Source: Paraflavisolibacter caeni
GTDB lineage: Bacteria; Bacteroidota; Bacteroidia; Chitinophagales; Chitinophagaceae
Assembly (NCBI RefSeq): GCF_025628885.1
Contig: NZ_JAOTIF010000028.1
Coordinates: 1 to 64,000 of the forward strand
Length of the DNA: 64,000 bases
Direction: 5' to 3'
Shown here: positions 1 to 64,000 of the stretch, piece after piece
How positions within the stretch are numbered: the first letter of the stretch is position 1
Layout of the letters: every line of letters begins with the position of its first letter
The notes under the pieces: generated by a model
Database searches by the model: none
What the model saw: only the letters and a program-made list of their open reading frames with translations
Told to the model about the DNA's origin: nothing
Program-made: the position numbers and the translations under genes

Positions 1-148
1 AAATACAGTTACTACTTCCTATTTACACAACTTTTTAGGGTCTCCAAAAAACATTTGGTGGAATCTTAGAATACAGAACCGATCTTTCATTCTATACCAA
101 TATAGTTTGTAGTTTTAACTCTGTCATTTAATTATACTTCTTTCAATA

Positions 149-2230
149 CTATTTGGTAATCACATCCACTTCAGCATATCCAATCTCATCGTTACCATCA
201 ATATTTCGCAAAGCACGAAGTTTGATATAGCGGGCTTTTACCGGTGAAAAACTCTTTACTTGCCATAATGGATTGTTTTTGATGTTGGAGAATTCACCCG
301 AATCGGCAAGTTTCCATTCTGCATTATCATTCGATATATAAAACTCGTAGTTGCTGATGATGCCAGGGTTCCAAATGTTCTGGTCTGGCAGGTATCTGAA
401 GCCGCTCAGTGTTTCTTCTTTGCCCAAATCAATCACTAAATCAACCGGCATTTTTTTGTCTTTGCTTTGGTGCCAGGCAGTAGATGGGTCGCCATCTAAA
501 ATAGCATTTGCTTTTTCATCATTTATGCCTATCAACTTCCAACTCTTTCTGGGAATATCAAATTTTTCGTGTGTTACCGGACTGCTTTTGCGCGATGCAG
601 GTTCATAAGCCATTGCACTTATTTGTACTTTGCCTTTGGTAGCAATGGAGCCTGTGTATTTTTTCGACTTCAAAGTGGGTACACTTCCATCCATTGTATA
701 ATACAGTTCTGATTCTTTATCGGCTGGTATGATGTTTATTTCGCCATTCTGATTCCTGATAATGGAAGGAGGAGTGAGTATTTGCGGTGCATTATAAATG
801 CCGATATTAGAAATTACCGGGCAGCTTTTTGCATCGGTAATATTGAAGCGAACCTTGGTGGCCGTTACAGCTGGAAAACGAAGGATGCGCTTATACCCGA
901 CGGTGGTTGCTTTCGCCAGTTCTTTCCAATTTCCATCAACCCATGCTTCTACAGTAAATGATTTTACCCGTTGGCCCAAACGAATATATTCCTGTACCAA
1001 AAAACGGTTAAATTTTGTTGGCTTGCCAAAATCTATTGTTAACGAAGCCTGCTTTAGATTATCATCTGTAGCCCAATATGTGTTTTTATTGCCATCAATT
1101 GCCATTACTGCTGCAAACTGTTTTGCATTGCCCCGAACATTTGAAGCGGTTGCCTTCCTTTTTAAAGCAAGGTTTACTGCAAATGCGTTTTTCACTGCAT
1201 CGCCAAAAGCAAGAGCAGCTTTTTCATCATTTCCGTGGATCAATCCTCTGGTATCAATCGGAAAGTTGAGAAGTAATGAACCATTGCGGCCAATGGAGTT
1301 GTAGTAAGTCTCCATTAAGTGAGGCACTGTTTTTACTCTTTCGTTTTCACTGGGATGGTAAAACCATTCGGGTCTTATTGAAGTATTGACTTCGGCAGGC
1401 ACCCAGGCATTCCCATCTTCCAAACCATAGTGCAACATATTCCAGCTTACTTCGCCTGTTGCATTTAACAAGCTCCAGTTGGTTTCGCCAACGAAACCTG
1501 CTTCTGTTCCCACCCAGCGCAGGTCGCCCCTATCACCACCGTCGTTCCATATCACAATATTGGGTTGCAGCTTGCGAATCATCTTATAGGTATTACTCCA
1601 GTCATAATAAGTGGTGCGGTCTATCTTGCGGTTTTCATTGGCACCACCATAATATCCTGAACCTCCGTTAGCACCATCAAACCACACTTCGAATATTGGA
1701 CCATAGTTGGTGAGCAGTTCGGTAAGTTGATTCCTAAAGTAAGTAATGTATTCAGGCTTTCCGTAATCGGGGTGGTTTCTATCCCAAGGCGATAAATAGA
1801 TGCCTAATTTCAAACCATATTCTTTACAGGCATCGGCCATTTCTCGAACAATATCGCCTTTGCCATTTTTCCAGGGAGCATTTTTAACGGAATACTCTGT
1901 ATATTTTGATGGCCAAAGGCAAAAACCGCAGTGGTGTTTTGCGGTTATTATAATTCCCTTCATACCTGCTTGTTTACAGATACGAGCCCACTGGCGGCAA
2001 TCCAAATTTTCAGGATTAAATAGTTTGACATCTTCATTACCATAACCCCACGATTGGTCGGTATAAGTGTTTAAGGAGAAATGAACAAAAGCATAATACT
2101 CCATTTCCTGCCAGCGCATCTGATTTTTTGACGGAACAGGGCCATAAGGGGCTGGAGCTTTTACCTGTGCATTGTTAATACCGACTAAAAAAATGGAAAA
2201 GAAGAGCCCACATAAAATACTCCTACTCAT
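149..2230 (-). CDS. GH29 alpha-L-fucosidase with two F5/8 type C-like domains
   Basis: Secreted exo-acting alpha-L-fucosidase, 693 aa, with an N-terminal signal peptide ending near NNAQ. The GH29 barrel spans about residues 30-350. The motif EVWFDGANG near residue 184 holds the Asp expected to be the nucleophile. The early motif AKHHCGFCLWPS is typical of the GH29 branch acting on alpha-1,3/1,4-fucosides, although specificity cannot be fixed from sequence. Behind the barrel come a discoidin-like (F5/8 type C) domain (about 360-480), a short CHB_HEX_C-like segment containing YYTMDGSVPT (about 485-555) and a second discoidin-like domain (about 565-690), all probably carbohydrate-binding. It is the last gene of the minus-strand series, 65 bp after the DUF5916 gene. 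In the cluster it would remove terminal fucose from side chains. Family call is firm; linkage is inferred. Confidence 0.93.
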   Translation of the reverse strand: MSRSILCGLFFSIFLVGINNAQVKAPAPYGPVPSKNQMRWQEMEYYAFVHFSLNTYTDQSWGYGNEDVKLFNPENLDCRQWARICKQAGMKGIIITAKHHCGFCLWPSKYTEYSVKNAPWKNGKGDIVREMADACKEYGLKLGIYLSPWDRNHPDYGKPEYITYFRNQLTELLTNYGPIFEVWFDGANGGSGYYGGANENRKIDRTTYYDWSNTYKMIRKLQPNIVIWNDGGDRGDLRWVGTEAGFVGETNWSLLNATGEVSWNMLHYGLEDGNAWVPAEVNTSIRPEWFYHPSENERVKTVPHLMETYYNSIGRNGSLLLNFPIDTRGLIHGNDEKAALAFGDAVKNAFAVNLALKRKATASNVRGNAKQFAAVMAIDGNKNTYWATDDNLKQASLTIDFGKPTKFNRFLVQEYIRLGQRVKSFTVEAWVDGNWKELAKATTVGYKRILRFPAVTATKVRFNITDAKSCPVISNIGIYNAPQILTPPSIIRNQNGEINIIPADKESELYYTMDGSVPTLKSKKYTGSIATKGKVQISAMAYEPASRKSSPVTHEKFDIPRKSWKLIGINDEKANAILDGDPSTAWHQSKDKKMPVDLVIDLGKEETLSGFRYLPDQNIWNPGIISNYEFYISNDNAEWKLADSGEFSNIKNNPLWQVKSFSPVKARYIKLRALRNIDGNDEIGYAEVDVITK

Positions 2231-2295
2231 GATTATTTGAATTGTTTTGTTGCTTGAGTTATTTAAATGTATAAATTCCTTTCTTTGAATCTATT

Positions 2296-4938
2296 TTATA
2301 TCGAAAACCATCTATTAAATTTTATAAGAAAAATATTTTTGGGGGAAATATTCCTTATTACACTCATTCCGTCAAGTAAACCCTTGGTTCCGGGCTGGAC
2401 AAAATCAGTCCTCTCCTGCGACCATACAAGATAGAATTGCGAACCTGGCCGGTATTCCCACCTGAAAACCAAGTTGGAACGAAATTGGCTAAAATCGAAA
2501 TCAGGATTCCAGAAGTTATAGTTTACTATCCCATTGTTGTTCTCGGAGACTTCATAAGTGTTACCATTCAGCTTGGGAATTAGCCCTGAAAATCGGTCAG
2601 GGTAATTGTTTGCTTTTGAATTTGTAATTCTCTTAAATTCCGAGTAGTTACCTATAGTTGCAAACGGGCTTCCATAATACTGTATAGACAGTTCGGGTGT
2701 TATGTTATAATCTACTCTAAAAGTAGTTCCTAATGTTTGCTGGTTTATTTTCCCAAGAATATATCGCTGCTCGCTACTATTATTGGCCGTGGTAATGAAT
2801 TGAAGATCGTTTCTATTACCCGAATAATTAAAACTTGTAGAAAGTTTCAAGGTATTTATAGGGGTATATTTTATCCCCGGCTGGAAAGAATAATACTGTG
2901 CACTGCCACAACCGGAGGTTGAGAGTTCAGCATTTAGTTCGCAAGAGAGTTTTTTTGAGGGATCGGTTCTGACATAGAGGCTTTGGTACCAAACGGAAGG
3001 AATCAACATTGCACTACCTCCACGTAAAATTCTGGTATCAAGCGATTGCGAGGTATAACTCACAGAGGTATTTATCGCCCATTTATTTACCAATTCAAAG
3101 TATGCACTAAGGTTTGTATTTGACGATAAGTATCTTAATCCAAAGTCCCAGTTGTTGGTTTCCGACAATGAAATATTAAAGGTTCGGAATATAGAAACCG
3201 GTTTATTTATAAAGTAATAAACAGAGTTTCTTTGTTTAATTATATCAGCCATTTGCATAAACCCAATGTCATTGAAATCAAGACCCGGTGAACGCCAAAT
3301 CAGTTCGGTAGAATAACGCCATAATCCTTTACTTCCTTTTCCAATTCGGATATCTCCGCCATAGCCGGAAAGCCGACTAATGGCAGTATCAAATTGTGCG
3401 TAATGTATGTCCGGTCTCTGATAATATCGTGCTGAAGATTGCTGAAGGTTGGTCATGGCTTCATGACTTCCGACGATGTTGCTTGCAACTAATTTTGCAT
3501 CTAAATAATACTCTTTATCATGCCACTGATGGAGCAAATCAATACCTCCCGTATAGGCATTACGGTTCATGAATTTCAGTTGCGGCGCATTTATGAACCG
3601 GTTTGTGGAAGTAATAATACCGCCAAGCACCGTATTTCCTTGCTTAAAGTCCTGCTGAACCCTGGCAATGGAATAATTTGTCAGAGGTTCAACGCTGATA
3701 CTTTTCCTTTTACCCATCGAATCTACTTTGGCATATTCGGTCGAAGTAAGACTTTCCAATATTCCTAATGATAATCCTTTGGCAGTCTTGCCACTTAATT
3801 TTGCAGAGCCAAGAATAGTGGTATTGTCGGGATAATTCATAAACTCGTGTTCGTTTATGCTCGGATAAAATGAAGGAGTATGGCCTATTCTGCGGCTGTA
3901 AAATAGGTTTGAATTATCAAAATCAAAATTGAAAATATTCTTTCCTTCGAGGAAGAAGGGACGTTTCTCGTCATAAAAAGTTTCGAATGCTGTGAGATTC
4001 ATCACTGATGGGTCAGCCTCGACCTGTCCGAAATCTGGATTCGTCGTCAAATCAACTGTTAAATTACTTGTCAGCCCAATTTTTGCATCTAAGCCAATAT
4101 TTCCAGACCACCTCCTGCCTTTATTTTCAAATGGATTGTTTGGATCCCCTTTAAATGTTTTGAGTTTTCCCAGCATATATGGCATAATTTCGATTCTTCT
4201 GGATTTTGGCAAACCATTAATACCGTGAAGCTCTCCGAATAAGTACAGCATGCCCGGCCCAGTCGAAGACTGAAGTTCCCAGTCGCTCTCCTGCTGAAAA
4301 CGATCAATCCATCGCCATGCATGAAGTCCCCATACCTGCACGGAGTCTTTACTGTAACGAAGTTGGCTCAGTGGAATTTCAAACTCGGCAGTCCATGCAG
4401 AATCCTCAAAAGCGGTTTTCGCATACCAGACAGCATTCCAGTTTAAATCTGCATTCATAGGATTAGTTATGAGTAAATCAGTCTTCTGTCCGGCAGCCGA
4501 AACATCAAACTCAAACCCTGTACGATGATCGTGATAACTATCAAAACAAATGCCTGCCATGTCACCTAAAAACTCATCACGCCGGCCTGCTTTGCGTATA
4601 ATTTTTTGCGGTATACTGTCGAAAGCTCGAATGGCAACATAGATATTCTTGTCATCGTAAAGAATCTTGAGTTGTGTTGGCTGTGATGGCCTGGCTCCTT
4701 CGTTCGGTAGCCATTGGGTGTAATCGCCAGACCATTCACCTGTTTTCCAGCAAGCATCGCTTAACTTACCGTCAATGACCGGTTTTTCGGTAAAAAGACG
4801 ATTAGTATGATATACCCTTGGTGGCCTTTGGGTTAACTTTTTTATGGTGTCGTTTACATTTACTTGAGAATAAGTTTCCTGTAAAAAGAAAGCTAACAAC
4901 AATGGAATTAGGCAAATTATTTTAGTGTCGTTTTTCAT
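2296..4938 (-). CDS. CBM9-like / DUF5916 outer-membrane-type protein
   Basis: An 880-aa protein with a signal peptide. A CBM9-like sugar-binding domain (about residues 45-235) contains the motifs DGKLSDACWKTGEW and NIYVAIRAFDS. The long C-terminal DUF5916 region (about 245-880) has the aromatic-rich alternating pattern of a beta-barrel and ends in FNRWFSI, like an outer-membrane protein. The biochemical function of DUF5916 proteins is not established; binding or handling of glycans at the outer membrane is an inference from the CBM9-like domain and the location. The gene is intact. A closely related copy at 22497-25129 is a pseudogene, so this is the surviving paralogue. It lies between the interrupted GH2 and the GH29 gene. 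Confidence 0.85.
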   Translation of the reverse strand: MKNDTKIICLIPLLLAFFLQETYSQVNVNDTIKKLTQRPPRVYHTNRLFTEKPVIDGKLSDACWKTGEWSGDYTQWLPNEGARPSQPTQLKILYDDKNIYVAIRAFDSIPQKIIRKAGRRDEFLGDMAGICFDSYHDHRTGFEFDVSAAGQKTDLLITNPMNADLNWNAVWYAKTAFEDSAWTAEFEIPLSQLRYSKDSVQVWGLHAWRWIDRFQQESDWELQSSTGPGMLYLFGELHGINGLPKSRRIEIMPYMLGKLKTFKGDPNNPFENKGRRWSGNIGLDAKIGLTSNLTVDLTTNPDFGQVEADPSVMNLTAFETFYDEKRPFFLEGKNIFNFDFDNSNLFYSRRIGHTPSFYPSINEHEFMNYPDNTTILGSAKLSGKTAKGLSLGILESLTSTEYAKVDSMGKRKSISVEPLTNYSIARVQQDFKQGNTVLGGIITSTNRFINAPQLKFMNRNAYTGGIDLLHQWHDKEYYLDAKLVASNIVGSHEAMTNLQQSSARYYQRPDIHYAQFDTAISRLSGYGGDIRIGKGSKGLWRYSTELIWRSPGLDFNDIGFMQMADIIKQRNSVYYFINKPVSIFRTFNISLSETNNWDFGLRYLSSNTNLSAYFELVNKWAINTSVSYTSQSLDTRILRGGSAMLIPSVWYQSLYVRTDPSKKLSCELNAELSTSGCGSAQYYSFQPGIKYTPINTLKLSTSFNYSGNRNDLQFITTANNSSEQRYILGKINQQTLGTTFRVDYNITPELSIQYYGSPFATIGNYSEFKRITNSKANNYPDRFSGLIPKLNGNTYEVSENNNGIVNYNFWNPDFDFSQFRSNLVFRWEYRPGSQFYLVWSQERTDFVQPGTKGLLDGMSVIRNISPKNIFLIKFNRWFSI

Positions 4939-5090
4939 CTGTATTTTTTTATAAACATTTTATGCGTATATACTTAGGAGATTTCCATTCAATCAATATT
5001 TGACAACTTATTACTACTATTGCATTCCTTTTACCACCACTTCCATTATTACCGGAACTCATGCCTGCCATCTGCTCCTGATTAAAAAAA

Positions 5091-6632
5091 TTATTCCGAT
5101 TTAATTATTATTTCAGCTTCTTTTAGGGTTTCAGATATTGCTTTCAACCTGATTGTACCGGCTTGATTATCGGCTTGAACAAGCACTAAACAATATCCAT
5201 TGAAAGCCATGCGCTGGCTGGCCCTATCAGGCTCGTGACTGCTGGGATTGCCATTGCCCGTGCTAATGATCTTGCCGGGGCCTTCGATTGAAAATTTCAC
5301 AAGGTTGCTCGCAGTTGGCACAACCCTGCCTTTGGCATCTTTGATAGCTACCCTGATAACAGCCACATCGCAACCATCCGATTTAAGAATATTGCAATCG
5401 CTATTCAATGCTATCTGTGCCGGAGGTGCGGTTGTTTCTGCAATATCTTTTGTAACTAATTTTCCTTTATTATAGCCTCGGGCTTCTAATTTTCCGGGTT
5501 GATAACTAAGTTCCCATTCAAGCTTCGTGTAAGGAATTGTCTTTTTCTTTCCTATACTTTTTCCATTCAGGAATAACTCAACCTCTTCGCAATTGGTATA
5601 GCATTGAACCTTTTGAAGCTTGCCTTCTTTTCCGGGCCAATTCCAATGCGGGAATATGTGAACTACAGATTCATTTGACCAGGCGGCTTTGTAAGCATAA
5701 TATCCATCTTTGGGGAAGCCGCATATATCCATAATGCCAAAATGCGAAGAAACGCATGGCCAACGGTAAGGTGTCGGTTCACCTCTGTAATCGAATCCGC
5801 TCCATATGAATGTGCCGCCAAGGAAAGGATATTTTACTACATCAGCCCAATCTTCTCCCGGCAATGGGCCCCAGTTGGGCTCCCATTTCTGTAAGTTAGA
5901 TACATAGCCCTTCTCCCAATTGTTCTCATACTCTCCGCGTGTTGAGATGAAACTTGTTGATTCGGTCGAAAACAATATTCGATTGGGGTAGTTTTCGTGG
6001 TCCTTCACATAGGCCATTCCTTTGTCTCCATAATTATATCCTACAACATCCTGCACATCGGCATAGCCGCCATCATTTCGTGCATGGTTCATAGCGGCCG
6101 TTACCAGACGTGTAGGATCTATTTTATGAGTTGTCGCCACCATTGTTTCAAGTATTCGGGCGCCCATGACCGTGCCCTGGATCCATTCTTCATTTTCCAT
6201 ACTCCACATAAATATGGAAGGATGATTCCGGTCGCGGTACAGCATAGTTGTTAAGTCTTTTAACCCTTCTTCGCTGCTGCTGAGATAACGGTTTTCATCC
6301 AGCACAAGTAATCCCATGCTGTCGCACATATCGAGGAGTTCCGGGGTAGGTGGATGATGGGCACTGCGGTAAGCATTACTGCCCATTTCTTTAAGCAGCC
6401 TTAATTTGTATTCATTTATTTTATCGGGAAGAGCAACGCCGATGCCGGCAAAATCCTGGTGATTGGCTGTTCCCTTTACAGGATACAGTTTACCATTCAA
6501 AAAAACTCCATTGCGATTGATTTCTATAGTTCTCACTCCAAAAGTAGTTACATAACTATCAATAATATTTCCCTTCTCAATAACCTCAGTTTGTACTTTG
6601 TATAAGGTTGGCGTTTCGGGCGTCCAGAGCAA
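5091..6632 (-). pseudogene. GH2 beta-galactosidase-like, C-terminal part (gene split by an in-frame stop)
   Basis: This 513-codon stretch continues the GH2 enzyme that begins at 7556. It lies in the same reading frame (6632 and 7556 differ by 924, a multiple of 3), and the break is one TAA at 6681-6683. The first possible start is a TTG inside the motif KPLLWTPETPTLY, which is a mid-domain GH2 motif and not a natural N-terminus. The TIM barrel is complete: MWSMENEEW (residue about 147 of this piece) carries the acid/base Glu, and FSTEST (about 223) the likely nucleophile Glu. C-terminal Ig-like domains follow. If read through, the whole protein would be about 821 residues, the same size class as the two other 820-aa-class GH2 genes here. 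Either a recent nonsense mutation or a sequencing error explains it. Confidence 0.85.
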
Positions 6633-6680
6633 TGGCTTTTGTATTGTTGCTGTTTGTGCAATTTCGGTTGTACTAAATGG

Positions 6681-7556
6681 TTAGATCTTTTGAGAAGAAG
6701 CCACTGAGTCCAGTACAATACCCCTGTTGTTTACAATTTTTGAAACGAGGGTAAAGTTCTTAACTCCCTTGTATTCATTCTTCAATGTAGTTTTAATACC
6801 AACAACAGCTTCATTTGAAGAAACGGAAGGAGTAGTAACATAAGTGCCAAACCTGTCAACGTGTAACTTGTCGGTTTTAATTAGCCGGACATGCCTGTAA
6901 ATGCCGCCACCTTCATACCACCAGCCTTCGTATTCGCTAGCATCTACCTTCACCAGTATTGCATTTTTACCTTCGTTGCCATAACGTAAAACATCAGTCA
7001 AATCGTAGTTTGACGGCGTGTAACCGCTTTGGTGATTACCGATAAGATGACCATACACCCAAACGGTGCTGTTCCTGAAAATTCCGTCAAATTCGATGGA
7101 TATTTTTTTCCCTTTGTCTGCTTCCGGTATTTCAAATTCTTTCCTGTAAAAACCGATGCCCGCAGGTAAATATCCATTGCCTGCCGGCTGGCTGCCGAGT
7201 GAATTGTCATTTATAAAACTATTCTCAACCACCCAATCGTGAGGTAAATTGACCAATTGCCAGTTTTTGGGATAAAAGACCGTTGCACTTTTAACATCGG
7301 TGTAATCCATTGTTGTGTCTTTGGCAGTTAAGACTTGAACGTTGACATCTGTCAGTCCACCTTGGCTGCCAGCCTTTATTACACGCTTCATAGCGATATT
7401 GCCTTTGTGGAACTGCCAGTTACAGTCAAAGTTCTCTTTAACTCTTTTACCTGATGCTGTTTTAGTGATCTCCTGTGTTTTTATATCCTCACTAAATGCC
7501 AGCAAGAAAAAAGGGATACTAAACAACGTTATCAATCTTCCATGCAGCAGCTTCAT
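6681..7556 (-). pseudogene. GH2 beta-galactosidase-like, N-terminal part (ends at a premature TAA)
   Basis: A 291-codon N-terminal piece with a signal peptide (hydrophobic FSIPFFLLAFS). The GH2 sugar-binding jelly-roll domain shows NLPHDWVVENSF, GIGFYRKEFEIP and GGGIYRHVRLI. The start of the immunoglobulin-like GH2 domain follows, then the frame ends abruptly at SVASSQKI-stop. Translation beyond the stop continues in the same frame with normal GH2 sequence into the next entry. The catalytic barrel is absent from this piece, so on its own it could only be a binding domain. There is no sign of a frameshift or inserted DNA. The ATG at 7556 follows an A-rich leader and starts 81 bp after the GH42 stop. 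Confidence 0.85.
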
Positions 7557-7636
7557 AAGTTTTGTTCTTTAAGTATTTATCCAGTAATTAATAATGTCAA
7601 TGAAAAATTGTCTTCCAAACTTATGTCCCCAATTAA

Positions 7637-9667
7637 TTAATTCACTTCAATAAACTCCGGTTCATAAGCTGCAATTGTAAAATTGCCAGAATATTCTCTG
7701 TCAAGAAGCATACTCTTTGACTTTCCCTTCATCGGAATTTCTTTTGGTTCGCCCGTTATATTCAGATACAAGAAATGGTTTTTATCAATCTGCCTTGCCA
7801 TTACACCCTCTGGTACATCCGGACCTTTTTTTATGGAAAGTTCGCTAATCAGTTCATCAAGCAAAGGATTCAGTACATCAGCATTAGCAGGAAGACCAAC
7901 ATAAATGGCCCGTCCTTTACCATATTTATTACTCGTCATTATCGGATAGTCTTTATCCAAGCTGGTGAGATTGCCTATAATTTCCGCTCCTTTCGGTTCA
8001 ATAATATCAAACCGTTCCGATTCTGTATTCATCAGTTTCCCTTTATAAGTAAACTCAATCTTTTTGCCTTTACATGATTTTCTTGATATTTCATTGAGTG
8101 TTTCAGTTTCTTCGTAACTGCCCACACGTATGCCAAATACATCACTTAACAAGCCCGGACGTGTACTTGCAAATACCTGTCCTGTTTCGTCAACAATCGC
8201 CGAATTATTTGTCATTACAACTGTGCCGCCATTTTTTACAAAGTCGCGGATTTTTGCAGCGGTTGTTCCATCCATCACAGCAACACCGGGCACAAAAAGT
8301 AGTTTATAGTTTAGCGAACTTTTGCTAATCTCTACAATGCGGGCATCCATGTTGCGGTAATAAAACAGATTGAAGCAGGCTTGTAGTTGGCCATCATGTT
8401 TTTCAGGAAAATAGCTGCTTGCAATTTGACTGGGAAATGAAAATGCCAAACCAACTTCTGCCTGAGGTTTGTAGGGGAAGAATTTTCCAATCCTTTTAAA
8501 TTCAGTTGCAATTTTCTTGTATTCATCGTATTTGCGGTTTGGTACTCCATCCCAGTCAATCATTCCTTCCAAATACTGTTCTTCACCGGCGTGCATGCTT
8601 TGCCACGTCCAGCCGCAAACCATCTGATTGCCATACATAAGTGTAGCATAAGCCGACTTTCTGATAGAGTTGGGAACAGCAGTCATGGTTGTAAACTCGC
8701 TGCACCAAAATGGGTTTGTGCTTTCAAATTGAATACGTGAAATTCCAAACAGGGAATTCATAACGCCCCAATTAGTTGTTAAAGAGTTTCCGGGATAGAA
8801 ACCCGCGCCATGGCGGGTCATCTTACCGGAATAAGCTACTGGAGAATAATCAAAATACTTTAATGGACTATAATACCATGCATTGGTATTGGTCAACGCG
8901 TGGGGTGCATTCTCATTCGTCTTATCTAAAATCTTAAGCAGCAGCTGATTGATTTCATCGGAAACAAAACGTCTGAAATCGAGCATCCTTTCGGGAGCGC
9001 CGTTAATTGAACCGGATACAGGAAAGCCAATTTCTTCAAACTGATTAAGCCTTCTTGACCATCTTTGCGTTGCCCATGCTTTGTTTAAATTGTCGGGAGT
9101 TTTATATTTCTGCTTTAACCATGCCATGAATCGCTGTCTTGCAGATTCCGAATACGAAACAGGGCCATCACCCGATTCATTATCGATGCCAAAAGCAAGC
9201 AAAGCCGGGTGCTTTCCATATCTTTTTGTTAACGTATCAGTATAACGCAGGGCATATTTTTGATACATCGAGTCGCCAGCATCTTCCATGTAACGATGAT
9301 TGGGGTACAGCACATTTCCGCTTGCGTCCGTAATACTGATGGACGGATATTTATGATGCAACCAGATTGGTGCCGGACGGATAGCAACATCAAGGATAAC
9401 TTTAATACCGGACTGATTCATCATGTTCATCACTGTATCGAACCAGCTAAAGTCAAATTTCCCCTCCGATGGTTCGTAACTATCCCAGGCCAGATGCCCC
9501 AAACGTACCACGTTCAATCCTGCTGCTTTCATTACCTGAATATCTCTTTTTATTTTTTCCAGATTCTTATCATCATGCGGATGATAATTGGCTCCAACAT
9601 ACAGCCCTTGAGCTTTCAAAGAGAAATTAAAAAAGAATGGAAGCATAAATAAGAAAAAACTTTTCAT
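7637..9667 (-). CDS. GH42 beta-galactosidase-like glycosidase
   Basis: A 676-aa secreted enzyme with a signal peptide ending at SLKAQG. The GH42 A domain starts immediately with YVGANYHPHD. FGIDNESGDG near residue 164 holds the predicted acid/base Glu and FWCSEFTT near 323 the predicted nucleophile. A trimerisation-like flavodoxin-fold region (about 405-590, with FVKNGGTVVMTNNSA) and a small C-terminal beta domain follow. Likely activity is exo-beta-galactosidase, releasing galactose from xyloglucan or galactan oligosaccharides. It is preceded by a terminator and an orphan signal-peptide relic, so it may have its own promoter within 9668-9798, although no clear one was recognised. A copy of its first codons survives as a relic near 46375-46425. 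Confidence 0.9.
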   Translation of the reverse strand: MKSFFLFMLPFFFNFSLKAQGLYVGANYHPHDDKNLEKIKRDIQVMKAAGLNVVRLGHLAWDSYEPSEGKFDFSWFDTVMNMMNQSGIKVILDVAIRPAPIWLHHKYPSISITDASGNVLYPNHRYMEDAGDSMYQKYALRYTDTLTKRYGKHPALLAFGIDNESGDGPVSYSESARQRFMAWLKQKYKTPDNLNKAWATQRWSRRLNQFEEIGFPVSGSINGAPERMLDFRRFVSDEINQLLLKILDKTNENAPHALTNTNAWYYSPLKYFDYSPVAYSGKMTRHGAGFYPGNSLTTNWGVMNSLFGISRIQFESTNPFWCSEFTTMTAVPNSIRKSAYATLMYGNQMVCGWTWQSMHAGEEQYLEGMIDWDGVPNRKYDEYKKIATEFKRIGKFFPYKPQAEVGLAFSFPSQIASSYFPEKHDGQLQACFNLFYYRNMDARIVEISKSSLNYKLLFVPGVAVMDGTTAAKIRDFVKNGGTVVMTNNSAIVDETGQVFASTRPGLLSDVFGIRVGSYEETETLNEISRKSCKGKKIEFTYKGKLMNTESERFDIIEPKGAEIIGNLTSLDKDYPIMTSNKYGKGRAIYVGLPANADVLNPLLDELISELSIKKGPDVPEGVMARQIDKNHFLYLNITGEPKEIPMKGKSKSMLLDREYSGNFTIAAYEPEFIEVN

Positions 9668-9798
9668 GTTATTTATTTTATATTTCGCTGCAGTCGATTA
9701 GGATCATACATCGCATACATGCAGCTGTTTTTTATTGATCTGACATCTAGTTTATTACTTTTTCCAACAGATACTAATTAAAGATTGAACCGATTTAT

Positions 9799-9833
9799 AA
9801 AAAAGAGGAAGGTTCAAAACCCTCCTCTTTTTT
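9799..9833 (-). terminator. Rho-independent terminator after the GH51 gene region
   Basis: An inverted repeat (AAAGAGGAAGG with CCCTCCTCTTT, one mismatch) flanked by A and T runs on both sides, so it could act in either direction. On the minus strand it follows GH51 and the relic at 9848-9949 and precedes the GH42 gene. Confidence 0.7.
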
Positions 9834-9847
9834 ACTAACATTGGAAA

Positions 9848-9949
9848 TCAGGTTCTCATCTTATTTACTATAGTCTGGGCTGTTGGTAATTGCGCCCAAA
9901 CACTAATGGACATAAACAGTCCGATAAGAAAGTTTCAAAAAAGAGGCAT
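9848..9949 (-). pseudogene. Orphan secretion-signal relic
   Basis: In the GH51-GH42 gap the minus strand reads FLIGLFMSISVWAQ followed by LPTAQTIVNKMRT and a stop. That is a textbook signal peptide with its cleavage site and the first mature residues. There is an in-frame TGA just before FLIG and no downstream domain. The mature start resembles that of GH88/GH105-type unsaturated-uronyl hydrolases, but 13 residues are too few to assign a family. It is best read as the stump of a deleted secreted enzyme. The rest of the gap (9668-9988) holds only the hairpin listed separately. Confidence 0.5.
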
Positions 9950-9988
9950 CTTTTTGATACAAATGACAAGCTGTGTTTTTTCATTTTG

Positions 9989-12406
9989 TTATGTTTTAGG
10001 TTTATAAAATGTTTGCAAACGCAGTATTGTCAAAGAATTACCCGGAAATGAAAGGATAATTTTGGTTCCTGAAAATTTCACATTTTCTGTTTTTGGGGAA
10101 ACTTTAGTGGGTTGTTCCATTGTATTTTCATCCAGCGGACTGGCGGAAGTGAGAATAAAAGACTTTCCTCTTCCTGTAAGATTTTCAGCACCCGACAGGT
10201 TAATTTCTGTTTTTACAGCGCCGGCTGCCGCGTTAACAACCTTAAGAATAATATCGCCCGAACGTTCATCATTAGTTGCACTTACGCAAATACTACTGGT
10301 TTTTATACCTGGATTGGATATTTCCTGAATGAGCTTACCATCAAGGTAGCCTTTAGCAGCGCCCCCTTTAACTTCAACTTTAATATCATACCACCGACCA
10401 GCTTCTATACTTCCGGGAACGCTTTGCCTGCTGAACCCATTGTCTAACACAAATTCGGTGTTTTTATTACCGCCGATTTCCCAGCGCATCTGATCATCTT
10501 TATTCTGGTTCCGGAAATAAACCAGGATACCATTATCGCCGGAAATTTTACGTCCTTTGAAGGTAATTGTATAATCGGTCCATGATTTGTCGCCGAAAAA
10601 AACTGAAGTATTAGTACCTGTTGCTGACTGACGAAGTACGCCGTCTTTTACCAACCACTCGCCGCCTGCTTTTTGCCAATCATCAATATTCTTTGTAAAA
10701 TCAGATTGAAACAAAACACGGCCATCAGATGCAAGTACTTTTAAATCTTTAAACTCCGCAGAGTTGTTCGCGGTGCCCAATCCAAGGCCTCCTTTGTTAT
10801 AAAATGTCAACAGAGGCGCTCCTTCTACGTTTACAGGCAGGGAAACAGTACCCTGATTCTGCGCAAACAGTTGCTGCACATAGTAGCCCGGCAAGCCGTA
10901 CCAGCGATAGCTATCAAAATTGATCAGGTTTATTGGCCAAACTTTATGGTTCACATTACAGAACAAGGGTGCATAGGCACTCATCGTAACCACATCTGAG
11001 TTTCGTTCCAGGCCTGTCATCCAGGCAGCCTCGCCAATAGCCCCTCTCAGGTTACCGTTTCCAGTTTTACTTGTTACTGCATATTCGCCAACAAATATTT
11101 TCGGGCCTTTTCTATCGTAATTGTCATACTTGTTTGTGTTCATGATAAACCACTCAGGATTATCATAATAATGTTCATCAATAAGGTCGGGCAGAGGGTC
11201 TTTGGGATATCCTCCCCAATTGTTGACAATAAGTGTAATTTCAGGATACTTTGAGCGGATTGCCTCAGCAATAAGCCTCCATCGTTCGGCGTACTGGTCG
11301 CCGCCGTTTTCGTTTCCTATCTCAATATATTTCATGCTGAACGGTTTTGGATGACCATTCTTAGCACGAATGCTTCCCCAAACAGAGTTCTCTGGTCCAT
11401 TGGCATATTCCATAGCATCTAATGCATCCTGTACCCATTGGCCCATTTGATCCATAGGCACAAAGTCCTTATGCGAAATACCTGCATTTATACAGAACAA
11501 TGGCTCGGCACCAAGGTCTTCGGCCAGTTGCAGATACTCGTGAAAACCTAATCCCCGGCTAGCATTGTAGCCCCAAAAATTCCATGAAGAGGTACGTGTA
11601 TCGATATTCCCAACTGTTTTTTTCCAGTTGTTCATTTGCCTGAAATGGTCTCCCTCTACCCAACAACCGCCCGGGAACCTGAAAACTTTAGGCTGCATGG
11701 CATTGAGGGCCCCCGCCAAGTCCCTCCGGAGCCCATGGCCTTTCCATGTTTGATCAGGTATGAGCGAAACCATATCCATATATAGGCGGCCATTACCATT
11801 AGCTCCTATCTCAATACGGGCTTTGGGGTCGCTGCCTTCCGCAGTTAAATTAACTGTATAATATTTCCATCCCGCATCAAAGCCTTTTACCTCAGCACTG
11901 GCCAGTTCAGTACCGGCAGCACTTACTATACTAACCTTTAGCGGCGCACTGAAGCCTTCCCCGCTACGTGCTGCTAATTTGAACGTATATGAGTTGCCTT
12001 TAACGATACTCATACCCCAGAAACCCCTATTTTCGAGCTTAAATTCTCCCCGAACCTGAATGGAAAGATATTTCCGATTGAAGACGTTTAGCCCTCCCGT
12101 TGGCGGGTACAACGCATCAACATTAATAACCGAAGCGCTGCTGGCTCCGTTCAGATTTATAAACTTCCAGTTTTGAAGCGTATCAGAATCTTCGAACGAA
12201 CGATTCCTGATAAGCTCCGGATAGAGGCCTCCATCGCTTGAATGGTTAATATCTTCGAAAAAAGCCCCGAATAATGTTGATGGGATACGATGTCCCGGCC
12301 TGTTCACTTCAACAGTTATTTTAGCCTTATCTGCTTTGTTTGGTTGAGCGTTTAGAACTGAGCTTAATGTCAATAAAAACAAGCCTGCAATAAGTGGTTT
12401 ATTCAT
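9989..12406 (-). CDS. GH51 alpha-L-arabinofuranosidase with additional binding domains
   Basis: An 805-aa secreted exo-alpha-L-arabinofuranosidase with a signal peptide ending near VLNAQ. The N-terminus (TLFGAFFEDINHSSDGGLY) is characteristic of GH51. A CBM4/9-like beta-sandwich is inserted at about 60-215. EIGNENGG near residue 365 holds the acid/base Glu and KIFVGEYAV near 440 the nucleophile. The protein is longer than a plain GH51 (about 500-660 aa) because a LamG/concanavalin-like domain (about 540-720, starting around GLGLGTANN) is inserted in the C-terminal beta-sandwich, which resumes with SFPGNSLTILRLQTF. It would cleave arabinose from arabinosylated xyloglucan, arabinan or arabinoxylan fragments. 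Its last 30 or so residues recur as a relic at 48793-48905. Confidence 0.93.
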   Translation of the reverse strand: MNKPLIAGLFLLTLSSVLNAQPNKADKAKITVEVNRPGHRIPSTLFGAFFEDINHSSDGGLYPELIRNRSFEDSDTLQNWKFINLNGASSASVINVDALYPPTGGLNVFNRKYLSIQVRGEFKLENRGFWGMSIVKGNSYTFKLAARSGEGFSAPLKVSIVSAAGTELASAEVKGFDAGWKYYTVNLTAEGSDPKARIEIGANGNGRLYMDMVSLIPDQTWKGHGLRRDLAGALNAMQPKVFRFPGGCWVEGDHFRQMNNWKKTVGNIDTRTSSWNFWGYNASRGLGFHEYLQLAEDLGAEPLFCINAGISHKDFVPMDQMGQWVQDALDAMEYANGPENSVWGSIRAKNGHPKPFSMKYIEIGNENGGDQYAERWRLIAEAIRSKYPEITLIVNNWGGYPKDPLPDLIDEHYYDNPEWFIMNTNKYDNYDRKGPKIFVGEYAVTSKTGNGNLRGAIGEAAWMTGLERNSDVVTMSAYAPLFCNVNHKVWPINLINFDSYRWYGLPGYYVQQLFAQNQGTVSLPVNVEGAPLLTFYNKGGLGLGTANNSAEFKDLKVLASDGRVLFQSDFTKNIDDWQKAGGEWLVKDGVLRQSATGTNTSVFFGDKSWTDYTITFKGRKISGDNGILVYFRNQNKDDQMRWEIGGNKNTEFVLDNGFSRQSVPGSIEAGRWYDIKVEVKGGAAKGYLDGKLIQEISNPGIKTSSICVSATNDERSGDIILKVVNAAAGAVKTEINLSGAENLTGRGKSFILTSASPLDENTMEQPTKVSPKTENVKFSGTKIILSFPGNSLTILRLQTFYKPKT

Positions 12407-12442
12407 TTTCCTTTTTATTAATCTTAATGGTTGTTACCTCTT

Positions 12443-12889
12443 TTATATCACAAATTCATGAAAGGACTTATCGCTATGAATAGGGTAGGCAAAATCTTTG
12501 TTTGCCTGCACTTGTTGCACCTGCCATTTCATATTGGATTGGCCCGAAGCCTGCCAGACATCACCGATCAAAATTCCTCTTAGCTTGATTCCGGAATCCG
12601 GTTTTCCTGATTCAAAAACTTCAAGATCATATGGGCCACCTTCTCTTCTTTTGGGAAAGTATAGCATCCAATTTCCCTGCTTGTCGGCTTTTGTAGAAAC
12701 ACGTATCGTTCCAAGGTTTGCTATAACCACTGATCCAGGAGTTGCCTTTCCCCAAACCGGTATTGTTATGCCTCTTTGCAAAACCATACTATCTCTAAAT
12801 ACTTTAGGTAAAGTGATTTTAGCATAACACAAGGACTGGAAAAAGAATATTGCAGAAAATACGACCAATATCTTTTTATTTATTTTCAT
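12443..12889 (-). pseudogene. Truncated sialate O-acetylesterase-type gene (N-terminal fragment)
   Basis: About 148 codons that match, nearly residue for residue, the start of the intact 9-O-acetylesterase-like protein at 42029-43984. Shared features are the signal peptide (NKKIL..FSAIFFFQSL), ITLPKVF, MVLQR, IPVWGKA and GDVWQASGQSNM. After WQVQQVQANKDF the similarity stops and the frame ends, so most of the SGNH hydrolase domain, including the catalytic Asp and His, is missing. The fragment keeps the catalytic Ser motif but cannot be an active esterase. The preferred start is the ATG at 12889. A GH3 C-terminal relic lies just upstream, so this mirrors the intact GH3-acetylesterase pair. Confidence 0.85.
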
Positions 12890-12956
12890 CTTTATTCCCA
12901 TTGCAAAAAAGTATTTATTAGAAGCACAAAAGCTTCAATAGAGAAACTAAAAGCCA

Positions 12957-13150
12957 ATTCTTGGACAGTAATTTTCAGTGTCTGAGACATATTATCTGAA
13001 GAGTTTTCCAATTGCAGGATACAATCTCCCGCCTCAACATTCCATTCCTTTTTTGATTCGTCCTAGAAAGCGAGATCAGCAACTTTCACATTGAACGTTG
13101 CCACACTTTTAGTTCTCTCGAAGTATTTCCTGAGCTTACAGAAATTACAA
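12957..13150 (-). pseudogene. GH3 C-terminal relic
   Basis: The minus strand encodes TKSVATFNVKVADLAF, an in-frame TAG, then DESKKEWNVEAGD and QTLKITVQ. This is a near copy of the last 55-60 residues of the GH3 enzyme at 44021-46207 (fibronectin III-like C-terminal domain). The DNA similarity is visible directly, for example TTGGACAGTAATTTTCAGTG in both places. The piece is about 70 bp upstream of the truncated acetylesterase, as in the intact pair, where the gap between the two start-stop boundaries is shorter. The rest of GH3 is missing. Confidence 0.8.
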
Positions 13151-13304
13151 CCGAATGTTCGTTTGCAAAGGGCTTGGCTCGAACATTCAAAGAGATCTTT
13201 CCACTTCCCTTTATTGTGGAAGCAGTCTTCTTGCAGGATGCCATGACCAAAACTACCAGCAGGATAATTATATATTGTCTTTGAGCCTTTACGTATCTAT
13301 TTAT
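13130..13304 (-). pseudogene. Orphan lipoprotein N-terminus
   Basis: The minus strand reads QRQYIIILLVVLVMASCKK, a type II (lipoprotein) signal peptide with lipobox-like MASC, followed by TASTIKGSGKISLNV and about 30 more residues. There is no ATG in frame (the likely position is now ATA), and the frame runs into the GH3 relic and stops at 13086-13088. The parent protein is not recognised. It appears to be a fragment joined to the GH3 relic by deletion. Confidence 0.5.
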
Positions 13305-13325
13305 GAGCGTTTATTCATTGTTAAA

Positions 13326-13366
13326 AACCTGCAGGTGCATCAACTTTCGTTGAACACCCGCAGGTT
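13326..13366 (-). terminator. Rho-independent terminator after the SusE-like gene
   Basis: The stem AACCTGCAGGTG pairs with CACCCGCAGGTT (one mismatch), and the minus strand continues into TTTTT. It sits about 100 bp after the SusE-like lipoprotein stop and would separate GH31-SusC-SusD-SusE from the relics and GH51. Confidence 0.75.
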
Positions 13367-13468
13367 GACCCATTGCTTCTATGAGAGCCTTTTATTCATT
13401 AAATTAAACCGATTCTGGTCTCATGTAATGGAATACCTCCAATCTTCTTTTCCCCATTCTTTGCTTCA

Positions 13469-14278
13469 CTATTCAGAGTAGTAGTTATAAATCAACCATG
13501 TTCCATCATTTCTTACCACTGTTAATTGCAGTTTGTTATCTGTAAGTGTTTTGATACGAATATCCTTTTTCCAATTGGCTACCTGAGGGCCTTGCCCCTT
13601 ACTATTGTCGTGAAGTACTTCAGCGCCAATAGTGGTCAGGGTTTTAGCTTTGAGGTCAATCGCAACTTTACCTGTTCCTGATAATGCCGGAAACATTAAA
13701 TTATTCGATTTAAAATTGGGGTTTCCAATCAGGTCAAACGTCATGGTTCCATAATCACCTTTCTCAACTACCCAATCGGCCCAACCTGCATCCCATTGCC
13801 AACTGTAATTGGCGCCGGCAAAAGATACCGGGCCATTAAAATATTTACTTTTTCCATCAGCGTCCACATCAAGATGCCATGTTTTTGATTTTCCTAATCC
13901 CCCGGTTAGGTTCACCCACAAAGGATCGCTCACCGTCTTTTCATCAATCGTAGTGATTTTTACTATTACTGAATCGGCATATACAAGGCCACCACGGCTT
14001 TCCACAGCATATTTAATGGTATAATCACCTGGAAAAGGAATGTTTATAGTGTCCGTTAACTTGATGGAATTACCGGAAGGCGATACCCAATAGGGCGTAG
14101 CATTTGGAGTAAGGCTTTTGAGAACGATGTCATTGGGGTTCTTAGCGCTTGGGGTGACGGTAAATTTCAATGCACCTTTATCTAATGCGGGGCCGAGTTC
14201 CATCTTTTCGGGGCTGCAACCGGAAAACATGGTGATTAACCCGCAAACTGCTATTATAGAATGAATTAACTTTTTCAT
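13469..14278 (-). CDS. SusE/SusF-position surface glycan-binding lipoprotein
   Basis: About 269 aa. The ATG at 14278 gives a proper lipoprotein signal (KKLIHSIIAVCGLITMFSGC, lipobox FSGC); the longer frame from 14314 only adds a non-signal extension. A PKD-like beta-sandwich (about residues 30-115, with PGDYTIKYAVESRGG) precedes a beta-rich C-terminal half (about 125-269) with many Trp residues (WQWDAGWADWVVEKGDYG). That half resembles domains placed after SusD in other plant-glycan loci. It lies 30 bp after the SusD gene. The role as an outer-surface binding protein working with the SusCD transporter is inferred from signal, order and composition. No catalytic motif is seen. Confidence 0.75.
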   Translation of the reverse strand: MKKLIHSIIAVCGLITMFSGCSPEKMELGPALDKGALKFTVTPSAKNPNDIVLKSLTPNATPYWVSPSGNSIKLTDTINIPFPGDYTIKYAVESRGGLVYADSVIVKITTIDEKTVSDPLWVNLTGGLGKSKTWHLDVDADGKSKYFNGPVSFAGANYSWQWDAGWADWVVEKGDYGTMTFDLIGNPNFKSNNLMFPALSGTGKVAIDLKAKTLTTIGAEVLHDNSKGQGPQVANWKKDIRIKTLTDNKLQLTVVRNDGTWLIYNYYSE

Positions 14279-14307
14279 GTATACTAATTTTTGATGAAAT
14301 AAAACAA

Positions 14308-15897
14308 CTACCATCCTGCATTTTGTTTCAACACACCATTCGATAAAGTGATTTGCGAATAAGGTATCTGAGACAAACCTTTGGTTTCGGTGATCTTTGC
14401 CGCAGTAATAGTTTTGGTTGCATTCACGCCACCATTTTGAAGCGTAACGGATTCAGCAATGGTGGATGCAGCAGTGCTCACGCCCTGGCGCAGCAAATCC
14501 CAGTAACGAATGCCTTCTCCAAAAAACTCGAGTTTTCTTTCATTCATAATATTTGCCTGGTTTACCGGTATTTGAACGAAGTTGGAACCGAATGCTCTCT
14601 GGCGTACTGCATCAAAATATTGCTGTGCATTTGGAGAACCTAATTCAGCAGCCATCAACAACACATCTGCATAGCGGATAGAAACATAATCCTCATACTG
14701 GCTGATCATGAAACTTACACCACCCATTTTTTCGGCAAGGCTTGTACCTGAGGCATCAGCCATTGGAGTGTATTTCTTCATGTAATAACCGGTGTATTCT
14801 CTCTGGTCATCTTTCTTTTTAAAATCAAGATTTTCATCTACAATAGAAATGATAGAAGCACTCCTTCTTGTATCGTTTGCATCATAAGCGTTCCAAAGTT
14901 TGGGATTCACGGTTCCGCCTCCCCATCCTAAGCCGTAAGGAGCGATCGCCTGGCTCCGGATGCCAAACATCACGAGCCATTGATTGCCATCAACATTGCC
15001 GTTCCAGTCGCTAGTGTACGTGTATTTGATAGCAAAAACAGTTTCTTTGTTATCTTCTCCTACATAATTAGCAGGTGATGCCGCAGGCCACAGATTTGCA
15101 AAATTGCTAACCAGGCCAAAACCTCCATTTGATATGACATCTTCCAAATATGTGAGGGCTTGCTCCTTAGTAACAGCTCCTACTAAATCAGGTTTATTAT
15201 AGTATCCGGTGTAATAAAGGAACACACGGCCAATCATTGATTCAGCAGCCCATTTGGTTATCCTTCCACGAGTGGCAGAAGCTTGTGCGCCATAACTTGT
15301 GGATGGAAGATTAGACGCAGCAAATTTTAAATCCTGCGCAATGAGGCTGTAAACGCTGTCAGGACTTGCCTGCGGAACATTCTCCGTTGAAGGTTTGGTG
15401 AGCAATGGAATATTGCCCCACAATCTTACCATATCAAAATAGCAATAAGCACGAATGAACTTTGCTTCTGATTCATAAATTTTACGCATTGCTTCCTGTC
15501 CCTTCCAGTCTACCTGGTCAAGACGGCTCAACAACAAATTAGTACGGTAGATGGTATTGTAATAAGACGCCCAGTTATCCTTATATAGGTCTTGATCGAC
15601 TGGCGAACGAAGCTTGTCAAATTCATCTATCATGGAATAGCCAAATCCATCGGCATTGCCTGTGGCACCAAATGCATTATCTGACATTACTTCTGAAGTG
15701 ACAGGGAAGGCAATTCCGCCATAAAGACGTTGCAATCCATCATAACAACCTACCAATGCTTTGTAGGCTTCGTTAGGCGTTTGATAAAAATTCTGTTCCG
15801 AAACAGTTGACACGTCCTCCGTCTCGAGGAAGCTTTTTTTACAGGCAGCCAGCGACAACAGGGCGATGACAGGGATATATAATTTTAATTTTTTCAT
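14308..15897 (-). CDS. SusD/RagB-like starch-binding-type outer membrane lipoprotein
   Basis: A 529-aa SusD-family lipoprotein. The signal peptide has lipobox LAAC at about residue 19 followed by KKSFLETEDVS, the usual SusD start. The all-helical TPR core contains EAKFIRAYCYFDMVRLWG (about 145), and the C-terminal SusD signature includes NERKLEFFGEGIRYWDLLRQG (about 455-475). It would cap the SusC barrel at 16024-19158 and deliver oligosaccharides to it. It is separated from SusC by a 126-bp gap containing an inverted repeat. The ligand cannot be read from sequence; neighbours suggest xyloglucan-type oligosaccharides. Confidence 0.93.
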   Translation of the reverse strand: MKKLKLYIPVIALLSLAACKKSFLETEDVSTVSEQNFYQTPNEAYKALVGCYDGLQRLYGGIAFPVTSEVMSDNAFGATGNADGFGYSMIDEFDKLRSPVDQDLYKDNWASYYNTIYRTNLLLSRLDQVDWKGQEAMRKIYESEAKFIRAYCYFDMVRLWGNIPLLTKPSTENVPQASPDSVYSLIAQDLKFAASNLPSTSYGAQASATRGRITKWAAESMIGRVFLYYTGYYNKPDLVGAVTKEQALTYLEDVISNGGFGLVSNFANLWPAASPANYVGEDNKETVFAIKYTYTSDWNGNVDGNQWLVMFGIRSQAIAPYGLGWGGGTVNPKLWNAYDANDTRRSASIISIVDENLDFKKKDDQREYTGYYMKKYTPMADASGTSLAEKMGGVSFMISQYEDYVSIRYADVLLMAAELGSPNAQQYFDAVRQRAFGSNFVQIPVNQANIMNERKLEFFGEGIRYWDLLRQGVSTAASTIAESVTLQNGGVNATKTITAAKITETKGLSQIPYSQITLSNGVLKQNAGW

Positions 15898-15939
15898 CTG
15901 AATAACTTTTTATTTTATTATTTGCCAGATGGAACTCCG

Positions 15940-15990
15940 CATGATAAATTTTCATGACACGCTGTGTTTAATAATGAAAATTTTATCGTG
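15940..15990 (-). repeat. Inverted repeat in the SusC-SusD gap
   Basis: CATGATAAATTTTCAT and ATGAAAATTTTATCGTG form an AT-rich stem of about 15 bp with one bulge and one mismatch. There is no T-run after it. It may stabilise an mRNA end or partly terminate transcription between SusC and SusD, but its function is unknown. Confidence 0.45.
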
Positions 15991-16023
15991 CTTCGTTTCA
16001 TGATTCTCATTTTCAAGTTTTGA

Positions 16024-19000
16024 TTAAAAACGAATGTTTGCACCTACCATCAGGGTTCTTGGTCTTGGATAGTAACCTAAGTCTACGCCTGATGAATATT
16101 CCTCATTGTGTCCAATTTCGGGATCCATTCCATTGTATTTGGTAAATGTGAAAGCATTCAATACAGAAGCGTACAGTCTTACCTTGCTGAGGTAATTTTT
16201 CTTTGCCATCCCCGCAAAATCATAACCAAGCGTAATGGTGCTGATGCGCAGGTAGCTGCCATCATAAATGTACAGGTCAGAGAACTGTGCCCAGTTGGTA
16301 CCTTCTGCTGTTACTCTTGGAATTTTGTTTGAAGTTCCCTCACCTGTCCAACGATTTAGGATTTCTGAGGAGTAATTACCAAGACCACCAGGCCCCCTCC
16401 ATGATTGAACCAATTGATTACCGGCAACACCTGAAGCCTGTACCCCGAAATCAAAGCCTTTGTAGTCAAGTGATACATTGAAACCGAAAATAAAATTAGG
16501 ATTGGGGTCACCGATCATTGTTCTGTCATCATTATTAATAGCTCCGTCTCCATTCAAATCAACATAACGAAGATCACCGGCTTTTGCATCAGGCTGAATG
16601 AGCCTGCCCGTTTTGTCAACATAAGAATTGACTTCGGCTTGTGTTTGGAAAACACCCGCTGTTTTTAAACCCCAGAAATAACCAACAGGGAAGCCGCTTT
16701 CCGCCCGGTAAAATTCAAGAGAATTGGCGTACAAAACGTTGCTATTGCCGTGAATGATGTGGTCCTTCGTAGGAATATTTCCAATCTTGTTCTTGTTATA
16801 GGAGCCATTGGCACCAATAGAATAATTGAAAAACTTGCCGATCGTGTTGTGATAATTCAGAGCCAGCTCTACGCCGGTATTCTTCACATCACCGCCATTG
16901 ATGTACATTTCCTTAGCACCGGTGGTGGCAAGAACGGGAATCTTAACCAGCCAGTTCTTTGTTGTTTTAATGTAATAATCGAAACTCACATTCAGTCTCT
17001 TCATCACGGTTGCATCAAAGCCAATGTTGGCTTGCTCTGATGTTTCCCATTTGATTGCAGGGTTTCCGATGGTTTCATCCGGCCTGGCACCCTGCACATT
17101 TGTAGTTGGTCCCTCACCAGATCCAAAACCATAGGAAGCCAGGTCAAATTTGATAAGCGACAAATATCTATTTCCAGGAATATTTTGATTACCTACCTGG
17201 CCCCAGCTTGCACGCAGTTTAAAGAAATCCAGGCCTTTGATATTTTGCATGAAGTTCTCTCTTGAAGCAATCCATCCTGCAGATACCGAAGGGAAGTAAC
17301 CCCAGCGATGACCTTGTGCAAAATTTGATGAACCATCGGCGCGGAACGTAGCATTCAACAAATATTTTTCCTGGAAGTTGTACTGCAATCTTCCGAAATA
17401 AGAATTCAAAGCGAATTCGAAAGGGCCGCCACTGTTACCAATGTGCGCAGATCCTGTGGCCCTGTTGTTGGCAACATTCAGATAGGCATGGTCCAGGTCA
17501 AGAAGACGCAAATCCCAATTTTCACCCCTCATACCTGAACCTTTTGTTTTCAACGATGAACTACCCGCCATTACACTGAAGCCGTGGTTCATTGCCACTT
17601 TAAAATCATAACTCAGTGTATTTTCAAATTGAAGGGTTGTACTGGTACCCATTGATTGATAAACTGTAGAGGTATCAACTTTTGCAAATTTTGAAAGATG
17701 GTATGGAGGAGTAAATCCGCGGCTTTGGTTGCTACTATAATTCAGGCCGAGGCTTGAACGAAGTTTCAGACCTTTGATTGGTTCAACTTGTAAATAAGCA
17801 TCTCCAAACAAACCCTGGTTACTGTTCCTTCCATTAGAACCATAGTACATAGCTGCATAAGGATTGGACGTACCGTCATCCCACTGGGCAGGACCTACCT
17901 GTCCGGGGTTCCATCGAAGACTGTCTGACCTGAAGAAATTGCCGTATGCATCATACATAGGCAGGAATGGAGATGTAGAAAAAGCAGAACGTAACGTGTT
18001 ATTGTACTGACCTCCGGTTTGAATGCCATGACTGTTTACATTATTAAACGTAAGATGCTCTCCAATCTTGATAACGTTCTGGTATAAACTGTGCTCAGAG
18101 TTCATTTTGAACGTATAGCGCTCATAATAGGAATTATCGGAACCACCAACAATTCCACCCTGGCTGGTATAGCCTAAAGATGTTGAATAAGTGGAACCGG
18201 CACTTCCGCCTGTTGCACCCACTACATAATTTTGGGTGGGAACGTTCTTCACGAACATTTGGTCAAGCCAGTTGGTATTTACAGGCAGGTTGTTGATTTC
18301 ATCATTAGTGAAGTAAGGAGCGTTACCCGAATTAACGGCCTGCTCATTCATGATGATGGCATACTCCTTTGCATTTAATAACTGCGCTTTTCTGGCAACA
18401 TTTTGAATACCGTAGTAAGCATCTAAAGTGATCTGTGCTTTTTGGTTCTGTCTTCCTGATCTTGTTGTAACCAGAATAACACCATTAGCTGCCCGTGAAC
18501 CATAAATAGCTGCGGATGCAGCATCTTTTAAAACATCGATGGATTCAATGTCAGCAGGATTGATCGATTTGATATCAATCCCCTGCACTCCATCAACAAT
18601 AAATAAGGGTCCAAAATCACCAATGGTACCTTTACCACGGATGATCACATTAAATCCATCTCCGGGTTGGCCTGAAGAAGAAGTGATCTGCACACCAGGA
18701 GCCTGTCCCTGCAAAGCCTGCAAAGCATTGGTTGTGCTTTGCTTTTGAAGGGCTTCACCTTTTACCTGCAGGTTGGCGCCGGTCACTAATTTTTTCTTTT
18801 GAACGCCATAGCCGATCACCACCACTTCGTCCATCCGGTTTTCGGCTTCCTGTAATTGAATGCTCACGGCACCAGCATTGCCTACTATTACCTCCCGGCT
18901 CTGGTAGCCTACCGAAGTGATCACCAACACATCACCCGGGGCGGCATCAATGGTAAAGCGGCCGGTTTCATCTGCAATGGTGGTTTTATTGGTCCCCTTA

Positions 19001-19158
19001 ACCGTTACAGTAGCACCAGCCATGGATGTAGCTGTTTTTTGGGAAGTGATCCTACCCGTTACCTTGGGGGTTTGTGCTAAGGCAGAATAGCCTAGCAAAA
19101 AGACGGAAATCATCGAACAAAGCAGTAATTGCAGTGTTTTCTTTTTTGATCTTTTCAT
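16024..19158 (-). CDS. SusC/RagA-type TonB-dependent outer membrane transporter
   Basis: About 1044 aa from the ATG at 19158, which gives a signal peptide (KKKTLQLLLCSMISVFLLGY..ALAQ). The frame to 19182 adds only a short unlikely leader. A carboxypeptidase-D-regulatory-like domain (about residues 35-115, TGRITSQKTATSMAGATV) is followed by the SusC motif DEVVVIGYGVQKKKLVTGA, the plug (APGVQITSSSGQPGDG, LFIVDGVQG) and a long barrel ending GANIRF. It imports oligosaccharides with SusD, powered by TonB. It lies 57 bp after the GH31 stop, consistent with one operon started by the promoter at 22103-22170. Confidence 0.95.
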   Translation of the reverse strand: MKRSKKKTLQLLLCSMISVFLLGYSALAQTPKVTGRITSQKTATSMAGATVTVKGTNKTTIADETGRFTIDAAPGDVLVITSVGYQSREVIVGNAGAVSIQLQEAENRMDEVVVIGYGVQKKKLVTGANLQVKGEALQKQSTTNALQALQGQAPGVQITSSSGQPGDGFNVIIRGKGTIGDFGPLFIVDGVQGIDIKSINPADIESIDVLKDAASAAIYGSRAANGVILVTTRSGRQNQKAQITLDAYYGIQNVARKAQLLNAKEYAIIMNEQAVNSGNAPYFTNDEINNLPVNTNWLDQMFVKNVPTQNYVVGATGGSAGSTYSTSLGYTSQGGIVGGSDNSYYERYTFKMNSEHSLYQNVIKIGEHLTFNNVNSHGIQTGGQYNNTLRSAFSTSPFLPMYDAYGNFFRSDSLRWNPGQVGPAQWDDGTSNPYAAMYYGSNGRNSNQGLFGDAYLQVEPIKGLKLRSSLGLNYSSNQSRGFTPPYHLSKFAKVDTSTVYQSMGTSTTLQFENTLSYDFKVAMNHGFSVMAGSSSLKTKGSGMRGENWDLRLLDLDHAYLNVANNRATGSAHIGNSGGPFEFALNSYFGRLQYNFQEKYLLNATFRADGSSNFAQGHRWGYFPSVSAGWIASRENFMQNIKGLDFFKLRASWGQVGNQNIPGNRYLSLIKFDLASYGFGSGEGPTTNVQGARPDETIGNPAIKWETSEQANIGFDATVMKRLNVSFDYYIKTTKNWLVKIPVLATTGAKEMYINGGDVKNTGVELALNYHNTIGKFFNYSIGANGSYNKNKIGNIPTKDHIIHGNSNVLYANSLEFYRAESGFPVGYFWGLKTAGVFQTQAEVNSYVDKTGRLIQPDAKAGDLRYVDLNGDGAINNDDRTMIGDPNPNFIFGFNVSLDYKGFDFGVQASGVAGNQLVQSWRGPGGLGNYSSEILNRWTGEGTSNKIPRVTAEGTNWAQFSDLYIYDGSYLRISTITLGYDFAGMAKKNYLSKVRLYASVLNAFTFTKYNGMDPEIGHNEEYSSGVDLGYYPRPRTLMVGANIRF

Positions 19159-19214
19159 ATAGAAGCGTTTGGGTTTAAACAATGAAAAAATAGAGGCTTA
19201 GATAAAATAGAGAT

Positions 19215-22070
19215 TTACATTTTTATGGATAGCTTTTTGCCTTCATAAAGGATTTCCTGATCGGGCTTTCTCTCCAGGTCCAAAGCTTTAGCAGAAGCTG
19301 GAGTGACCCATACGATGCGGAAGGTTCTTTTGGCAAGCATGCTTGTATATGAACCTTTTCGGTCACCAATTGTTAGCGATTTTGTGCTTTCATTATATTG
19401 GAAGGGAATGGTTGAATACTGTCCTTTCTCATAATCGTAGGTAGTACCTTGGTCCTCATACAATTGGAAAGAGGCATCTTTTCCTGTGTATACATACAGA
19501 GTGATCGTGTCAGCAGGTTTTTCAGATGTGTATTGAAGTTCTGGACCAAAAGGAACAATGGAACCTTCTTTTACGTATACAGGCATACGTTCATACGGTG
19601 CTTCAGCCTTTATTTTCTGGCCACCTTGGTTCCATTTTCCGGTATACAGGTCGTACCATCCTTGGCCTTTGGGCAGGTACAATTCCCTCGTGCGTTGTTG
19701 ATAATTATAAACCGGATTGATCAATAAGGACGGTCCAAACATGTATTGGTCCCCAATGTTCAAAACGGCTGTGTCTTTGGCAAAATCCATCACCAGCCCC
19801 CGCATGATGGTATAGTTGTTATGATAGGTGCTGCCTGCCAAAGAATAGATATAAGGCATCAGACGGTAGCGGAGCTTATCGTAATACAGCATGCTCTGGT
19901 AGGCAGTATGCCCTTCGGGAGCGATGTTGTAGATCTCCCTGTAGGGGAATTGTCCATGCACGCGGAAGAGCGGCACAAAAGCCCCGAATTGGTACCAACG
20001 GGTATTGAGCTCCCGCCATTCTTCAAGCGCTTCTTCATTCGGTTTTTCAAAGCGGCTCTCCACCACAAAGCCCCCCACATCCATGGTCCAGTAAGGAATG
20101 CCTGACAGGGAGAAGTTGATCCCTGCGGGTATTTGGGCCTTCATGTCCTGCCAACGGGCACCAATGTCCCCACTCCAGATGGCAGCGGCATAACGCTGAG
20201 AGCCAGCAAATCCTGAACGCGTCAAGAGAAAAACTCTTTTGTTGGAATCTACAGAACGCTGACCTTCATAAATGCCTTTGGCATTTTGCAGCGGGTAGGC
20301 ATTCAGGTACTCGGCTGCCGCCCCCAGGGCCACTCCGGTCATTTGTTCTTTTCTTTTCTGGGGTGATACATTGGAGAGGATGTCTGGCTCACTGGCATCC
20401 ATCCACCACGCATCAATGCCTTTCTTATAAATTTTATTATAGATCAGGTTCCAAAATCCTTTCCGGGCCTCTTCATTGAAGGCATCATAGAAAGTAGATA
20501 CATACCCTTTACCGATCCAGTCCCTTTGCCGGTCAGCTACATTCCTTTTATACAGCCAGCCTTTTTGGTTCATTTCCTTATAAGCTGGTATGCCTTCATA
20601 AAACTTTGGCCATACCGAGATCATCAACTTGGTATTATATTGATCATGCACTACTTTGATCATACTGTCAGGACTAGAGAAGCGTGTTGGATCAAATTCC
20701 TGGCTGCCCCAGTCATTTTCCTTCCAATAGCTCCAGTCCAGCACGATATTATCAAGTGGGATCTTCCTCTTCCTGAACTCAGCTACTGTTTCTAATATTT
20801 CCTGTTGTGTTTTATAGCGCTCCCTGCTTTGCCAGAAGCCTAATGCCCATTTTGGAACAATAGGTGCTTTACCGGTTAGGAACCGGTAACCACTGATCAC
20901 CTCATCCATATTATTACCATAAATGAAATAATAATCCAGTTGTTTTCCAGCTTCTGAAGAAAAAGAGAAAGTATTTTGTTCTGGAGTTGGTAAGGGTTCA
21001 AGCCACTTTAAGGAAAGGTAAGATTCACCCCCTTCTGGGATCCATTCAATTTTAATGTGAAGTTTTTGACCCTTCTGCATGGTCACATCAGCCAAAGCGG
21101 GTGCAGGGTTCCATGCCTTCCTCCAGCGGTCGATCAGTAGTTTCCCGCCAACCCAAACTTTAATATACCCGCCATAAGTAAACCTGAATTTATGGTTGCC
21201 GGTGAACTCGCTGGCAATACTGCCTTCCCAGGTTACTACTCCATTTGCAGGATTGAATTCAGCAGGCAGGTATTGCTTCGACTCATTGAGGTACTCCATG
21301 CTAATGGAAGCCTCAGCTCTTTGCAGTACAGCATCAGCAGGTTTGTTCCTGTCATTACTGTATGTAGCTGTCAGCCAGCCTTCCAGTCCCTCTTTTGAAA
21401 ACAACCTCAGGGAAGAAAGCGGATGATACTCACGGGTATCCCCTGCTTTGGTAAGGGAATAATTATCCCAAAGAATGCCATAATTTTTATTGGAAATAAG
21501 GAAAGGAACGCCAACTTCCGTATTATTCTGAAATAAAAAAACCTGTTGGCCTTTATAATTATATACATCATCCTGGTGCTGACCAAGCCCGTAATGAGCA
21601 TCATCAGCAGTTGTTTGAAAAGTCTGCTTTATATGATAAGACTGTTGGCCTTCAAATACCGCAGGCTGAAAATTTCGTCCGGACGGCTGCTTTTCACTCA
21701 GTATTTTATTGCCGCCCGGGTCACGGAATGAAACGGCGCCTGTTTTCAGGTCGACAATAGCGGTAAGGTTTATTGTTTTTAGTATGAGGTTTTCTTTGGA
21801 AGGAATTACATTCCAGGAAAGATCAGGTCTTTTGCTGTAAACAGTAACCAGACTTTGGGTGGCAGCAATCTCTTTTCCCGGAGCCGCAATTACTCTTATT
21901 ATATTATCAGACACTACTTCAAGTTTAACGGCCTGGGAAGTGCCTGTAAAAACCGGATCGGTAAAAACAATAATCCCGTCTTTGGTCTGAATATATGATG
22001 GAGGCTCTGCCAATAAGACATTAAAAACAAGGGTACACAGAATGCTAAGCAATCGCAATCGCATTTTCAT
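19215..22070 (-). CDS. GH31 alpha-xylosidase-type enzyme with inserted PA14 domain
   Basis: A 951-aa secreted GH31 enzyme with a signal peptide ending near VLLAEPP. The N-terminal beta-sandwich is interrupted by a PA14 domain at about residues 228-358, where GNHKFRFTYGGYIKVWVGG and LLIDRW are typical. The catalytic nucleophile is the Asp in WWMDASEPD (about 557) and the acid/base the Asp in WSGDIGARW (about 634). The PA14-in-GH31 layout and length are those of xyloglucan-active alpha-xylosidases, which remove the non-reducing-end xylose from xylogluco-oligosaccharides. It is the first gene of the GH31-SusC-SusD-SusE operon. Its 5' end and promoter are duplicated as a relic at 48940-49160. Alpha-glucosidase activity is the main alternative. 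Confidence 0.92.
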   Translation of the reverse strand: MKMRLRLLSILCTLVFNVLLAEPPSYIQTKDGIIVFTDPVFTGTSQAVKLEVVSDNIIRVIAAPGKEIAATQSLVTVYSKRPDLSWNVIPSKENLILKTINLTAIVDLKTGAVSFRDPGGNKILSEKQPSGRNFQPAVFEGQQSYHIKQTFQTTADDAHYGLGQHQDDVYNYKGQQVFLFQNNTEVGVPFLISNKNYGILWDNYSLTKAGDTREYHPLSSLRLFSKEGLEGWLTATYSNDRNKPADAVLQRAEASISMEYLNESKQYLPAEFNPANGVVTWEGSIASEFTGNHKFRFTYGGYIKVWVGGKLLIDRWRKAWNPAPALADVTMQKGQKLHIKIEWIPEGGESYLSLKWLEPLPTPEQNTFSFSSEAGKQLDYYFIYGNNMDEVISGYRFLTGKAPIVPKWALGFWQSRERYKTQQEILETVAEFRKRKIPLDNIVLDWSYWKENDWGSQEFDPTRFSSPDSMIKVVHDQYNTKLMISVWPKFYEGIPAYKEMNQKGWLYKRNVADRQRDWIGKGYVSTFYDAFNEEARKGFWNLIYNKIYKKGIDAWWMDASEPDILSNVSPQKRKEQMTGVALGAAAEYLNAYPLQNAKGIYEGQRSVDSNKRVFLLTRSGFAGSQRYAAAIWSGDIGARWQDMKAQIPAGINFSLSGIPYWTMDVGGFVVESRFEKPNEEALEEWRELNTRWYQFGAFVPLFRVHGQFPYREIYNIAPEGHTAYQSMLYYDKLRYRLMPYIYSLAGSTYHNNYTIMRGLVMDFAKDTAVLNIGDQYMFGPSLLINPVYNYQQRTRELYLPKGQGWYDLYTGKWNQGGQKIKAEAPYERMPVYVKEGSIVPFGPELQYTSEKPADTITLYVYTGKDASFQLYEDQGTTYDYEKGQYSTIPFQYNESTKSLTIGDRKGSYTSMLAKRTFRIVWVTPASAKALDLERKPDQEILYEGKKLSIKM

Positions 22071-22102
22071 TTAAAGCAATTTTTTCAGTTGAAATAATAC
22101 AG

Positions 22103-22170
22103 TAAAACTAGTTCGGTGCTGTTTAAAGCAGGGTATCCAGATGTTGCAGACTAGGGCATAAAATGTTGCA
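22103..22170 (-). promoter_or_regulatory. Promoter with paired direct repeats upstream of GH31
   Basis: On the minus strand, two copies of TGCAACAT lie 22 bp apart (22163-22170 and 22141-22148), about two helical turns, upstream of TAGTTTTA (22103-22110). The latter fits the Bacteroidota -7 consensus TAnnTTTG except the last base and lies 33 bp before the GH31 ATG. No good -33 element is seen, which fits an activator-dependent promoter. The same module recurs near 49094-49160 and, less perfectly, at 46242-46312. The activator is not in the window. Confidence 0.55.
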
Positions 22171-22190
22171 AACAACTGGTTTTCAATACC

Positions 22191-22496
22191 TTTTATGCAA
22201 ACAGGAGGCTTTAAGTGTCTGCATCCTTCCTATTGGCTATGCCAAGCCATCCAGAAAAGCGAAGAGCAATTGCGGGCATACACTATGTGTTAGAGCGCAT
22301 GAAAGTAAAAAAGAAAATTGGTCGTCCCCAGTACTAAGACAAGGATACAAAAGGCGAGCAGCACTTAAAAAAATAGTCTTCCCACTCTTAAAGACGCTCT
22401 ATGGCAAGCGTTCCTATTTGCACAATGAGATGCGCAGTGGTACCCGTAGGCAAAGCAAAAGAAGACCAAATGAGTTGAAGAAATTGAAAAAATTCG
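22191..22496. other. Unassigned intergenic DNA between DUF5916 pseudogene and GH31 promoter
   Basis: About 300 bp with no gene I can support. A plus-strand frame (22163-22504) is open but Lys/Arg-rich, has no recognisable domain and runs into the 3' end of the pseudogene. Another short plus-strand frame encodes HPEKRRAIAGIHYVLERMKV, also unrecognised. It could be a remnant of foreign DNA, but nothing identifies it. Confidence 0.3.
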
Positions 22497-25129
22497 TTAT
22501 ATAGAAAACCAATAATTAAATTTGATAAGAAAAATATTGTTGGGAAAGATATCCTTCAAACTGCTCATCCCATTACTCAAAACCTGACTGCCGGGTTGAA
22601 CAAATGCCGTTCTATCCTGAGACCAAACAAAATTAAATTGAGAGCCCGGGCGGTATTCCCAGCGGAAAACAAGATTGGAACGAAACTGGCTAAAATCGAA
22701 ATTTGGATTCCAGAAATTATAGTCACTCGAAGCATTGTTATTTTCCGCCACCTCATAGGTATTGCCATTCAATGAGGGTTTTAATTCAGTAAAACGGTTA
22801 TGATAATTGTTCGCCCTGTATTCAGTGATTCTTTTAAATTGCGAATATTTTCCAACTGTTGCAAATGGGCTTCCGTAGTATTGAATCGAAACTTCAGGTG
22901 TTATATTGTAGTCCATCCTTAAAGTAATGGCCATAGTATGCTGGTCTATTATTCCAAGAATGTATCTGGTTTCCCTATCATTGGCAGTTGTAGTGATGTA
23001 CTGCAGATCATTTCTATTGCCTGAATAATTAAGGCTTGCAGATAATTTTATGGTATTGATTGGAGTGTATCTTATTCCCGGTTGAACTGAATAATACCTG
23101 GCACTGTTATTACCTGATGAAGACAGTTCCGAACTAAGCTAAAAGAAAAGCTTTTTGGATGGATCTGTTCTCATATAAACATTTCGATACAAAACTGAAG
23201 GAATCAGCATGGCACTTCCACCACGTAAAATTCTTGTATCAAGAGATTGCGGCGTATAACTGGACGAAGCATTGAAAGCCCATTTGTTTAAAAATTCCAG
23301 ATAGATACCAAAATTTACACTTGACGATAAATATCTCAGGCCAAAATCCCAGTTATTTGTTTCAGACAATGAAACATTATAAGTGCGAAAGATGGAAACA
23401 GGCTTGTTTACAAAATAGTAAACTGAATTTTTTTGCTTGATGATATCAGCCATTTGCATATAACCCATGTCATTGAGGTCAAAGCCAGGCGAACGCCATG
23501 TTAGTTCTGTGGAATAACGCCAGAAACCTTTGCTGCCTTTTCCAATTTTGATGCTGCCACCATAACCGGATATTTGCGTCGCGGCACTATCGATGTGTAG
23601 GTAATCAATATCAGGACGCTGGTAATAACGAGCCGAAGACTGCTGAAGAATGATCATTGCTTGACGACTACCTGTGATATTACTGCCAACAATTTTTGCA
23701 TCCACGTAGTATTTTTTATCATACCATTGATGAAACAAATCAATTCCTCCTGTGTAGGCATGATGATTCATGAATTCGAGGTGTGAAGCATTCAGGAAAC
23801 TGTTTGTGGAAGTAAGAATACCGCCAAGCGTTGTATTCCCTTGTTTATAATCCTGTTGAACCCTGACCAGTGCATAATTTGTGAGCGGTTCTACATTCTG
23901 GCGTTTTCTCTTTCCTAATGAATCAATGTCTGCATATTCATTAGCGGTAAGACTTTGCAATACACCAATCGATAACCCTTTGGCTGTTTTGCCGCTCATT
24001 TTTGCTGCACCAAGAATGGTGGTATTATTGGGATAATTAATAAACTCATTATTATTCAATGTCAGATAAAATGAAGGAGTATGGCCTATCCGACGGCTAT
24101 AAAAAAAAGAAGAATTGTCAAAGTCGAAGTTGAAAATATTTTTCCCTTCGAGAAAGAAAGGACGTTTCTCTTCATAAAAAGTTTCAAATGCAGAAAGGTT
24201 CATTACAGATGGATCTGATTCCACCTGGCCAAAATCAGGATTTACTGTGAGATCAATTGTGAGATTACTTGCCTAACCAATTTTTGCATCCAATCCAGCT
24301 TTCCCTAACCATCGCCGTCCCTTGTTTGCAAATGGATTGTTTTGCTCTTTTTGAAAAGTGTTGACTTTACCAAGGGTATATGGCATGATTTCAAATCTTT
24401 TTGATTTTGGTAATCCGTTTATTCCGTGAAGTTCCCCAAATAAATACAACATACCTGGCCCCGTTGATGATTGCGGCTCCCAATCGCTTTCCTGTTGCAA
24501 ACGTTCAATCCACCGCCAACTATGAAGTCCCCAAACCTGCACTGAATCCTTACTGTAACGAAGCTGGCTCAATGGAATTCTGAATTCTGCTGTCCATGCA
24601 GAATCCTCTTTGGCTGTTTTTACATGCCATACGGCATTCCAATTATTATCAGCATTCATGGGATTGGTTATAAGCAAATCTATTTTCTGTCCTGCAGCCG
24701 AAACATCAAACTCAAATCCTGTGCGATGATCGTGATAGCTATCAAAACAAACACCAACCATGTCGCCTGCAAATTCATCACGTCTTCCTGCTCTCCTGAT
24801 AATTTCTTGGGGCAAGCTATCGAAGGCACGGATAGCTACATAAATATTTTTATCGTCGTAAAGAATTTTTAGTTCTGTTGGCTGCGACGGCAGCCCACCT
24901 TCGTTCGGTATCCACTGAGCATAATTGCCTGCCCACTCTCCAGTTTTTCCAGCAGACATCATTTAACTTACCATCAACGACCGGTCTTTCTGTTGAAGAA
25001 ATACGATTGGTATGATAAACTCTTAGCGTTTTTTTTTGTTGAATCGGTTAATTTATTTTGAGAAAAAGCTTTGTGAAAATTGAAAAGAAATAAAACGAGA
25101 AGAGCAGTTGTTTTGAATACGTTTTTCAT
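22497..25129 (-). pseudogene. Decayed paralogue of the CBM9-like/DUF5916 protein
   Basis: The full length of the protein at 2296-4938 can be followed here, from an ATG at 25129 with signal peptide (MKNVFKTTALLVLF) to the same C-terminus (NYWFSI). The frame is broken four times. There are two one-base gains in A runs near 25029-25037 and just upstream of 24962, a TAG at 24273-24275 (where the intact copy has Leu in GLTSNL) and a TAG at 23139-23141 (where it has Glu in CELNAEL). Open pieces are 24273-24962, 23139-24224 and 22497-22934, all in one frame. Protein similarity to the intact copy is high throughout by eye, so decay is recent. The 188-bp gap to the GH2 at 25318 holds nothing recognisable. 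Confidence 0.9.
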
Positions 25130-25317
25130 GCCTGTCATTTTTATTCAATAAATTCGACCTGTAAGTGTTATCACCGTTCAAAGAATACATAAATTTTTAG
25201 TATTTGATCAAATTCAAAAAGAAAACATCTTCCTTACGTATGGCAAATTATTTTAATAACAGCTTCATTCCTCAGGAATTTTGTATAAGGCTTAAACACA
25301 TGGCGAACTCTTAGTTG

Positions 25318-27117
25318 CTACTTTTTGTTATAATACACTTTCATGATGTACCATGCTTTCTTTTTATCTCCTTTCTCCGACAATAAACCTTTTCTGTTGT
25401 ACCCCTTTTGATAAACCGGGTGTAGCCTGCTCAAAGACCTGTAGTCAAACAATAACCAGGGGCATACACCAGATAAATTAGGAACCGTGTTAAACATTTT
25501 CACCTGGTCAATATAAATTTTTTCCTGGTACTCTTCCGTCCAATAAGCGGCTTCATCTGCCGGCCCGTAGTCACTGCCAAATAAGGCTTCGCCTCCAAAC
25601 TCAGAAATAAACACAGGCTTTTCCGGACACACTACTTTCCATTTTACATCAGATGGTTTTCCTTGCCATGGTACATACCATCCGGCATATTCATTAATTG
25701 AAACCAGGTCTGAATGCCGGTACAATGTATCCCACAATTCAAAGCTATTGCTCAGATATTTTTGTGAGTTAATGACATGCGTAATCAAACGTACAGAATC
25801 TAAAGCCTTGCATTTTTTTGTTAACTCAACCAGTGCTTTGTCACGGTTTGGGGTAGAGGGATATGTTTCGTTTGAAAGGCTCCAGACAACAACTCCGCAA
25901 CGATTTTTATCTCTGCGTATCATCTCGCCCAGCATTCTGTCCATTTTAACAGGAACAGTACTGTCTGCAAAATCAATATGCTGATAAACCGGAAGTTCAC
26001 TCCATATCATTAAACCCATTCTTTCGGCTTCTCTTATCATGTTTTCATTGTGGGGATAGTGTGCTAAACGAACAAGATTACATCCTAACTCTTTAGCCGC
26101 TTTTAGTAATAAATTGGCATCATCCCTTGAATATGCCCTGGCCCCCTTGTATGGGTTTTCTTCGTGAATATTTACAGCTTTGAGAAAAATTGGATGATTG
26201 TTTAGTAAAACTTTCCCTTCCTTTACTTCAATGTTTCTGAAACCAATATTCTCCGAAACAGAATCTGTTTCACTTTTAATAATTACTTTGTAAAGTTTGG
26301 GGTTTTCAGGCGACCATAGTTCAAACCCCGAAGAAAAATCAACTGGTGCCAACCCTTTTTTGTCGCTCTTTGTTTTGTATTGAATGTTTAGTTCAGGTAT
26401 TTTTATTTCAATCTTCTGTTCTAACTGCAAACCATCGAGCTGAATCCACCCCGAAACAGTATTGAGGCTTCCTTTCTTTAATTGAATGGAATAGTCCTGA
26501 ATATAGGTTTTACCGGTTTCGATAATATTAACATCACGGGTAATGCCTCCATAGTTAAACCAGTCGTAACCTAAACCGGGTAAACCATTTTTTTGACGAA
26601 CATTATTTGTTTTAACCACGATGCTATTAATACCACTTTTTACTTTGTTCGTGATTTCAAACTGAAAGGGTGTAAATCCTCCTTCATGAATTCCTAACTT
26701 TTCACCATTTAAATACACATCAGCTATATAATTTACAGCGCCGAAATGAAGAAACAATCTTTTTTCATTCTGAATTGTATAATTGAATTTTTTCCTATAC
26801 CAGACGGTTCCTTCAAAAAAAGTCAATTCACTCTTTTGAGAATTAAAATCTCCCGGCACTTTCAATACGGGACCTCCATCGAAAGAATACTCAAAAAAAT
26901 CTGTTTTCTTTTGGGGCCTTTTTTCCAACCAAACCTGCAGCCATTCGCCAACACCTGTTGGATCAATAATAACATTCCATTGGCCATTTAAACTTATTGC
27001 GTTCCTTGATTGAATATTTATCATGGCATCCTGGCCGATTACCATATCTACCAAAAGAAAAGAGAATAAAAAAATCAATATCCGCTTATTTGAAAATATT
27101 TTTATGCTTTTGAACAT
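25318..27117 (-). CDS. GH2 beta-glycosidase (compact, beta-glucuronidase/galactosidase-like)
   Basis: About 599 aa from the ATG at 27117; the frame to 27135 begins with TTG. A signal peptide ends near DMVIGQ. It has the three minimal GH2 domains: jelly roll (LFLHFGAVNYIADVYLNGE), Ig-like and TIM barrel. VVWSLSNETYPS (about residue 415) carries the acid/base Glu and VFISEFGGEALFG (about 505) the nucleophile. The LxxWSxxNE and SEFGG motifs and short length resemble the beta-glucuronidase-type GH2 branch more than LacZ, so beta-galactosidase, beta-glucuronidase or another beta-glycosidase is possible. It follows the LacZ-like GH2 by 143 bp and precedes the DUF5916 pseudogene. Confidence 0.85.
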   Translation of the reverse strand: MFKSIKIFSNKRILIFLFSFLLVDMVIGQDAMINIQSRNAISLNGQWNVIIDPTGVGEWLQVWLEKRPQKKTDFFEYSFDGGPVLKVPGDFNSQKSELTFFEGTVWYRKKFNYTIQNEKRLFLHFGAVNYIADVYLNGEKLGIHEGGFTPFQFEITNKVKSGINSIVVKTNNVRQKNGLPGLGYDWFNYGGITRDVNIIETGKTYIQDYSIQLKKGSLNTVSGWIQLDGLQLEQKIEIKIPELNIQYKTKSDKKGLAPVDFSSGFELWSPENPKLYKVIIKSETDSVSENIGFRNIEVKEGKVLLNNHPIFLKAVNIHEENPYKGARAYSRDDANLLLKAAKELGCNLVRLAHYPHNENMIREAERMGLMIWSELPVYQHIDFADSTVPVKMDRMLGEMIRRDKNRCGVVVWSLSNETYPSTPNRDKALVELTKKCKALDSVRLITHVINSQKYLSNSFELWDTLYRHSDLVSINEYAGWYVPWQGKPSDVKWKVVCPEKPVFISEFGGEALFGSDYGPADEAAYWTEEYQEKIYIDQVKMFNTVPNLSGVCPWLLFDYRSLSRLHPVYQKGYNRKGLLSEKGDKKKAWYIMKVYYNKK

Positions 27118-27260
27118 ATTTTTGCTTTTGAACAAATTAATACCTGAATAATGTATTTTTTAGCATCAACATAGGTGTTGCTGTTTTTCTGTTATAGTTT
27201 AAATTACCAATACACCTCTCGTATTGTCCATTCCGGTGGCAGAGCGTTCATCCTGCGATA

Positions 27261-30572
<3,312 letters not shown>

Positions 30573-30621
30573 TTAACCCGTAATGAAATCATTTTACATT
30601 ACCTGTTTATACACGAAATTT

Positions 30622-32100
30622 TTAAATTACACCTTCCCCCATTGAGCAAAGTCCAATGCGTACACCCAAAAATCCGCCAAAAGCATTATGATGAAATCCA
30701 GAGATGTCTAATGAATTTTCAATCTTATTCCATTTGGTTCCGTCTGTGCTGTAGAACAGATCAACGGTGTTGTTCATGTTCTTCAGGCGAAGGAACAGAT
30801 GATTCGTGACAACATTTTTTTCTGTAGGGAATTGCCAGCCATTGATGTTTGCCAGTATGTTTCCATTGTTCGTAAGAATACCTGAAGAGGCTCTTTCATT
30901 ATAGAAAAGAACCAATCCACCGGTAGCCTTGCCTTCAATAACCAATTCTACTTCGGCTGTGTAGGAATGGTCAGACGGCACACAAAGAAGAGGTGAAGAA
31001 TTTGCAATTGAATTTCCCTTTGCTTTAATCGCTAAACTATTATCGACAAAGTGAAACCTGCTGGTATCATATGCACCAAAAAACTTCCATTGTGGTTTTA
31101 AATTATTGCCATCAAATCTATCGCTCAATGTAAAGTTCGAATGAGAAGTAATCAGATTTGGTTTTTTAATAGGCTGATCAGCTACTATGCCACCAGGTAT
31201 TTTATACCAGCCGTCTTTTGTCCATTCAACAGGTTGAAGTAAGGTCTGGCGACCCATGTTGTAAAATCCTTTTTCATAAGCATGAAACACCATCCACCAT
31301 TTACCTTTTGCATCTTCAAATAAAGTTCCATGCCCCTTCGACCACCATCTTTCTGAATTTTTTGTGGTTCTGATAATTGGATTGTAAGGAGAATTTTCCC
31401 AGGGACCAAACAACGATTTGGAACGTGCGGAGATGACCATGTGCCCTGTTGCAGGACCTGCTGTTCCACCTTCTGCAACTGTTAGATAATAATAGTCGCC
31501 TCGTTTTACCAGCTTAGGACCTTCCATACAAAAACACTCAATGGACCATTCACGTGGTATCTGCCATCCACCGTAAGAGCTCTTAAATGCACCAGCAACA
31601 GAAAGTCCATCATCGGATAAGGGAACAAACCCGCCACTGCTAAAAAACAAATATCTTTTTCCGTTTTCATCTACAACATGTCCGGGGTCTATATTAGCAA
31701 TTTTCAAATCAACGGGGTCACTCCATTTACCATTTATTGAATCTGCTGTAACAACATAGTTGGTTCCATTGGCGGGGAAATAGATGTAGTACTTGTTTTT
31801 ATGTTTCACTAAATCAGGAGCCCACACAGAACCGACATATTTATACAAAGCGTTTGTTACAGGATTCCAGTTCATCAAATCTTTTGAATGCCAGATCAAC
31901 AAACCGGGATAATATTCAAAAGATGAATGCACCATGTAATAATCTTCGCCATCGCGCAGAATACTCGGATCGGGATAATCACCTGCAAAAACGGGGTTCA
32001 TATAAAAACCAGTACCCTTAGCATTGGTCCTGGTTTGGTACTGTGCATTGGCAAAAATTGTTAATTGGAGCAACAAAATGGTTATGATAGTCTTATTCAT
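30622..32100 (-). CDS. GH43 beta-xylosidase / alpha-L-arabinofuranosidase with C-terminal beta-sandwich
   Basis: A 492-aa secreted enzyme with signal peptide (TIITILLLQLTIFANAQ). The five-bladed GH43 propeller has its catalytic base Asp in AGDYPDPSILRDG (about residue 43), the modulating Asp in WAPDLVKHKNKYY (about 94) and the acid Glu in FCMEGPKLVKRG (about 193). A C-terminal concanavalin-like GH43 C2 domain (about 330-490) often completes the active site in beta-xylosidase-type members. The protein ends at GEGVI. Beyond the TAA the same frame reads KFRV, the usual last strand, so a late nonsense change may have trimmed about five residues; function is probably kept. It is 42 bp after the GH2 at 32142. 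Confidence 0.88.
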   Translation of the reverse strand: MNKTIITILLLQLTIFANAQYQTRTNAKGTGFYMNPVFAGDYPDPSILRDGEDYYMVHSSFEYYPGLLIWHSKDLMNWNPVTNALYKYVGSVWAPDLVKHKNKYYIYFPANGTNYVVTADSINGKWSDPVDLKIANIDPGHVVDENGKRYLFFSSGGFVPLSDDGLSVAGAFKSSYGGWQIPREWSIECFCMEGPKLVKRGDYYYLTVAEGGTAGPATGHMVISARSKSLFGPWENSPYNPIIRTTKNSERWWSKGHGTLFEDAKGKWWMVFHAYEKGFYNMGRQTLLQPVEWTKDGWYKIPGGIVADQPIKKPNLITSHSNFTLSDRFDGNNLKPQWKFFGAYDTSRFHFVDNSLAIKAKGNSIANSSPLLCVPSDHSYTAEVELVIEGKATGGLVLFYNERASSGILTNNGNILANINGWQFPTEKNVVTNHLFLRLKNMNNTVDLFYSTDGTKWNKIENSLDISGFHHNAFGGFLGVRIGLCSMGEGVI

Positions 32101-32141
32101 TTTCTATAGTAGTGTTTTGATTTTATCAACCGGGCCTGAAT

Positions 32142-34562
32142 TTATTCCGCTTTCAATGTAGCTGTTGCTACAGGAAGCGACCCGCTCCTGGCTGTAATAG
32201 TTATTTCGCCTTTCCTGTCTGTTGATTGTACAATGGCAAGACATTTCCCCTGCCAGGCTTCTATCTGGCTTCCCTTTAACGGGGTATGACTTTGCTGGTC
32301 GCCATTGCCTACTGCAGTTAATTTGCCTGCACCACTCACTTCAAAATTAATCATGTTGTCACCAAAAGGCACAAGTATGTTATTGGCGTCTACAATCTGT
32401 ACAGAAACATAACTTAAATCCTGCCTGTTTGCTTCTAAAACTTTCTTGTCTGGTGATAAAATTATTTTAGCCGGTTCGCCTGCAGTTTGAACAGCAAATG
32501 AAACCGTTTTTCCATCCGCTGTTTTTCCTATCGCTTCCAGTTTGCCTGGTTCATAAGGCACTTCCCAAAAAAGAAAAGCTTCATTTTTCAAATCCCATTT
32601 GCGAACTCCTAATGACTTTCCATTCAATCTCAATTCCACTTCAGGTACGTTGGTGTACACATGCACTGCCAGGGTGTCGCCTTTCTTATCATGGTTCCAG
32701 TGCGTTTCCACCTTTGGCCAGCTCCAGAAAGAACACAGTTCCCTGTTCCGTGCGGATTTATTGGTTTGCACAGCAATATGCACCATGGGTTCATCATTCC
32801 AAAGAGCTTTCCGGAACCAATACGCCGGTTTGGGAAAACCGCTCATGTCAATTACACCACAAGAGGCGCCACGAATGGGCCAGGTAGGCCAAGTTTTCCA
32901 GAATTCACAGCCGGTGCCTACTTCACCAATACCTGCTTCGCCAATATAATCAAACCCTGTCCAAAGAAATTCGCCTGCCACATAATCTTTCAACTGGCCC
33001 TCCAGCCATTGATTATAGGACCTCAGTTGCCAGCAAGTGCCGGGGTGATAAGGATAAATTACCGTTTCCGTTCCGAAGATCACCCGGTTGGGATATTTGT
33101 CATGGTCTGCTTTATAATATGCTTCTTGATAATTGTATCCAACTATATCAAGCAGATCACCCATTCCAAAAGAATTGACATTGAGAATTTCGTTACAAGC
33201 TGCGGTGATAGGACGGGTAGTATCATGTTTGCGGGAAGCTTCCATCAGCATTTTGGTTACCTTCAATGCGTTCTCTTTATTATACTGCTCTCTTACTTCG
33301 TTGCCAATGCTCCATGCAATAACAGAAGGATGGTTGCGATCACGACGGATCCAGTTCTCAACATCTTTTTCGTACCATTTTTCAAAATAAGGAGCATATC
33401 CACCCGGTGTTTTTCCATCCATCCATTCATCAAATATTTCGTCAATCACCACAAAGCCCATTCTATCCGCATAGTCAAGCAATTCGGGTGAAGGAGGATT
33501 GTGGCTCATCCGGATGGCATTGCAGCCCATGCTTTTCAAAATCTCCAGTCTGCGTTTATGCACACCATCAAAAACAGTAGCGCCTAATGGTCCATTGTCG
33601 TGATGGTTGTTTACACCTTTCAGCTTCACATGTTTTCCATTTAAAGAAAATCCTTTGTTGGGATCAAAATGAAATGTTCTGATGCCGAAAGGCGAAATAT
33701 AACGATCAACCACCGTTCCGCCCGATCTCACTTCTACCTGTAACTGGTATAAATTAGGTTGTTCAATGGACCATAACGCAGGTTTGCTGATCTTGATATT
33801 TTGTTCGATTTTCAGTGCCAGGCCGGGCTTGGTATCCACTTTCGATTCGGCCCTTCCGGCTTCTTTGCCTGCTGCATCTATCAATTTTGTAACTACGGTG
33901 CAGGACTGATCAACCTTGTTTTCATTGCTCAGCCCTACAGAAACATCAATGCTTGCCTTATCATTGTTTGCCTCAACTGTGCGGGCAAAAACACCCCATT
34001 GATCAAGATGCAGTTTGTTTTTTGCAACCAACCATACATGCCGGTAAATTCCCGAACCGGTGTACCATCTCGAATTGGGTTGTTCGGTGGTGTTTACTTT
34101 TACTGCAATGACATTATTCCTGCCAACAGGATTCAAATACTGTGTGAGATCATAATAAAAAGAAGAATAGCCATAGGGCCGAATGCCAAGGTAATGTCCG
34201 TTGATCCATACTTCGCTGTTCCGATAAACACCATCGAACAAAATCCAAAGCTTTTTGTCAGCAAAATCCTTTTCGGTTTTAAAATGTTTCCGGTACCAGC
34301 CAATGCCGCTGTAAGTATAACCTCCGCCTGCCCCGGTTTTATAGGAAGAATCGAAAGGATGTTCGATGCTGAAGTCGTGAGGAACATCCAGTAAGCGCCA
34401 TTTCGAATCATTAAATCCAGGTTGTTCAGCGCCTGGATGATCGTTCAGCGCAAACTTCCAGTCAAAATCGAAGGGAATCCTGGTGTTATTAATTTTCTGC
34501 GCTGTTGTACATGTTACTATTAACATGAAAATTACCAATAACGCAACCGATGAAGTTTTCAT
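32142..34562 (-). CDS. GH2 beta-galactosidase-like glycosidase with C-terminal Ig domains
   Basis: About 806 aa from the ATG at 34562, which starts a clean signal peptide (TSSVALLVIFMLIVTCTTAQ). The jelly roll contains VPHDFSIEHPF and GSGIYRHVWLV; the TIM barrel has VIAWSIGNEVRE (about residue 419, acid/base Glu) and IFGTETVIYP (about 496, nucleophile). After the barrel come a DUF4982-type Ig domain (VPEVELRLNGKSLG) and a further invasin/BIG-like C-terminal domain (FEVSGAGKLTAVGNGD). The same layout occurs at 51377-53839 and in the interrupted gene at 5091-7556, so the window holds three members of this GH2 group. Exo-beta-galactosidase is the likeliest role. It starts 39 bp after the GH97 fusion. 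Confidence 0.92.
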   Translation of the reverse strand: MKTSSVALLVIFMLIVTCTTAQKINNTRIPFDFDWKFALNDHPGAEQPGFNDSKWRLLDVPHDFSIEHPFDSSYKTGAGGGYTYSGIGWYRKHFKTEKDFADKKLWILFDGVYRNSEVWINGHYLGIRPYGYSSFYYDLTQYLNPVGRNNVIAVKVNTTEQPNSRWYTGSGIYRHVWLVAKNKLHLDQWGVFARTVEANNDKASIDVSVGLSNENKVDQSCTVVTKLIDAAGKEAGRAESKVDTKPGLALKIEQNIKISKPALWSIEQPNLYQLQVEVRSGGTVVDRYISPFGIRTFHFDPNKGFSLNGKHVKLKGVNNHHDNGPLGATVFDGVHKRRLEILKSMGCNAIRMSHNPPSPELLDYADRMGFVVIDEIFDEWMDGKTPGGYAPYFEKWYEKDVENWIRRDRNHPSVIAWSIGNEVREQYNKENALKVTKMLMEASRKHDTTRPITAACNEILNVNSFGMGDLLDIVGYNYQEAYYKADHDKYPNRVIFGTETVIYPYHPGTCWQLRSYNQWLEGQLKDYVAGEFLWTGFDYIGEAGIGEVGTGCEFWKTWPTWPIRGASCGVIDMSGFPKPAYWFRKALWNDEPMVHIAVQTNKSARNRELCSFWSWPKVETHWNHDKKGDTLAVHVYTNVPEVELRLNGKSLGVRKWDLKNEAFLFWEVPYEPGKLEAIGKTADGKTVSFAVQTAGEPAKIILSPDKKVLEANRQDLSYVSVQIVDANNILVPFGDNMINFEVSGAGKLTAVGNGDQQSHTPLKGSQIEAWQGKCLAIVQSTDRKGEITITARSGSLPVATATLKAE

Positions 34563-34600
34563 TATTTTTCGATGTATTTTCAAGTTGAAGAGAACACTAA

Positions 34601-37426
<2,826 letters not shown>

Positions 37427-37542
37427 TTAATTACTTATTCTTTAATTTTTAAGAGTAGTACCTCGCCTATTATTTGTCCGATAAAGCCTTCTGATTTCGT
37501 CTGCTTTTAATTGGACCGGTGTATTTTAACAGGCGATAGCAT

Positions 37543-39135
37543 TTACAGTTTGATAATATTTAAAAAGAAAACATCGTTCTCACGAATCTCCAGTTCTTTC
37601 AAAAACGGAACTCCATTTTTTATAGTAATGATCTCTTTGAATACCGGAGAACCATCATTTTGCTTTTTTATCTGCTCAACCTGTTGCTTTGAAAGTTGCT
37701 GAGGCTTTCCCATATCGAGATAAGTGGAGTAAGCATCGTTGCTGCGATAACCAACACGATAAACTTCAAGCGCATAATTTCCATTGGGAACGTTTGCAAT
37801 ATTGATCTTTAATTTTCCTTTCGACTTTGATGGAAGATCACGTATAAAATACTGCTGGTTATTGGTGGAATCAGAAAGAGTATATGTATAATCCCAAACC
37901 AGGGCCTGGATGTTGCCTGATGAATCTTTACACACCCATGAGGCGGCATCTTTATTTACCAATTCAATATTTCCTAACTGATTCAAAAACTGGTATGAAT
38001 AAAATACCGGCTTGTTAATGTCTTGTATGCTCAACATTCCAAAGCCTCCGTGAAAAGGTTCAAAGCGAGGACCAGGTTCTTCAAAAATATCAGTGAACAC
38101 CCAATATGACATGGAGTTGGCAGCTCTACCTACCTGTTTCAATTTTTGAAGAACATACGCCGCTTCATGATAGCTATCATGGATCGGGTCTGCAGGTGTA
38201 TAAGATGCACTCCACTCGGTGTAATGCAATTCCAGATTTGGAATGGGTGAAGTTGCAATTTCTTTTCTTGATTGAAGTACATCGCCGCTAACTGCAAATT
38301 CTTCCTTGGCAAGCACAGTTCCTGAATTTCCATATTCATCGAGGAACCCTTGATTCACTCCGTAAGAATGAGTGCTAACAAAATCAATAGGCACATTGTT
38401 CTTTGAACAATAATCAATCATTTCAGTTTCCCATGCTGCACCTGCGGTACCCGGCCCACCCACACGATATTCCTTGTTCACACTTTTAACGGCTTGTGCT
38501 GCGTATTTATAAAGCTTAAAATAATCTTGTTGTGTTCCTGTCCAAAAACCAGGAGAAAGGTTAGGTTCGTTCCACACTTCAAAATACCAGGTCTTTACTT
38601 CGTCTGCTCCGTAACGTTCGGTAAAATGCTCTGTTAGATTTTTTATCAGGTCTGCCCACTTTTCATGGCTCTTTGGTGGTGTTACATTTCCTTTCCACCA
38701 AAAAATTGTTTGAGGCCCGCCGGCAAGTGCATTAGGCATGAATCCCAGTTCAACAAAAGGTTTCATTCCTATACTTTGCAAAAAATCAAAGAGGACATCA
38801 ACATACATGTAATTGTACACAGGGTTTCCTTTGCTGTCTTCTTTATAAACAGCCATGTCATCTGTCAGCAAACCATGCATGCGGATGTATTTAAAACCAC
38901 ATTCTTTTTTTACATAAGCCAGTTGTTGTTGCCAGTCGGCTCTTAATCCTTCATTCGCCCTTCCCGCACCAACACACTCTTTAAAAAAAGTATTCAGTGT
39001 GCTTGCTGATTTAGTGAAGTCAACATTTATCACACGTTGCTGAACGGAAGGCTTATTTTGTTTTGAGTTTTGGGCAATCAGGTTTTCCGATATGGAAGAA
39101 AGCAAGATTGCCAACAGAAATACAGTTTTTTTCAT
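37543..39135 (-). CDS. GH39 beta-xylosidase-like glycosidase (copy 1)
   Basis: A 530-aa secreted GH39 enzyme with a signal peptide ending in ENLIAQ. The TIM barrel begins with YVKKECGFKYIRMHG. YFEVWNEPNLSPGFW (about residue 188) carries the acid/base Glu and LHYTEWSASYTP (about 308) the nucleophile. A C-terminal beta-sandwich (about 390-530) ends NDVFFLNIIKL. Known GH39 activities include beta-xylosidase and alpha-L-iduronidase; xylose or arabinose removal is the reasonable inference here. It is a close paralogue of the gene at 53840-55450 and shares with it a 131-bp stretch of identical DNA (38423-38553). It lies 129 bp upstream of the esterase-GH97 fusion. Confidence 0.9.
   Translation of the reverse strand: MKKTVFLLAILLSSISENLIAQNSKQNKPSVQQRVINVDFTKSASTLNTFFKECVGAGRANEGLRADWQQQLAYVKKECGFKYIRMHGLLTDDMAVYKEDSKGNPVYNYMYVDVLFDFLQSIGMKPFVELGFMPNALAGGPQTIFWWKGNVTPPKSHEKWADLIKNLTEHFTERYGADEVKTWYFEVWNEPNLSPGFWTGTQQDYFKLYKYAAQAVKSVNKEYRVGGPGTAGAAWETEMIDYCSKNNVPIDFVSTHSYGVNQGFLDEYGNSGTVLAKEEFAVSGDVLQSRKEIATSPIPNLELHYTEWSASYTPADPIHDSYHEAAYVLQKLKQVGRAANSMSYWVFTDIFEEPGPRFEPFHGGFGMLSIQDINKPVFYSYQFLNQLGNIELVNKDAASWVCKDSSGNIQALVWDYTYTLSDSTNNQQYFIRDLPSKSKGKLKINIANVPNGNYALEVYRVGYRSNDAYSTYLDMGKPQQLSKQQVEQIKKQNDGSPVFKEIITIKNGVPFLKELEIRENDVFFLNIIKL
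38423..38553 (-). repeat. 131-bp identical tract shared with the second GH39 gene
   Basis: Base-for-base identical to 54723-54853, while the flanking parts of the two genes differ at many third positions. It spans codons just downstream (3') of the acid/base motif. Local gene conversion is the simplest reading. Confidence 0.85.
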
Positions 39136-39179
39136 TTGCTAAACATTTTTATTTGCCTTGCAAAGAACTGAGGCGCTCC

Positions 39180-40316
39180 TTAGTCCCTTGAAGGAATAAA
39201 CGTAAATCTCCTTTTCAGTTGTAGAAATGGTTTTTCAAAAAATCTATATGACAATAATGATATAATTACAGTAGCAAGGAAAGCGATAATAAAGCCAACA
39301 TTGTTTCTCCATTCATACAAACCAATCATTGCACTGAAAGACGCCAGTTCTTCTTTAAATATTTGATAAACCAACCAAAACATTGTGATATGAAATATGT
39401 ACATGCCATAAGATATGCGACCGAGATATACCAACGCAGGTGGCATATATTTTAACGAAGCGCCGTACAATGACAGAAAAAACATTACTACTCCTACCAG
39501 TATCAATAACCAGCCACAAATGGCCTGTGAAATAGTTGAAAGGTGTGGAGCATCTGCATGAATTCCACAGACAATTGAGGCCAACAACCAACATACCAGT
39601 CCTGCCATAAATATTACAATCCGGGGGACTGTGGGCCATTTTGGTTGCCAGCTCTTTAAATAAATGGAGAGAAGAATTCCTGCTGCAAAAAATTGGAAAT
39701 GTACAAAGCTATTTGTCCACTGGCCACTAAACCCTTCTGTAGGTTTTAAGGCATAATAAATAATAGTTGCGTAAGCAAGCAGCAATGAGAGTAATGAAAA
39801 AATCTTCAGTCCTTTTTTGCCTGCATAAAAAACTATTAATGGAAGTGAAATGTAAAGTTGTTCTTCAACAGAAATGCTCCAAAGCGGATTAATAGGATAA
39901 GACGACAGCCATTCATTAAAACTAATATACCAGTTGCCGGAAAACAAACTGAATGCAAATTGAGTTCCGGGTGAAATTTGTCCGAATTTGTCCGAAAACT
40001 GTGTGACTAATACCATTCCAAAGAAGAAGGTAAAATACAATGGCCAAATACGAAGAATGCGTCTAATGTAGAAAGATTTGACACTAATTTTTCCGAATTG
40101 GTCTTGTTCCTTGGTAAGTAATTCCGTAATTAAAAATGCACTAAGAAAAAAGAAGAGTGGCACTCCAAAAACTCCAACCAAACTAATATGGTGCCCCCAA
40201 TAATATTGCACAGGGTCAATAGGCGCAAGATCCATTCGGTGTGTGAAAAACACAAATAAAAATGCACAAAGGCGAAGCAAGTCTAACTCGGGTTTATAAT
40301 ATCTTATTGGGGTCAT
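39180..40316 (-). CDS. Membrane O-acyltransferase (acyltransferase 3 / OafA-like)
   Basis: About 378 aa from the ATG at 40316; the frame to 40340 begins with TTG. It is an integral membrane protein with about ten hydrophobic segments and the acyltransferase 3 hallmarks: FVFFTHRMD with the conserved His near the N-terminus, YIRRILRIWPLYF, and WSISVEEQLYISLPL. The family transfers acetyl or other acyl groups to sugars of surface polysaccharides. It is the only clearly non-catabolic gene in the window, placed between GH29 (ending 31 bp upstream) and GH39 (44 bp downstream) as though in the same transcript. Its acceptor is unknown. Whether it modifies imported sugars, a cell-surface glycan or a small molecule cannot be told. 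Confidence 0.88.
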   Translation of the reverse strand: MTPIRYYKPELDLLRLCAFLFVFFTHRMDLAPIDPVQYYWGHHISLVGVFGVPLFFFLSAFLITELLTKEQDQFGKISVKSFYIRRILRIWPLYFTFFFGMVLVTQFSDKFGQISPGTQFAFSLFSGNWYISFNEWLSSYPINPLWSISVEEQLYISLPLIVFYAGKKGLKIFSLLSLLLAYATIIYYALKPTEGFSGQWTNSFVHFQFFAAGILLSIYLKSWQPKWPTVPRIVIFMAGLVCWLLASIVCGIHADAPHLSTISQAICGWLLILVGVVMFFLSLYGASLKYMPPALVYLGRISYGMYIFHITMFWLVYQIFKEELASFSAMIGLYEWRNNVGFIIAFLATVIISLLSYRFFEKPFLQLKRRFTFIPSRD

Positions 40317-40346
40317 AAGGCAGTTTGCTACAGGGTTCAAGGCGAT

Positions 40347-41984
40347 CTACTTCCATTCTATTTTAAACACAATCGCAATATCATTTGGAATCATTTTTGG
40401 CTTTTCAATTATCAAAGCGCCTGCCTCTTGTTTCCAGGAAAGCTTTTCCTTGCTTCCAAGCACCGAGATTTTTTTAATTTTTAATGCATTATTATTTTTT
40501 CCTAAGGATCTTATACGCACATCTTCCGCCGGAACACCAAGCACGGTTGCGTAAATGATATTTCCTTTTTGGTTAAAGCGGATATCTTTTTCTGATAACT
40601 GCACTTTACCTTCATTAAAACCCGATCCACTTAGGGGATTAGAAGAATCTGCTGAAAGCCCCTCGCCATAAATCTTCCACGGACGTGTATCAAAAATGCT
40701 TTCTTTGTTAACGTCCATCCATGCTGTTATATCCTCTAATATTTTTATCTCTTTCTCATCTATCGAACCATCGCCGCGAACCGGGATGTTCAGCAACAGG
40801 TTGCCGTTTTTGCTGACAATGTCTACGAGCATGCGGATAACGGTTGCTGCCGATTTGTAACGGTTTTGGTCGTACACAGCCCTGTCGTAATGCCACTCCC
40901 CGATGCAAGTGCATGTTTGCCAGGGTAAAGCCTGGAGTTTGTCAGGCGCCCCGCGTTCCACATCCCAAACCATGCATTTTTTTTGTTCATCGGTAAGCAC
41001 TTTGCCAAAAAGCACCGCTTCCAATTTTCCGTTATGCGTTGCCATGTTATGATTGTAATAATGCGCAGCAATCTTTAAACCGGCGTCGCTTACAGGGTAA
41101 AGAGGAAGACCTGAATCATCAAAATAAAGCAGGTCAGGGTTATATTGATTGATCAGATCCATTGTACGGTTGTAGAACTTTTCGCAATATTGCTGTGAAG
41201 GAATTGAAGCGCCGTTCTGCCAATACCACTGATTCCACAAAGATTTAATATTTTCGCTGCCTTCACTTAGGTTGTGGTTTTGTGCATACAATTCTTGCGG
41301 GTCAAGCCCGTCCCACCATTTTCCTTTGCCATCGGCCACTGTGAGTTTTCCATCGTAGGGAATGCCGGCTAACGGTCCGTTTTTATCTGATCGCTGAGCC
41401 GTTTCAAACCACGTCCATGCATGCGCAGCATGCACACTTAATCCAAAGGGAAGCTGGTATTTTTTAGCTGCTTTTGCCCAGGCGGCAACAATATCTTTTT
41501 TGGGACCGACACGAACTGAATTCCATTCATGGTATTTACTGTCCCACAAATCAAGATTGTCATGGTGATTGGCCATGGCAAAGAAATACTGTGCACCTGT
41601 ACGTTTATAGAGTGCTACCAGTTTTTCCGGATCCCAGTTTTGAGCTTTCCAGTCATTGATCACTTCTTTAAACCCGGCCTTTGAGGGATGTCCGTAATGA
41701 GCCACATGCCATTTATAGGGCTCACTGCCCTCATCATACATAAACCTGCCATACCAATCGCCTTGTTCGGGTTGACACTGCGGCCCCCAGTGTGCCCATA
41801 TACCGAACTTTGCATTCCGAAACCATTCGGGCGCTTTATACTCCTTCAAAGACTGCCATTCAGGTTTAAATTTCCCTTGCTCAACAGGTTCCTTATTGTC
41901 CTTTACAGGAGAAGGATAATTTTCCTGGGCCAGGAGTGAATGACAAAACAGGATACAAACAGCTACAATTATTTTCGCTTTCAT
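40347..41984 (-). CDS. GH29 alpha-L-fucosidase
   Basis: A 545-aa secreted fucosidase with a signal peptide ending FCHSLLAQ. The GH29 barrel shows APEWFRNAKFGIWAHWGP and YFFAMANHHDNLDLWDSKY. LLYFDDSGLPL (about residue 289) carries the expected nucleophile Asp, and NGNLLLNIPVRGDG closes the barrel. A C-terminal beta-sandwich completes the enzyme. The N-terminal motifs differ from those of the GH29 at 149-2230, so the two belong to different GH29 branches and probably prefer different fucosyl linkages. In xyloglucan the target would be alpha-1,2-fucose on galactose. It lies 45 bp after the acetylesterase stop and just before the acyltransferase. Confidence 0.92.
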   Translation of the reverse strand: MKAKIIVAVCILFCHSLLAQENYPSPVKDNKEPVEQGKFKPEWQSLKEYKAPEWFRNAKFGIWAHWGPQCQPEQGDWYGRFMYDEGSEPYKWHVAHYGHPSKAGFKEVINDWKAQNWDPEKLVALYKRTGAQYFFAMANHHDNLDLWDSKYHEWNSVRVGPKKDIVAAWAKAAKKYQLPFGLSVHAAHAWTWFETAQRSDKNGPLAGIPYDGKLTVADGKGKWWDGLDPQELYAQNHNLSEGSENIKSLWNQWYWQNGASIPSQQYCEKFYNRTMDLINQYNPDLLYFDDSGLPLYPVSDAGLKIAAHYYNHNMATHNGKLEAVLFGKVLTDEQKKCMVWDVERGAPDKLQALPWQTCTCIGEWHYDRAVYDQNRYKSAATVIRMLVDIVSKNGNLLLNIPVRGDGSIDEKEIKILEDITAWMDVNKESIFDTRPWKIYGEGLSADSSNPLSGSGFNEGKVQLSEKDIRFNQKGNIIYATVLGVPAEDVRIRSLGKNNNALKIKKISVLGSKEKLSWKQEAGALIIEKPKMIPNDIAIVFKIEWK

Positions 41985-42028
41985 ATTTTTCTCTTAAGAA
42001 TTATTATATTAATGGTTGAACTCTGGTT

Positions 42029-43984
42029 TTATTTTTGCGTGATGCCTTTCCAATCATCCGTTCTGAAAGGGATAGCAGGCAAGCCTTCAGCATTTACGAG
42101 GTTACATGCCGGGTTATCGGCCCAGGCATAGCGCACTGCTACAGGATCGGCGACTATATCAGAATAAACAACAACTTCATTTCCTTCAATAATTGCTTTT
42201 GCCCAATAAAATTGTTTGTCTTTGCCTGCAATGGCAAAGCCGGTCACTTCTTTTCCATCTTTTGTTGAAAGACCTGAAGCTGTTTTGGAAAAACCGATCC
42301 GGATACGGTTCCCATCTTTCCGGAAATTTTTATATACAGGACCCGTTGCGATACAATCTTTTTTGTACACCATTTTATTGGCAATCAATGCCAGCCGGCG
42401 GCCGACCTCCTGCTTATTTTTCGGATGAATATCATTCGCTTCACCAATATCTATGATGCAAGCCATCCCTGTGTTAGGCTGTGATAATGTCAGCGTTTGC
42501 GCTTCCCTCAATTCGGCCCAGTCACTTTCGGCAGGAAGTGGTTGTACTTTTTTGAAATTAGCCAACTGGGCATATAAAAACGGAAGCTTACCCTGCTTCC
42601 AGCGTTGCCGCCAGTCTGTGATCAACATGGGAAATAATTTTCTGTAATTGTAGGCTGCCTGAGCATTCGCTTCCCCCTGGTACCAAAGAAATCCTTTGAT
42701 GCCATAAGGAATCAGCGGGCTGATCATGGCATTGAAGAGCACAGTCGGGTAATACTGGTAGTTGAGTATTTTCGGAAAAGCGGTTTCAAGGCCTTTTTGA
42801 TACAACCATTTCCCGGCTAAAGAAATTTTAGAAGCACCATCGGTAATATAAATGTCATCAGCCGGAGGATTCAAACCACCACCGCCCCACAGCATGGCTA
42901 CCCTGACAGCAATAGTAATTTCTCCACGTTGCACCAAACGAGCCGGAATAGTAAAAGAATGAGTGGCATTGGAATTCCAGATATTCTTACAGATCTCCTG
43001 TCCATTGAAATACAATGAATAGTTCATCTCCGGATGGCCCAGGTTCAATGTCAAATCTTTTCCCGCAAAAGATTCAGGTAACGTGATTTTTTTCCGTAAC
43101 CAAACCATCCCTTCATAATTTCCAATTCCAAAATCCTTTAACACATTGGGCATTTCAATACCAGTCCAGTCAGCATCGTTATATTCCGGAGCCGGAAATA
43201 TTTTATCAGCATTATTCTGCGGATTTAAAACAATATGCCAAATGCGTATCCAGTTCAAACTATCGGCTACAAGATCTTCCGGATCAAGATGAAGCGTATC
43301 ATTACTGAGTGTACTTGCTCTGCTAATGGGTGATGTAAGCAACATGTCGCGGCTCGTCCAGGCTTCCACTGGCGTTCCGCCCCAGGCGCTTTGAATAATG
43401 CCAACGGGAACATGTTGATCACCGTGCAGTTTACGCGCAAAATAATAAGCAACTGCCGAGAACTCCTTTACATTTGCGGTATCACAAACTTTCCATTTAC
43501 CGGCCTGGATATCGGATTGAGGCGATAATTTTTTGTCATGCTCAACAACCAAAAAACGTATTTGTGGAGCATTGGCATTTTCTATTTCCTTCCGTGCATC
43601 CTGGGCCTGCTGCACCTGCCATTCCATATTGGATTGGCCCGAAGCCAGCCAGACATCCCCGATGAGAATGCCTTTTAGCCTGATTGAAGCATCCGGTTTA
43701 CCTGATTCAATAATTTCAAGCTCATAGGGGCCACCGGCTTTGAACTTTGGAAAACGGACCGTCCATTTTCCTTCCTGATTCGCTTTTGCAGTGGTACGCA
43801 CCGGTCCCAGTTTTGCAGTGATAAGCGCTCCCGGAGCCGCCTTTCCCCAAACAGGGATCTGGATATCTCTTTGCAAAACCATGTTGTCGCCAAATACTTT
43901 AGGTAAAGTGATTTGAGCAGAACACATCGACTGGAGAAAGAATATTGCCGAAACAACGGCCAATATCTTTTTATTTGTTTTCAT
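42029..43984 (-). CDS. Sialate O-acetylesterase-type SGNH carbohydrate esterase
   Basis: About 651 aa from the ATG at 43984, starting a signal peptide (NKKILAVVSAIFFLQSMCSAQ). The esterase carries GDVWLASGQSNMEWQ with the nucleophile Ser (about residue 117), a jelly-roll insertion (about 220-400, LTLNLGHPEMNYSLYFNGQE), WYQGEANAQ, and NDIHPKNKQEVGRRLA with the catalytic Asp/His (about 517). The family was named for sialic acid, but members in plant-glycan loci remove O-acetyl groups from hemicellulose, which suits this setting. It is 36 bp after GH3. Its N-terminal 130-odd residues are duplicated as a truncated relic at 12443-12889. Confidence 0.92.
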   Translation of the reverse strand: MKTNKKILAVVSAIFFLQSMCSAQITLPKVFGDNMVLQRDIQIPVWGKAAPGALITAKLGPVRTTAKANQEGKWTVRFPKFKAGGPYELEIIESGKPDASIRLKGILIGDVWLASGQSNMEWQVQQAQDARKEIENANAPQIRFLVVEHDKKLSPQSDIQAGKWKVCDTANVKEFSAVAYYFARKLHGDQHVPVGIIQSAWGGTPVEAWTSRDMLLTSPISRASTLSNDTLHLDPEDLVADSLNWIRIWHIVLNPQNNADKIFPAPEYNDADWTGIEMPNVLKDFGIGNYEGMVWLRKKITLPESFAGKDLTLNLGHPEMNYSLYFNGQEICKNIWNSNATHSFTIPARLVQRGEITIAVRVAMLWGGGGLNPPADDIYITDGASKISLAGKWLYQKGLETAFPKILNYQYYPTVLFNAMISPLIPYGIKGFLWYQGEANAQAAYNYRKLFPMLITDWRQRWKQGKLPFLYAQLANFKKVQPLPAESDWAELREAQTLTLSQPNTGMACIIDIGEANDIHPKNKQEVGRRLALIANKMVYKKDCIATGPVYKNFRKDGNRIRIGFSKTASGLSTKDGKEVTGFAIAGKDKQFYWAKAIIEGNEVVVYSDIVADPVAVRYAWADNPACNLVNAEGLPAIPFRTDDWKGITQK

Positions 43985-44020
43985 ATTTATTCCCGCTTTA
44001 TACATTCGTTGCTATATCAA

Positions 44021-46207
44021 TTATTGGACAGTAATTTTCAGTGTCTGAGCAATATTGCCTGAAGAGTTGCCCAATTGCAGGATATAGTCTCCTGCCTCAA
44101 CATTCCAGTCCTTTTTTGATTCGTCGTAGAAAGCGAGATCAGCAACCTTCACATTTAACGTTACCGTCTTTGTCACTCCAGGTTGGAGAAATACTTTTTC
44201 AAAGGCTTTGAGTTCTTTGGCAGGACGCAATACCGTAGCCACGGGATCACTCACATACAACTGGGCGACTTCTGCACCATATCGTGTACCTGTGTTCTTC
44301 ACGGTAAATTGCACATGGATGACTTCATCTTTTCCATAAGTTGCCTTGTCTGTTGCAAGAGCACCCAACTCAAAACTGGTATAAGAAAGCCCATGTCCGA
44401 AGGGGAACTGTGGCGCAATTTTCTTTGTATCAAACCAGCGGTAACCCACTAGGATACCTTCTTCATAGTTTACTTTCAGGTCTCTGCCAGGGAAGTTGCC
44501 CAAAGCATGGGCGGGTGATTGTTCCAGGGAAACAGGCAGCGTGAAGGGCATTTTTCCGGAAGGATTCACTTTGCCGCTCAACACATCAGCCACCGCGTTT
44601 CCTGCTTCCATGCCCCCATACCATGCCCACACAATGGAAGGCACCCGGTTAACAATACCGCCCAGTTCCACAGGAGAACCGGCAATGATCACAACTACTG
44701 TATTTGGATTGACCTTGGCCACCTCGCGGATCAAAGTCTCTTGTCCATAAGGCAACCGCATATGTTGTCTGTCGAATGATTCGGTATCAAAATCGTGGTT
44801 CAATCCTGCGAAAATGATGGCGACTTCTGATTTTTTAGCAGCTTCAACCGCTTCATTAATTAACTTCCAATCCACTTTATCGGTGTTGGACTGCCCTGAA
44901 TTGCTTCCCTCTTTAAAAATGGATTGTTTTTCGTATCCCTGGGCGAAGTTGATCTGAACACTGTTTCCGAATTTCTTCTGGAGCGCTTCCAGCGGCGTTA
45001 CCTCGTATAAAGCTTTGATTTCTGAGCTCAGACCGCCGTTGCAATGTTTACGGGTAGCATTATCACCAATCACAGCCACCGATTTTAAGGTGTTGAAATT
45101 CAGCGGAAGCAGGTTATCGTTATTTTGTAGTAATACGGCCGCTTCAGCAGCAGAATTGTATGCAGCTTGCTGGTGCGCCGGCGTATTCATAACTCCTTTC
45201 TCGCGAGACTTGTCGCCCAGAACTTTGGTCTGCATCATCACACGAAGCACATTAGCTACTTTCTCATCTACTACCGACATGGGCACTTTCCCTTCCTCAA
45301 CTGCCTGAACCAACGGATTGGCAAAATACCATTGATCATAATCCTTAATATCGGTTCCCATTTCCAGGTCCAGGCCCGCCAAAGCGGCCTTGACTGTGCT
45401 GTGGGCCGCATCCCAGTCTGTCATCAGTACGCCTTTGAAGCCAAACTCCTTGCGGAGAATCTGGCGGTTGAGGTATTCGTTCTCAGAACACCAGTCACCA
45501 CGGAACTTATTGTAAGCAGCCATCACCGTCAAGACTCCCCCTTCCACAATGGCTGATTTGAAACCGGGCAAATAAATCTCCCGTAAGGCACGTTCACTCA
45601 TTAAGACATTTACAGTTCCCCGGTTTTCTTCCTGGTTATTGGCCAGCCAATGCTTCACACTTCCAGCAACGTCTTTTGATTGCAGCGCCTTGATGTATGG
45701 AACAGCCATTCTTGAAATCAGAACAGGATCCTCGCTGAGGTATTCGAAGTTTCGACCACACAACGGAGAGCGGATGATGTTAACGCCCGGACCTAATAAA
45801 ATATCTTTTCTGCGAAAGCGGGCTTCTTCACCTAACACAAGCCCACGCTCATAAGCGAGGGCGGGGTTCCAGCTGGCAGCAAGTGCCGTGCCCGGGGGAA
45901 AACAGGTGGCGGAATCATTCGTCCATCCGGAATAACCCCAATCATGCCTGTTTATTTCTGCCCGAACCCCATGCGGTCCATCAGACAACGCCCATTCGGG
46001 AATGCCAAGTCTTTTAACCCCCGATACATAAAACTTAGAGTTTGCATGCAGCAGCCCAACCTTTTCCCTGAGCGTCATCTTTTTTATTAAGGAGTGAATT
46101 TTTTGCTCCTGGATCGTCTCTTGTGTAATAGCTTTCTGAGCATGAACCGCACCAGTGTTCAGAAATACCAGTGCAAGTAGTTTAATAAGGTTCCTCCTGA
46201 TCTTCAT
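44021..46207 (-). CDS. GH3 beta-glucosidase/beta-xylosidase
   Basis: A 728-aa secreted GH3 enzyme with a signal peptide ending GAVHAQ. The (alpha/beta)8 domain contains LSDGPHGVRAEIN, VKHWLANNQEENRG and GVLMTDWDAAHS with nucleophile Asp (about residue 264). The alpha/beta-sandwich domain shows AGLNHDFDTESFDRQ (about 474), where the Glu is the candidate acid/base. A fibronectin III-like C-terminal domain (about 640-728) ends TLKITVQ. Beta-glucosidase action on deprotected gluco-oligosaccharides is the natural role in a xyloglucan pathway; beta-xylosidase is the alternative. It is the first gene after the promoter at 46242-46312. A relic of its last 60 codons sits at 12957-13150. Confidence 0.93.
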   Translation of the reverse strand: MKIRRNLIKLLALVFLNTGAVHAQKAITQETIQEQKIHSLIKKMTLREKVGLLHANSKFYVSGVKRLGIPEWALSDGPHGVRAEINRHDWGYSGWTNDSATCFPPGTALAASWNPALAYERGLVLGEEARFRRKDILLGPGVNIIRSPLCGRNFEYLSEDPVLISRMAVPYIKALQSKDVAGSVKHWLANNQEENRGTVNVLMSERALREIYLPGFKSAIVEGGVLTVMAAYNKFRGDWCSENEYLNRQILRKEFGFKGVLMTDWDAAHSTVKAALAGLDLEMGTDIKDYDQWYFANPLVQAVEEGKVPMSVVDEKVANVLRVMMQTKVLGDKSREKGVMNTPAHQQAAYNSAAEAAVLLQNNDNLLPLNFNTLKSVAVIGDNATRKHCNGGLSSEIKALYEVTPLEALQKKFGNSVQINFAQGYEKQSIFKEGSNSGQSNTDKVDWKLINEAVEAAKKSEVAIIFAGLNHDFDTESFDRQHMRLPYGQETLIREVAKVNPNTVVVIIAGSPVELGGIVNRVPSIVWAWYGGMEAGNAVADVLSGKVNPSGKMPFTLPVSLEQSPAHALGNFPGRDLKVNYEEGILVGYRWFDTKKIAPQFPFGHGLSYTSFELGALATDKATYGKDEVIHVQFTVKNTGTRYGAEVAQLYVSDPVATVLRPAKELKAFEKVFLQPGVTKTVTLNVKVADLAFYDESKKDWNVEAGDYILQLGNSSGNIAQTLKITVQ

Positions 46208-46241
46208 TATTTGTTTATTTTTTGTAGTTGTATTGAAGCTG

Positions 46242-46312
46242 TAAAACTATCCTGACGCAGATTGATTGAGGTGCATCATTTGTAAATGATTGAGGTATGA
46301 AATGTTTCAACC
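46242..46312 (-). promoter_or_regulatory. Promoter upstream of GH3, resembling the GH31 promoter
   Basis: The minus-strand TAGTTTTA (46242-46249) lies 35 bp before the GH3 ATG. Sixty bases separate its shared GTAAAAC core from AATGTTTCAA on the plus strand (46301-46310), exactly the spacing between the corresponding elements of the GH31 promoter. The far element matches the GH31 one at about 15 of 19 bases (GGTATGAAATGTTTCAACC). The near repeat copy is not well conserved. Confidence 0.4.
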
Positions 46313-46355
46313 GGCTTGATTTTAAATAATTTTAACACAAGCAGAAGGCCTATAT

Positions 46356-46425
46356 AACTTTAATGACCACCTCATTATGATCATTGGCTCCAACAAAAAA
46401 GCCTTGAGCTTTCAAAGAAAAATTT
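46356..46425 (-). pseudogene. Relic of the start of a GH42 gene
   Basis: The minus strand reads LKAQGFFVGAN then DHNE, matching SLKAQGLYVGANYHPHDD at the signal cleavage site of the GH42 at 7637-9667. The DNA is also alike (ATTGGCTCCAACA and CCTTGAGCTTTCAAAGA shared). The frame ends after about ten unrelated residues. The relic overlaps the terminator hairpin. Confidence 0.7.
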
Positions 46426-46440
46426 GAAAGCTCAAGGCTT
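46393..46440 (-). terminator. Strong rho-independent terminator after GH44
   Basis: A perfect 16-18 bp stem, AAGCCTTGAGCTTTCAAA with TTTGAAAGCTCAAGGCTT, with a short AT-rich loop, followed on the minus strand by six T. It closes the GH44 unit 23 bp after its stop codon. Confidence 0.9.
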
Positions 46441-46462
46441 AAAAGGAATGTAACTTTCTATT

Positions 46463-48790
46463 CTAGTTCACTTTAATCACCTTAAATGATTTCAACCAGT
46501 TCACCCCATGTACCTGAACTACATACATACCTGGTTTCAGGGAAGTTCCCATAGTCATGAAGTTTGAAACTGCTGAATGCTCTATAGTTTCCACCTGCTT
46601 GCCCATCATGTCAGAAATTGTAATGCGTAATACATCATCAGGGTTGCCAACTTTAAGACTAAAACTGGATGAGAATGGATTTGGATATAACTCTATCTGA
46701 GATTTTGGTTCGCTGGATGATGTAATGTCAGTTGTCTTTTGAATATTTGCCAAAGTGCTTTGGGTATTTGCCAAAGTGTTTATCGTCCAAACCTGATTAT
46801 TATTACTGCTTTTTTTCCATTGACCTAAATCTGAACCATCGGCTGTTCTACCCAGACCATCTATATATTGCCCGGTAGCACGGTTTTTAAACTTCATGTC
46901 AGTGCCTGTAGGTACCTGCAACCATTCCTGGTTCGGACTAGTGCTGGCAACTTTTTGAACTACAACTGCACCATTGTTTGTACTGCCATTGCCATCAAGG
47001 TATAAGCTTGAAGCACGGTTTTTAATTTTCACATAACTTCCTACAGACTCTATAACCCATTGCTGTGCCTCACTGCCGCTGTTACTCCACTGACCTGCGT
47101 TAGATCCGTCAGTGTTTCTGGACATACCGTCAATCAGCAAACCGGTAGCCTTGTTAGTAATTGTAACATAGGTAACCGGGGCCGGGGTTGTTGTGGCTTT
47201 AACCAGCAGAATGGCCGTAGTAGAGAGTGCCGGTACAGTTAGGGTGAGTGAATTTGAATTTACCGCTACTGTGCTTTCTTTCAGTGCATTTTGCGTATGC
47301 GATACAAAGGTCTCTGTTGACGGCAATGATGACAACTGCAATGTTTTGTAATTGCCATTGGCAACATTGAAGTTGCTTAAATTGATGGTAGCCGTGCGGG
47401 AAGCGCTCATGTCACGATTCACCAGTATCACCGTTAAAGAGTCGGCATTCTCATTTATGGAGGAGTATGCAGATACCGTATTCTCCAAAGAAGAAGTACT
47501 TAAAACACTATATTTTTTTGCATTCCTGCTAAAGAGGTGCAATGTTTCCCACATGCCGGTAGCCCAGTTCCATGGTGAAAATAATTCAACGCCATTGTTT
47601 GCAAATGTACCCAGATGCGAAGCATAGATAACCGATTCAAGATTTGGATTGCTACTTGACATGGTACCCCATTCACTTACGCCCGCTGTTATGCCATGGT
47701 TTGCACCAAAATGTTCGTTCAACCAGCCGTCGATGCGCTTGAAAATATATTGTTTGGTAAGGGAGGGATCCCATCCGCCGGTACTTGTTCTAATACCGTT
47801 TGAACCAGGATAATCATAGGTCGTATCATAGTAAATCCGGTGTCCTTGCAGTGCCGCAGCATCATCATTATTATACCAGGGGTAATTGTGAATATCTAAT
47901 ACATCTACCAGTTTGATACCGGTTGCCTTATACTCATCGCCAAGGCGTTTGATGAAATACTCAATCCAGGAATAATACCGGCCATTGATGTATATACTTT
48001 CATTTGACCATTTGTACCACTGCCATTCAGAGGTGGCAACAGGTCCACAAAGTTTGATGCCAGGATATAGAGCTATCGCTTTTTTCGCTAATTCTATGTA
48101 GCGATCCATGAATGCAGAGGCAGAGATCAACGTTGGCATAGCATAATCATGCGTACCATTCCATATATCTACCTCGTTATCCATATTCCAGTATACGAAC
48201 TGGTTTTTGTTGAGCCCTAAGCCGCCGGCTCCAAACCAATGGTTCAGGATTCCTACGGAAGAATCGGCTGGCCATGGCTGTGTAAACAAAGTCATGTCTC
48301 CATCCACCAAAGCCTTAGTGCCGCCGTTTGGATCAGGTGTACCGCCGCCGGCTAAATTCTGACCGACACCGGACCAATACTGCGATTGGTTGTATGCCCA
48401 GTCGTTGAAGTTGTTGTTGGTGTTGGATGCTACTCTGCCTAATAACTGAAAAGCAAACATGCCCTGCATGTCTGGAAAATTGGAAGCAACATTTTGTGCC
48501 ATGGCATCCCAGTCAACACTGTAAACATTGTTGTACCAATCGGGATGTACCGTAATTTTTTTACGCCAGTTGTAACCTGTTGCATTATTGCCACCGTTCA
48601 TCCTGGTAAAACGCAAACCTGCGTCTTTATAAAATTGTAACGGCTTGTCAAACCAATCGTTCTTGCCATATATGTATGGTGAAATCAAACGCTTGTTCTG
48701 CGTTGCATTTACTGAAATATTTACGTTCTGTGCAAAGGCTGTATAAAGCGTCATATGGCACAACAACAGCAAGATGATTTTTTTAATCAT
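46463..48790 (-). CDS. GH44 endo-glucanase/xyloglucanase with ricin-type lectin and type IX secretion tail
   Basis: A 775-aa modular enzyme with a signal peptide ending YTAFAQ. The GH44 barrel (about residues 25-500) has RLISPYIYGKNDWFD, FVYWNMDNEVDIWNG (about 203, acid/base Glu) and ITAGVSEWGTMS (about 373, nucleophile). Known GH44 enzymes cut beta-1,4-glucan and xyloglucan backbones. A beta-trefoil ricin-like lectin (about 535-685) has three repeats with QQW, NQEW and NQVW motifs. The last 75 residues are a type A T9SS sorting domain (IELYPNPFSSSFSLKV..SFKVIKVN), so it is exported by type IX secretion and probably anchored or released. It sits alone between a captured GH31-type promoter and a strong terminator. 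Its ATG overlaps the stop of the GH51 relic. Confidence 0.88.
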   Translation of the reverse strand: MIKKIILLLLCHMTLYTAFAQNVNISVNATQNKRLISPYIYGKNDWFDKPLQFYKDAGLRFTRMNGGNNATGYNWRKKITVHPDWYNNVYSVDWDAMAQNVASNFPDMQGMFAFQLLGRVASNTNNNFNDWAYNQSQYWSGVGQNLAGGGTPDPNGGTKALVDGDMTLFTQPWPADSSVGILNHWFGAGGLGLNKNQFVYWNMDNEVDIWNGTHDYAMPTLISASAFMDRYIELAKKAIALYPGIKLCGPVATSEWQWYKWSNESIYINGRYYSWIEYFIKRLGDEYKATGIKLVDVLDIHNYPWYNNDDAAALQGHRIYYDTTYDYPGSNGIRTSTGGWDPSLTKQYIFKRIDGWLNEHFGANHGITAGVSEWGTMSSSNPNLESVIYASHLGTFANNGVELFSPWNWATGMWETLHLFSRNAKKYSVLSTSSLENTVSAYSSINENADSLTVILVNRDMSASRTATINLSNFNVANGNYKTLQLSSLPSTETFVSHTQNALKESTVAVNSNSLTLTVPALSTTAILLVKATTTPAPVTYVTITNKATGLLIDGMSRNTDGSNAGQWSNSGSEAQQWVIESVGSYVKIKNRASSLYLDGNGSTNNGAVVVQKVASTSPNQEWLQVPTGTDMKFKNRATGQYIDGLGRTADGSDLGQWKKSSNNNQVWTINTLANTQSTLANIQKTTDITSSSEPKSQIELYPNPFSSSFSLKVGNPDDVLRITISDMMGKQVETIEHSAVSNFMTMGTSLKPGMYVVQVHGVNWLKSFKVIKVN

Positions 48791-48792
48791 TT

Positions 48793-48905
48793 CTTTTGTT
48801 TTTTTTAAATGTTTGCAATCGGATTATAGTTATTAAATCTCCTGGAAATGAGTGGCCAATTACATTTCCCGGAAATTTCAAAACTCCTGTTTTAGGTAGG
48901 ATCGT
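48793..48905 (-). pseudogene. Relic of the GH51 C-terminus
   Basis: The minus strand reads LPKTGVLKFPGNVIGHSFPG then DLITIIRLQTFKKNK, matching the end of GH51 at 9989-12406 (SPKTENVKFSGTKIILSFPG, NSLTILRLQTFYKPK). Its TAA overlaps the GH44 start in ATGATTAA, so translation of GH44 could be coupled to any read-through of this piece. Confidence 0.82.
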
Positions 48906-48939
48906 AAGGCAGGTGTGCGCAAAGAACACATCATGTAAA

Positions 48940-49062
48940 AACCGGATCGCTAAAAAAAACAATCCTGTCTTTTGTCTGGAGGCAGTATGGAGGAGGTGCT
49001 GCCCGTAAGGCATTAAAAACGGAGGTACACAAGAAGTGAAGCAGGTACAGTTGGGTTTTCAT
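48940..49062 (-). pseudogene. Relic of the GH31 N-terminus
   Basis: From an ATG at 49062 the frame encodes about 40 residues ending SDPVFT-stop, including FNALRAAPPPYCLQTKDRIV. It matches the GH31 start at 22070 (LCTLVFNVLLAEPPSYIQTK, IVFTDPVFTG). After the stop the sequence passes into the GH51 relic with about 35 bp of unmatched DNA between. Confidence 0.85.
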
Positions 49063-49093
49063 ATGTAGCAATCTTTCGGTTAAAATAATGCAG

Positions 49094-49160
49094 TAAAGCT
49101 ATTCCTGTATTGTTTGGAATAAGGGAGTCAAATGTTGCAGACTATGGCATAAAATGTTGC
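49094..49160 (-). promoter_or_regulatory. GH31-type promoter copy upstream of GH44
   Basis: A near copy of the GH31 promoter: two TGCAACAT-type repeats 22 bp apart (plus strand ATGTTGCAGACTATGGCAT, then AAAATGTTGCAAAG) and a minus-strand TAGCTTTA at 49094-49101. The 60-bp spacing is preserved, and similarity runs from about 49063 to 49182. It is the only promoter-like sequence seen before GH44. Confidence 0.55.
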
Positions 49161-49243
49161 AAAGAGGTGGTTGTCAATAGGGCATAACACTTATATACAG
49201 CTGTAAAATGTTATATGATAACCTATTTTAAGGGTATTGTTGT

Positions 49244-49278
49244 TACTGTTTCAGTGGCCGTTGGCAACTGAAACAGTA
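49244..49278 (-). terminator. Hairpin after the GH42 at 49290
   Basis: TACTGTTTCAGT and ACTGAAACAGTA pair perfectly over 12 bp around an 11-base loop, 12 bp past the GH42 stop. There is no T-run, so it may be a transcript-end stabiliser or a weak terminator. Confidence 0.55.
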
Positions 49279-49289
49279 TGTATTACGGA

Positions 49290-51374
49290 TCACTCACTCC
49301 AAACCAATACGCCGGCAGGTTTCAATTCTTTTTCACCAACATGGATCTTAGCTTTAGCTGGTAAATTCATTGTATAATTTTCGGAAGAATAGTTTACAGC
49401 AATATTGAAGCCGTCACGCCAGTAGACGTACACTCCTTTCGGATAATCTTCTGTGGTTGCACCTGTTCCTTGATACGTATTTCGCAATACATCTTTTTCA
49501 AGTTTCGAATCATCGGTATCCACGCCAATATAGGTTACAGTGCCTTTGCCCACCTTGTGTCTTACCACGGCAGCTTTGCCTTTATAGAACTGGTTATCAT
49601 AAGTGGCCAATACTTCCGTGTTGTTACCAGGTTCCAGCAAATCAGCCCAATTGTTCCACTTGTAATGTGCTGAATTCATTTGCACATCCCCGTTAGCATA
49701 AGCCGAAAGCATATCCGTTGCCCTAATATGAGCCCCGATCAGCCCTGATATTGGAACGGCGGGTTCTGCTTCCCAGAAATGCCCCAGACGATTCTTTGTG
49801 GCCGTACGGCAGGTAATAATCAAATGCCCTCCTTTGGTCACATAATGCTCCCATTTCTTCACTAAAGCAGAATCGGCCATTTCGTAAGCAGGCACAATCA
49901 AAAATTTGTATTTGGAAAAATCCGCTGATTCAGAGATAATGTCTGTCGGAGCGCCCAGGGATTTTGTCAATTCCATGAACTTAACAGGATAGTTCCAGGC
50001 ATCCCATTGCCAGGTTTGTTTTTGCCTGTCAATCGTCCAGTAATTTTCGAGGTCCCAAAGGATGGCCGTAGATCTGGCTGCGATTTTTTCCGGCATTTTG
50101 ACACCTGGCTTATATTGTTTACGCAGTTCTTTTATTTCCTTCATAAACTGCATGTAATCCTCACCTCCCGGCGATGGGGTTACCCCGTCCGTCAGCATAA
50201 TGCCGGCATGATACTGCTCGGAGCCGTACAAAATCTGGCGGAAACGGTAAGAACATGCCAGTTTGCCACCTGCCGCAAAGGTGTGGTACAGCCACATACG
50301 TACAGTACCCGGCATAAGAAGAGGATTGTAACCACCCCAGTTAACCGGGCCTGGTTGTATTTCCATCACCCCCGATACACCACCGACTGATTTGTAATAC
50401 TCAGAAGCAAACAGGATTGGTTTGCTGTCTCCCAGTCTGAACCCCTGTTCGCCTATGTTGTCGCTGCCACCATTGGGATAGGCTGTATAGGCAGCAAAGT
50501 CAAGCTTTTTGGTTCGTCTTGCGTCAGCACCAGGTGAGATGGCTGTGTAGTTGGTGGTAATGTATTGGTCTTCGAAAATATATTTTCGTAATATGCCGGC
50601 CTGAATGTCCAGAAAATCGGCCTGGCTATCTGCCAGATACCTTTTAAAATCGAGTAATGCATGGGGGTTATTTCCCCACCATCCTACCAAACTGGTATTA
50701 GGGATGATCACCTCCTCGAAGCTATTGAACCACTGGCTCCAAAAAGCTGCTCCCCAAGCCAGATTCAAAGCATCAACAGTTTTATACTTGTTCTTTAACC
50801 ACGCTCTGAAAGCTTCCTGTGATGAAGGACTATAATCAGGGATTGCCGGCGGCTCATTATCGATTTGCCAGCCTGTCACATGTTCATTTTGCCCGTATCG
50901 TTTTGCTATTTCCGTTACGATCCTTTCAACAAACATGCGGTATTTGGGGTTTGTGATAGAACCTAAGCCTCGTGTACCATTTTCACCACGGATATAATTG
51001 CCGTCCATTCTATAGGTTTCGGGATAGTTCACACGCATCCATGCCGGAGGAGTGGCCGAAGGCGTACACATCACAACCTTCAGGTTATATTTAATACAGA
51101 GGTTCACAACTTTGTCCAACCAGGCAAAATCATACTTTCCTTCTATGGGTTCCATTTTAAACCAGGCAAATTCGGCCAGGTGTACAAACTCAAAACCCAT
51201 GTTGCTTATCTTCTTAATATCCCGTTCCCACTGATTTTCATTCCAATGTTCGGGATAATAATAAATACCTGTTGTGATCAATTCCTTTTCAGGAAAAAAC
51301 CGGTTGAATGCCTGAGATCTTGCTGTGAACCCTGTAAACATCAGAATTGCACAGAGTACTGATATCCTGATCAT
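49290..51374 (-). CDS. GH42 beta-galactosidase-like glycosidase
   Basis: A 694-aa secreted GH42 enzyme with signal peptide (RISVLCAILMFTGFTARSQA). The barrel starts TGIYYYPEHWNENQWERD, a classic GH42 N-terminus. GWQIDNEPPAIPDY (about residue 173) holds the acid/base Glu and LFASEYYKSVGG (about 323) the nucleophile. A flavodoxin-fold B domain (KWEHYVTKGGHLIITCRTA) and a small C-terminal domain follow. It is more typical of characterised GH42 beta-galactosidases than the divergent GH42 at 7637-9667. It begins 3 bp after the GH2 stop, so the two are almost certainly co-transcribed and may act in sequence on galactosyl side chains. Confidence 0.92.
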   Translation of the reverse strand: MIRISVLCAILMFTGFTARSQAFNRFFPEKELITTGIYYYPEHWNENQWERDIKKISNMGFEFVHLAEFAWFKMEPIEGKYDFAWLDKVVNLCIKYNLKVVMCTPSATPPAWMRVNYPETYRMDGNYIRGENGTRGLGSITNPKYRMFVERIVTEIAKRYGQNEHVTGWQIDNEPPAIPDYSPSSQEAFRAWLKNKYKTVDALNLAWGAAFWSQWFNSFEEVIIPNTSLVGWWGNNPHALLDFKRYLADSQADFLDIQAGILRKYIFEDQYITTNYTAISPGADARRTKKLDFAAYTAYPNGGSDNIGEQGFRLGDSKPILFASEYYKSVGGVSGVMEIQPGPVNWGGYNPLLMPGTVRMWLYHTFAAGGKLACSYRFRQILYGSEQYHAGIMLTDGVTPSPGGEDYMQFMKEIKELRKQYKPGVKMPEKIAARSTAILWDLENYWTIDRQKQTWQWDAWNYPVKFMELTKSLGAPTDIISESADFSKYKFLIVPAYEMADSALVKKWEHYVTKGGHLIITCRTATKNRLGHFWEAEPAVPISGLIGAHIRATDMLSAYANGDVQMNSAHYKWNNWADLLEPGNNTEVLATYDNQFYKGKAAVVRHKVGKGTVTYIGVDTDDSKLEKDVLRNTYQGTGATTEDYPKGVYVYWRDGFNIAVNYSSENYTMNLPAKAKIHVGEKELKPAGVLVWSE

Positions 51375-51376
51375 CG

Positions 51377-53839
51377 CTATCTATTTGTAATTTTTCCGGG
51401 AATTGTTTTGATGTTTAATGTGGCCTCAGATAACGCTGGTGATGTAACTGTCAGTTTAATATCACCTGTACTGTGGGTACTTTTAATTACGACCAATGCA
51501 CGTCCGCGCCATGCTTTTCTTGTATTGCCAACATATTGGTCATGATCTTTCAAATCAGCATTATCTACGCCTGCAATCACACCAGGTCCATCAATTTTAA
51601 AATGAAGGCGGTTTGCTGCATTCGGTTGAAAGATGCCGTCCTTGTCAGTTATTTCAACTATAACATAAGAAAGATCTGATCCATTGGCTGATATTTCTTT
51701 CCGGTCGGCAGTCAGTTCTATTTTTGCAGCGTCGCCGGAAGTTTGCAGTATGGTTGATTCAATTTCCTTGTCATTTTGAACACCAACCGCTTTGAGTTGC
51801 CCGGGCGAATAGGGTACTGTAAATGTAGCTTTATATTCCTGCTCTTCGGTGGTTGCCTTTTCACCAATAAGTTTATTATCCAGGTAAAGTCTGGTTTTGG
51901 GATATTTTGAATACACTTCTACCTGGATCGTCTTCCCTTCAAATCCGGGCCAGGTCCAACTATCCCAGGTGGGCCAAACCGACCACCATGTTTCTTTGAT
52001 TTCAAGAGGGTCTGGTTCGGGTTCGCGAACAGCCATATAAAGCTTCTCTGTATTGTTATACAGCAGGCTTCTGTAATGTGATATAGGCTTTCTCCAGCCA
52101 ATCAAATCAATATCGCCACAGTATGCCCCATGCCAGGGAAAAAAATCATGCTCCCAATGCTGTCCTGGTACATCACCCGAATAATACCAACGGCCGATCC
52201 CTGATTCACCCAAATAATCCATAGCTGTCCACACAAAATCTCCAATTACATAACTATTGTTTTGTACCAGCTTCCAGTTAGCAAAAGCATCCCTCGGGTA
52301 GGATTCTGTGTGAACAATGATCCGCGAAGGCACCCGCTTATGGTCATCTGGTGCGCTATGCAAATGATAATTATAACCAGCGACATCATGGGCAGCGAAG
52401 AGCGGATCAAAAACGGACCAATCCTTATCGTTCACTACAACAGCCGATGTGATGGGACGTGTTGTATCTAATTCCTGTATAGCTTTTGCAAGCATTGTAG
52501 CGGTCTGCACAGCCTCCGGACTTCCGCGCTCTACTATTTCATTGCCGATGCTCCACATTACAATAGATGGATGATTGCGGTCGCGCAAAACCATAGTTTC
52601 TAAATCTCGCTTCCAATAGCTGTCAAAATACTTAGCATAGTCGTTATTGTTTTTACCGATTTTCCAGCAATCAAACGATTCATCCATGACCAGCAGGCCT
52701 AATCTGTCACATGCATTTAAAAAAGTTTCAGAAGGAGGATTGTGTGAAGTCCTTACCGCATTGAACCCGGCAGTTTTAAGCAACTCCACCTTGCGTTCCT
52801 CGGCACGATCAAAAGCAGCTGCACCCAAACAACCATTATCGTGATGCACACAGCCTCCGTTTATTTTTACTGCTTTTCCGTTTAGTTGAAAACCATTTTC
52901 CACAGTAAATTTTATAGAACGTATACCAAAATTGGTTTTAGTTTCGTCAATTACCTGATTATCTCTTAGTATCTGTGTCCGGGCCAGGTATAAATTAGGC
53001 GTTTCCGGTGTCCATAATACAGGATTCGACACGTTGATTACCTGCGTAACTTCTTTTACGCTGTTGGCAGGTAATGCTACCCTGGTTTGGTTGTCTACGA
53101 CCTTTTTAGAATTTCCATTTGGTATCAGGGTTTTAAGTATAATGTTTTGAGGAAACCCTGTTTCGTTCTTTACTAATGTCTTTATTTGAACCGTAGCCCT
53201 TTTTGAAGACACATCAGGGGTTGTAATGGATACGCCCCAATTAGCTACATGTACAGGGTCAGTAACCGTCATCCATACGTGGCGATAGATGCCGGAACCA
53301 CTATACCACCGGCTGTTCATCTGTTGGGAATTATCCACCCTTAGAGCTATGACATTTTCATTGTTAAAATCCAAAAAAGGCGAGATATTATAACTAAATG
53401 ATGAATAGCCATATGGATAAACACCCAGGGATTTTCCATTGATAAATACTTCAGCGTTCATGTAAACGCCTTCGAAATATATGGAAACATTCTTGTCCTT
53501 CCATTTATTGGGGGCTCTGAAAGTTTTCCGGTACCAGCCAGTACCTGCAGGAAAGTAACCGCCGCCATTCCCTGTTGGATTTTTAGGATGTATTTTGCCT
53601 TCAATACTCCAGTCGTGCGGCAAATCAAGGTTACGCCAACTCTTATCATTAAAATCCTTTGATCTGGCAGCAGCGGTATCTCCCAAAAAGAATTTCCAAT
53701 TAGAATCAAATAACTGCTTTCGTTCAGTGTTTGCATGATCTTGAGCACTGCTAAAAATACTACAAGCCAAAAGCAGGAAGGCAGTTATAGATATTGTTCT
53801 AATAAATAAATGATGGTTGTTTGAACTAGTATGTATCAT
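51377..53839 (-). CDS. GH2 beta-galactosidase-like glycosidase with DUF4982-type domain
   Basis: An 820-aa secreted GH2 enzyme with a signal peptide (TISITAFLLLACSIFSSAQ). The jelly roll has LPHDWSIEGKIHP and GSGIYRHVWMTV; the TIM barrel has VMWSIGNEIVERG (about residue 433, acid/base Glu) and IIVHTESYPRD (about 511, nucleophile). DUF4982-like (TRLYLDNKLIGEKATTE) and BIG-like C-terminal domains follow. It is the same architecture as the GH2 at 32142-34562 but well diverged, so the two probably have separate specificities. Its start ATG abuts the GH39 stop at 53840 and its stop lies 3 bp before the GH42 start: a tight GH39-GH2-GH42 block. Confidence 0.92.
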   Translation of the reverse strand: MIHTSSNNHHLFIRTISITAFLLLACSIFSSAQDHANTERKQLFDSNWKFFLGDTAAARSKDFNDKSWRNLDLPHDWSIEGKIHPKNPTGNGGGYFPAGTGWYRKTFRAPNKWKDKNVSIYFEGVYMNAEVFINGKSLGVYPYGYSSFSYNISPFLDFNNENVIALRVDNSQQMNSRWYSGSGIYRHVWMTVTDPVHVANWGVSITTPDVSSKRATVQIKTLVKNETGFPQNIILKTLIPNGNSKKVVDNQTRVALPANSVKEVTQVINVSNPVLWTPETPNLYLARTQILRDNQVIDETKTNFGIRSIKFTVENGFQLNGKAVKINGGCVHHDNGCLGAAAFDRAEERKVELLKTAGFNAVRTSHNPPSETFLNACDRLGLLVMDESFDCWKIGKNNNDYAKYFDSYWKRDLETMVLRDRNHPSIVMWSIGNEIVERGSPEAVQTATMLAKAIQELDTTRPITSAVVVNDKDWSVFDPLFAAHDVAGYNYHLHSAPDDHKRVPSRIIVHTESYPRDAFANWKLVQNNSYVIGDFVWTAMDYLGESGIGRWYYSGDVPGQHWEHDFFPWHGAYCGDIDLIGWRKPISHYRSLLYNNTEKLYMAVREPEPDPLEIKETWWSVWPTWDSWTWPGFEGKTIQVEVYSKYPKTRLYLDNKLIGEKATTEEQEYKATFTVPYSPGQLKAVGVQNDKEIESTILQTSGDAAKIELTADRKEISANGSDLSYVIVEITDKDGIFQPNAANRLHFKIDGPGVIAGVDNADLKDHDQYVGNTRKAWRGRALVVIKSTHSTGDIKLTVTSPALSEATLNIKTIPGKITNR

Positions 53840-55450
53840 TTACAATTTGATAATATTCAAAAAGAAAACATCATTTTCACGAAGCTCCAGTTCTTTAATA
53901 ACAGGTACTCTATTTTTTATAGTAATGATCTCTTTTGCAACGGGTGAACCATCGTTTTGCTTTTTAATCTGTTCCACCTGCTGTTTTGTGAGCTGTTGGG
54001 GCCGGCCCAAATCAATATAGCTTGTGTACGCATCATTGTTGCGGTAACCTACTTTATAAACTTCAAGAGCATAAATGCCATCAGGCACTCCGGTTATGTT
54101 GATCTTTAATTTTCCTTTCGATTTTGAAGGCAGATCCTGTATATAATATTTCTGATTGTGAACAGAATCACCGGGATGTGTGTTGGTGAAATCCCAAACC
54201 AATGCCTGGATGTTTCCGGATGAATCTTTGCAAATCCAGGAAGCGGAATCTTTATTTGCTAATTCGATATTTCCCAACCGGTTCATAAACTGGTAGGAGT
54301 AGAATACCGGCTTGTTGATACCCTGGGTGTTCAGCATGCCGAAGCCTCCGTGAAAAGGTTCAAAACGAGGACCCGGTTCTTCAAATATATCTGTGAATAC
54401 CCAATACGACATGGAGTTGGCCGCATTACCCACCTGTTTCAATTTTTGCAGCACATAGGAAGCTTCGTGATAACTGTCATGAATCGGATCTGCGGGTGTA
54501 TAGGATGCACTCCATTCAGTGTAATGCAATTCTAAATTTGGCATTGGTGAAGCCGCAATTTCTTTTCGTGATTGGAGCACATCACCGCTAACAGCAAATT
54601 CTTCTTTTGCGAGCACCGTTCCTCCTTGTCCGTATTCATCCAAAAATCCTTGCTTTACCCCATAGGCATGTGTGCTGATAAAATCAATAGGCACATTATT
54701 CTTTTGGCAATAATCAATCATCTCAGTTTCCCATGCTGCACCTGCGGTACCCGGCCCACCCACACGATATTCCTTGTTCACACTTTTAACGGCTTGTGCT
54801 GCGTATTTATAAAGCTTAAAATAATCTTGTTGTGTTCCTGTCCAAAAACCAGGTGAAAGGTTAGGCTCGTTCCACACTTCAAAATACCAGGTCTTTACTT
54901 CGTCTGCACCATAACGTTCGGTAAAATGTTCGGTAAGATTTTTGATCAGGGCGCCCCATTTTTCGTAATCCTTAGGAGGGGTTACATTACCTTTCCACCA
55001 AAAAATAGTTTGATTACCGCTTGCCAATGACCAGGGCATGAATCCCAGTTCAACAAAGGGTTTCATCCCGATGCTTTGCAAAAAATCAAACAGGGCATCC
55101 ACGTACATGTAATTGTATACAGGATTTCCTTTGCTGTCTTCTTTGTAAACAGCCATGTCATCTGTCAGCAAACCATGCATGCGGATGTATTTGAAGCCGC
55201 ATTCTTTTTTTACATAAGCCAATTGCTGTTGCCAGTCTGCTCTTAATCCTTCATTGGCCCTGCCGGCACCTACACACTCCTTAAACATGGTATTCAATGG
55301 GCCTGCAGTTTTACTGAAGTCAGCATTGATCACTCGCTCGTGAACAGCCTTGTTTTGTTTTGAAGTTCGACTTTGCTTAGAAGTCTGAGCAAATAATGTT
55401 GTTGAAATGGAAAAAGGCAGGATCGCAACTAACGTAAAGATTTTTTTCAT
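53840..55450 (-). CDS. GH39 beta-xylosidase-like glycosidase (copy 2)
   Basis: A 536-aa secreted GH39 enzyme, nearly the same from end to end as the one at 37543-39135 (about four residues in five or more by eye). The signal peptide ends TTLFAQ and is followed by a Ser/Lys-rich stretch. YFEVWNEPNLSPGFW (about residue 193) and LHYTEWSASYTP (about 313) supply the two catalytic Glu. The C-terminal beta-sandwich ends NDVFFLNIIKL. Here it is directly joined to GH2 and GH42, whereas copy 1 precedes an esterase-GH97 fusion. Duplicate GH39 genes in one region suggest either dosage or beginning specialisation. Confidence 0.9.
   Translation of the reverse strand: MKKIFTLVAILPFSISTTLFAQTSKQSRTSKQNKAVHERVINADFSKTAGPLNTMFKECVGAGRANEGLRADWQQQLAYVKKECGFKYIRMHGLLTDDMAVYKEDSKGNPVYNYMYVDALFDFLQSIGMKPFVELGFMPWSLASGNQTIFWWKGNVTPPKDYEKWGALIKNLTEHFTERYGADEVKTWYFEVWNEPNLSPGFWTGTQQDYFKLYKYAAQAVKSVNKEYRVGGPGTAGAAWETEMIDYCQKNNVPIDFISTHAYGVKQGFLDEYGQGGTVLAKEEFAVSGDVLQSRKEIAASPMPNLELHYTEWSASYTPADPIHDSYHEASYVLQKLKQVGNAANSMSYWVFTDIFEEPGPRFEPFHGGFGMLNTQGINKPVFYSYQFMNRLGNIELANKDSASWICKDSSGNIQALVWDFTNTHPGDSVHNQKYYIQDLPSKSKGKLKINITGVPDGIYALEVYKVGYRNNDAYTSYIDLGRPQQLTKQQVEQIKKQNDGSPVAKEIITIKNRVPVIKELELRENDVFFLNIIKL
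54723..54853 (-). repeat. 131-bp identical tract shared with the first GH39 gene
   Basis: Identical to 38423-38553, offset by exactly 16,300 bp. A second run of about 40 identical bases follows after two single mismatches. Confidence 0.85.
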
Positions 55451-55540
55451 CCTATTTATTCTTTAAAACAAATATTATTGTTAAATTTTTTTTTCTTAAT
55501 CTAAAAATGAAGTAGGTAATAGCCGACACGGAAATACTAA

Positions 55541-56797
55541 TCACACAAACTCCAATTGCTGCAATTCATAAATTCTTACGACCGCATCTTTAGAAATTTC
55601 CGGAAGAAGAATCATAAACCTTCCCATACTGGCCGGATTAGGATACAGGCTAATAGCATCCTCGATGGATCCTGTAGCGGCTAATGTCACGGTGACGGTA
55701 AAGGTCTGCGTGCTTTGACATCCTCCGCTATTGGTGTAGGTGGCCACATAGTTCCCTGCATGGCTGGCCTGGATATTTGTAATGAGTACTTCCATTGTAG
55801 TTGCAGAGAAATTATTCGGACCGGACCAGGACCACGATCCTCCTGTTGCAGGTTGGGGGCCAAACTTCACTGAATCACCTTGTGCTACTGAAGCATTGGC
55901 TGTCTGCTGCCAGGCTCCGCCATTAAGCTGTACGTTCGGCGTGATGGCAGTTGGCGTACAGGCAATAGTGTCCGGCCTCAACAGTTCAATCATTTTTTGT
56001 GCATAACGCTTTCCAAACTCTCTGTACGAGGCAGAACTAAAATGTGCTCCATCAGCTCCCAGGAGACCAGCAGATGAAATAACATGTGCATTGGTGATCA
56101 GCGACGGAAGCTTATTTACTTCCACATTGTGAGAACCACAACACGCATCCTTTGAAGCCAGCAGCTCACCTGCCAGGAAAGGTACATCGCCCAATTGAAG
56201 ATCTGTCTTGAGGTTCTTTACCACATTTGCAACTTTGTTTTTCCACTCAGGATTGTTGGTGTTGGTTTCGCCCTGGTGGAACAGAATTCCTTTAATCACC
56301 CCTTCTTTTTGGGCAAGTTTCGCCACTTCTACCAGTCGGCCATAAGGATTACCACCATACGAGTTGATGATATCTTTCATCCATTGGGGCGCTGAGGCTA
56401 CGTAGGAAGCGTAGTTGACTTTATCAAACAGACCTATGTCACACCCAGGAACTGCCACGGGCACTATGCCAATTTTAATTCCCGAGGGCAGTTCCTGGAC
56501 CATGGTTCTGCCAAAGTAGTCCGAAATGCCGAGTCCAGTCCTGCAACGCACCAGGGGCGGGATGGCTGTTGTCCATTTTCCCAGCTGATGGGTGCGATCG
56601 TCAGTACAATTGACGGCACTCATTACTTTAAAACGTGCATCTACCCCAACTTTATCCTGGCTTTCAATTGCACCGGCGCCATCCATGTTCGATTGCCCAA
56701 ATGCCAGGTAAATGTGAAAGTTAGGATCTTGTGCATGTGTAATCGCGGGATTGACCATCCAAAAAAGGACAAACAAAAATGAGAAGTAAGTTTTCAT
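55541..56797 (-). CDS. SGNH acetylesterase (CE6/SASA type) with Ig-like domain and shortened type IX tail
   Basis: A 418-aa secreted protein with a signal peptide ending ITHAQ. The esterase domain (about residues 22-275) has IYLAFGQSNMDGAG with nucleophile Ser (about 34), LFHQGETNTNN (about 175) and GADGAHFSSASYREFG with the catalytic Asp/His (about 249), as in acetyl xylan esterases. An Ig/PKD-like domain follows (about 285-375, GSWSWSGPNNFSATT). The C-terminus begins like a T9SS sorting domain (ISLYPNPASMGRFMILLPE) but stops after RIYELQQLEFV, some 40 residues short of a normal one, so type IX export may be lost. Likely role is removing O-acetyl groups from the hemicellulose. It ends 90 bp before GH39. 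Confidence 0.85.
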   Translation of the reverse strand: MKTYFSFLFVLFWMVNPAITHAQDPNFHIYLAFGQSNMDGAGAIESQDKVGVDARFKVMSAVNCTDDRTHQLGKWTTAIPPLVRCRTGLGISDYFGRTMVQELPSGIKIGIVPVAVPGCDIGLFDKVNYASYVASAPQWMKDIINSYGGNPYGRLVEVAKLAQKEGVIKGILFHQGETNTNNPEWKNKVANVVKNLKTDLQLGDVPFLAGELLASKDACCGSHNVEVNKLPSLITNAHVISSAGLLGADGAHFSSASYREFGKRYAQKMIELLRPDTIACTPTAITPNVQLNGGAWQQTANASVAQGDSVKFGPQPATGGSWSWSGPNNFSATTMEVLITNIQASHAGNYVATYTNSGGCQSTQTFTVTVTLAATGSIEDAISLYPNPASMGRFMILLPEISKDAVVRIYELQQLEFV

Positions 56798-56809
56798 AAC
56801 CTAAAAGAA

Positions 56810-58339
56810 TTAATAAATGAATTTCCATTCATCAAACAGAAAATCCTTTCCATTAAATACAAAATAGATATTCGCCACTCCTTTATCTATTGTCCGTTCT
56901 ATTTTCTTTGACAGAGTAGCCCATTCGTTCCCATCACATATAAGCGAAACAAGAGCTGGCCCTTTAAGACTATTTACATAAACATCTATTCTACCTTTTC
57001 CTTTCACCCTGGCTTCAAATTTTGCAGGAATCTGTTGGCTAAAATCGGCTCCACGCACCATGAGACATTGTTTATCTACTTTTCCTTTGGCCACCATATT
57101 GCCTGGATTACCAACCGCTTCGAACTGGACTTGCCCGGAAGTCCCCGCGGTGGTTTCTGCTTGCTGGAGAACGAATGGATTTAATGGGTTAAGTTGTGAA
57201 GTACCTTTAAAAGTTGCTTTGCCCATGTAAATATTCACATCCTTTTCATCCACCTGCACTTCATCGATACCTACATTACGAAAACCACCCTTAGTGCCAA
57301 AATAATCCTGTAAATACATGGCATGGTAAGCAATATAATATTTCCCTTTAAACTTGAAGAGGTGAGTGTGATTATTTGTATAAGGCCCAATATTATAATC
57401 ACCAGGATTCTTAAGGTAATTATCGCGATACTTCCAACTATTCTGATCTAAGGGTGTTTTGCTGGTCATATAACACATACTGCATTGGGTTGGTTTGTCA
57501 ACACCATAAGGCCATTCCGTACGAGGGTCCCAACTTGTATTATAGGTATAAACCCAGGTCCCATCGATAAAATTAAGGTCGCTTGCCTCAAAAAAATAGG
57601 GAGCAGGTATCTTGGCAACATTGCTCGCCAGGCTCTTCATATCTGTTCCTAACTTCACGATCCGGGAGTTATCCGGCAAATATTTTGTTTTAGGCGTTCC
57701 ACCTCCAAAAGCCAGCCAGGCTGTACCTTGACCGTCGATAACAACTCCAGGATCGAATGGAGATTCGCAATCTACCCCGGGAACAGAACGGTCGACTAAG
57801 TTTTTTCCTAATGGATCACTCCACGGGCCAACTGGTGATGTGGAAGTAAGCATGGCTGTACCTACGCCACTATTGGAGTAATACAAATAGAAGTGCGTCT
57901 TACCATCTGCTTCCAGCCGGGATGCAATAGAAGGCGCCCATGAATTAAGAGTCCATGGTGAGAGTTTTGCGGTATTGATAATCCCATGATACGTCCAGTT
58001 CACCATATCATCGGTAGACATCATGACTAGTGAACGGATAAACCCGTAATGATTTTTCCCATCTTTTCCTACATTTTCATACTGTTGATAATCATTGGTA
58101 GCATACACATAGATCCTTCCATTGTGTTCTATAGCCGTTGGGTCGGCTGTAAACATAAAATCTAATAAAGGATTCGCATTATTGGAGGTGAGCTTCGGCG
58201 AAACGTTCGCGAATTTTGCTTCCAGGTCTTCATTAATCTCTTTCGGTTCATCCGCATTAACCTGAGCTGTTGTGTTTTTCGTGCATCCCAGAAGAGACAT
58301 AGCAACCATTGCACTTACCAGCACTTTTTGTCTAAACAT
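56810..58339 (-). CDS. GH43 arabinofuranosidase/xylosidase with CBM6
   Basis: About 509 aa from the ATG at 58339, giving a lipoprotein-type signal (KVLVSAMVAMSLLGC); the longer frame begins with TTG at 58369. The GH43 propeller contains MFTADPTAIEHNGRIYVYAT (base Asp near residue 65) and PYFFEASDLNFIDG (acid Glu near 250). Where many GH43 enzymes have WAPD, it has SWAPSIASR, so the pKa-modulating Asp must come from elsewhere or the enzyme belongs to a subfamily lacking that motif. A CBM6-like beta-sandwich occupies about 390-509. A surface-anchored exo-enzyme removing arabinose or xylose is likely. It is 13 bp upstream of the acetylesterase and directly downstream of the GH74 relic. Confidence 0.87.
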   Translation of the reverse strand: MFRQKVLVSAMVAMSLLGCTKNTTAQVNADEPKEINEDLEAKFANVSPKLTSNNANPLLDFMFTADPTAIEHNGRIYVYATNDYQQYENVGKDGKNHYGFIRSLVMMSTDDMVNWTYHGIINTAKLSPWTLNSWAPSIASRLEADGKTHFYLYYSNSGVGTAMLTSTSPVGPWSDPLGKNLVDRSVPGVDCESPFDPGVVIDGQGTAWLAFGGGTPKTKYLPDNSRIVKLGTDMKSLASNVAKIPAPYFFEASDLNFIDGTWVYTYNTSWDPRTEWPYGVDKPTQCSMCYMTSKTPLDQNSWKYRDNYLKNPGDYNIGPYTNNHTHLFKFKGKYYIAYHAMYLQDYFGTKGGFRNVGIDEVQVDEKDVNIYMGKATFKGTSQLNPLNPFVLQQAETTAGTSGQVQFEAVGNPGNMVAKGKVDKQCLMVRGADFSQQIPAKFEARVKGKGRIDVYVNSLKGPALVSLICDGNEWATLSKKIERTIDKGVANIYFVFNGKDFLFDEWKFIY

Positions 58340-58351
58340 ACTTTTATTTAC

Positions 58352-58632
58352 TTTAATTCTCCCAGTCAATTTTAGAATTCGTGATCAAACGAAAATCATC
58401 GCATGTGAATAATCCGTTTTCTCTGGTTCCGTAAAATAATATGTTACTGTTTTAGGGATCTACGGCCAGGCATTTTGCGGATCCTGCGCCAAAGCTTCCA
58501 CGCCAATAAATCCATTTTCCGACTCGTTAATCCACACCAGCAGCTGAACCCATTTATTGTTCGCGGCATCCCAGCGGTAAGCCCCGCCTACATCCGTGCA
58601 GCAATACCGATCGCCGGATGTTCGCCCCGGCC
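58352..58632 (-). pseudogene. Decayed GH74 xyloglucanase (N-terminal relic)
   Basis: The minus strand encodes TDVGGAYRWDAANNKWVQLL then GVEALAQDPQN, the hallmark first blade of GH74 endo-xyloglucanases. It jumps, after a deletion and frame change, to LAVDP-stop-NSNILFYGTRENGL, the hallmark of a later GH74 segment. Stops and the missing intervening 100 or so residues make it non-functional, and the remaining 500-plus residues are gone. GH74 enzymes are largely xyloglucan-specific, so the relic supports a xyloglucan history for this locus. Confidence 0.8.
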
Positions 58633-58651
58633 AATTTTCACGCAGTGAAAA

Positions 58652-58682
58652 GAGAACGCAGAGAAAATTCTCTCTGCGTCTC
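58652..58682 (-). repeat. Palindromic CGCAGAGA repeat
   Basis: GAGAACGCAGAGA and TCTCTGCGTCTC form a stem of about 12 bp around AAATTC. Additional CGCAG copies flank it. It sits between GH5 and the GH74 relic. It may act as a transcript-end hairpin or be a dispersed palindromic element; genome-wide copies cannot be seen from here. Confidence 0.55.
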
Positions 58683-58734
58683 TGCGTAAACTCATTCCAT
58701 AAAAAGTTTTATCTCTCGAATTTGTTGATTATTC

Positions 58735-60207
58735 TTAATTACCACCGGCTATAAGAGCATCAATCGTGCGTTGATCTTTTACGGTATTGTTTTGTCTGTC
58801 CAAAGCGCCGCCTGTATCCCACCAGAAAGGTTTTATGCCACGGGCCAAAGCTTCTTTAGTAGTAAAGGTTATCCAATAATCCACAGAGGCGTTATGCAAG
58901 GCCAGATCTTTGGGAACATTAGCGGAACCATTACGCCTGTAAGCGCCGTACTCACCCATAATAACCGGAATTCCTTTATCAACAAATTTTGTTTTCATCT
59001 TGTTGTAGTCAGCAATATGAGCGTCTTCTTCTCCGTACGTAGCATTACGTTCAGGTTCAATGGTTGAATGATACCCATTGCCCCAGTAGTAAGCCATTTT
59101 ACCCCAGCTCACGTCTTCGTTCAGGAAACAAAACTGTGATGGCAAATAGTTATGCACTTCAACCATCAGGCGGTTGGCCGTCGGGTCTTTAGGAAGTGTG
59201 TTCATCAGGTCATATGTCAATGAAGAATTTGTATTTGGTCCTTGAACAATAAGAACGCGGTGGCTGTTTCTTCCACCTGTAGAACGAACAGCATTAACGC
59301 ACGTCTGGTGGTATGATGCTAAGACTGCCATCTTCTCGGCATTATCAGCATTCGGTTCATTGGCGCTGGCAAACATGAGATGTTCGTCAAAATCACGCAT
59401 AGCAGTTGCTATTTGCTCCCATAATGCTTTTTGTTTAGCATTGACAGAATCTTGCTTTGCTTTAGTGATGTTATTTTCCAGCCAGCCACCATCCCAGTGA
59501 ATATTCAGCATCACATACAGGCCGTTATTCACACAATAACCAACAACTTCTTTTACCCTGTTCATCCAATCCGGATTTATGTGTGCAGTGGCTTTGTTAT
59601 CAAGGTGAATATCCCATGCACAGGGTATGCGAATAGCAGTAAAACCTAATTGCTTTACAGCTTTTACATACGATTCGGTTATTTGAGGATTGCCCCAGCT
59701 TGTTTCTCCGCCGGTAGCTTCCAAGGTATTACCAATGTTCCATCCCAATTTGAATTTGGCAGCCAATTGAACAGCCGTGCTCATTCCTGTTGAATCAGGT
59801 GCTTTGGGGGATGTGTTGTAAGATGGATAGATCGTAGCTGGTTGCTTAACCGTAACTCTTCTTGCCTGCCCGTTCGAAGAGTTTACTGACAATATTGTAG
59901 AACGCGTAGTACCGGTTCCATTAGACGTTGCAGTTAACTGGATGGTACTGCTACCGCTATTGCCTGATGTTTTGCTTACTTGTAACCATGCTGAAGCAGC
60001 GTTGCTGATCGTCCATTGTGCATTTCCGTTAATTGTCAGGTCTGCTTTTCCACCTTCTGCAGGAAGAATAATTTCCGATGCAGAAGTAGAGAGTTCGGGA
60101 GTAACGGCATCATTCTTTTTTTTACAGCCGGTAAATACCAGTACTGCAAAAAGAAATCTGATCATTGTAGAAATCCTGGCATTTTTCATCCTTTTTTTTG
60201 TTTTCAT
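58735..60207 (-). CDS. BACON-GH5 endo-glucanase, xyloglucanase type
   Basis: A 490-aa lipoprotein (MIRFLFAVLVFTGCKKK lipobox) with a BACON domain (about residues 40-130, NGNAQWTISNAASAWLQVSK) and a GH5 catalytic barrel of subfamily 4 type (about 140-490, KFKLGWNIGNTLEATGG). FASANEPNADN (about 281) has the acid/base Glu and VIMGEYGAYRRNG (about 417) the nucleophile. This BACON-plus-GH5_4 architecture and its place after SusC, SusD and an IPT lipoprotein match the surface endo-xyloglucanase of the Bacteroides ovatus xyloglucan locus. It would make the first cut outside the cell. A hairpin at 60236-60276 separates it from the binding-protein gene. Confidence 0.93.
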   Translation of the reverse strand: MKTKKRMKNARISTMIRFLFAVLVFTGCKKKNDAVTPELSTSASEIILPAEGGKADLTINGNAQWTISNAASAWLQVSKTSGNSGSSTIQLTATSNGTGTTRSTILSVNSSNGQARRVTVKQPATIYPSYNTSPKAPDSTGMSTAVQLAAKFKLGWNIGNTLEATGGETSWGNPQITESYVKAVKQLGFTAIRIPCAWDIHLDNKATAHINPDWMNRVKEVVGYCVNNGLYVMLNIHWDGGWLENNITKAKQDSVNAKQKALWEQIATAMRDFDEHLMFASANEPNADNAEKMAVLASYHQTCVNAVRSTGGRNSHRVLIVQGPNTNSSLTYDLMNTLPKDPTANRLMVEVHNYLPSQFCFLNEDVSWGKMAYYWGNGYHSTIEPERNATYGEEDAHIADYNKMKTKFVDKGIPVIMGEYGAYRRNGSANVPKDLALHNASVDYWITFTTKEALARGIKPFWWDTGGALDRQNNTVKDQRTIDALIAGGN

Positions 60208-60235
60208 AGTTTAAAAATCCTTTTGTTGATTAAGA

Positions 60236-60276
60236 GACCTGAAGGGATGGCCATTTTCATTGACCATCCCCAGGTC
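60236..60276 (-). terminator. Hairpin between binding lipoprotein and GH5 genes
   Basis: GACCTGAAGGGATGG pairs with CCATCCCCAGGTC (two-base bulge). The minus-strand tail is TCTCTTAATC, not a true T-run. It probably lowers read-through from the abundant SusC-SusD-binding protein part into the enzyme genes. Confidence 0.55.
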
Positions 60277-60312
60277 ATCCTTTGCTCGCGTGAGAAACAT
60301 CAATTTTGACTG

Positions 60313-61833
60313 CTATTTTATTTTTACTACTCGCACATTATCGAATGCACCATAAAAACCGGTTTTAGTTGCTGCCGTACCGTAATTATGCAGGTAAATC
60401 ATGAGACTTGTTTTACCTGTACTTCCTATTAAATTAGCTAAGCTAGAAACCGAAGCACCTTTGCCCTCGCCCAGCGTTGGGTCTGCGGCACGGAAAGAAG
60501 ACAAAGGAATAGTTACTGTTTGCCAACCTTTGGTCGAATAAGCTGCCGTTCCTGAAGCAGAAATTTGCCAGGGTTCATAGCGAGCTATATAGTTACTGGC
60601 AAAGCCGCTGACCAAGTTAAGCGTAGCGCCATTCCATGGACGGGCCACACTTATTTCAAATTTAATTGCCCAATTACCAACAGGGTCAGAAAGATTGGCT
60701 GCCGGCATCCATTGATTTTCGCCCATGTAAAACTGATAAGGGTTACCCCAACCTCCTGAGTTCCCATCACCAGCTTTCATGCTAGCTTTATCCATAAAAA
60801 CAAACATACTGCTGTTTGAGCCCAATACTCCATCAAAGTCTGTTTTTACGGGAATCCAACCTCCATTATTTGCTGCATTATTTACAGCCAATGATGGACC
60901 AGCACCATCCCAGTTCCAACCAAAATAATTACCCCACTCTATATTCGCTAAAACACCGGTATTGCTTGATCGTGTATTTACATTATAAACAGTAGTTGCA
61001 GTACCGAATTGGGTGGTAATTGATACAGGCGCACTTGTTGAAAGGGAAGGCATTTTAAAACCAACAGAACTACCATCGGCGGATGATTGAAAAGAAGTGA
61101 TGTCTGCTCCGCTAAAACTGAACGATTGAATACCTTTCAGGTAGGTACCGTAAACATACACCGAATCGCCAGCGGCTGCATTTTCGTTGGAAACACCGGT
61201 AATTGTGGGTGTCGCTACTATTTTGAAATCCACTGACCCCCCTTTTGTGGTTAGCAATACATGGTCAGTAGGTTGTTGTGCCGGCATAAGAAAACCTAGA
61301 GAAGTTCCATCAAAGTTTGATTTGAACGATGTTATGGAAGTGCCCGCATAAGAAAGACTCTCAACCAACACCAGGTCTGTACCATATAAAAAAACAGAAT
61401 CTCCCGGATTGGCAAATACATCGGAAATGGCGGTAATAATTGGCGCACCAGGTCCTAATTTAAAAGCAAAGGTAGTGGAGCCGCCCGTTGTTGTATACTC
61501 TATCGTATACAGTTTGGTGGTATCAATTGATGAAAACATTATGGTCGGTATTTGCACTACTGCACTGTTCTGAGAAAACAAAGTGCCGTTAAAAGAAGCA
61601 GTTACACCATTAAATTTTATTTGAACTGCATTTTGCAAATTCTGGCCTGAAATAACCACCCATTGACCATCTGCTTCAAGGCTATTAAGAACGGTGTCAT
61701 TCGGGCTAGCTTCATAACTCCTGATCTCAGAAATAACAGGAGGCATTTCAACAGTTTTTTTACAAGCCGATAATAATGCCACTATCATTATGAAAAGCGA
61801 CAAATACAAGCGGTGATTTAATATTTTCTTCAT
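60313..61833 (-). CDS. IPT/TIG-domain surface glycan-binding lipoprotein (SGBP-B-like)
   Basis: A 506-aa lipoprotein (LFIMIVALLSACKK lipobox). Three IPT/TIG Ig-like repeats (about residues 35-130, 130-215, 215-300) share the pattern GDSV-x-LYGT / GDSVYVYGT and Y/FAG-SITSF. They act as a rigid stalk. The C-terminal domain (about 305-506) is a beta-sandwich rich in Trp (NIEWGNYFGWNWDGAG, PWNGATLNLVSGF). This is the layout of the xyloglucan-binding SGBP-B of Bacteroides ovatus, in which the last domain binds xyloglucan. Here it is encoded right after SusD (25 bp) and before BACON-GH5. The specific ligand is inferred. Confidence 0.88.
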   Translation of the reverse strand: MKKILNHRLYLSLFIMIVALLSACKKTVEMPPVISEIRSYEASPNDTVLNSLEADGQWVVISGQNLQNAVQIKFNGVTASFNGTLFSQNSAVVQIPTIMFSSIDTTKLYTIEYTTTGGSTTFAFKLGPGAPIITAISDVFANPGDSVFLYGTDLVLVESLSYAGTSITSFKSNFDGTSLGFLMPAQQPTDHVLLTTKGGSVDFKIVATPTITGVSNENAAAGDSVYVYGTYLKGIQSFSFSGADITSFQSSADGSSVGFKMPSLSTSAPVSITTQFGTATTVYNVNTRSSNTGVLANIEWGNYFGWNWDGAGPSLAVNNAANNGGWIPVKTDFDGVLGSNSSMFVFMDKASMKAGDGNSGGWGNPYQFYMGENQWMPAANLSDPVGNWAIKFEISVARPWNGATLNLVSGFASNYIARYEPWQISASGTAAYSTKGWQTVTIPLSSFRAADPTLGEGKGASVSSLANLIGSTGKTSLMIYLHNYGTAATKTGFYGAFDNVRVVKIK

Positions 61834-61857
61834 AAATGTATATTATAACGTTATGGA

Positions 61858-63432
61858 TTAATAATAGGGAACAGGCGGCTCAGCCAGGTTAGGATCGGCA
61901 GCCAGTTCGGCTGCAGGTATTTGCAATGTAAAGGATTCAATAGTAGCTGGTAGTACAGCTGTTCCAATAGGATCATCCGGAGTAGCTACTCCATTCTCAT
62001 ATTTGAATGTTACCCGCTGTTGGTCGTTGACCATCTTCACTGCTTTGGTGGGATTCCAGTAAGAAAGACGCACCAGGTCCAACCAGTATTGTCCTTCGAA
62101 AGCAAATTCAATTCTTCTTTCTTTAAGAATATCGTCCATGTTTATTGTTGTAAGCTCATCAACCCCCGCCCTTTTTCTCACTTCATTAAAATATTTCAGA
62201 GCCTCGGCATCGGAGGTACTTCCATTGTTTCCCAGAATAGCTTCAGCATAAATCAGATAAACATCTGCAAGACGAAGCAGTGCATCATGTTCAATAGATG
62301 CGGTAAATGTCATAGAGGGTGAATTGTTATCCTTTTCATTGCCGATAATATGCTTCTTCATACTTTGGCCAGTAGCCTTGTATCCACCTCCTGCTGCATT
62401 CAATTCAGGATAAAAGTCTCCATTTAGTGTAAATGAAGCTTTTCTTCTTACGCTATCCTTTGCATCATAATTCAGATACAAATCATAAGTAGGCGACAAA
62501 GAAAGCCACGCACCATTTTTTTGCGGGTTAATATCACTTGAGGGCGAATACGTGAGCAACAAATTGCCTTCTTGCCAACCAATGCTTGGGCCAGTAGCCC
62601 ACTGAAGTGCAAATAATGCTTCCTCGTTATCATTGTATTGAGACTGGAACAGGTTATAATAATTATCCAACAACTTCAAACCACTCTGATTACAAACATT
62701 TCCTGCAAAATGTTTGGCGCTGTCTAAATACTTCTGATCACGTGTTCCATTGCCTCCCAGACCGGCCATAGTCAGGTAAACTTTTGCCAGCATGCCTTGA
62801 GCCGACCAGGTTGTAACTCTTCCTCTTTCGTCTGTGCGTGGTAAGCTTTTAACAGCAAAACTTAAATCATTCGCAATAAACTTATAAACATCAGCAACAA
62901 CGTGACGTTTTACCAACGGGTCTTGAATAAGCTTGCTGTTATCTTCAATAATGGGCACTGCACCCCACAAACTAGCCAGATAATAATAAGCCATTCCGCG
63001 AATAAATTTTGCCTCTCCTATAGCCGCATTTTTATCCGCCTCACTAATGGATTTATCCGCCTTTTGTTCTATGGAGTTAATAACACCATTGCATTGGCCA
63101 ATCAAAATGTATAGCCCTTTCCATCCACCATTTAATACACTATTCCCGGCAGTAACGGTGCGTGTATAAAGCTGCACCCAATCACCGTTCCATTGACGGT
63201 TGCAGTTTCCGCTTAATATATCTCCCAATGGCAAAAAGGCTTCGTGATGCCATATACCCCAGGGAGAACCACCATAAAGATTAGCGGTGGCTAACCTTAA
63301 ATCTGATGTGGTTTTATAAAAGTTATCCGCACTTATTTGCGATTGCGAAGGCCGGTCAAGAAAGCTTTTCTTGCACGCTAAACAGGAGACAGCAACAAGC
63401 GCAATCAGTATAATCTTATTAATATGTTTCAT
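61858..63432 (-). CDS. SusD/RagB-like outer membrane lipoprotein (SGBP-A-like)
   Basis: A 524-aa SusD-family lipoprotein. Signal IILIALVAVSCLACKKSFLD has the lipobox before the typical KKSFLDRPSQ. Helical TPR motifs include GEAKFIRGMAYYYLASLWG (about residue 143), and the C-terminal signature is KERRIEFAFEGQYWLDLVRL (about 448-466). It is not especially close to the SusD at 14308-15897, so the two SusCD pairs are separate lineages. It lies 15 bp after the SusC gene that runs off the right edge. It would bind xyloglucan chains on the surface and feed the transporter. Confidence 0.94.
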   Translation of the reverse strand: MKHINKIILIALVAVSCLACKKSFLDRPSQSQISADNFYKTTSDLRLATANLYGGSPWGIWHHEAFLPLGDILSGNCNRQWNGDWVQLYTRTVTAGNSVLNGGWKGLYILIGQCNGVINSIEQKADKSISEADKNAAIGEAKFIRGMAYYYLASLWGAVPIIEDNSKLIQDPLVKRHVVADVYKFIANDLSFAVKSLPRTDERGRVTTWSAQGMLAKVYLTMAGLGGNGTRDQKYLDSAKHFAGNVCNQSGLKLLDNYYNLFQSQYNDNEEALFALQWATGPSIGWQEGNLLLTYSPSSDINPQKNGAWLSLSPTYDLYLNYDAKDSVRRKASFTLNGDFYPELNAAGGGYKATGQSMKKHIIGNEKDNNSPSMTFTASIEHDALLRLADVYLIYAEAILGNNGSTSDAEALKYFNEVRKRAGVDELTTINMDDILKERRIEFAFEGQYWLDLVRLSYWNPTKAVKMVNDQQRVTFKYENGVATPDDPIGTAVLPATIESFTLQIPAAELAADPNLAEPPVPYY

Positions 63433-63446
63433 GATCTCAAACTTTT

Positions 63447-64000
63447 TTATTTAGTTAAATTCAGGTTCGCTCCGAATGTAAATGTTCGTGGCTGAGGATA
63501 ATATCCTCCGTCCCAGCCTGCCTGTAATGGATTCCAGGAGCCGACTTCAGGGTCCATACCTGAATAATTTGTTATGGTGAAAGCGTTTGTAACAGTTGCA
63601 TAAACCCGGAGTGCATGTATATGTGCTTTGGATAATAACCGTTCAGGAAGCCTGTACCCCAGTGTAATGTTTTTGCACCTGATAAACGAACCATCTTCAA
63701 TAAACAAGTCGGATGGGCGAAGATTTTCGGCCGTATTATCATTTCGCAAGCCGGTTATTTTTGTGTTGGGATTGGTCACGTAGGCATTTTTTACATCATC
63801 ACGGGCTCCATTGGGATCGAGATACTCAATCCTGGCATAGTCTAAAACAGACTTGAAATAATTGGTATTATTCCGGGGATAGGTTTGCGAAATCGTCAAC
63901 TGGTTGAACACTTTGTTTCCATAGCTTCCGCTAAGAAAAATGTTCAGGTCAAAATCTTTATAAGTAAAGGAGTTGTTGAAACCAAACTGAAACTTGGGTA
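63447..64000 (-). CDS. SusC-type TonB-dependent transporter, C-terminal part (runs off the right edge)
   Basis: The frame stays open to the window edge (reading FQFGFNNSFTYKDFDLNIFL before residue 1 of the apparent GTG start at 63911), so the true start lies outside. About 184 codons are visible: the last barrel strands of a SusC, with SDLFIEDGSFIRCKNITLGY, VYATVTNAFTITNYSGMDPE and the end YYPQPRTFTFGANLNLTK, all standard SusC C-terminal motifs. It forms the transporter pair with the SusD at 61858-63432 and heads the GH5/GH43/GH39/GH2/GH42 group. Confidence 0.93.
   Translation of the reverse strand, partial: PKFQFGFNNSFTYKDFDLNIFLSGSYGNKVFNQLTISQTYPRNNTNYFKSVLDYARIEYLDPNGARDDVKNAYVTNPNTKITGLRNDNTAENLRPSDLFIEDGSFIRCKNITLGYRLPERLLSKAHIHALRVYATVTNAFTITNYSGMDPEVGSWNPLQAGWDGGYYPQPRTFTFGANLNLTK

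Follow-up and report, generated by a model that had tools for sequence, protein, structure and literature searches.

The stretch of Paraflavisolibacter caeni DNA analysed here, referred to as the window, comprises bases 1-64000 of the 82,104-base contig C21 of a 7.0-Mb genome and carries on its minus strand most of a probable xyloglucan utilization locus. Pfam assignments give the order HTCS gene, SusC2-SusD2-SGBP-B-GH5, many glycoside hydrolases and then GH31-SusC1-SusD1-SusE1-GH51. The family numbers are taken from Pfam names except for the glycoside hydrolase at the operon end, which we take to be a GH51 enzyme. The prediction of xyloglucan as substrate rests on gene content, as the Pfam domains SusD, SGBP_B_XBD, Cellulase, GH31, GH3, GH2, GH42 and alpha-fucosidase were all found, bringing together a SusC/SusD pair, a xyloglucan-binding surface protein, GH5 and enzymes for side chains. 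The HTCS gene (C21:66996-71108; L006:6996-11108), about 18 kb from the element described below, encodes Reg_prop, Y_Y_Y, HisKA, HATPase, Response_reg and HTH_18 domains (Pfam), i.e., the sensor, kinase, receiver and AraC-type HTH are all encoded in the locus. Within the series of glycoside hydrolases lies a GH44 gene, whose product is probably a xyloglucan-cutting enzyme. The GH2 gene at 5091-7556 (minus strand) is represented by two open reading frames in the same frame with a stop codon between them.

Directly upstream of GH44, remains of both ends of the GH31-to-GH51 operon are joined head to tail, and their identity was confirmed by alignment. The initial annotation had described here a near copy of the GH31 promoter and gene start followed by the end of GH51. 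This holds, and only its boundaries had to be adjusted. The promoter copy (P2) with the GH31 5' end, 49179-48934 on the minus strand, aligns to 22188-21945 (promoter P1 and GH31 start) with 191 identities in 240 aligned bases, 49 mismatches and 10 gap positions; the alignment score is 191, while 200 dinucleotide shuffles averaged 22.4 and never exceeded 30. The similarity begins at 49179 instead of 49182, and the GH31 stub is 43 codons long instead of 40 (reading frame 49062-48934, TGA at 48933-48931). The stub scores 31.2 bits in a GH31 protein profile, reversed controls reaching at most 4.2. The GH51 tail is recognisable from 48902 in protein and from 48896 in DNA, where 48896-48770 aligns to the GH51 3' end (10096-9967, both on the minus strand) with 93 identities, 32 mismatches and 7 gap positions at a score of 64, against a shuffle maximum of 37; it spans 36 codons, one more than had been counted. 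Chance similarity of either part to GH31 or GH51 is thus ruled out by scores far above those of shuffled sequences. The two stubs lie as close together as had been stated (within about 35 bp), with an unrelated filler of about 28-34 nt between them; a 37-nt piece of this junction, reaching to 48897, has no match in the contig above the level of shuffled letters. As noted before, the stop codon of the tail overlaps the GH44 ATG, as ATGATTAA at 48790-48783, and in the intact operon the same two ends, the GH31 start at 22070 and the GH51 end at 9989, stand 12.1 kb apart in the same order and orientation (Table 1).

Table 1. Relic upstream of GH44, its intact counterpart and related features; positions refer to the window unless a contig is named, and the E values of the GH31 stub and GH51 tail refer to a search of one short ORF and the intergenic DNA of the contig.
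Feature	Position	Strand	Match or basis
P2, copy of GH31 promoter and operator	49063..49179	-	Versus P1 up to the ATG: 92 identities, 24 mismatches, 3 gap positions
Operator-like direct repeat TGCAACAT-N14-TGCAACAT	49132..49161	-	No mismatch, likewise at P1
GH31 stub, 43 codons and TGA	48931..49062	-	GH31 residues 1-42, 62.8%, E 1e-12
Junction filler	48903..48930	-	Between GH31 stub and GH51 tail
GH51 tail, stop overlapping GH44 ATG	48783..48902	-	GH51 residues 769-804 of 805, 55.6%, E 2e-7
GH44 gene with ricin-type lectin domains and secretion tail	46463..48790	-	PF12891 (E 3.9e-21), PF14200, PF18962
Strong hairpin between GH42 and P2, possible terminator without T run	49244..49278	-	Folding
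Intact operon GH31-SusC1-SusD1-SusE1-GH51	9989..22070	-	Pfam
P1 promoter and GH31 start, intact counterpart of the relic	21945..22188	-	Alignment to relic
P3, third promoter copy, outside the window	C21:66849-66973		Relic DNA search of own genome
Promoter copy upstream of GH2 gene	Own genome, contig C2:73559-73649	-	Stricter operator pattern
Weak promoter copy upstream of GH3	46224..46320	-	E 0.0034; GH3 starts 120 bases after model position 1
Sister relic: GH3 tail (residues 679-728), then SASA-esterase head (residues 5-135)	12506..13113	-	80% and 67% identity to intact genes
GH31 internal piece (residues 208-248), outside the window	C21:74382-74684 (L006 14382-14684)	-	68%; 0/500 shuffles
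Broken second DUF5916 copy, several ORFs	22497-25107	-	70-84% identical to intact copy 2296-4938
Start of GH5-lectin-like gene of Niastella relatives	9854-9988	-	44% over 45 residues, E 5e-7
52-residue remnant between GH43 and GH5	58469-58624	-	Matches part of a protein of relatives (about 900-1100 residues) with up to 87-88% identity

Both parts of the relic point to the operon in the window as their nearest source. The stub is closest to the window's own GH31, with a score of 138.5 compared with 100.5 for the best of ten other GH31 starts. A second GH31 on contig C2 was rejected as its origin (score 17.5 versus 138.5, the C2 sequence beginning one base before the ATG). In a whole-genome search the GH51-tail peptide matched only itself and the window's own GH51 (E 4.3e-6) and gave no match to the two other GH51-like genes of the genome. 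The relic DNA searched against its own genome returned itself, P1 (22188-21945), P3, the GH51 end and the inverted repeat at 49244-49278. Among 18 genomes of the same genus, its own included, the only match outside the own genome was one of 32 bp (G009); in the family, 43 of 294 genomes gave matches at E up to 0.01, many of them short and weak.

Common to P1, P2 and P3 is a block built around two TGCAACAT sites with a 22-bp period, and in all three a second conserved block around TAGTTTTAC follows the repeat block. Allowing up to two mismatches, the repeat occurs at 12 sites in the genome (reversed control 2), four of them in C21; P1 and P2 are the two perfect sites, and the P3 repeat has 2 mismatches. 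A stricter pattern, designed from promoter copies already seen, finds at up to one mismatch four sites in the genome, namely P1, P2, P3 and one on C2, and 13 sites in 7 of the 294 family genomes, the reversed pattern finding none. Nearly identical promoters thus stand upstream of non-homologous genes of one genome, and several copies per genome are also found in relatives. The GH2 gene with the C2 copy follows a second full-length GH31 gene, which is 82% identical. Direct repeats with a period of about two helix turns that are shared by several operons resemble the motifs predicted for HTCS regulators in Bacteroides, which are direct repeats of 21 bp on average (Ravcheev et al., 2013, PMC3878776). 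As in those polysaccharide loci, an AraC-type HTCS gene lies here beside SusC/SusD and several operons would belong to one regulon; the account given there concerns motifs predicted in Bacteroides and, in the parts bearing on operators, does not mention gene remnants carried by promoters. From this architecture and from their position, the P2 repeats are predicted to be an operator of the HTCS. Of the 47 promoter copies collected from this locus and from relatives (see below), 14, among them P3, lie immediately behind the end of an HTCS gene. A remnant of an HTCS 3' end was searched for upstream of further copies: at P1 the match was equalled by 1 of 500 shuffles and is suggestive only, while none was detected upstream of P2 (235/500 shuffles as good) or upstream of the promoter before the MFS gene (339/500). 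The co-regulation of GH44 with the GH31 operon that had been proposed would be wider, extending to the whole HTCS regulon.

Between P2 and the GH42 gene upstream lies a strong hairpin: the fold of 49220-49295 has -21.4 kcal/mol and a z of -4.67, with 0/200 shuffles as good. As this hairpin follows the upstream gene, although without a T run, GH44 probably depends on P2. A dead P2, with GH44 depending on transcription from elsewhere that, for example, continues out of GH42 or begins at another promoter, is in our view improbable. It would be in keeping with two Chitinophaga genomes in which GH44 follows GH39 at about 35-92 bp with no P-type promoter between them, and with the fact that the hairpin is no canonical terminator and is absent from the output of a terminator scan that requires a T run. 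Against it stand the hairpin's strength, the perfect operator, the retention in P2 of the conserved blocks of a 41-copy promoter alignment and the chance level of sigma-70-like sites, the only one on the gene's strand lying at 49254-49225 (2 found in the region versus 3.3 expected). Likewise, the one terminator-like site within the leader (48965-48944) compares with 0.9 expected. The initial proposal that a promoter was left in front of GH44 is strengthened by the perfect operator and by the hairpin that separates P2 from the upstream gene.

The roughly 300-nt leader itself contains overlapping stop/start pairs running from 49062 to the GH44 ATG, with ORFs of 43, 18 and 32 codons. Ribosomes might start at the GH31 ATG and pass through these ORFs to GH44, the stubs being kept as a translational relay or leader peptide; we consider this the remotest of the alternatives. 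Its attraction lies in the ORF chain, in a dN/dS of 0.45 between stub and GH31 and in the conservation of the stub relative to P1 (98 of 125 aligned bases), which is similar to that of the promoter (92 of 116). Shuffling the leader, however, also produced such a chain in 58 of 1000 cases (37 under tighter limits), and a chain to a real start codon is absent from all 16 other leaders tested, two of which lack an ATG; in the G228 leader a single step leads to a computed start, which is no start codon. For these two reasons the relay was given little weight. Moreover, the frame of the P3 stub is not conserved, and a dN/dS of 0.45 is what one constrained and one unconstrained branch would give together. 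Because the stub is about as conserved as the promoter, conservation is also no separate sign of selection keeping the promoter.

The contig holds several other collapsed duplicates. The sister relic, in which a GH3 tail is followed by a SASA-esterase head, sits between SusE1 and GH51 inside the P1 operon, whereas the intact GH3 and SASA genes lie downstream of GH44. The GH31 internal piece stands behind a weak promoter copy (E 8e-4) and in front of an MFS gene, and the start of a GH5-lectin-like gene has been left between GH51 and a GH42 gene (7637-9667). GH39 is present twice with 85% identity. A duplication followed by complementary loss would explain the relics of the contig together, one copy having kept GH31-SusC1-...-GH51 and the other GH44 and GH3-SASA. 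Further upstream of the broken DUF5916 copy, a piece of the N-terminal part of DUF5916 was observed.

Promoter copies recur in xyloglucan loci of relatives, and many carry GH31 starts. A promoter model built from P1-P3 gave 47 copies at E up to 0.01 in selected regions of relatives and in the own locus, which are no census since these regions were picked for promoter, GH44 or GH51 matches. The register is fixed, in that ten intact GH31 genes behind the promoter start 106-118 bases past model position 1. The arrangement HTCS-P-GH31-SusC2 is intact in G156, G223, G165 and G267, while in three genomes a GH31 start alone stands upstream of SusC2 (Niastella vici 84.0 bits, G022 43.0, G195 21.1; reversed sequences at most 4.2). 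A DNA profile from the ten GH31 starts was scored on the 100 bases from the promoter's ATG, using 25 non-GH31 promoters with an ATG at the usual place and 681 control gene starts, of which 403 were signal-peptide-like; 6 of 41 promoters at E up to 1e-5 had no ATG in the tested range. The similarity is specific: 13 of the 25 exceeded all 681 controls (control maximum 2.9 bits), with 28.5 bits for P2 and 3.1 for the weakest, although these 13 are spread over ten genomes and some are not independent of one another, and the profile includes GH31 genes from some genomes also tested. The other 12, P3 among them, do not exceed the controls. P3 has no GH31 match in the protein profile either, and as 6 of 500 shuffles align as well to GH31 as its leader does, a P3 stub was not counted.

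In relatives, GH31-start DNA lies behind promoters of SusC, GH2, GH3, GH5 and GH95. At the GH31 position of G101 and G229, the ATG begins a frame that continues into SusC1 and GH3; of four such cases the G101 SusC1 (14.9) and the G229 GH3 (16.9) score above the controls and two do not. An in-frame start was likewise seen for a GH3-type gene in G267 (24.1 bits). The regulon seems to have grown as new genes received copies of operator, promoter and GH31 start, the GH31 part then collapsing. We tentatively suggest, with more doubt than confidence, that it spreads in this family as a start-bearing cassette of operator, promoter, GH31 start codon and signal-peptide codons that is copied upstream of unrelated genes, ending either as a short upstream ORF (SusC, GH2, GH44) or as an in-frame chimeric start (G267 GH3, G229 GH3, G101 SusC1). 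If this is true, such a cassette would donate regulation and sometimes a secretion signal together. A promoter tree was weakly resolved, with 6 of 38 inner branches well supported, and clustering of promoters by genome was not detected in it (30 changes; shuffles averaged 31.4, and 41 of 200 had as few). It places two G022 promoters in one clade (100/100). This pair (C41:498054-498286 and C10:21095-21327) appears to be a recent duplicate that is sharply bounded, its ends lying near those of the P2/P1 match.

How the relic arose at GH44 is best judged from its two ends together. We favour, with moderate confidence, the reading that 48783-49179 is what an internal deletion left of a P1-operon duplicate specific to this lineage, and that P2, as part of an HTCS-run xyloglucan regulon, now drives GH44. 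As a sequence of steps, the operon from promoter and GH31 to GH51 would have been duplicated in this lineage, and the internal deletion would have left the promoter, 43 GH31 codons and 36 GH51 codons directly upstream of GH44. The HTCS would sense xyloglucan fragments, presumably bind the TGCAACAT repeats and activate P1, P2, P3 and the weaker copies together. Transcription of GH44 would then begin at P2, and both stubs would lie in its leader. In the wider picture, new genes would acquire copies of operator, promoter and GH31 start, after which the GH31 part decays. Since GH31 stubs behind the promoter recur in the family, promoter and stub alone are no proof of a whole-operon copy, and at GH44 it is only the GH51 tail that speaks for one. 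The original explanation by an internally deleted operon duplicate is partly supported; in its favour are the nearest match to the own GH31, the tail that matches the own GH51 only and the sister collapses.

An unlikely but more serious alternative is that recombination or gene conversion copied no more than about 240 bp, operator through GH31 codon 42-43, to a site upstream of GH44 that already held a decaying GH51, so that a second complete operon never existed there. In G022, the HTCS-P-stub-SusC2 site and P-GH31 on another contig are identical in 211 of 232 bases, and because this piece has sharp ends near those of the P2/P1 match, a short cassette is favoured in that genome and possible at GH44; the GH31-start DNA behind other genes of relatives points the same way. 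Yet at GH44 it requires a separate GH51 duplicate that decayed exactly upstream of the gene, whereas the GH31 and GH51 relics lie in operon order and orientation as the two ends of one operon. A similar relic of two genes (GH3 tail-SASA head) is also present in the contig. The ends also vary, the N. vici stub being about twice as long. The presence of the GH51 tail favours the collapse of an operon-sized copy at GH44, and together with the sister relics it tips the balance to the larger copy. A relative with a full second GH31-to-GH51 operon upstream of GH44, which the initial annotation had suggested looking for, was not found: no uncollapsed second operon stands at GH44 in the GH44-bearing genomes (5 of 294 at E up to 1e-60, own included) or in loci L051-L056.

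Xyloglucan loci of Bacteroidota contain, as here, a SusC/SusD-like pair and GH5, GH31, GH3, GH95, MFS and HTCS genes in varying order (PMC11892949). The present locus differs in its large size, two SusC/SusD pairs, GH44 and collapsed duplicates, GH44 being unmentioned in that text. No description of collapsed gene starts behind HTCS promoters, or of HTCS promoter copies carrying a GH31 start, was found in searches of the open-licence literature by title and abstract. Promoter propagation in prokaryotes, in which one promoter is copied upstream of different genes of a genome, was reportedly described by Matus-Garcia et al. in 2012; here, in contrast, the copied piece includes coding DNA of the first gene, keeps a fixed register and is found across many species of one family. 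Gene decay after tandem duplication leaves internal deletions, stubs and broken copies, and the present case differs from such ordinary decay in that the surviving regulatory end was placed upstream of another gene. How bacterial regulons recruit genes is usually inferred from short motifs alone, whereas recruited promoters that still carry a piece of their source gene make the direction of spread readable. They provide a family-wide set of cases for asking if promoters travel by themselves or as parts of larger duplications with a later collapse, and for GH44 they predict that it answers to the xyloglucan HTCS.

Close relatives of GH44 in named genomes belong to Chitinophaga, Niastella and Dyadobacter. 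Among the five family genomes the only other full-length close GH44 is that of G267 (77%), the rest being partial at about 50%; it lies inside the HTCS-P-GH31-SusC2 operon, in which no GH51 was detected. In N. vici, one GH44 follows GH5 and a second stands alone behind its own promoter copy (E 1.2e-7), its leader showing no detectable similarity to the relic beyond the promoter (98/300 shuffles as good). Niastella belongs to Chitinophagaceae; Dyadobacter lies outside this family, so that gene transfer of GH44 is possible. Dyadobacter sp. CY261 (L055 10001-14542) carries two tandem GH44 genes with segments 66-77% identical in an HTCS-SusC2-SusD2 context.
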